DNA of 33,872 nt from an uncultured Halieaceae bacterium (lineage in GTDB: Bacteria > Pseudomonadota > Gammaproteobacteria > Pseudomonadales > Halieaceae). The notes below the pieces were generated by a model. The model saw nothing but the letters and a program-made list of their open reading frames with translations. It had not been told where the DNA came from and did not search any database. Numbering within the stretch: position 1 is the stretch's first letter; each line of letters opens with the position of its first letter. The stretch covers positions 1 through 33,872 of the forward strand of contig CAJWWA010000007.1 of NCBI GenBank assembly GCA_913048495.1. The letters run 5' to 3'. Shown piece after piece: positions 1 through 33,872 of this stretch. The position numbers and the translations under genes are program-made.

Positions 1-583
1 ACTTCACCTGGGGGTGGCGTTCCTGCTGGTAGCCGATGTCCCAGGCGCTCTTGGCCATGAAGACAAGGTTGCCGTCGCGGTCCTTGGCCATGTTGGCGCC
101 ATTATAGGCGACGAGATCCTTGAGCGCGGCTTCGTCGCCGCTGTAGAAGCCCCGGTAGATGTCGGCCATGCCCTCCCGGAACGCCGGTCGCAGCTGCACC
201 CAGAGCCCGTTCGGGGCGAACACCAGGTCCTGGCCGTCGACGGCGAAGCGCTGGCTGCGCAGGTCCAGGAAGAGACCGTCCCCATTGAGCCACTGCGCAA
301 AGTAGAGCCGCAGCAGTGCGTCGCCGCAGCGCTTGCGCACGCGCGGCCCGTCCACCGCCGGAAGCGGGCGAAGGCCCTCCATGGCCGGCGCCAGCACCAC
401 GCCCGGGTCCCGGGCCGCCAGCCCTTCGCGCAGTTTCTCCACGCCCGAGCCGCTGACGAAACGCCAGCTGACAGAGCGCAGGCTGCCGAGCAGGGGCTTC
501 CACTCGATCGCATCCCAGCCCCGGGCCGGCACGAAGCGGGCGAGCTGGCGCAGGTCCTCGGGAACGAAGCGGGGCAGCTGCAC
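1..583 (-). CDS. Uncharacterised protein, 3' end outside window; GTG start, absent from the supplied ORF track
   Basis: Reverse strand reads VQLPRFVPEDLRQLARFVPARGWDAIEWKPLLGSLRSVSWRFVSG...YNGANMAKDRDGNLVFMAKSAWDIGYQQERHPQVK with no stop; GTG at 583 lies 3 nt after the fumC stop. Confidence 0.6.
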   Translation of the reverse strand, partial: MQLPRFVPEDLRQLARFVPARGWDAIEWKPLLGSLRSVSWRFVSGSGVEKLREGLAARDPGVVLAPAMEGLRPLPAVDGPRVRKRCGDALLRLYFAQWLNGDGLFLDLRSQRFAVDGQDLVFAPNGLWVQLRPAFREGMADIYRGFYSGDEAALKDLVAYNGANMAKDRDGNLVFMAKSAWDIGYQQERHPQVK

Positions 584-586
584 GGC

Positions 587-1990
587 TCAGTCGTCGTTCC
601 GGCCCGTTGGCCGGGTCATGGCGTCCACGTCCACCAGCCGGTCGAAGGTGTCCCCGTCCACCGCGCCCTCGGCGAGGGCCGCCTCGCGCAGCGTCGTGCC
701 CTCGGCGTGGGCGCGCTTGGCGATGGCCGCAGCGCGATCGTAGCCGATGGCCGGCGCGAGGGCGGTAACCAGCATCAGCGACTGCTCGAGGTGCATGGCG
801 ATACGGTCCCGCTCCGGCGCCATCCCCGCGAGGCAGCGCTCGATGAAGCTGTCCGTGGCGTCCGCGAGCAGGGCGATGCTGGTGAGCACGTTGTGGATGA
901 TCACCGGCTTGAAGGTGTTGAGCTGCAGCTGCCCCTGCAGGCCCGCGGCGGTGACGGCAGCGTGGTTGCCGATGACCTGCACGCAGACCATGCCGAGCGC
1001 CTCGGCCTGCGTCGGGTTGACCTTGCCGGGCATGATCGAGGAGCCGGGCTCGTTCGCCGGCAGCCGGAGCTCGCCGATGCCGCAGCGCGGGCCGGAGGCG
1101 AGCAGGCGCACGTCGTTGGCCAGCTTGCCGAGGCTGACGGCGACGGTGTTCAGTGCCCCGGAGAGCTGCACCAGCGCGTCGTGAGCCGCGAGGGCCTCGA
1201 ACTTGTTCGGCGCCGAGCGGAAGGGCAGCCCGCTTTCCTCCGCGACGAGGGCGGCGAAGCGCTCGGCGAAGCCGGCCGGGCAGTTGAGGCCCGTGCCGAC
1301 CGCGGTGCCGCCCTGGGCAAGCGCGTAGACATCGTCCAGGGCCGCCTCGATACGCCGGCGCCCGAGCGCGGCCTGGGCCGCGAAGGCGGAGAACTCCTGC
1401 CCCAGGGTGAGGGGCGTGGCGTCCTGCAGGTGCGTGCGACCGATCTTGTTGATCCCCTCCCAGGCGCCGGCGTGGCCGGCGAGGGCCTGCTCGAGTCGCG
1501 CGAGGGTCGGCAGCAGGCGCCCGTGCGCCTCGCCGGCCGCGGCGATATGCATGGCCGTGGGGAAGGTGTCGTTCGAGGACTGGCCCCGATTGACGTGGTC
1601 GTTCGGGTGCACCGGGTCGCGGCTGCCCAGCGTGCCGCCGAGGAGCTCGCAGGCGCGGTTGGCGATGACCTCGTTGGCGTTCATATTCGACTGGGTGCCG
1701 GAGCCGGTCTGCCACACCGGCAGCGGGAAGTGGTCGTCCCAGCGCCCGTCCATTACCTCGCGGGCGGCGCGGGCGATGGCGTCCGCGATGTCGGCGGGCA
1801 GCTCGTCGAGCTCGCCGTTGCAGCGCGCCGCGCAGTACTTCACCAGGCCGAGGGCGCGGATCAGCGGCAGCGGCATGCGCTGGTCGCCGATGGGAAAGTT
1901 GCCGAGGGCGCGCTGCGTCTGCGCGCCCCAGTAGCGGTCCGCCGGTACCGGCACCGTGCCGAGGGCGTCCTGTTCCTCGCGGGTGTTCAC
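587..1990 (-). CDS. fumC: Class II fumarate hydratase
   Basis: Full-length 467 aa; [37 protein letters not shown] and [13 protein letters not shown] signatures; GTG start overlapping the upstream stop (GTGA). Confidence 0.97.
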
Positions 1991-2421
1991 AGCGAGGCGT
2001 TGCCGAGGACCCGGCGCAGGGCGTGCTGGAAGGTCTGCATCAGCGCGGCGGTGGATATGCCGACCATGAGAATGCCGTTGATGGACTCGAGGGGGCCGAG
2101 CAGCGCGTGCCGTTCGGACATGACGATATCACCGTAGCCGAGGGTCGCGAAGTTCACGGCTGAATGGTAGACGGCCATCGAGAATTCGTCGAATTCGCCG
2201 ATGAACAGGAACAGCGCCGCCCAGGCGGCGACCTGGGCGAGATTGCCGAAGATCAGGATCAGCATTACCACGGTGAGGATCTTCAAGGCCGAACCCAGCG
2301 CGTGGTCGCGGATGTTGACCTGCCGGTTGACGTAGAAGCGCAGGGCAAACACCACCAGCGTTGACTGGAGGATCAGGCAGACGGCCATCACGGGCACGCC
2401 GAGGAGCAGGTTCAGGAGCAC
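1987..2421 (-). CDS. Small two-TM ion channel domain protein (Ion_trans_2-like)
   Basis: [31 protein letters not shown]...[50 protein letters not shown] resembles the K+ channel filter. Probable GTG start at 2421; the longer track ORF is out-of-frame shadow upstream of this. Confidence 0.75.
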
Positions 2422-3455
2422 GGTAAGGCCTCCGGGGTGCGGGTGGGCGCGGCGCGGCGCCGCTCGCGCCAGCGCTCGAGCGCGGCCATAGCCAGTATGG
2501 CGTAGCCGGTGACGCCGATAAACAGCGCCATGCGCAGGGCGAAGGCCTGGTAGACGTCCTTGCCCGCGGCGCTGTCCTGCACCGCCGAGCCGAGCAGGAT
2601 GAGCATCGTCACGAGGGCGTTCACCCACCAGGACGGGCCGTGGCGGGTCGGCGCCAGCCCGTACAGGCGGTAGCCCGTGCAGGCGGTGAACACCGCTGTC
2701 CAGAGCGCGAAGAACCACAGGGTCGGGGCGAGGCCGAGGAGCATCCAGAACAGGACGGCCCCGGCGCCGCCGGCGAGAGTAGAGCCCAGCAGCTCCCGCG
2801 TTGCCGCGCGGGTGCTGACGGTGGAAGCCTCCCGCGACAGCAGCAGTGACTTCATGGCCACGGGCAGGTAGAAGGTCGGGTCGAGGAGCAGCAGCCCGAC
2901 CGGCGGCACCATGAACAGCGTCGCGCGCAGGGCGATCCACTGGCTGTCGGCGAGCGCCGGGGCTGGCGGGGGTGCCGGCGCCGGCCCCGTGGCGGGAAAG
3001 AATGCGAAGGCGACGGCCTGGCAGAGCAGGGCGACGCCCATGGCCAGGACCATGGCCTGGATGAGCGTGGCGGCGAGACCCGGGTCCACCGCGGCAATGG
3101 CCGGGATCACCGCGCAGCCGATGGCAAGCAGCACACCGGCGGGCGCCTTGCCCTCGCTGGTGGCGATGCGGGTGCTGAGATAGATACCCGCGGCCATCAG
3201 CGCGAGGCCGGTGGCGGGGTAGGCGCTGGCGAGCGGGCCGAGGATCACGCCGATGCCGAGGGTCAGCGCCAGGGCCAGCAGGATGGCGACGATGCGCTTC
3301 GCACCGGGAGCCTCGCTGGCGCCGCTGGTCAGGAACACGGCGAAGAGCGCGGCGAGGAAGGGCAGCGGCAGCGCCAGGCCGTAGCCCGCGGCGATGGCAA
3401 GCGCCGTTGCCGCGGCGAGGCGGTGACTGCGGCGGCGGGCTTCCAGCGGATCCAT
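2412..3455 (-). CDS. DUF2955/FUSC-like inner-membrane protein of an efflux system
   Basis: Multi-TM 347 aa protein directly after an HlyD-type adaptor gene; typical DUF2955 size and context. Confidence 0.75.
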   Translation of the reverse strand: MDPLEARRRSHRLAAATALAIAAGYGLALPLPFLAALFAVFLTSGASEAPGAKRIVAILLALALTLGIGVILGPLASAYPATGLALMAAGIYLSTRIATSEGKAPAGVLLAIGCAVIPAIAAVDPGLAATLIQAMVLAMGVALLCQAVAFAFFPATGPAPAPPPAPALADSQWIALRATLFMVPPVGLLLLDPTFYLPVAMKSLLLSREASTVSTRAATRELLGSTLAGGAGAVLFWMLLGLAPTLWFFALWTAVFTACTGYRLYGLAPTRHGPSWWVNALVTMLILLGSAVQDSAAGKDVYQAFALRMALFIGVTGYAILAMAALERWRERRRAAPTRTPEALPCS

Positions 3456-4591
3456 CAGTAGGCGTAGGAGAGCAGGCTGGCGAGGCGGATGTAGAGCTTG
3501 CCGAGGGGCGCGAGCAGTCCCGAGCCCTCGCCGTAGGCGATCACCGACGCCTGGCCGCCGACCAGGAGTTGTGTGCGGAACTCGGCGGGCAGCGGCTCGT
3601 CGAAGGCGACCTGCACGGGGAAGCGTTGCGCCGGGCGCAGCCAGTCGCGGCTCGAGCGCACCGTGGGCAGGTTACCGGCCTGTGCATCGCGGCTGCCGCT
3701 GACACCCCGGCCGATGCCGCGGATACGCCCCGGGTAGACGCGCCCGGGCAGCACGTCGAGAACGACCTCCACCGGCGTGCCCGGGGCCAGGTGCCCGAGG
3801 TTGTTCTCGGTGAAGGCGGCGTCGATCCACAGGTCGTTGAGGGCGATGAGCGTGAGCACCGGGTTGCCGGTGCCGGCGAACTGGCCGACCTCGGTCCGCA
3901 GGTCGGTCACGAAGCCGTCGCTTTCGGCGACCACGGTGGTATTGGCGAGGTCGAGCTCCGCCTTCGCGACCCGGGCCCTGGCCGCCGCGAGCTGGGTGTT
4001 GTCCTCGCCCGGGCCGCCCATGGCGTCGATGGCCCGCTGGATCTCGGACTGTGCCGCGGCCACCTGGGCCCTGGCCGCCTCGAGGCTCGCCTCGGAGATC
4101 TCCAGCCGGCGCAGCGACACCGTCCCCGGGTCCTCTTCGCGCAGCCGCCGCAGCCGCTGCGTGTCCTTTTCCGCCTTCTCCCGGTTGGCCTCGGCGGCGC
4201 GCAGGTTGGCCCGGGCGGTGGTGACCGCCGCCTCCCCTGCGCGCACCTGCTGGCGCACGTTGGCGAGGTCGGCCCGCGCGCCCTCGGCGGCGATCGCGTA
4301 CTGGCTGTCGTCGATGCGAAAGAGCGCCTGCCCCTCGCTCACGCGCTCGTTGTTGCCGACCAGTACGGCGGTGACCTTGCCGGCCACCTTGGGGGCGACC
4401 CCGACCACGTAGGCCTCTACCCGCGCCTGGCTGGTGTAGGGCGTGTAGCGGTCCGCCAGCAGGTACCAGCCCAGGCTCACGAGGATGAAGGCGAGGAGCA
4501 GCAGGCCGCCGCGGCGCCCGGCCGGGGGCGGGGCCGACTCCCGGGGCTCTTCGGGGGGTGCTTCCGGCGCCGGCGTGTCGGGCTCGGTCAT
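3455..4591 (-). CDS. HlyD/EmrA-family periplasmic adaptor subunit
   Basis: N-terminal TM then YTSQARVEAYVVGVAPKVAGKVTAVLVGNNERVSEGQALFRIDDSQY lipoyl-like domain and coiled coil. Confidence 0.92.
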   Translation of the reverse strand: MTEPDTPAPEAPPEEPRESAPPPAGRRGGLLLLAFILVSLGWYLLADRYTPYTSQARVEAYVVGVAPKVAGKVTAVLVGNNERVSEGQALFRIDDSQYAIAAEGARADLANVRQQVRAGEAAVTTARANLRAAEANREKAEKDTQRLRRLREEDPGTVSLRRLEISEASLEAARAQVAAAQSEIQRAIDAMGGPGEDNTQLAAARARVAKAELDLANTTVVAESDGFVTDLRTEVGQFAGTGNPVLTLIALNDLWIDAAFTENNLGHLAPGTPVEVVLDVLPGRVYPGRIRGIGRGVSGSRDAQAGNLPTVRSSRDWLRPAQRFPVQVAFDEPLPAEFRTQLLVGGQASVIAYGEGSGLLAPLGKLYIRLASLLSYAY

Positions 4592-4600
4592 GGCGTCATC

Positions 4601-6124
4601 CTATTCATGGTGGGCCGGCGGGTCCGCCGGCGCCGCGTCGAGGAGGTTGTCCCAGGCGCCGCGGGCCCGCAGCTGCTCCCGGGTCTCCGCGGGCAGCAGG
4701 GTTTCGGCCGTGGCGGGCTCCCAGCCGCCGCCGAGGGCGGCGTAGAGCTGGATGACCGCCTGCAGGTGGTCGCCCTGGTTGCTGATGGCGCGGTCCGCCT
4801 GCGCGGCGAGGGCGCGCTGCGCGTCGAGGACCCGCTGGAAACCGGAGTAGCCTTCCTGGTAGCGGCGCGTGGCCAGCGCGAGGGAGCGCTCGGCGGCGTC
4901 GAGGGAGGCGTCGAGGTCGCCCTGGCGCTCGGCGGTCTTCACCAACTGCACGGCCGCGTCGTCGATTTCCCGGGCCGCCGTGAGCACCGCCGCCCGGTAG
5001 CCCTCGAGGGCCTGCTGCAGCCGCGCATCCTCCACGCGCACCGCATTCTCGAGGCGGCCGTAGTTGAGGATGTTCCAGCGCAGCGTGGGGCCGGCGGCGA
5101 GCACCGTGCGGTCCGGCGACAGCGCGAGGGAGCTGCCGGACCAGCCGACGCTGCCGGCCAGGCCGATCGCCGGGTAGAGATCCGCGGCGGCGATGCCGAT
5201 ACGTGCGCTCTGCGCCGCGGCCTGCCAGGCGGCCGTGCGCACGTCCGGGCGGCGGGCGAGGAGCTGCGCCGGCAGCGCCGGGATGGCCTCCGGGGCGACG
5301 GCCGGCAGGCTGTCGTCGATGGTCTCGAGGCCCGGGATGTCCCCCGGCGGGCGGCCGAGGAGCGCGGCCAGCGCGTTGCGCTGGCGGGCGAGGGCGATCT
5401 CCAGGCTGGGTATGCCGGCCCGCGTGCCGAGGTACTGCACTTTCGCCTGCTGCAGGTCGAGCTCGGAGGTCTGCCCCTCGTCGTAGAGACGTGTCGTGAT
5501 CTCGAGGCTGCGCGCCTGCACGCGGACGTTCTCCCGGGCCACGCGGATGCGGCGCAGCGTGGTCTTGTAGTCGTAGTAGCGCGCGGCGACCTCTGCCGTC
5601 AGCAGCAGCTGGGCGTCGCGCTGGGCGGTGATCGAGGCGAAACTCGCCGCCTCGGCCGACTCCACGGCGCGGCGGAACCGGCCCCAGAAGTCGAGCTCCC
5701 AGGCCAGGGAAAGACCCAGGCTGGCACTGGTGTCGCTGCGGTCCGGTGACAGGCCCGAGCTGTCGTCCACGCCGGCGATCGAGGCGCTGCCCTCGATGCG
5801 CTGCAGCTGCGGGTAGCGGCTGCCGCTGGCGATGCCGAGGGCGGCGCGGGCCTCGAGGACGCGCAGGCCCGCCGTGCGCAGCCCCGGGTTGTCGCGGTGG
5901 GCGAGGGCCAGGAGCGACGCCAGCTGCGGGTCCTCGAAGCGGGTCCACCAGCGGGCAAGGCTGTCCTCGAAGGCGGGGTCGCTGCCGTCCACCTGCCCGT
6001 AGAGCGACGGCTGCCAGGCCGCCAGCCAGTCGACCTCGGGCTCCCGGAAGTCGGGGCCCAGTGGCGCGCAGGCGGCAGTGGTCAGAAGTGCCAGCGCGAG
6101 CGTCAGCTGCCGGGCGAGACGCAT
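4601..6124 (-). CDS. NodT-family outer-membrane efflux lipoprotein
   Basis: MRLARQLTLALALLTTAACAPLGPDFREPEV lipobox; outer membrane efflux repeats. Start trimmed from the track ORF. Confidence 0.92.
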   Translation of the reverse strand: MRLARQLTLALALLTTAACAPLGPDFREPEVDWLAAWQPSLYGQVDGSDPAFEDSLARWWTRFEDPQLASLLALAHRDNPGLRTAGLRVLEARAALGIASGSRYPQLQRIEGSASIAGVDDSSGLSPDRSDTSASLGLSLAWELDFWGRFRRAVESAEAASFASITAQRDAQLLLTAEVAARYYDYKTTLRRIRVARENVRVQARSLEITTRLYDEGQTSELDLQQAKVQYLGTRAGIPSLEIALARQRNALAALLGRPPGDIPGLETIDDSLPAVAPEAIPALPAQLLARRPDVRTAAWQAAAQSARIGIAAADLYPAIGLAGSVGWSGSSLALSPDRTVLAAGPTLRWNILNYGRLENAVRVEDARLQQALEGYRAAVLTAAREIDDAAVQLVKTAERQGDLDASLDAAERSLALATRRYQEGYSGFQRVLDAQRALAAQADRAISNQGDHLQAVIQLYAALGGGWEPATAETLLPAETREQLRARGAWDNLLDAAPADPPAHHE

Positions 6125-6134
6125 GGTCGGCGGG

Positions 6135-7241
6135 TCAGGCGCCGTCCTGGCCGGCCGCAGGCCCGGGCTCGGCCGCCGGTGGCGGCGCCGTCCGGTCGAC
6201 CCACGCCATGAGCAGCTGGTAGCCCATGGCGAGCAGGACGGCGCCGGTAAACAGGCCCATGAGGCCGCTGCTGACCATGCCGCCCAGGGCGCCGAGCAGG
6301 ATGACCGGCATGGGCGCGTCGACACCGCGGCCGAGGAGCATCGGCTTGAGGACGTTGTCCGCGAGCCCCGCCAGGAAGAAGTAGACCGTGAATACCGTGT
6401 TCGCGACGGTGCCGTGATCGCTGCCGAGCCAGAGCCAGGCGATGGCCGGCAGGGTGAAGATGAGCGCGGGAATCTGCACGATGCCGAGGATCAGCGCGGC
6501 CAGGGCGAGCAGCCCGGCCGCGGGGACGTCGGCGAGCAGGAAGCCGACCCCGAAGAGCACGGCCTGGATGAAGGCCACGCCGACCACGCCGGCCGCGACC
6601 GAGCGGGTGGTGGCCACGGCCAGGGTGTGCAGCCGCGTGCCGCGCTCCTCCCCGGCGGCACGGCAGCAGAGACGCTGCAGGGCGCCCGTGCCGCTGTCGG
6701 CATAGGCCATCATGACGCCGGCAATGATGAAAGCGCCGGTGAAGAACAGCAGTGTCGCCACGGAGCTGCCGGCCGCCCCCATGGCCCAGCGCGCGATGCT
6801 GCGCAGCTGCTCGCGGTGCTCGGCGAAAAAGTCGGAGAAATCGGCGGCGGCCTCGGTCCAGGCGGCATGGAGCTCCGGGCCGATCACGGGCCAGCCGGCG
6901 ACTGCATCCCGCGGCGCCGGAACCGCGAGGGTGCCCGCCTCGAAGGCGCGGTAGCCGTCGACCACGTCGCCCGCGAGCGAGATCGTCAGCAGCACCGTCG
7001 GTGTGCCGATGAGGGCGAGTATGGCCAGCACGAGCAGCGTCGCGGCGCGCCCCCGGCCGCCGCCGATAGCGCCGGCGAGGCGCCGGTTCAGCGGGTTCAG
7101 GGTGACCGCGAGGATCAGCGCCCAGAGCAGCAGGTTGGCGAAGGGCGAGAGGATGTACGCGCAGGCGTAGGCGAGGAGGGCGAGCAGCGCAACCTGCACC
7201 ACCGTTTCGATGACCGGACCGCCGCGGTGCTCCGTGGTCAT
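6135..7241 (-). CDS. AI-2E transporter (PerM) family membrane protein
   Basis: MTTEHRGGPVIETVVQVALLALLAYACAYILSPFANLLLWALILAVTLNPL, GIVQIPALIFTLPAIAWLW, LLGALGGMVSSGLMGLFTGAVLLAMGYQLL. Confidence 0.85.
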   Translation of the reverse strand: MTTEHRGGPVIETVVQVALLALLAYACAYILSPFANLLLWALILAVTLNPLNRRLAGAIGGGRGRAATLLVLAILALIGTPTVLLTISLAGDVVDGYRAFEAGTLAVPAPRDAVAGWPVIGPELHAAWTEAAADFSDFFAEHREQLRSIARWAMGAAGSSVATLLFFTGAFIIAGVMMAYADSGTGALQRLCCRAAGEERGTRLHTLAVATTRSVAAGVVGVAFIQAVLFGVGFLLADVPAAGLLALAALILGIVQIPALIFTLPAIAWLWLGSDHGTVANTVFTVYFFLAGLADNVLKPMLLGRGVDAPMPVILLGALGGMVSSGLMGLFTGAVLLAMGYQLLMAWVDRTAPPPAAEPGPAAGQDGA

Positions 7242-7428
7242 GGCGTGCTCCCCTTTATTGATTCTCGACGGGTTCTGTTTTCCGGGCCGCGTGCGACCGA
7301 TCGTTCCGCCCCGGCGGATAGTAGCACGGCACCGGGGCGCGGTTTCGCGTGCCCCGCGCGGTCTGTTAGGGTGACTGGATGCCTGGTAATGACGCCGGGT
7401 CCACAGCCAAGCCCGGAGGAGGCACAGC

Positions 7429-7857
7429 ATGAAACAGGCACAGGCGGGTGATACCGTGCGCATCCACTACAGCGGCACGCTCAACGACGGCACGCAGTTC
7501 GATACCTCGGAGGGCAGCGATCCCCTCGAGTTCGCCGTCGGCAGCGGCATGGTCATCGCCGGCTTCGACAAGGCCGTCGAGGGCATGGCCGTCGGCGAGA
7601 GCAAGTCCGTGAAGATCCCGCCGGAGGAGGCCTACGGCCCCCGGCACGAGCAGCTCGTGCAGGAAGTGCCGAAGAGCGCGCTGCCGGACGACATCGCCCC
7701 GGCGGTGGGCATGCAGCTGCAGGGCAAGAGCGCCGACGGCCAGGTCATGAACCTCGTCGTCACCGACGTGGGCGAAGCGGAAATCACCGTGGATGCCAAT
7801 CACCCGCTGGCCGGTGAGGAGCTGACCTTCGACATCGAGCTGGTCGAGATCGTCTGA
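7429..7857 (+). CDS. FKBP-type peptidyl-prolyl cis-trans isomerase (SlyD/FkpB-like)
   Basis: VRIHYSGTLNDGTQFDTSEGSDPLEFAVGSGMVIAGFDKAVEGMAVGESKSVKIPPEEAYG; RBS GGAGG upstream. Confidence 0.95.
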   Translation: MKQAQAGDTVRIHYSGTLNDGTQFDTSEGSDPLEFAVGSGMVIAGFDKAVEGMAVGESKSVKIPPEEAYGPRHEQLVQEVPKSALPDDIAPAVGMQLQGKSADGQVMNLVVTDVGEAEITVDANHPLAGEELTFDIELVEIV

Positions 7858-7865
7858 TGCCGCAC

Positions 7866-7897
7866 GCCGCCCGCGAGCGTGGCGGCCTGCCCAGGCC
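7866..7897. terminator. Overlapping inverted repeats between convergent genes, possible bidirectional terminator
   Basis: GCCGCC-N9-GGCGGC (7866-7886) overlapping GGCCT-GCCC-AGGCC (7884-7897); no T tract. Confidence 0.3.
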
Positions 7898-8848
7898 CTA
7901 ACCGGCCTGAACGACGACCGCGCGGAGCACGGCGCCGTAGGAGCGGGTATCGGGCACGCCCTCGAGCGCGCCCCGCTCGCGCAGCAGGCGGTGCAAGCGC
8001 CGCAGCCGGTAGCAGGGCACGCCGGGCAGCAGGTGATGCTCGAGGTGGAAGTTCACGCCGTTCGGCGCGAGCAGCCAGCGCTGCCACCAGGGCGCGTCGA
8101 CGGTCCGGGTATTTTTTCGCGGGTCCGGGTGATAGAGGTCCGGAACGGCGGCGTGCTCCGCGATCTGCCGCAGGCGTATGACCAGCATGAAGGTGGTGAG
8201 AAAACTGCCCAGCCAGGCGGCATAGAGCCACGGCATCCCGGCGAGGACGCTGCACGTAAGGAGCACGGCCTGCACCAGCAGCATCTGCCGGAAAGGCCGG
8301 GTGCCCGACCGGCTGGCCCCGGCGGTCACCCCGCCCGCGGCGCCGCGGGCTACGAAACCGAGCAGCCTGAGCCCGGTGCGCCCGCTGAGGTCGCGCAGCA
8401 CCTTGCGGCGGAAGCTGGCGCGGTCCACCGGGTAGGCGGCGTAGTTGGGCAGGTCCGGATCGTCGCGCGTGCCGGCCATGCGGTGGTGCTCCCGGTGGCC
8501 GGCGGCGTAGCTGGGCAGGTCATTGAATAGCGGCAGGGCGCAGCACCACTGGCCGATCCAGCGGTTGAGGCGGGCGCTGGCAAACAGGGTGCCGTGCCCG
8601 GCCTCGTGCATGAGCACCGCGAGCCCGAGCTGCCGTCCGGGCAGGAGCAACAGCGCGAGCAGGAAAGTCAGTGGCCCCGGGGCCAGGGCGAGGGGCGCGA
8701 GCACGGCGGCGATCGTCGCCCAGTTGCCGGCCACGAGCAGCCAGGCGCGCAGGTTGCTGCGCCGGCGGAGGCCGGCCAGTTCCTCCGGCCTGAGGTGGCA
8801 TCGCGGGTCAAACACAGCCGCCTCGGCTGCAGCTCTACCGACCGTCAT
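7898..8848 (-). CDS. Fatty acid desaturase family protein
   Basis: HEAGHGTLF, HREHH, FHLEHHLLPGVP histidine boxes; ATG at 8848 (MTVGRAAAEA) preferred to the upstream TTG at 8866. Confidence 0.9.
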   Translation of the reverse strand: MTVGRAAAEAAVFDPRCHLRPEELAGLRRRSNLRAWLLVAGNWATIAAVLAPLALAPGPLTFLLALLLLPGRQLGLAVLMHEAGHGTLFASARLNRWIGQWCCALPLFNDLPSYAAGHREHHRMAGTRDDPDLPNYAAYPVDRASFRRKVLRDLSGRTGLRLLGFVARGAAGGVTAGASRSGTRPFRQMLLVQAVLLTCSVLAGMPWLYAAWLGSFLTTFMLVIRLRQIAEHAAVPDLYHPDPRKNTRTVDAPWWQRWLLAPNGVNFHLEHHLLPGVPCYRLRRLHRLLRERGALEGVPDTRSYGAVLRAVVVQAG

Positions 8849-9242
8849 GTATCGGGAGTTCCTCAATCCTGCCGTCGGGCCATTGTTTCTGAGCGGGCGA
8901 CTCCCGTGTCGCAGGGGGCCTGTGCTGCCAGCGCTGCCACCTGCCGTGGCGTCGCCCGGGACGCTTGCGAAAATGATACCCTTTCTACATTCTTCCGGTC
9001 GATTGCGTACCGGGGGCGCGTGCGCCAGCGGGGTCGACGGCCTGAGCAGATACCCTGGAGGGGCATTCCAGGCTGCTCTCTGCTAGTCTCTTTCTGCAAT
9101 CCGATTCAGAATGGTGAGGCCACTTGCCGGTGGGGCGATGGGCGACAGCAGACTACCCTTTTCTCTGGAGACGCAACGGTCTCGCCGACTATTGCCCGGG
9201 CGCAGGTGCACCGTTCCGGCTTTGGCTGGTGGGTACGGCTGA

Positions 9243-9557
9243 ATGATCCGCCTGACCGTTCTCTACAACCTGCCAGCAGGCGCCGATGAGGCAGAGTACC
9301 TGGCCTGGCGCCGCGCAAACCACGCGGATTATGTCAACGGAATGCCGGGCGTACTGAGGAGCGACTTTGCCCGGGTAGAATCCATCTCGCCCTCTTCAAG
9401 CGTGCCCGCTTACCGCTTTCAGACTACGGTCGACTGGCCCGACTACGATAGCTACGCCGCGGCCTTCCTCAACGAACAGGCGCAGGCAGACCTCAGGAAA
9501 AATCTCGAGCGCCTGGGCGACTACCTGTTCGTCGTGTCGGAGATCCTGAACGACTGA
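9243..9557 (+). CDS. EthD-like (dimeric alpha-beta barrel) small protein
   Basis: MIRLTVLYNLPAGADEAEYLAWRRANHADYVNGMPGVLRSDFARV; size and pattern of EthD-family proteins. Confidence 0.75.
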   Translation: MIRLTVLYNLPAGADEAEYLAWRRANHADYVNGMPGVLRSDFARVESISPSSSVPAYRFQTTVDWPDYDSYAAAFLNEQAQADLRKNLERLGDYLFVVSEILND

Positions 9558-9560
9558 TTG

Positions 9561-10523
9561 TCACCAGGCGTCTTTCAGAGTCGGCCAGCTCTCCATTTCA
9601 CCCGGTGGCTGAGTCTTGCGGGTCCATTCATAGACGGCAGGCCGGTAGGGTTCCGGGCAGCTGTCCACGTCGCGGGGGCCAGCAGTGCTTCCTTGCAGCT
9701 CGGTTGCGTAGGAGTTGGCAGCCAGTTGTTCAATGTCGCCCTGGACGTTGTAGTCCACCGTGTTCACGACAGAGATGAAGAATGTGTAATCCCGGCCGGG
9801 CGCCAGCGTGCCTGCCGGGACCTCCACCGAGGTATCCTCGAAAGTCACATAGGTATCGGTATCGGGCGCTCCGCCGGTGAAGACGACCTCGCCGTGACAG
9901 TCGGAAATCAGGACGAAGATAAAATCGCTCCATGGCGAATCCCCGAGCGGGGCCCCTTCTTCGAAAGGAAGCCAGCTCATCGTTAGCGGACGTGCTGAGT
10001 CAATGGCCTCTCCCGGTTCAATGGCGGCGGTGCCCTGCGCCAGGGTAATCGGGCTTGGACGCGGAACCTGGGTGCGTTCTTCCGGTCCGCCGATGCGTAT
10101 CTCCTGCAGTACCTCCACGCGATCGGGGTACTGGATCTCCCAGCGGAAACGCGTATCCGGAGGCCAGGTGCCGTCAAGGTCGGCAAGGGAATCAAAGGAA
10201 CGTGTCTTGCGCGTATAGAAGAAGCCGTTCGTGAAGGCGCTCTTGTCCGACGAAGGGTCGTAGGTGGCCACCAGCAGATCGCCGGCATAAAGCCGCGCTG
10301 TTACGTCTTTCATGTCGTCAAAGACATCGAATACGACCTCGCTCAGGAAATGTACGTCGGTAAGGCGTAAATCGCCGTTGGAATCCTGTGCGTAGGTCAC
10401 GTATTTCTCGACCCAGGTGATATCCGGCCCGACGCCGGGTTGCCCCAGGGCCGCTCCCGTCTCAAGCAGCGTCATGCCGAGAACAAGCGGGTATACAGCA
10501 ACAAACGAGGTTGTCTTTTTCAT
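9561..10523 (-). CDS. Uncharacterised secreted protein
   Basis: MKKTTSFVAVYPLVLGMTLLETGAALGQ signal peptide; beta-rich body, no family recognised; start trimmed from the track ORF. Confidence 0.7.
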   Translation of the reverse strand: MKKTTSFVAVYPLVLGMTLLETGAALGQPGVGPDITWVEKYVTYAQDSNGDLRLTDVHFLSEVVFDVFDDMKDVTARLYAGDLLVATYDPSSDKSAFTNGFFYTRKTRSFDSLADLDGTWPPDTRFRWEIQYPDRVEVLQEIRIGGPEERTQVPRPSPITLAQGTAAIEPGEAIDSARPLTMSWLPFEEGAPLGDSPWSDFIFVLISDCHGEVVFTGGAPDTDTYVTFEDTSVEVPAGTLAPGRDYTFFISVVNTVDYNVQGDIEQLAANSYATELQGSTAGPRDVDSCPEPYRPAVYEWTRKTQPPGEMESWPTLKDAW

Positions 10524-10733
10524 CAGCCGGATTCCTCTCGGTAGCCGTCGCGTTGGTGATCGGATACCGCCAAATTCAGCTAGCGGGTCTCCCGACCTGT
10601 GCGAAGCCAGTCTAGTTACCGGTCCACATCCGCCACATAACAGATCTCTGATGCTCACATCGCCGAACGGAAAAGCCACTCCGGGTTGCGGAGGGTATGA
10701 TCTCATTCGCCTGATCAATTGGGATAGCACGCC

Positions 10734-11915
10734 ATGGTCTTGCTCGCGATCATCGTCACGGGGCTCATTGCCGATATATACCTTGCCGTGGCGCCGTCCC
10801 TGCTGGGCGCCATGGTCGATTACCAGGGCATCAGCCCTCGCTTGTCGGGCCAGCTCATATCCTATAATTTTTTCGGCTCGGGGCTGGGGACGCTTCTGGC
10901 ACCGGTGGCTCTGTCCCGGTCAAACTGGAACATCCGGTTGACCATGCTGGCGGCGCTGGGAACTGTCAGCGTGACCAGTGTGCTGTCAGTCTGGCTCGTA
11001 GGCAGTAACAGCGCCCTTTCGCTAGTGCGATTCCTGAGTGGCCTCGGTACGGGCGTGGGCTTTACCGCTGCCTGCGTGGCGCTTGTCGGCCTACCCAACG
11101 TCGAACGCTGGTATGCCATTCTCTACGGCAGCCCTTTCGTCGTCGGCGGTGTCGGGATCGCGCTGTTGCCTTCCGTCTATGTTTCCGTTGGCGTGACCGG
11201 CGCCTTCTATGGAATCGCTGCTCTTTGCCTCGCCGCTTGCGCGCTTCTGCCCTGGTTCCCGCGCCACATAGGAGAAGCCGATCGACAGTCGGCGCCGGCT
11301 CCAGGGCAGCTAAGTGGCGCGGGGTGGCTGGCCTCCGGTTTACTTCTGTCGGCGTTTTTTCTGCACTATGTGTTCAACTCCGGGATCTGGACCTACTTTG
11401 AGCGGCTCGGCGTGAGCTTCGGTATGACTCCGGAGTACACAGGTGCGGTGCTCGGCCCCGGCATGGCAGCCGGAATCATAGGCATGCTGCTTGCCTCCTG
11501 GTTGGGTAATCGCATGGCGCCAGTAAGGGCGATCACGGCGGGGACTCTGGTTATCTTTGCGACCACGGCACTGCTGCTTGCAGAGCCATCGGGTCTGGCT
11601 TTTGCGCTGGTTGCGGCACTGTTCAATGCCAGCATTCCCTTCGTCACACCGTATTTTGTTGGTCCGCTCTCGCGCCTCGTCCCGCGGGGACTGGGTGTTA
11701 TGGCTGCCAATGCCGCGCTTATGCTGGGTTTTGCTTCGGGCCCCATGCTCGTGTCGCTAACGATCTCCGGTGACGAATTTACCGGAGCAATCCTTCTTAC
11801 GCTGGCGGGCTTCCTTGCTGTCCTGGTGCTGACCGGATTGTTCGCAGTAGTGGCTTCTGCCAGAGGGCTGCTCGCGCGTGAAGCTGCAGGAACGCCAGCG
11901 GCGAGTGCACCCTGA
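10734..11915 (+). CDS. MFS transporter (paralog of 14440..15621)
   Basis: 12-TM-like 393 aa; IADIYLAVAPSLLGAMVDYQGISPRLSGQLISYNFFGSGLGTLLAP. Confidence 0.85.
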   Translation: MVLLAIIVTGLIADIYLAVAPSLLGAMVDYQGISPRLSGQLISYNFFGSGLGTLLAPVALSRSNWNIRLTMLAALGTVSVTSVLSVWLVGSNSALSLVRFLSGLGTGVGFTAACVALVGLPNVERWYAILYGSPFVVGGVGIALLPSVYVSVGVTGAFYGIAALCLAACALLPWFPRHIGEADRQSAPAPGQLSGAGWLASGLLLSAFFLHYVFNSGIWTYFERLGVSFGMTPEYTGAVLGPGMAAGIIGMLLASWLGNRMAPVRAITAGTLVIFATTALLLAEPSGLAFALVAALFNASIPFVTPYFVGPLSRLVPRGLGVMAANAALMLGFASGPMLVSLTISGDEFTGAILLTLAGFLAVLVLTGLFAVVASARGLLAREAAGTPAASAP

Positions 11916-11948
11916 GCCAGTCCCGGCGGAGCGGTTTGCGCGGAAGTA

Positions 11949-11973
11949 ATGCCGGCTTGAGAAAAAAAGGATG
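11949..11973 (+). promoter_or_regulatory. Island 25-mer motif, copy A (upstream of amidohydrolase)
   Basis: ATGCCGGCTTGAGAAAAAAAGGATG; ungapped match to copies B and C. Confidence 0.5.
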
Positions 11974-12068
11974 CCCGCGCTGCGCCAGAGTAGGCAAGCT
12001 GTGTGGCGCAGGTGTCGGCCTCAGCGGCTGAAGCCCGCTTTCTAACAGGACTCAATGGCAATCCGGTT

Positions 12069-13325
12069 ATGCAGCGACTGCTGATAGAAAATGCAAACGT
12101 GTTTGACGGTTACCGCGACGAGCTTCTCGAAGGACTGCACCTGCTCATTGAGGACGGTGTTATCACGGGAGTTTCCGATGCCCCTGTACGAAGCCCTTCC
12201 ACAACGCGTATCGATGCCTCGGGTGCGACGGTCATGCCCGGGCTTATCGATGCACACGTCCACGTTACAGATTGGGGTGCTTCACCGGCGGAATTGCGCA
12301 ATACACCCTCCAGCTTAACGGCGCTTCGCGCAGCCCGCAGTCTGAACAACATGCTGCATCGCGGCTTTACGACCGTGCGCGACGCATGCGGTGCCGATTT
12401 CGGTCTCGCGGTTGCTATCGAAGACGGTTTGATCGAAGCACCAAGGTTGTACTTTGTTGGACAGGCATTGAGCGCCACTGGTGGTCATGGTGATTTCCGG
12501 GACCCCGGTGATGACACGCGAGACGATCCTTGCGGTTGTTCCGCCCGCGGTCTGAGCCTGGTCGTGGACGGAGAGACCGAAGTAAGGCGCGCTGCTCGCA
12601 ACGAGCTGAGGAAGGGTGCCCACGCGATCAAGATCATGGCGTCCGGCGGTGTTGCGTCGCCGACGGATCCGATTGCGAACCTGCAGTTTTCTGAGCGCGA
12701 GATGCGTGCAATTGTCGAAGAAGCCCGCTTCTGGGGTCGCTACGTCATGGCTCACGCCTATACGGCAGAGGCTATCGGGCGTTGCCTGGAGTGCGGCGTG
12801 CGATCCATAGAGCACGGTAATCTGATCGATCGCGAAGCCGCGGAACTCGCCGCCAGTCTCGATGCCTTCGTGGTCCCGACCCTCGTCACCTACCAGGCGA
12901 TGGAGGAGCGAGGCGAGGAGATCGGAATGTCGCGGGTCAGCCTCGACAAACTCCGGGATGTACGCAAGGCCGGGCTGCAGAGTCTTGAATACCTGAAGGA
13001 AGCCCGTGTGAAAACGGGCTTCGGTACCGACCTTTTCGGCGATCTTCAATCCGAGCAGGCCCGGGAGCTCTCGATCCGTGCCGAAGTTGAATCGAACGTC
13101 GAAGTCCTGCGTTCAGCGACGTCGGTTAATGCCGAGCTGCTTCAGATGAAGGGGCGTCTCGGGTGTATACGCGAAGGTGCGTTGGCGGATCTGCTGATCG
13201 TCGATGGCAACCCGCTTGAGGACCTCGGCAAGCTGCAACAGGGCGCCCGGTACATCACGCACATTATCAAGGGTGGCCGCGTCGTTGGCGGGAGTGCCTC
13301 CGGCGTCAGTCCTGCCGCAGGTTAA
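12069..13325 (+). CDS. Amidohydrolase superfamily metal-dependent hydrolase, dipeptidase/imidazolonepropionase-like
   Basis: MPGLIDAHVHVTDWG, GAHAIKIMASGGVASPTDPIANLQFS (Lys ligand region), MAHAYTAEAIGRCLECGVRSIEHGNL, FGTDLFG; ATG 12069 chosen as start (MQRLLIENANVFDG). Confidence 0.9.
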   Translation: MQRLLIENANVFDGYRDELLEGLHLLIEDGVITGVSDAPVRSPSTTRIDASGATVMPGLIDAHVHVTDWGASPAELRNTPSSLTALRAARSLNNMLHRGFTTVRDACGADFGLAVAIEDGLIEAPRLYFVGQALSATGGHGDFRDPGDDTRDDPCGCSARGLSLVVDGETEVRRAARNELRKGAHAIKIMASGGVASPTDPIANLQFSEREMRAIVEEARFWGRYVMAHAYTAEAIGRCLECGVRSIEHGNLIDREAAELAASLDAFVVPTLVTYQAMEERGEEIGMSRVSLDKLRDVRKAGLQSLEYLKEARVKTGFGTDLFGDLQSEQARELSIRAEVESNVEVLRSATSVNAELLQMKGRLGCIREGALADLLIVDGNPLEDLGKLQQGARYITHIIKGGRVVGGSASGVSPAAG

Positions 13326-13353
13326 TCAAGTTCAGGAAGGAGTAATAGACCCC

Positions 13354-14433
13354 ATGTCAGAAACGACCGATGTCAGTACAGCGCTAAAGCCCGAGTTCCT
13401 GGTCGTCGTCGACAAGATCTACCGGGAGATGTGTAACCTCCAACCCGGTACCAAGGTTCTTATCATCACCGACTCGCGAACGCCCCGACACGTAGTGTCG
13501 GTGTTCATGGGGTATGCCATGGCGATGGGTGCCGATGTTTCGGTTTCCGAGAATCCGATGCCACCGCCGCCCACGCTGCAGCCTGGCTACGAGTGGAACT
13601 CGATGGTAAAGGCCGCCGCCGCGCAGGCGGAGCTGATCGTGGACCTTGCCGTTGGCTATGCCGATTTCATGGCAGAGGCCGTTGAGCGGGGCGCGCGCAT
13701 TATGAGCCCCGGAGATGGTACCGGCGGCCACCATATCGAGGATACGCTGATCCGGACAATGCTGGCGGCTGACATCCACGCACTGCGCCGGGAAGCAATA
13801 GCGATTGCGAAGCTGTTCACCGAGGCGTCTACACTGAGAATGACCTCGGAAGAGGGTACTGATTTCGAGATGGATATCAGCGGCCTCGAGGGCATCTCTT
13901 CGGACGAGTTCCTCTGGGACCCCGACAAGAAACAGATGACCGGCACCTGGGCGGCACTGCCCCCGGCGGCCCCGGGCATCGTGATTCCCAAGGGTCGTGG
14001 GAACGGGGTGATGGCAGTGGACGGTTTTCTTCTTTATGAACCGGCCTATGATCACGAGAAGCCGACGGGTCCGGTATTCCTTACCTTCGAGAACGGAAAG
14101 ATCGTTGATGTGGCCGGAGAGCCATTGTTTGCCGGTCGCTTGCGGCACTGGTTCGACGAGCAGCCCGATGATTCGGCGCAATATGGCCCTGTGCATCTGA
14201 ACCTCGGCCTGAACTCGCGCGCAATGCTGACGCAGCATCCAGAGTTCGAGAAACTCCGCGGAACCGTTTGTTGTGGCATTGGCGACAGCAGCTTGTTGAC
14301 CAGGATGTGGCACGGGTCGGATCTGGAGCCGAACATATCTCACATGCACTGGGACATTCTGCTCATGCGGCCGACGCTGCTGCTCGATAGCGCGCCGGTT
14401 TGCAGGGACGGCTTTATCGTCGCTGAAACCTGA
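13354..14433 (+). CDS. M29 aminopeptidase/NicX-like metalloprotein, copy 1
   Basis: MSETTDVSTALKPEFLVVVDKIYREMCNLQPGTKVLIITDSRTP...HLNLGLNSRAML...HMHWDILLMRPTLLLD; RBS AGGAAGGAG upstream. Confidence 0.8.
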   Translation: MSETTDVSTALKPEFLVVVDKIYREMCNLQPGTKVLIITDSRTPRHVVSVFMGYAMAMGADVSVSENPMPPPPTLQPGYEWNSMVKAAAAQAELIVDLAVGYADFMAEAVERGARIMSPGDGTGGHHIEDTLIRTMLAADIHALRREAIAIAKLFTEASTLRMTSEEGTDFEMDISGLEGISSDEFLWDPDKKQMTGTWAALPPAAPGIVIPKGRGNGVMAVDGFLLYEPAYDHEKPTGPVFLTFENGKIVDVAGEPLFAGRLRHWFDEQPDDSAQYGPVHLNLGLNSRAMLTQHPEFEKLRGTVCCGIGDSSLLTRMWHGSDLEPNISHMHWDILLMRPTLLLDSAPVCRDGFIVAET

Positions 14434-14445
14434 GCCCGCTCAGGT
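14428..14445. terminator. Perfect 7-bp hairpin containing both convergent stop codons
   Basis: ACCTGAG-CCCG-CTCAGGT; TGA 14431-14433 (+) and TCA 14440-14442 (-) lie in the two arms. Confidence 0.45.
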
Positions 14446-15621
14446 GGCGGTCCCGGCCCGGGAATCGTCGTCAAGACGTTTGATGTCGTATCGTTTGACC
14501 AGCGCCGTGAGCGCCAGCGCGATAGCGAAGCCGGCAATGGACGTGAAGTAAAGCCGGCTGAAACTATCGCCATGCAGCAGGTAAGACGCGACCAGGGCAC
14601 CCAGGGAGTACCCGGCCATCAGCAGGAAGTTTGCTGCAGCAACCGCGCGTCCAGAGGGCGCAAGGAGTGCCGCAAAGGCCACGAAGTAGGGCACGACGAA
14701 GGTGATACTCGCGTTGAACACTGCTGACGCGACCCCAAAAACAAGCGGTGAGGTGAACGCGGCAAGCGCAACAGTGGCGAGCGTGATGGCAATCAGTCCG
14801 GCAATGATCGGAATCACGTGGCCAAGCCTGTCGCCCAGTATCCCTGCGCCGCACATGCCGATGAGTGCCGCGGCGAGTCCGGGTCCCAGTATCGCGCCAG
14901 AGTCCTCTGGAGAGAGGCCCAGAGAAACCCCGATACGCTCGAGGTATACCCAGACGCCGGTGTTGGCCGCGTTGAACAGAAAGAGCGCCACCATGATCGC
15001 GGTAACCGGAATAGCTATGGCGGGGAACTGATCGCGGGTCGGCGCCGATACTGCATTGCGAGGTCCAACGCCGATGGGGAAGAGCCGATGCATTGGCAGC
15101 GCAACCAGGGCGAGTAGCGCAATACCGCCAAAAACACCCTCCAGACCGATTGAACGATACAACGTGGGCAGGCCGGCCAGGCCCGCTCCGCCGAGGATGA
15201 AGGGCATCCCGCACAGCACGGCATAGGTGCGCTCCATCCAGGGCATCGTCATGAGAGCCACAGCGCACACGGTGAACGAAAGACCCGCTGCGATACCGTT
15301 GACGAACCAGTTGATGCTAAGCAGCCACGGCCAGGGGCTGAGTGTTGCAGCGCCTAAGCTGGTTACGATCACGATCAGCATGCAACCGGCAATCGTCCTG
15401 CGAAGGTCCCAGCCGCCCCGGTGAATGACAAGTATCGCCAGGAGACTAGCGAGTGTGGCTCCAATATTGCTGTAGGAAATGAGCCGTCCCGCGAAGGCCT
15501 CGCTGAAGCCCTGGTAATCCACAAGCGCGCCGACGAAGGACGGTGCGGCCGCCATGTAGACATTGCACAGGCCTCCAAGAAGGAGGATTGCTGCTATCCT
15601 GTGCAGCACATGACCGCGCAT
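14440..15621 (-). CDS. MFS transporter (paralog of 10734..11915)
   Basis: CNVYMAAAPSFVGALVDYQGFSEAFAGRLISYSNIGATLASLLA; WVYLERIGVSLGLSPEDSGAILGPGLAAALIGM. Confidence 0.87.
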   Translation of the reverse strand: MRGHVLHRIAAILLLGGLCNVYMAAAPSFVGALVDYQGFSEAFAGRLISYSNIGATLASLLAILVIHRGGWDLRRTIAGCMLIVIVTSLGAATLSPWPWLLSINWFVNGIAAGLSFTVCAVALMTMPWMERTYAVLCGMPFILGGAGLAGLPTLYRSIGLEGVFGGIALLALVALPMHRLFPIGVGPRNAVSAPTRDQFPAIAIPVTAIMVALFLFNAANTGVWVYLERIGVSLGLSPEDSGAILGPGLAAALIGMCGAGILGDRLGHVIPIIAGLIAITLATVALAAFTSPLVFGVASAVFNASITFVVPYFVAFAALLAPSGRAVAAANFLLMAGYSLGALVASYLLHGDSFSRLYFTSIAGFAIALALTALVKRYDIKRLDDDSRAGTAT

Positions 15622-15944
15622 GGTACGACTACCGCCCTGCTGCTGACACGGGCAGCAAAACCAAGGTTTGCCACTTCCTCATAGCGCTGGTGACCCTCGA
15701 GTGGTGGGCGTACTCCTGCAGGCCCCGATTGCTTGAGATGACGCGCGGCATTCCGTTACCCCCTTCGCTTCGATCAGGCCCGGACCGACCCTTAGCGGGT
15801 GTCTGCTCTTCCGGCGGCTGCGGTGGAGTCGCTGCTTTTGCGGCAGGATAGCCTGCGGCTGGCCGGGAACCCATGCCCCGATTCAAAAGCCCGCTTGTTC
15901 AATTGATGAAGTCGTTTGCAATGGAGTCCGTACTGCTCCGCCAA

Positions 15945-15969
15945 GGTGCGCCAGGCACCAGCTAGGTGC
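15945..15969. repeat. Alternating 5-nt half-sites at exact 10-nt steps
   Basis: GGTGC-gccag-GCACC-agcta-GGTGC. Confidence 0.45.
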
Positions 15970-15995
15970 AGATGCCGCTCGTTCAGCTTTAGACA

Positions 15996-16020
15996 ATGTC
16001 GGCTTGAGCAAAAACGAATT
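15996..16020 (+). promoter_or_regulatory. Island 25-mer motif, copy B (upstream of TonB receptor)
   Basis: ATGTCGGCTTGAGCAAAAACGAATT; 20/25 identical to copy A. Confidence 0.5.
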
Positions 16021-16108
16021 TACCGGGCGCTGCCGGGGCGGCTAGTTTGATCGAGAGTCAGGAGATGAACCTTTTTCCATTACTGTTACTCGAACCGGGG
16101 CCGCCCAG

Positions 16109-18514
16109 ATGCAACCAGTATTTCACCAACTAAACCGCCACCTGCGGAAGACGCCAATAGCGCTGGGGGTCGCCCTGGCGCTCCAGCAACCCCCTGCGGT
16201 TGCACAGGAGGCTCGGCTTGAGGAGGTACTCGTTACCGCAACTCGCCGCGCGGTAACGGTGCAGGACATCCCCTACAACATCAACGTGGTCACTGGCGAA
16301 CAGCTGCGCGCGGCCGGCATTTCCGATGTTGTGGAGCTGGTCAGACTGGTCCCGGGCCTGACTATTCTCAACGAGGGGCCGCGGGTGTCGGGCAACCGCA
16401 ATACCTACAATCTGCGTGGTATGAACGTCGATGCGGCCGGCAACGAGGATGACAACCCCCGCATCAGCCAGGCTACCGTTTCAACGTACCTCGGCGAGGT
16501 GCCGATGTTCTTCCCCATGAAACTGGTGGACATAGCCAGAGTCGAAGTGCTGCGTGGACCCCAGGGCACGCTGTACGGCGCGAGCTCGGTTGGCGGTACC
16601 ATCCGCTTCATGCCCGAGGCGCCGCGGCTGGATGAAACTACGGTCCAGCTCATGGGTGAGTTTTCCCAGACCGAGGAGTCAGGTGATCTCAACTATGACG
16701 GCAATATCGTCGTTAACCTTCCCCTGTCCGAGCAGCTGGCCTTCCGCGGTTACTTCGGACAGGAGCGGCTTGCCGGTTTTATCGACGCCGTTGACCTTAT
16801 TGAGCAGACCGGAACGCCGCGCAACCCGGGTGAAATCGTCTTGCAGGATCCGGACGACATTCTTGGCAGTCCGGCGATTCGCGGCGGGGTCATCAAGGAT
16901 TCCAACGAATCCGAACAGACTTATTTCCGCGGCAGCCTGTTGTTCCGCCCCAGCGACCTTATCGAAGCCACGTTGAACTACCATTTTCAGGAAGTCGAGG
17001 TCGACAACCGCTACGAAGACAATCGCTTTTTCGGGGACGGAGAGGATTACAAGACCTACAAGGCCTTCACTGATCCACAGGACGGTGAACTTTCCCTCAT
17101 CAATCTCGATGTGCAGGCGGACCTGGGGTTCGCGCGGTTGACCTCTGCTACAGGCTATACAGAAATCGACATCGACAGCGTTTCGGATTCCTCCGGCTTT
17201 TTGCGCACCAATTTGCCGCAGTACTACTTCGGCTTCCCGCGTCTGTTTGCCCCCTTGAGCCGCAGTCAGTCCACTGAGACCTTCACCCAGGAACTGCGTC
17301 TTGTATCCACGGGGGACGGCCCCATCGACTGGGTGGCGGGTGTCTTCTACATGGAGAACAAGCTTGATTTCACCATGTTGCAGATCGCCTCTGGACTGAA
17401 CGACTACACCAACGCCTATTTCGGCACACCCGCACCGGTGGATTTTACCGACGTGCTGGCGCGCGGGGGAACAAACCAGGAGTTCACCGACCTGGCCGCT
17501 TTTGCTGAAGTAACCTGGCATGTCACCGACCGCTGGCAGGTTACCGGCGGAATCCGGGTTTTTGACCAGGAACTGGACGGATCCTCCGGCATACCGCTTC
17601 CTTACGCGTCGAGAACGTTCGAGTACTACTACTACGGCACGGCGACCGATGATTTTCTGCTCGGTGGCATCAACCCGACCGAGTACGAAGTGGACGAGGA
17701 GATCCTGAAGTTCAACACCTCGTTCGAAGTTTCTGACGACATGCTGATCTTCGCGACCTTCGCCGAGGGTTTTCGGCCTGGCGGGGCCAACCAGCTCCCC
17801 GAAACCGACCCCTTTGGGAACGACAACTCGGCAATCCTCGATTTTCAGCCGGATGTCGTTGATAACTATGAGGTGGGTATCAAGGGCACGATCGATGATC
17901 GTTTCACCTATACCGCGACCGCGTTCTACATGGACTGGGACGATTTTCAGGCAACGCTCGCTTCACCTTTCGGAATCGCCTATATCGACAATGTGCCCGG
18001 GGCGGAATCGAAGGGTCTGGAGCTCGAACTGAGCGGTTACCTCGGCAGCAGTTTCGACTTTACGCTGGGATATTTCTACGTGGATGCGGAGATCAGCGAA
18101 GACTTCAATTTTGTGGCGGGGGACCCCTCCTCTGTGATCGAAGCAGGCACGTCGCTGCCGGCGGTTCCAGAGCACGAATTTTTCGGCGCGGCGAACTACC
18201 GGGTTGGTTTCGGCGATTCCACGCTAACTTTTCACCTGGACGCCTCTTACCGCGGGGAGACCCGCAGCAACTTCCGTGACCTGCCGAATTACCCGCTCGA
18301 GAACTTTGCAGAGCTTGATGCTTTCACGATCTGGAATGCCTCGGTAAGCTGGGAGACCGGACCGTACCGCGTCTGGCTGTTCGGTGAGAATCTGGGCAAT
18401 GAACGCGGGGAAACACTTGTAACAGCGGAGGATGCCTACGGCCCTCGTGACCAGGCACGGGGAGTGACGAGGCCGCGCACCTTCGGCCTACGATTCAGCT
18501 ACTTCTGGGAGTAA
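16109..18514 (+). CDS. TonB-dependent receptor
   Basis: Signal peptide, LEEVLVTATRRAVTVQDIPYNINVV TonB box/plug start, VEVLRGPQGTLYGASSVGGTIRF plug, barrel ending TFGLRFSYFWE. Confidence 0.95.
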   Translation: MQPVFHQLNRHLRKTPIALGVALALQQPPAVAQEARLEEVLVTATRRAVTVQDIPYNINVVTGEQLRAAGISDVVELVRLVPGLTILNEGPRVSGNRNTYNLRGMNVDAAGNEDDNPRISQATVSTYLGEVPMFFPMKLVDIARVEVLRGPQGTLYGASSVGGTIRFMPEAPRLDETTVQLMGEFSQTEESGDLNYDGNIVVNLPLSEQLAFRGYFGQERLAGFIDAVDLIEQTGTPRNPGEIVLQDPDDILGSPAIRGGVIKDSNESEQTYFRGSLLFRPSDLIEATLNYHFQEVEVDNRYEDNRFFGDGEDYKTYKAFTDPQDGELSLINLDVQADLGFARLTSATGYTEIDIDSVSDSSGFLRTNLPQYYFGFPRLFAPLSRSQSTETFTQELRLVSTGDGPIDWVAGVFYMENKLDFTMLQIASGLNDYTNAYFGTPAPVDFTDVLARGGTNQEFTDLAAFAEVTWHVTDRWQVTGGIRVFDQELDGSSGIPLPYASRTFEYYYYGTATDDFLLGGINPTEYEVDEEILKFNTSFEVSDDMLIFATFAEGFRPGGANQLPETDPFGNDNSAILDFQPDVVDNYEVGIKGTIDDRFTYTATAFYMDWDDFQATLASPFGIAYIDNVPGAESKGLELELSGYLGSSFDFTLGYFYVDAEISEDFNFVAGDPSSVIEAGTSLPAVPEHEFFGAANYRVGFGDSTLTFHLDASYRGETRSNFRDLPNYPLENFAELDAFTIWNASVSWETGPYRVWLFGENLGNERGETLVTAEDAYGPRDQARGVTRPRTFGLRFSYFWE

Positions 18515-18560
18515 TCGGCAGGGCGTCGATACTCCCGACGTCCTGTGTGGGACTCCGGCG

Positions 18561-20159
18561 GTGAATGACGCTCAAGACAGCTACCAGAGCCTCGAGACGC
18601 AGGTACGTGCGGTAGCCGGCCTTTTGCAGGCGGGCCGCATAAAGGTTGCGCGGCGGGCCATTGATTCGCTCAAAGGGCAGGGCCCGGACAACGGCGACAT
18701 CTGGGCACTCGATGGCGAACTTGCGCTTCGTGAGCGGCGGCCGGAAGCGGCCCGAGCGGCGGTGGATCGGGCCCTCGCCCTCGACCCCGGCCTGCCAGAG
18801 CGGCATATCCAGCGGGCACGATGCTACCTGTTGACGGGCGATGCCGAGGAAGCGCTGGTTTCCGCCGAACTTGCTCTTGCATGCCCTCTGCGACGACTGG
18901 ATCACCTGCTGGTACTGGGTGGCGTGCTGGTTCGCTGCGAACGCCATGAGCAGGCCCTCTCTGTCTACGACCAGGCAAGCCGTCAGGCACCGGATTCGGC
19001 CGATGCGTGGCGAGGCCTGGCAGCCGTATACCGCTTCCTGGGTCGTCTGGAAGACGCCGAGCGCGCTGCAGACAAAGCGATCCATCTGGATCCCGCAGAC
19101 TACGAAACCATCGGGCTTCGCTCTTCGCTGCGCACCTGGGCAGAGCATGATAACCACCTTGCGGCGCTGGAACGCCTGGAGCGCGAGGGCATCAAGGACT
19201 GGCGGGGTGCGGTACAGGTTGCCTACGCGATCGCACGCGAGTACGAAGACCTTGGTCGCTGGTCCGAGTCTTTTGCCGCGCTCCGGCGCGGAGCCACGTT
19301 GAAGCGTCAGCATACGCGTTACGATCATGCAGACGATCTCCGCATCTTTCCGACACTGAAGTCCGCATTCACCCGGGAGGCGCTGGCTTCGCTCGAGGGG
19401 GGTGGACTCTGCACCGGTGAGCCGATCTTCGTTCTGGGTATGCCCCGCACCGGCTCCACGCTGGTCGAGCGCATCATTACGGCCCACAGCCAGGTGCAGA
19501 ACCTTGGAGAGGTGAGCACCTTTTCCGCGGAAATGGTGCGTCTCGTCCGCGAGCGGAATGCCGCTCAAGTAGACCGCCTTGCCCTGGCTGAACGCAGCCT
19601 TGAGCTTCCCATGCATACGCTCGGAGCGCGCTACATGGCTGCGGTGGACAAGGCTCGTGACGGTTCAGCGCGGTTTGTGGACAAACTGCCGCTCAACTGC
19701 CTGAACGTGGGTCTGATACACGCGGCGCTGCCGAATGCCAAGATCGTGCATGTCGTCCGGGACCCGATGGATGCCTGCTACGCAATCTACAAGTACCTGT
19801 TTCGCAATGGCTATCCTTTCTCCTACGATCTTCGGGAACTCGGCGCGTACTACGCCGAGTACTGGTCGCTCATGGCGCACTGGCGGGAGGTGTTGCCCCG
19901 CGGCGCTCTCTACGAGATCCGTTACGAAGACGTTGTCGAGGACCTGCCGGGTCAGGCACGCGCACTGATTGATGCCCTCGACCTCACGTGGGAAGAAGCC
20001 TGCATCGAGTTTCACGCCAACCGGCAGGCAAGCACCACGGGAAGCGCTGCGCAGGTGCGCAGGCCGGTCTACCGATCATCGGTGGGCCTTTGGCGCCGCT
20101 ATGAACGCGAGCTTGCGCCGCTACGGGAGGTGCTGGCGGCAGCGGGGCTACCCGTCTGA
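18561..20159 (+). CDS. TPR-repeat sulfotransferase family protein
   Basis: N-terminal TPR-like helices; FVLGMPRTGSTLVERIITAHSQVQNLGE (PAPS 5'-loop), AKIVHVVRDPMDACYAIYKYLF. Confidence 0.92.
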   Translation: MNDAQDSYQSLETQVRAVAGLLQAGRIKVARRAIDSLKGQGPDNGDIWALDGELALRERRPEAARAAVDRALALDPGLPERHIQRARCYLLTGDAEEALVSAELALACPLRRLDHLLVLGGVLVRCERHEQALSVYDQASRQAPDSADAWRGLAAVYRFLGRLEDAERAADKAIHLDPADYETIGLRSSLRTWAEHDNHLAALERLEREGIKDWRGAVQVAYAIAREYEDLGRWSESFAALRRGATLKRQHTRYDHADDLRIFPTLKSAFTREALASLEGGGLCTGEPIFVLGMPRTGSTLVERIITAHSQVQNLGEVSTFSAEMVRLVRERNAAQVDRLALAERSLELPMHTLGARYMAAVDKARDGSARFVDKLPLNCLNVGLIHAALPNAKIVHVVRDPMDACYAIYKYLFRNGYPFSYDLRELGAYYAEYWSLMAHWREVLPRGALYEIRYEDVVEDLPGQARALIDALDLTWEEACIEFHANRQASTTGSAAQVRRPVYRSSVGLWRRYERELAPLREVLAAAGLPV

Positions 20160-20172
20160 TCGTGAGCGATCA
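20157..20172. terminator. Perfect 6-bp hairpin at convergent junction, includes the sulfotransferase stop codon
   Basis: TGATCG-TGAG-CGATCA. Confidence 0.4.
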
Positions 20173-20177
20173 TCCCT

Positions 20178-21080
20178 TCATTCCGCGTTGACGCCAAGCT
20201 TGTCGAGAAAAAGACGCGACAGGTTGGAGAGCCTTCCGGATTTGCGCTTGACAAGGCAGAAACCGAAGCTGCGCCGGAGCCTGGTCGGCAGCAGTGCCCG
20301 CAGTTCGCCGCGTTGCTGCCATAAATCGGCGTAATGGGTCGGCAGGTAGCCGAGATACTTTCCGGAGAGGATCAGGTAGGTAACACCCTCGATGTAGGGT
20401 GAGGCGGCGACCTCGTTGAAGGAGAAAGGCGCTTCCCAGCCGTCGAGTCCCTCAACATAGCCCCAGGTCACATAGCCGGCTTTGCCGAACTCTTCCTCGG
20501 TGATGGCGTCGTCATCACGCGTAAAAAAGGGGTGTTTCCTGGCGCAGTAGAGGAGGTGCTCCTCGTCGAACAGCGGTATGTAGTCGATGCTCTCCAGCTG
20601 GTGGTGGAACAACCCGACTGCGATATGCAGGCGCCCGTCCAGCACCTGCTGTTCCAGTTCTACCGCGCCTCCCACATAGATGTTGATCCTGGCATCCGGG
20701 GCCGCCTCGGAGAAGGCAGCAATGGCGTCGCGTATACGGCTGTCCTCGTGGGTGACCGTATTGTCGATAAGGCCGAGCCTGAGTTCCCCGGTAAGCCGTC
20801 CGCGGGCTTCCGCTACGTCGTTGCGGAAATCCTCAAGCGCGGCAAACAGCTTCTCACTGGCCTCAAGCACGGCGATGCCATCCTCAGTCAGTTCGAAGTT
20901 GCCGCGACCGCGTTCGCAGAGGCGGCATCCAAGGCGCACCTCGAGCTGTGCCATCTGGGTGCTGATGGCCGACTGGCTGACATTGAGTTGCGCCTGGGCC
21001 GCCGAGAAACCGCCGCACTCGGCAATGACCTGGAAGATCCTGAGCAGCTTGATATCGCTGTCGTGAATCTGCCCCAGCAT
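20178..21080 (-). CDS. LysR-family transcriptional regulator
   Basis: DIKLLRIFQVIAECGGFSAAQAQLNVSQSAISTQMAQLEVRLGCRLCERGRGNFELTEDG HTH. Confidence 0.95.
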   Translation of the reverse strand: MLGQIHDSDIKLLRIFQVIAECGGFSAAQAQLNVSQSAISTQMAQLEVRLGCRLCERGRGNFELTEDGIAVLEASEKLFAALEDFRNDVAEARGRLTGELRLGLIDNTVTHEDSRIRDAIAAFSEAAPDARINIYVGGAVELEQQVLDGRLHIAVGLFHHQLESIDYIPLFDEEHLLYCARKHPFFTRDDDAITEEEFGKAGYVTWGYVEGLDGWEAPFSFNEVAASPYIEGVTYLILSGKYLGYLPTHYADLWQQRGELRALLPTRLRRSFGFCLVKRKSGRLSNLSRLFLDKLGVNAE

Positions 21081-21121
21081 GTTTGTCAGTTTCCCAGAGA
21101 TGACCGCTTTCCGCTAAGTGG

Positions 21122-21146
21122 ATGTGGGGTTGAAGAAAAAGTGATG
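21122..21146 (+). promoter_or_regulatory. Island 25-mer motif, copy C (LysR / DUF1989 operon intergenic)
   Basis: ATGTGGGGTTGAAGAAAAAGTGATG; 18/25 to copy A, 17/25 to copy B. Confidence 0.45.
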
Positions 21147-21207
21147 TTAATTGCTGGTTTCGCGCCAGACAATATTCTGCCGTGAGTCGCAAATAGGGGA
21201 TAACACT

Positions 21208-21948
21208 GTGGTTAGCGTTACGCCAGAGGCTGAATGCCTTTATGCCGACCGGCTGGAGGGCGGCTCTCACTGGTCGCTGGTGATGCGCCGCGGCACCAGG
21301 CTGCGGCTTGTCGACATCGAAGGCGGTGCCAACCTGGGGATGCTGCTTTACAACCCGTTGGACAAGCTTGAACGCTACAACGCCCCGGATACCCTCAAGT
21401 GCCAGCACACCTTTCGCCTGGGGCAGGGCAACTGCCTGTTTTCCGATATGGGCCGTATCTTCTGCTCTTTAATATCCGATGATCTTTCGGGGCACGATAC
21501 GGTTTGCGGCAATCTGAGCGAGCGTGCGCTGCACGAGAAGTACGAGGTGCGCACCTTCCAGGAGGCCCGCAATGAGCGCTCTGTTAGCGGGGAGTATGCC
21601 TTTCTGATTGAGCTCGGCAAGCACGGCCTGGGAGAAAGAGACCTCGCGGCGAATGTCAACTTCTTCAGCAAGGTGCTTACCGATGAGGCCGGAAACCTGT
21701 CCTATGTGACCGATTACAGCGGGCCTGGCAGCGCTGTCGAACTTCGCTTTGAGATGGATTCGCTGGTGATCATGCACAGCTGTCCGCACCCGCTGAATCC
21801 CTCGCCGGAATACCCCCGGCGCCCGGTGGCCTTTGAAGTGCTGAGGGCCGATCCGCCCTCTAAAGATGATCCCTGCTTGAACCACTGCGAGGAAAACCGA
21901 CGCGGCTTCCAGAACAACGCGATCTATCACTTGCAGGGAGGTTACTGA
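21208..21948 (+). CDS. DUF1989 protein, probable carboxyguanidine deiminase subunit (annotated elsewhere as urea carboxylase-associated protein 1)
   Basis: LRLVDIEGGANLGMLLYNPLDKLERYNAPDTLKCQHTFRLGQGNCLFSDMGR, HDTVCGN, NVNFFSKV, CPHPLNPSPEYPRRPV; GTG start at 21208 with GGGGA upstream. Confidence 0.85.
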   Translation: MVSVTPEAECLYADRLEGGSHWSLVMRRGTRLRLVDIEGGANLGMLLYNPLDKLERYNAPDTLKCQHTFRLGQGNCLFSDMGRIFCSLISDDLSGHDTVCGNLSERALHEKYEVRTFQEARNERSVSGEYAFLIELGKHGLGERDLAANVNFFSKVLTDEAGNLSYVTDYSGPGSAVELRFEMDSLVIMHSCPHPLNPSPEYPRRPVAFEVLRADPPSKDDPCLNHCEENRRGFQNNAIYHLQGGY

Positions 21949-21949
21949 C

Positions 21950-22591
21950 GTGTTGCAGGAGAGCAGGCTGGACGCCGCCGGGGCCCGGTTTCGAAAGCGC
22001 ATAGACGCGGGGGACTTCTGGTTTGAGCGGATTGCCTCGGGGCAGACGCTCCGCATCGTTGATATCGAGGGAAACGAGGCGGCAGATGTCCTGTTTTTCT
22101 CGGCGGCGGATCCCGCGGAGCGCTACTCCGCTGTAGACACCGTGCGCGGGCAGGGCAATATCTACCTCGGGTACGGAAGCGTGTTGCTAAGCACCCGGGG
22201 CAACCCGCTGCTTGAGATTACCGCGGACACGGTCGGACGGCATGACACGCTGGGCGGAGCCTGCGCGGGTGAGTCAAACACCGTTCGCTACGCTCACGAC
22301 CGAAAGTGCATGCACTCCTGTCGCGACAACTGGATGTTCGCGATCTCGCAGCGGCCGGAGTTCGCCGTGTCCAAGCGCGACATCACGCATAACATCAACT
22401 TTTTCATGAACGTACCGGTCTCGCCGGATGGCGGGCTCCATTTCGACGATGGCATATCCGGTCCCGGCAAGTATGTGGAGCTGGTGGCAAGGATGGACGT
22501 GCTGGTGTTGATCAGTAATTGTCCGCAGCTCAACAACCCCTGCAGCGGATTCAATCCAACACCGCTCGAGGTGCTTGTCTGGGATGAATAA
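21950..22591 (+). CDS. DUF1989 protein, probable second carboxyguanidine deiminase subunit (urea carboxylase-associated protein 2)
   Basis: LRIVDIEGNEAADVLFFSAADPAERYSAVDTVRGQGNIYLGYGSVLLS, HDTLGGACAGESN, CMHSCRDN, NCPQLNNPCSGFNPTPLEVLVW; GTG start. Confidence 0.87.
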   Translation: MLQESRLDAAGARFRKRIDAGDFWFERIASGQTLRIVDIEGNEAADVLFFSAADPAERYSAVDTVRGQGNIYLGYGSVLLSTRGNPLLEITADTVGRHDTLGGACAGESNTVRYAHDRKCMHSCRDNWMFAISQRPEFAVSKRDITHNINFFMNVPVSPDGGLHFDDGISGPGKYVELVARMDVLVLISNCPQLNNPCSGFNPTPLEVLVWDE

Positions 22592-25500
22592 GTCGTCAGC
22601 CGCCAGCCGGGTGCTCATTGCCAATCGAGGTGCTGTCGCCGTGCGCATCCAGCGCACCCTGCGGGATATGGGCATCGACCCGGTGGTGGTCTACCACGAA
22701 GCGGACCGCGAGTCCCTGCACGTGCAGCAGTCGCCGCTGCACTTCTCCCTGGGCTCGGGCAGCGTGCAGGACACTTACCTGAATGCCGGTCGTCTTATCG
22801 AGACTGCGCTGGAGGCCGGGGCCTGGGCAGTGCACCCAGGCTACGGTTTTCTCAGCGAGAACGCCGAGTTTGTCCGGGCCTGCGAGGCCGCGGGCCTGGT
22901 TTTTCTCGGCCCCACGCCGCAGCAGATCGAGGCTTTCGGCCTCAAGCACCGTGCGCGCGAACTCGCCCGGGGCAGCGGTGTGCCCCTTGTCCCCGGCACT
23001 GGCGAACTGGCCTCCGTCGAGGAGGCGTTGGCTGCCGCCGGGAATATCGGCTACCCGGTAATGCTCAAGAGTTCGGCCGGCGGCGGTGGCATCGGAATGG
23101 CCGTCTGTCGCGATGCCGATGCGTTGAATCGAGCGTGGGATTCGGTGCGGCAGGTGAGTCGCAGTAACTTTGCAGACTCCACACTTTTTCTGGAGAAGTT
23201 CATCGAGCGGGCCCGGCATATTGAGGTTCAGGTCTTTGGCGACGGCGCGGGCCGGGCCCTGGCTATCGGAGAGCGGGACTGTTCTGCCCAGCGGCGCAAT
23301 CAGAAAGTGCTCGAGGAGACACCGGCGCCGGGTCTCGACGCTGCCCAGCGCCAGCGTCTCCACGACACAGCTGTGCGCTTGCTGGAGGCAGTGAGCTACC
23401 GCAGCGCCGGCACCGTTGAATTCATTCTCGATGATGACACGGGTGAATTCTATTTCCTGGAGGTGAATACCCGCTTGCAGGTCGAACACGGCGTGACCGA
23501 GGAAGTCTGGGGTGTGGACCTCGTGCGCTGGATGGTCGAACTGGGACAGGGTGTCCTTCCTGAACTCACCACGCTGGCGGCGGGACTCGCTCCGCGCGGA
23601 CACGCCATCCAGGCGCGTGTTTACGCCGAGGATCCCTGGAAGGACTTCCAGCCCTGTGCGGGACTGTTAACCGAGGTCAGTCTGCCAGAGCCCGTGGGCG
23701 GAGCGCTGCGGGTAGATCACTGGATCGAGACCGGGGTCGAGGTGAGCGGCCTGTTCGACCCCATGCTGGCAAAGCTCATCGTGCGGGCGGAGGATCGTGA
23801 GACCAGCCTCAAGCGGTTGCTGGAGTCGGTAGAGGCGAGCCGGATAAGCGGTATCGAAACGAATCTCGCTTACCTGGGCGCGCTGCTGCGATCAGAGCCG
23901 GTGCGCGAGGGCCGGTGCCTGACTTCGACGCTCGCTGGCATCAGGGTGCCGTCGCAGGCCATCGAAGTCATCTCCGGCGGCACGCTGACGACGGTCCAGG
24001 ACTACCCCGGCCGAACCGGTTACTGGGGCGTCGGGGTACCGCCCTCGGGACCCTTCGACAGTTTGAGTTTCCGGCTGGGCAATCGTCTGCTGGGCAATCC
24101 CGAAAATGCTGCAGGCCTCGAGATAACCCTGCAGGGGCCTGAACTTGCCTTCCGGTCTCCGCGCTGTTTCGTGCTCGCCGGCAGTGTTTTCGAGGCCTTC
24201 ATCGATGATGAGGCCGTTGCTCCCTGGCAGGTGGTGTGCGCGCAGGCCGGGCAGACGCTGCGGATCGGTTCTCCGCGCGGCCGCGGCGTCCGTGTCTACC
24301 TGCTGGTGGAGGGAGGCCTTGACTGTCCCGAGTACCTCGGCTCGCGGAGCACATTCACCCTCGGCCGGTTTGGTGGTCACGCGGGTCGTGCGCTTCGCGC
24401 GGGTGATGTCCTGCGCCTGTCCTGCCCTCATGGCTCCGCTAAACCGGGAGTAATACTGCCCGAGGCGCTGACCCCGGAAGACAGTGAGACATGGCAGCTG
24501 CACGTAATTCCCGGTCCCCAGGGGAGTACCGAGTACTTCAGCGAGGATTACCTGCAGGCGTTCTACAGCGCCGACTGGCGGGTGCACTATAACTCCAGCC
24601 GCACGGGCGTTCGCCTCGTGGGCCCGAAGCCCGACTGGGCCCGAAGCGACGGCGGTGAAGCGGGCATGCACCCCTCGAATATCCATGACAACGCCTATGC
24701 CATTGGCACGATAGACTTTACCGGAGACATGCCGGTAATACTTGGACCCGATGGCCCCTCGCTGGGGGGGTTCGTCTGTCCCGCGACGGTTATCGAGGCG
24801 GATCTGTGGAAGATCGGTCGGCTGTCCGCTGGCGACCTGGTACGGTTTGTCCCGGTTACGCTTGAAGGTGCTGTGGCCGCGCTCGAACGGCAAAAGCGTG
24901 AGATTGCGGAGCTGCGGGCGATCCCCTCGCGACTCGTCCGCGCACCGGCAGTTGAACCGGAAATGCACCGCTTCGAGGCCAACGGTGTCGCTATCACGGT
25001 ACGGCGCAGTGGTGATGGCTGGTTGCTGGTGGAGTATGGGCCGCCGGTGCTGGATATCCGCCTGCGTTTCCACGCTCACCGGCTGATGCTATCCCTGCAG
25101 CAGGAGCCGCTACCCGGCATGCTCGAGCTCACGCCGGGGATACGAAGCCTGCAGGTTCGCTATTCGCCGCTGGCGGTAGAGGCACCGCGTCTCCTGCAGG
25201 CTCTGGTGGATCGCATCCTCACCGTGGCCGAGCAACCCGCCGAAACAGTTAGTTCCCGCATCATCCATCTACCACTTTCCTGGGACGACCCGGCCTGTCA
25301 CGCGGCTATCGAAAAGTACCAGAAGTCGGTCCGTGCCGATGCGCCCTGGTATCCTTCAAACATCGAGTTCATCCGACGCATCAACGGGCTGGACTCGGTC
25401 GACGACGTGCGCCGGATCGTTTTCGACGCAAGCTATCTCGTCATGGGCCTGGGTGACGTCTATCTCGGCGCCCCGGTAGCTGCGCCTTTGGATCCGCGGC

Positions 25501-26198
25501 ACCGGCTGGTAACGACCAAGTACAATCCGGCGCGGACCTGGACGGCGGAGAACTCCGTGGGTATCGGCGGCTCCTACCTCTGCGTCTACGGTATGGAAGG
25601 CCCCGGGGGCTACCAGTTCGTTGGTCGCACCCTGCAGATGTGGAACCGCTATCGCTCTACACCGGAATTCAGTCGCCGCTGGCTGCTGAAGTTTTTCGAC
25701 CAGCTGCGGTTCTTCGAGGTCAGTGCCGAAGAACTGCAGCAGATCCGGGCAGATTTCCTGGTGGGGAACTACCCGCTGCAGGTGGAGCAGGCCGAGTTTG
25801 ACCTCGAGGCCTACGACCGGTTCCTGTCGGCTAACCGGTCAGGGATCGAGGCCTTCGAGGCATCGCGCAACCGGGCCTTCGATGCGGAGCTGAATGCCTG
25901 GAAGGCGGCAGGGGAGTTTCACTATGAGCCGGCCCAAGTGCCGAGGCCCCCGGCCGAGGAGCCGATGCCGGCGCACTTCCGGAAAATCGAAAGTCCGGTG
26001 TCGGGCAGCGTATGGCAGGTGGTCGTCGACACGGCGCAACGCGTCGAGGCGGGCGAGTGCCTGCTGATCCTCGAGTCCATGAAGATGGAGATCGAGGTGA
26101 AGGCGCCGGTGGCCGGGACGGTGCGGCACATCGCGCGAGCTGCGGGAACGGCGGTGCTGCCGGGTCAGTCGCTGGTCTACCTGGAGCCCATGGTATGA
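22584..26198 (+). CDS. Urea/guanidine carboxylase (biotin carboxylase, KipI/KipA-like carboxyltransferase, BCCP)
   Basis: RVLIANRGAVAVRI, MLKSSAGGGGIGM, FLEVNTRLQVEHGVTEE; TTVQDYPGRTGYWGVGVPPSGPFDSLSFRLGN; SNIEFIRRINGLDSVDDVRRIVFDASYLVMGLGDVYLG; ESMKMEIEVKAP. Confidence 0.96.
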   Translation: MNKSSAASRVLIANRGAVAVRIQRTLRDMGIDPVVVYHEADRESLHVQQSPLHFSLGSGSVQDTYLNAGRLIETALEAGAWAVHPGYGFLSENAEFVRACEAAGLVFLGPTPQQIEAFGLKHRARELARGSGVPLVPGTGELASVEEALAAAGNIGYPVMLKSSAGGGGIGMAVCRDADALNRAWDSVRQVSRSNFADSTLFLEKFIERARHIEVQVFGDGAGRALAIGERDCSAQRRNQKVLEETPAPGLDAAQRQRLHDTAVRLLEAVSYRSAGTVEFILDDDTGEFYFLEVNTRLQVEHGVTEEVWGVDLVRWMVELGQGVLPELTTLAAGLAPRGHAIQARVYAEDPWKDFQPCAGLLTEVSLPEPVGGALRVDHWIETGVEVSGLFDPMLAKLIVRAEDRETSLKRLLESVEASRISGIETNLAYLGALLRSEPVREGRCLTSTLAGIRVPSQAIEVISGGTLTTVQDYPGRTGYWGVGVPPSGPFDSLSFRLGNRLLGNPENAAGLEITLQGPELAFRSPRCFVLAGSVFEAFIDDEAVAPWQVVCAQAGQTLRIGSPRGRGVRVYLLVEGGLDCPEYLGSRSTFTLGRFGGHAGRALRAGDVLRLSCPHGSAKPGVILPEALTPEDSETWQLHVIPGPQGSTEYFSEDYLQAFYSADWRVHYNSSRTGVRLVGPKPDWARSDGGEAGMHPSNIHDNAYAIGTIDFTGDMPVILGPDGPSLGGFVCPATVIEADLWKIGRLSAGDLVRFVPVTLEGAVAALERQKREIAELRAIPSRLVRAPAVEPEMHRFEANGVAITVRRSGDGWLLVEYGPPVLDIRLRFHAHRLMLSLQQEPLPGMLELTPGIRSLQVRYSPLAVEAPRLLQALVDRILTVAEQPAETVSSRIIHLPLSWDDPACHAAIEKYQKSVRADAPWYPSNIEFIRRINGLDSVDDVRRIVFDASYLVMGLGDVYLGAPVAAPLDPRHRLVTTKYNPARTWTAENSVGIGGSYLCVYGMEGPGGYQFVGRTLQMWNRYRSTPEFSRRWLLKFFDQLRFFEVSAEELQQIRADFLVGNYPLQVEQAEFDLEAYDRFLSANRSGIEAFEASRNRAFDAELNAWKAAGEFHYEPAQVPRPPAEEPMPAHFRKIESPVSGSVWQVVVDTAQRVEAGECLLILESMKMEIEVKAPVAGTVRHIARAAGTAVLPGQSLVYLEPMV

Positions 26199-28009
26199 GC
26201 GGGCTGCCTACACTGCCCGATATTCCAAAGCTTGAAGCCGGCTACCGGAAAGGGTGCTTTACGCCGCGGCAGGTCATTGCGGATGCGCTTGCCAGGGCGG
26301 CCCGCTTTGAGGACAGGAATATTTTCACCTTCCGCCCCGAAATAGACGCCCTGATGCCCTGGCTGTCGAGGCTGGAGGATGCTGAGCCCGAGTCCCTGCC
26401 CCTCTTCGGCATTCCGTTCCTGGTGAAGGACAACATCGATGTGGCCGGCATGCCGACCACCGCGGCCTGCGTACCTTTCGCCTACACCCCGGACCGCAGC
26501 GCGTTCGTCGTCCAGCGCCTTGTGGACGCAGGTGCGATTCCAATCGGCAAGACCAACATGGATCAATTCGCTACCGGGCTGGTGGGCACGAGATCGCCCC
26601 AGTGGGGCGTATGCCGCAACGCCCTGGATCCCGGGTGGATTGCCGGCGGCTCCAGTGCGGGCTCAGCGGTGGGTGTGGCGCTCGGCCTCGCCAGCTTCTC
26701 GCTTGGCACAGACACGGCGGGGTCAGGGCGCGTGCCCGCCATGTTGAACAACGTCGTTGGCCTCAAGCCCAGCCGGGGCCTGCTTTCCATGAGCGGCATC
26801 GTGCCCGCCTGCCGCTCGCTGGACTGTCCCAGCGTGTTCGCACTTACTGCAGCCGATGCCAGGCGGGTTTTCGAGGTGGCCGTAGACCGTGATCGGGAAG
26901 ACCCCTGGTCTCGCGAAAATCCCTTTTCCAACTCGGTCCGAGCCGCGGGTTTGCCGACGGGCACCCTTCGGCTGGGCGTACCGATCGAATCACAGCTTGA
27001 ATTCTTCGGCGACACTGGCAATGCGGGCTGCTATGCCGCCGCGGTGGAGGCATGGATTGAACTCGGTGCGGAGACGGAGGAGGTCGATATCGCGCCACTG
27101 CTTGCAGCGGCCCGCCTGCTCTACGATGGTCCCTGGGTTGCGGAACGGTATCTCGCGGTTGAGGACGTTTTCGAGCAGCTCGGTGATGCTATGGACCCCG
27201 CCGTGCGCGCTATCCTCGAGCCGTCGCCCGATTTGCGCACCGTGGATGCCTGGCGCGCAGCTTATGCCCTGCAGCGCTGCCGTGTTGCCGCCGAGCGGCT
27301 CTTCGACGGCATAGACGCGCTGCTGTTGCCCACCGCACCGACCAGCTACCGCATTGAGGAGGTGCTGGCGGAGCCGCTTGCCCTGAATACCCGTATGGGT
27401 TTCTACACCAATTTCATGAATCTGCTGGATCTTTGCGGTGTAGCGGTACCGGCGGGTATGAATACTGCCGGCCGGCCCTTTGGTGTCACGCTCGCAGCCC
27501 CGGCCATGCGCGACCAGGCGCTGCTGGGTCTTGCTGAATGGTGGCAGGCCAGCCAGGGGCTGCCCGCAGGTGCGACCGGGCAGGTTCCTGCGCTTGTTAC
27601 ACCATCGCCTTCCCGGTATTCCGCCCGCGTCGATGTCGCCGTGTGCGGCGCTCATCTGGACGGTCTTCCCCTGAACTGGCAGTTGGTCGAGCGGGGCGGG
27701 AAGCTCGTTGAAAAGACCCTGACGATGAGCTGCTACCGGCTCTATGCCCTGCCCGGCGGACCTCCCCTGCGGCCGGGGCTGCTGCGCGACGAAAATGCCG
27801 GCACCGCTATCGAGGTCGAAGTCTGGTCTCTGCCAGCCACTGAATTCGGCAGCTTCGTGGCAGCGATTCCGCGACCGCTGGGCATCGGTCAGGTCGAGCT
27901 GGAGTCCGGGTGCTGGGTCAGTGGTTTCCTGTGCGAGCCAGCGGGGCTGGAGGGAGCCACGGATATCAGCTCCCTGGGCTCATGGCGAGCCTATCTGGCG
28001 ATGCAGTAA
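26195..28009 (+). CDS. atzF: Allophanate hydrolase
   Basis: Amidase signature GGSSAGSAVGVALGLASFSLGTDTAGSGRVPAMLNN plus C-terminal allophanate hydrolase domain; ATGA overlap with carboxylase. Confidence 0.95.
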   Translation: MSGLPTLPDIPKLEAGYRKGCFTPRQVIADALARAARFEDRNIFTFRPEIDALMPWLSRLEDAEPESLPLFGIPFLVKDNIDVAGMPTTAACVPFAYTPDRSAFVVQRLVDAGAIPIGKTNMDQFATGLVGTRSPQWGVCRNALDPGWIAGGSSAGSAVGVALGLASFSLGTDTAGSGRVPAMLNNVVGLKPSRGLLSMSGIVPACRSLDCPSVFALTAADARRVFEVAVDRDREDPWSRENPFSNSVRAAGLPTGTLRLGVPIESQLEFFGDTGNAGCYAAAVEAWIELGAETEEVDIAPLLAAARLLYDGPWVAERYLAVEDVFEQLGDAMDPAVRAILEPSPDLRTVDAWRAAYALQRCRVAAERLFDGIDALLLPTAPTSYRIEEVLAEPLALNTRMGFYTNFMNLLDLCGVAVPAGMNTAGRPFGVTLAAPAMRDQALLGLAEWWQASQGLPAGATGQVPALVTPSPSRYSARVDVAVCGAHLDGLPLNWQLVERGGKLVEKTLTMSCYRLYALPGGPPLRPGLLRDENAGTAIEVEVWSLPATEFGSFVAAIPRPLGIGQVELESGCWVSGFLCEPAGLEGATDISSLGSWRAYLAMQ

Positions 28010-28145
28010 ATCCGGCACAGGCTGCAGGGGATTCTGCGAGCGTCCTACCCGTTAACTCGACCAGATCCCGACGGGGTCGCCCGGGCCGCGCGGACTTTGC
28101 TGGTGATAAACCGCCCTGTGTGCTTCGAGGGCGCTGTCGGTGGAG

Positions 28146-28781
28146 TCAATCGAGATACCGGGCGAGATAGGCTTCCTGCATGGCGTACAGTTCTTCCAGA
28201 TAACGCTGTGCTTCATTGCCCCGGAGCTGGAAGAAAGTGTCGCCACCTGCATTCAGCGCGCTGACAGCAGCGTGCGCGACTGCCTGCAGCTGCGCTCTTG
28301 AATGCCGGCAGCCGCGCGCGACCAGCGCGCTGCTGAAGCGCGCACACATTTCTTCGAAAATCGACTGGTGTAAGTCCCTCAGTTCCGGAGTGGCGTTGAT
28401 CGCCTGCAGTACGCTCACGCTGCCTGGTACTTTATTCGCCTTGCGCATCCAGTTGTCGATGGTTCTGCGCAGCACCGGTCGCCAGTCGACGCTGCGGTCT
28501 GCCAGGGCAGCATAGAAGGGCTCGTTCCAGCTGTTCCACTGTACCGCCAACTGCTCGGTCAGCGCCGCAATGACTGCGTACTTGTTGGGGAAGTAACGGT
28601 AGACAGTGCGCACCCGCAGCCCGGCCTGCTCGGCCAGCAGGTTGGTGTTGAAGCCGTCAATGCCGGTCTCGTCGAGCAGCTGCGCAGCGGTCTCGATGAT
28701 CAGGTGCCAGGTTTCCCGGGCACGGGCCTGCACGGGTTCGGCCCGGCGTTGGAGAGCTTTGGAGGGCTTCGCGTTGGCCAT
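28146..28781 (-). CDS. TetR-family transcriptional regulator
   Basis: IIETAAQLLDETGIDGFNTNLLAEQAGLRVRTVYRYFPNKYAVIAALTEQ; ATG at 28781. Confidence 0.95.
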   Translation of the reverse strand: MANAKPSKALQRRAEPVQARARETWHLIIETAAQLLDETGIDGFNTNLLAEQAGLRVRTVYRYFPNKYAVIAALTEQLAVQWNSWNEPFYAALADRSVDWRPVLRRTIDNWMRKANKVPGSVSVLQAINATPELRDLHQSIFEEMCARFSSALVARGCRHSRAQLQAVAHAAVSALNAGGDTFFQLRGNEAQRYLEELYAMQEAYLARYLD

Positions 28782-28796
28782 GGTCGGGTAGTGTAC

Positions 28797-28850
28797 TTGA
28801 CGTCGAGTCAATAAGGGAGTAAATACTTCCCTTAAAGGTAGTAAATACTT
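28797..28850. promoter_or_regulatory. Probable TetR operator region in the divergent intergenic
   Basis: TTGAC-N5-GTCAA (28797-28811); TAAGGGA-N9-TCCCTTA perfect arms (28812-28834); AGTAAATACTT direct repeat at 28818 and 28840. Confidence 0.6.
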
Positions 28851-28877
28851 AACTTTTGCCTGCTGCGAGGATACTTC

Positions 28878-29963
28878 ATGGCGCACATTTCACCCGACAC
28901 CGCTTCTCGCCTGAAGCCTGATCTGCTGCCTGTCGTCCATACGCTCTATACCCAGATGTGCAACCTGCAGCCGGGGGAGAAAGTGCTGGTGATCAGCGAT
29001 GCCCGCACACCTTTCGAGCTGGTAGCAGCCTTCCAGGGAATGGCCATGACGCTGGGCGCAGAAGCCGTCGTCATCGAGGCCTCGATTCCCTACGGCGGGC
29101 CCACCTACCAGCCGGGCGCTTCCTGGTCTTCAATGGTGGCAGCAGCGGCGCTGGAGGCGAACCTGATCATCGACCTTGCCGTGGGCTACGCGGAGTTTAT
29201 CTCCGCTGCCATGGACCGCGGTGCTCGGGTGCTGATGCCGGGCGACGGGATCGGTGGTCCCTACCTTGATGACATGCTGATCCGCAACATCCGTGACGTT
29301 GATATCCACGCGCTCCGACGCAGCGCCGGGCGCATCGCGCAAAGGTTTACCGAAGCATCGAAGATCAGCCTCATAACGGGCGGTTCGGACCTGTTGGAAA
29401 TCGATATTTCCGGCCTGCGGGGCGAGCCGGTAGACGGCTTCCTCTGGGACCCTGACAAGGGAGAGTTCAAGAGCAACTACGAGATCATGCCGCCCGCCCA
29501 GCCGGGGGTCATGATTCCGAAAGGCCGCGCCAACGGAACCGTCTGCGTAGAGGGCGTGGTGCTGTGGCACCAGGTTTACCATGAGTGCCCCCGTGAGGAC
29601 CTGCGGCTGACCTTCGAGAACAGCCGGCTTGTGGACCTGCAGGGTGACCGCAACCTGGCCAATCGAGTGCGCCGCTGGCTGGAGACGCTTGGCGACGACG
29701 GTGCCTGGGAAGGCCCGAATCACTTCAATATCGGCATCAACCCCAATGCGATGCTCAGCCAGAACCAGGAATGGGAGCGAATCTACGGTTCCGTTACCTG
29801 TGGTATGGGTGACATGAGCACTGCCGGAAAACTGCTCTCGGCCGGTTCAAGCATGGAGTATGCGGCCTCCAGCGTGCATTGGGACTGGACTATTCTGCAG
29901 CCGGAAATCCTTCTCGACGATGAAGTGCTGGTTCGTGGCGGTGTCGTCCACGACGCAGAGTGA
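28878..29963 (+). CDS. M29 aminopeptidase/NicX-like metalloprotein, copy 2
   Basis: LYTQMCNLQPGEKVLVISDARTPFELVAAFQGMAMTLGAEAVV...HFNIGINPNAML...VHWDWTILQPEILLDDEVLVRGG; collinear with 13354..14433. Confidence 0.82.
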   Translation: MAHISPDTASRLKPDLLPVVHTLYTQMCNLQPGEKVLVISDARTPFELVAAFQGMAMTLGAEAVVIEASIPYGGPTYQPGASWSSMVAAAALEANLIIDLAVGYAEFISAAMDRGARVLMPGDGIGGPYLDDMLIRNIRDVDIHALRRSAGRIAQRFTEASKISLITGGSDLLEIDISGLRGEPVDGFLWDPDKGEFKSNYEIMPPAQPGVMIPKGRANGTVCVEGVVLWHQVYHECPREDLRLTFENSRLVDLQGDRNLANRVRRWLETLGDDGAWEGPNHFNIGINPNAMLSQNQEWERIYGSVTCGMGDMSTAGKLLSAGSSMEYAASSVHWDWTILQPEILLDDEVLVRGGVVHDAE

Positions 29964-30062
29964 TATTTACGGAAGCCCCGCCTCGCAATCTCGCCGCGTT
30001 TGTGCGCGGGATTCCGGCAGAATTGCGTACGAGAGGGAGTCGAAGAGGGCTGCCCTCCAGGC

Positions 30063-30590
30063 TCAGGTCGATTCCTTTCCTGCTGGGTCGACCAGGACGT
30101 CGTAAGCACAATGAGCACCGAAATCGCCAAGATTGATGGTGCCGGTTGCCACGGCTCCCATTGATTCCACGAGCGCTCGAGCGTGCCTGTTTTCCGGTGC
30201 GATATAGCACACGACACGGCCTATTTCAGGAAAACAGCAAGCGTGCTCCAGCACCGCTTCCAGTGCTTCCGGCGGGTATCCTTTCTCGTAGGCATCTTCT
30301 GTGAACCAGAAGGCCAGTTCGGTAGCGTCCCAGTCCCAGGGCTGCCAATAGCCCGCGCAACCGATGAGACCATGATCAGATGAGCACTCTACAGCCCAGA
30401 CACCGAATCCCCGGAGCTCCCAGTGCCCGATCATGCTGGCCAGGTGTCGCCAGGCCTGCGCCTCGTTCAGCTTCCCCCCGTAGTGTTTAGCGGTTGCTTC
30501 CTGGCAGAGGAAGCTGGAGTAGAAATCGAAGTCGCCTCGGCACCACTGGCGTAGCCGCACACTTTCGCCCTCGATCTGTAAAGGCCTCAT
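30063..30590 (-). CDS. GNAT-family N-acetyltransferase (RimJ/RimL-like)
   Basis: VRLRQWCRGDFDFYSSFLCQE...GLIGCAGYWQPWDWDATELAFWFTEDAYEKGYPPEALEAVLEHA; ATG at 30590. Confidence 0.88.
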   Translation of the reverse strand: MRPLQIEGESVRLRQWCRGDFDFYSSFLCQEATAKHYGGKLNEAQAWRHLASMIGHWELRGFGVWAVECSSDHGLIGCAGYWQPWDWDATELAFWFTEDAYEKGYPPEALEAVLEHACCFPEIGRVVCYIAPENRHARALVESMGAVATGTINLGDFGAHCAYDVLVDPAGKEST

Positions 30591-30604
30591 ACTCGAGCGA
30601 GCCA

Positions 30605-30946
30605 CTATCGCACCAGCAGCCAGCTGGCGCTGGCGATGGTGAGCACCGTGGCGCTGCCGTAGCAAAGCAGTGCGACCAGGCCGTGGGGCAGGGGGACGTG
30701 CAGTTCCTGCAGGCCGTGATGCAGCCGGTGCACCGTGTGGTAAAGCGGCAGCGCGATCACCGCGAGGAGAAAAAGCTTGCCCAGCGGGTGCGCGATGAAC
30801 GCATCCACGGCGTGCCAGGTTGCGACCGGCTCGCCGAAGGGGAGCAGGAACCCGGTGGTGAACACCAGTCCCGGCCCGATGAGCGCGAGCAGCATGCCGC
30901 CGGCGCCGAAGAGGCTCCAGGCGATGGGTTCGTTGGAGCGCTTCAC
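30605..30946 (-). CDS. frdD: Fumarate reductase subunit D
   Basis: MKRSNEPIAWSLFGAGGMLLALIGPGL...HTVHRLHHGLQELHVP; operon position. Confidence 0.93.
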   Translation of the reverse strand: MKRSNEPIAWSLFGAGGMLLALIGPGLVFTTGFLLPFGEPVATWHAVDAFIAHPLGKLFLLAVIALPLYHTVHRLHHGLQELHVPLPHGLVALLCYGSATVLTIASASWLLVR

Positions 30947-31341
30947 GAGCCTGCCCCCCCGAGGGGCCAGCTGGCGAGGGCCGCGCCGACGATGACCGCG
31001 GACCCGATCAGCGCCGCGACCTGGTGCCCGCGCTTGATCGTGGGCCCGCTGATGCCCGGTACCACCAGCAGCTTGGGCACGAGCTCGATCCAGGTGATCG
31101 CGTGCAGAACGCAGGCGGCCGCGGCGAGCGCGTGGAACGCGAGCCAGCCGGGCGACTGCATCGCTTCCAGCCAGCGGGTGAAGGCGAGCTGCCCCTGCGT
31201 GTAGCGATAGAGGCCGCTAACCAGCACCAGGGCGTAGACAAACAGCGGCAGGGCCGTCGCCTCCCGCAGCAGGTAGCGGCGGTAGGCCGGGTTGTGCTGC
31301 CACCAGTTCCAGCGCTGGGCCGGCCGCCAGGGTCTACGCAT
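30943..31341 (-). CDS. frdC: Fumarate reductase subunit C
   Basis: WWQHNPAYRRYLLREATALPLFVYALVLVSGLY; operon position. Confidence 0.93.
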   Translation of the reverse strand: MRRPWRPAQRWNWWQHNPAYRRYLLREATALPLFVYALVLVSGLYRYTQGQLAFTRWLEAMQSPGWLAFHALAAAACVLHAITWIELVPKLLVVPGISGPTIKRGHQVAALIGSAVIVGAALASWPLGGAGS

Positions 31342-32089
31342 CGCGCTTGCCTCCCGCCAGTCGAAGCAGGTTCAGCCCGTAGTTGATGGTGGAGGCCACC
31401 TTGCCCCGGTTTACCGCCGCGGCCGGGTCCACGTCCTTGGGGCAGACTTCCGAGCAGTAGCCGACGAAGGTGCAGCGCCAGACGCCCTCGTCCGCGTTGA
31501 GGAAGGGCATGCGCTCGGCACTGCCCTCGTCGCGGGAGTCGAGGTTGTAGCGCAGCGCCAGGGTCAGCGCCGCCGGCCCCAGGAAGCTGTCGTCGCGACC
31601 GAACTGCGGGCAGGCGGCGTAGCAGAGGCCGCAGTTGATGCACTGGCTGAACTGCTGGTAGCGCTCGAGCTCCGCCGGTGTCTGCCGGTATTCGCCCTCC
31701 GCGACCGGGCGCTCGGCCTCGTGGAACATCCACGGCTTCACCGTTTCCAGGTGCCCCATGAAGCCCTCGAGGTCGACGACGAGGTCGCGCTCCACCGGGA
31801 AGTGATCCAGGGCCCGCAGGTGCAGTTCGCCGCGGCCCGCGAACTCGCGCAGGAAGGTCTTGCAGCCGAGCCGGGGCTCGCCGTCGATCATGACGCCGCA
31901 GCTGCCGCAGATGGCCATGCGGCAGGACCAGCGGTAGGACAGCGTCGGATCCAGCTCGTCCTTGATGTAGTTGAGTGCCTCGAGGACCGACAGGTCCGCG
32001 CTCAGCGGTACGTCGTAGCGCTGCTCCGTCGGCGCGTCGTCTTCGCCGGGCCGGTAGCGCGCCACGTAGATGGCGATGCTGTCGCTCAT
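31334..32089 (-). CDS. frdB: Fumarate reductase iron-sulfur subunit
   Basis: CRMAICGSCGVMIDGEPRLGCKTFL, CINCGLCYAACP, CSEVCPKDVDP. Confidence 0.97.
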   Translation of the reverse strand: MSDSIAIYVARYRPGEDDAPTEQRYDVPLSADLSVLEALNYIKDELDPTLSYRWSCRMAICGSCGVMIDGEPRLGCKTFLREFAGRGELHLRALDHFPVERDLVVDLEGFMGHLETVKPWMFHEAERPVAEGEYRQTPAELERYQQFSQCINCGLCYAACPQFGRDDSFLGPAALTLALRYNLDSRDEGSAERMPFLNADEGVWRCTFVGYCSEVCPKDVDPAAAVNRGKVASTINYGLNLLRLAGGKRDA

Positions 32090-33872
32090 TGCGCCGCCTC
32101 CTTCGCGCGCGCGGCGCCGCCGTAGAGGCGTTCGCCGGGCTCCGATCGGGTGATGTTCACGTCCTGCCAGTCGACGGTCGGTGCGGCCGCGCCGCCATGG
32201 TGGGCGAGGCTGTGCTTGAGGAAGCCGGCGTCGTCACGGGCCGGATAGTCCTCGGGGCGCTGGTGGCTGCCGCGGGACTCGCGGCGGGCCAGCGCCGCCG
32301 CGGTCATCGCCTCGGCGACATCGAGCAGGAAGCCGAGCTCGATCGCCGAGAGCCACTCGGTGTTGAACGCCACGCTGTCGTCCTCGAGGTGCAGCCGGCC
32401 GTAGCGCTCGCGGAGGTCGCGGAGCGTCGCAGCGGTCTTCTCCATCGCTGCGGGCATGCGCTGGATGCCGACACCCGCCTCCATGGCCTCGGCCATGGCG
32501 TTGCGCAGGTCCGCGAGCCGCTCAGTGCCGCGGCGGGCGCGCAGCGCATCCCAGCGGGCCGCGTTGTCGCGGGCCTGCGCGAGCAGGTCCGTCTCGGGCG
32601 GCGTGTTGCCGCTGCGCGCCACCGCTGCGGCCTCCTCGCCGGCCACGCGGCCGAACACGGACAGCTCCGCCAGGGAGTTCGAGCCCAGCCGGTTGGCGCC
32701 GTGGAGCCCGACGCTCGCGCATTCGCCGGCAGCAAACAGGCCGGGCAGGGTGGTGGCGGTGCGCCCGTCGGTCTGGATGCCGCCCATGGTGTAGTGGGCC
32801 GTCGGGCGCACCGGGATCGGCTCGTGCACCGGGTCGACGTCGATGTAGGTGCGGGCGAGCTCCCGGATGAAGGGCAGGCGCTCGTTGATGCGCGCCTCAC
32901 CCAGGTGGCGCAGGTCGAGGTTCACCGCCTCGCCGCGCGGCGAGCTGAGCGTGCGCCCGGCCTGGGACTCGTGCCAGAAGGCCTGGCTCACCTTGTCCCG
33001 GGGCCCGAGTTCCATGGTCTTGTTCTGCGGGGCGCCGAGCGGGGTCTCCGGGCCGAGGCCGTAGTCCTGCAGGTAGCGATAGCCCTCGCTGTTGGTCAGC
33101 ACGCCGCCCTCGCCGCGGGCCGCCTCGGTGATCAGGATGCCGGAGCCCGGCAGCCCGGTGGGGTGGTACTGCACGAACTCCATGTCGCGCAGGGGCACAC
33201 CCTGGCGGTATGCCATGGCCATGCCGTCGCCGGTGACGATGCCGCCGTTGGTGTTGTAGCGGTAGACCCGGGCCGCACCGCCGGTGGCGATGATGACCGC
33301 CGGCGCGAGGAGCGCGACGGTTTCGCCGCTCGCCATGTGGATGCCCTGCACGCCGCCGCAGCGCTCGTCGGCGACCAGCAGATCCGTGCAGAACAGCTCG
33401 TCGAAGCGGCGGATGGACGGGAACTTGAGCGAAGCCTGGAACAGCGTGTGCAGGATGTGGAAGCCGGTCTTGTCGGCGGCGAACCAGGTGCGCTCGATCT
33501 TCATGCCGCCGAAGGCGCGGACATTGACCCGGCCGTCGGGCTTGCGGCTCCAGGGGCAGCCCCAGTGCTCGAGGCGCAGGTTCTCCTCCGTGGCGTGGCG
33601 CACGAAGTACTCGACCACGTCCTGGTCGCAGAGCCAGTCGCCGCCGGACACGGTGTCGTCGAAGTGGTGGTCGATGGAGTCGTGGTCCTGCACCACGCCG
33701 GCACAGCCGCCCTCCGCCGCCACCGTGTGGCTGCGCATCGGGTAGACCTTCGAGACCAGCGCGATGTCGAGGGACGGGTCTGCCTCGGCGGCGGCGATGG
33801 CCGCCCAGAGCACGCGCTCGACGCGGAGCACAGCGAGCTGGAGCGGCATGCCGAGGAAGTCCTCGCGCGGGG
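32086..33872 (-). CDS. frdA: Fumarate reductase flavoprotein subunit, 5' end at or beyond the window edge
   Basis: ALVSKVYPMRSHTVAAEGG, WGCPWSRKPDGRVNVRAFGGMKIERTWFAADKTGFH, YNTNGGIVTGDGMAMAYRQGVPLRDMEFVQYHPTGLPGSGIL. Confidence 0.95.
   Translation of the reverse strand, partial: PREDFLGMPLQLAVLRVERVLWAAIAAAEADPSLDIALVSKVYPMRSHTVAAEGGCAGVVQDHDSIDHHFDDTVSGGDWLCDQDVVEYFVRHATEENLRLEHWGCPWSRKPDGRVNVRAFGGMKIERTWFAADKTGFHILHTLFQASLKFPSIRRFDELFCTDLLVADERCGGVQGIHMASGETVALLAPAVIIATGGAARVYRYNTNGGIVTGDGMAMAYRQGVPLRDMEFVQYHPTGLPGSGILITEAARGEGGVLTNSEGYRYLQDYGLGPETPLGAPQNKTMELGPRDKVSQAFWHESQAGRTLSSPRGEAVNLDLRHLGEARINERLPFIRELARTYIDVDPVHEPIPVRPTAHYTMGGIQTDGRTATTLPGLFAAGECASVGLHGANRLGSNSLAELSVFGRVAGEEAAAVARSGNTPPETDLLAQARDNAARWDALRARRGTERLADLRNAMAEAMEAGVGIQRMPAAMEKTAATLRDLRERYGRLHLEDDSVAFNTEWLSAIELGFLLDVAEAMTAAALARRESRGSHQRPEDYPARDDAGFLKHSLAHHGGAAAPTVDWQDVNITRSEPGERLYGGAARAKEAAQ

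Follow-up and report, generated by a model that had tools for sequence, protein, structure and literature searches.

The window, by which we mean the whole stretch of 33,872 nucleotides analysed here from an uncultured Halieaceae bacterium, carries a catabolic island in which three operons are each preceded by a copy of one 25-nt motif (copies A, B and C, Table 1). Operon A encodes an amidohydrolase and a partner protein, operon B a TonB-dependent receptor and a sulfotransferase, and operon C two urea amidolyase associated proteins (UAAP1 and UAAP2) followed by urea carboxylase-type and allophanate hydrolase enzymes. A lysR gene diverges from operon C, and its product has an N-terminal HTH_1 domain and a C-terminal LysR_substrate domain.

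Table 1. Genes and candidate regulatory elements of the island, in window coordinates.
Feature	Position	Strand	Remark
Invariant TT before copy A, probable distal half	11935-11936	+	14-13 nt upstream of the motif; in 5/5 sites
Candidate operator copy A	11949-11973	+	Ahead of amidohydrolase operon; leave-one-out rank 1 in window
Amidohydrolase	12069-13325	+	Below cut-off of the nearest NCBIfam model, caulobacterial Xaa-Pro dipeptidase
Second gene of operon A, no profile family	13360-14433	+	79% orthologue in L027
Invariant TT before copy B	15982-15983	+	In 5/5 sites
Candidate operator copy B	15996-16020	+	Ahead of TonB receptor-sulfotransferase operon; leave-one-out rank 1 in window
TonB-dependent receptor	16109-18514	+	Plug + beta-barrel domains
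TPR-sulfotransferase	18561-20159	+	Sulfotransfer_3 + TPR
LysR-type regulator, proposed motif binder	20178-21080	-	HTH_1 + LysR_substrate domains
Invariant TT before copy C	21108-21109	+	In 5/5 sites
Candidate operator copy C	21122-21146	+	lysR/UAAP1 divergent intergenic; orthologous sites in G116 and L027
GACAAT, candidate -10 of UAAP1 operon	21168-21173	+	Exactly 21 nt past the motif
UAAP1 (DUF1989), urea amidolyase associated protein 1	21208-21948	+	TIGR03425 above cut-off
UAAP2 (DUF1989)	21950-22591	+	TIGR03424 above cut-off
Urea carboxylase-type biotin carboxylase/carboxyltransferase	22584-26198	+	From domain order
Allophanate hydrolase	26195-28009	+	TIGR02713 above cut-off
TetR	28149-28886		Divergent overlap with second paralogue (28878-29963), region 28149-28963

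The second gene of operon A has a paralogue at 28878-29963 (+), 47-48% identical, and the two form one protein family with no match in Pfam, NCBIfam or PDB sequences, which leaves unsupported the label 'M29' that a preliminary description had given to the former. Members occur in one of the 140 genomes of the bacterial family, in the gammaproteobacterial contig L027 (79% identity) and, at ≤33% identity, on a few plasmids (Arthrobacter, Neorhizobium, haloarchaea). The AlphaFold model of the 13360-14433 protein is unusable (pLDDT 41). The tetR gene overlaps the second paralogue divergently, which suggests separate control of that copy, and the motif is absent from this divergent region. Neither of the MFS transporter genes (10734-11915 (+) and 14440-15621 (-)) has a motif copy reading toward its own start; copy B lies in the upstream region of the latter but reads the other way.

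The preliminary description had reported the motif as three ungapped 25-mers on one strand with 16 invariant positions, and a recount reproduces this together with the coordinates, the pairwise identities (20/25, 18/25 and 17/25) and the distances from motif start to start codon, which are 120 nt for copy A (ATG 12069), 113 nt for copy B (ATG 16109) and 86 nt for copy C (GTG 21208). Among the 816 possible triples of the window's 18 upstream regions, A/B/C ranks first, ahead of a runner-up with 14 invariant positions, and dinucleotide shuffles (n=300) of the three intergenics yield 9-13. At ≤3 mismatches the pattern has three matches in the window versus none in the shuffles. A scan of the whole 3.5-Mb assembly for background occurrences at the same threshold finds A, B and C only (reversed-pattern control, 0 matches), so the motif is confined to the island, and a shorter core, GGNTTGANNAAAAANNNAT, has exact matches in the assembly at the same three sites only. 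Matches at 3 mismatches across the 140 family genomes, found in 20 of them, are at control level and were set aside, as was one in G514:C46 that sits within a coding frame. The congener G138 lacks the motif, a gene of the 13360-14433 type and UAAP1.

Only two relatives are informative for footprinting. L027, a MAG contig, is the sole relative returned by a scan of a species-level genome collection with the 13360-14433 protein; G116 is the one genome, among 16 further UAAP1 operons found in the family, with a LysR in the same divergent place. With a matrix built from A, B and C only, the top match on the L027 contig lies in the lysR/acetyltransferase intergenic (6000-6024, ATGTGAGCATTAGAAACAATGTATG, p 0.003), and that of the G116 locus in the lysR/UAAP1 intergenic (L047 2295-2319, minus strand, AAGTCGACTTTACGAACAACTAATA, p 0.001). 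Both sites point to the target gene, on the strand reading away from lysR, the target being an acetyltransferase gene in L027 and a UAAP1-UAAP2-urea carboxylase operon in G116. The motif-to-start distance is 61 nt in the window versus 62 nt in G116. The motif stands before both UAAP1 operons that have this LysR and before none of the 15 that lack it; on the coding strand the latter score ≤4.2, versus 15.7 in G116. In leave-one-out analysis each of the five sites ranks first in its own source. Over the 14.2 Mb of the three genomes, a relaxed pattern built from the five sites recovers them and a single stray exact match, in G116:C38, which lies 10 nt before an asparagine-synthase-like start, has no GACAAT and was judged to be chance.

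Conservation of the three intergenics, raised in the preliminary description, could be followed for copy C, in the G116 UAAP1 operon and at L027 lysR/acetyltransferase; for A and B no orthologous promoter was found in the family or order. The L027 contig starts inside an MFS gene upstream of its 13360-14433 orthologue. The stretch L027:361-6645 holds this orthologue, two aminotransferase genes and a DHDPS-like gene, followed by lysR and the acetyltransferase gene, whose product resembles that of 30063-30665 in the window; the same regulator is thus accompanied by a different target set.

The LysR orthologues are 61% (L027) and 58% (G116) identical to the protein of the window. In all three genomes lysR diverges from the target gene with the conserved site between them, and the three proteins have the same recognition helix, SQSAISTQMAQLE. 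It differs in 12 aligned LysR relatives of 35-45% identity, and the motif was not found in the divergent regions scanned for relatives of this group. Because the motif is conserved beside orthologues of this LysR and absent from UAAP1 operons without it, LysR, earlier put forward as the first candidate on account of its position, is now clearly the leading one. The accompanying proposal that one regulator or cis-element links uptake, processing and nitrogen release is likewise strengthened, as the motif is island-confined and conserved with lysR in two relatives, which probably indicates one switch for uptake, breakdown and urea processing.

The sequence around the motif points to a longer operator. 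GACAAT lies exactly 21 nt downstream of the motif in all three lysR-divergent promoters (window, G116 and L027), and a hexamer common to three promoters at one offset arises in 1/20000 shuffles. Copies A and B have CAAGCT and CTAGTT at this offset, and their -10 elements are not evident; a GACAAT at 15992-15997 (+) overlaps the first two bases of copy B. Two tandem units, TT-N12-AT, probably make up the operator, with the 25-mer as its promoter-proximal part, as suggested by the invariant TT and by a period of 22 bp being the best self-match; the periodicity is weak (best of periods 8-39, p 0.005 before correction for about 30 periods). T4-N11-A16 is present in 4/5 sites, and the best dyad is 38% complementary. 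The proximal half of the candidate operator is the more conserved, whereas in LysR-type regulators the distal site is usually the stronger. No TTGACA and TATAAT pair at 16-18 nt spacing occurs in 20900-21400, and a reading of the motif as a sigma-70 promoter was rejected on this ground. With GACAAT taken as the -10 element, and the start site so predicted, the half-operators centre near -64.5 and -42.5. The usual site of LysR-type regulators is near -65 (PMC4834489), and OxyR sites lie at -66 and -44 (PMC5002191).

We propose, with a probability of roughly three in four, that the motif is the operator of the island LysR, which would activate the three operons as a local catabolic regulon. LysR, probably as a tetramer, would bind ∼40-50 bp comprising the 25-mer and, two helical turns (about 22 bp) upstream, a weaker copy recognisable by the invariant TT, and would sit just upstream of a poor promoter without a -35 consensus. 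In the presence of a pathway-derived inducer, it would activate all three operons, with the TonB receptor-sulfotransferase operon serving uptake, the amidohydrolase and its 13360-14433 partner cleavage, and UAAP1, UAAP2, urea carboxylase and allophanate hydrolase nitrogen release. Copy C would also lie at the lysR promoter, allowing autoregulation. Direct binding, tetramer formation, activation and the inducer are inferred from sequence; control of operons A and B is predicted from the motif itself, the TT and a start codon at comparable distance. Most simply, LysR would be an activator that has a single high-information operator at each target promoter and regulates its own gene through copy C; control of this kind is usual for catabolic gene clusters.

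Another regulator might bind the motif, such as a global one for nitrogen or catabolites or the window's TetR, with LysR binding elsewhere in the same intergenic. That copies A and B do not adjoin lysR, and that the dyad expected for a LysR-type regulator is weak, would fit such an arrangement. However, a global regulator would have further sites, of which the genome has none, and the motif accompanies LysR in the relatives, including the one with a different target gene. As for TetR, the motif is missing from the divergent region of its gene, and the L027 contig shows no tetR gene. We consider binding by another regulator unlikely.

A role of the motif in an RNA leader, as a tiny upstream ORF or a riboswitch-like element, is suggested by an ATG and a TGA in register in all three copies (ATG-NNN-NNN-TGA; 11949-11960, 15996-16007 and 21122-21133). 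The register is probably coincidental, since it is not kept in the relatives: G116 has AAG in place of the ATG, and in L027 the TGA follows the ATG directly (ATG-TGA). Moreover, the downstream position of GACAAT would place the motif upstream of the transcript, and no Rfam family matches the window at gathering score. Both forms of the RNA-leader reading were rejected on these grounds, and we regard such a role as very improbable. The confinement of all copies to one island, in one orientation, might also mean that they are functionless relics, left by a small repeat or by duplication of promoter segments inside the island, but the resemblance ends at the motif edges (TT excepted), the motif is conserved in two divergent relatives and the genome has no further copies, making this explanation hard to credit. 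Chance similarity of A-rich stretches, to which the A-tract lends some colour by supplying 5/16 invariant positions, is negligible in view of the shuffles, the ranking of 816 triples, the genome scan, the leave-one-out result and the relatives' sites, which as held-out sites already disfavour it.

With LysR taken as the regulator, the substrate of the island can be considered. The ligand of LysR may be an intermediate of a pathway not described before, whose substrate, possibly sulfated or peptide-like, is imported by way of the TonB receptor. The amidohydrolase and the enzyme family without a known profile would cleave this compound, and urea carboxylase and allophanate hydrolase would release its nitrogen. 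This suggestion is tentative; if it is true, the genes marked by the operator make up a new organic-nitrogen pathway. One window thus yields a predicted regulator with its operator and three target operons, backed by independent genomes, and the prediction shows an experimenter which genes act together. Inducer screening with LysR offers a direct route to the substrate of this catabolic island, which is otherwise unannotated.

We found no paper in the open-licence literature that describes LysR control of such UAAP/urea carboxylase operons. The gene content and order of operon C are those of known UAAP1-UAAP2-urea carboxylase-allophanate hydrolase operons; unlike the island, the fifteen family operons mentioned above have neither this LysR nor the motif, and unlike riboswitch-controlled urea/guanidine carboxylase operons, the window contains no Rfam-matching riboswitch. 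The LysR proteins encoded on plasmids of Azospirillum, Variovorax, Pantoea, Pseudoalteromonas and Aminobacter (35-44% identical) belong to the same subfamily, and their genes diverge from genes of amine or amino-acid catabolism (aminotransferase, agmatinase, histidase or Zn-hydrolase), but they differ in having another recognition helix and, in the divergent regions scanned, no motif. The motif does not resemble CTATA-N9-TATAG, the consensus given for enteric regulators of the LysR type, and it departs from the OxyR, MetR, OccR and ThnR type in its poor T-N11-A dyad and more conserved proximal site. In other respects the arrangement resembles that of these regulators with divergent operators (PMC5002191, PMC4834489): lysR diverges from its target operon, the candidate operator lies just upstream of a weak promoter as a probable tandem pair about 22 bp apart (∼-65 and ∼-43 if GACAAT is the -10), and the sites are repeated before other operons of the pathway.
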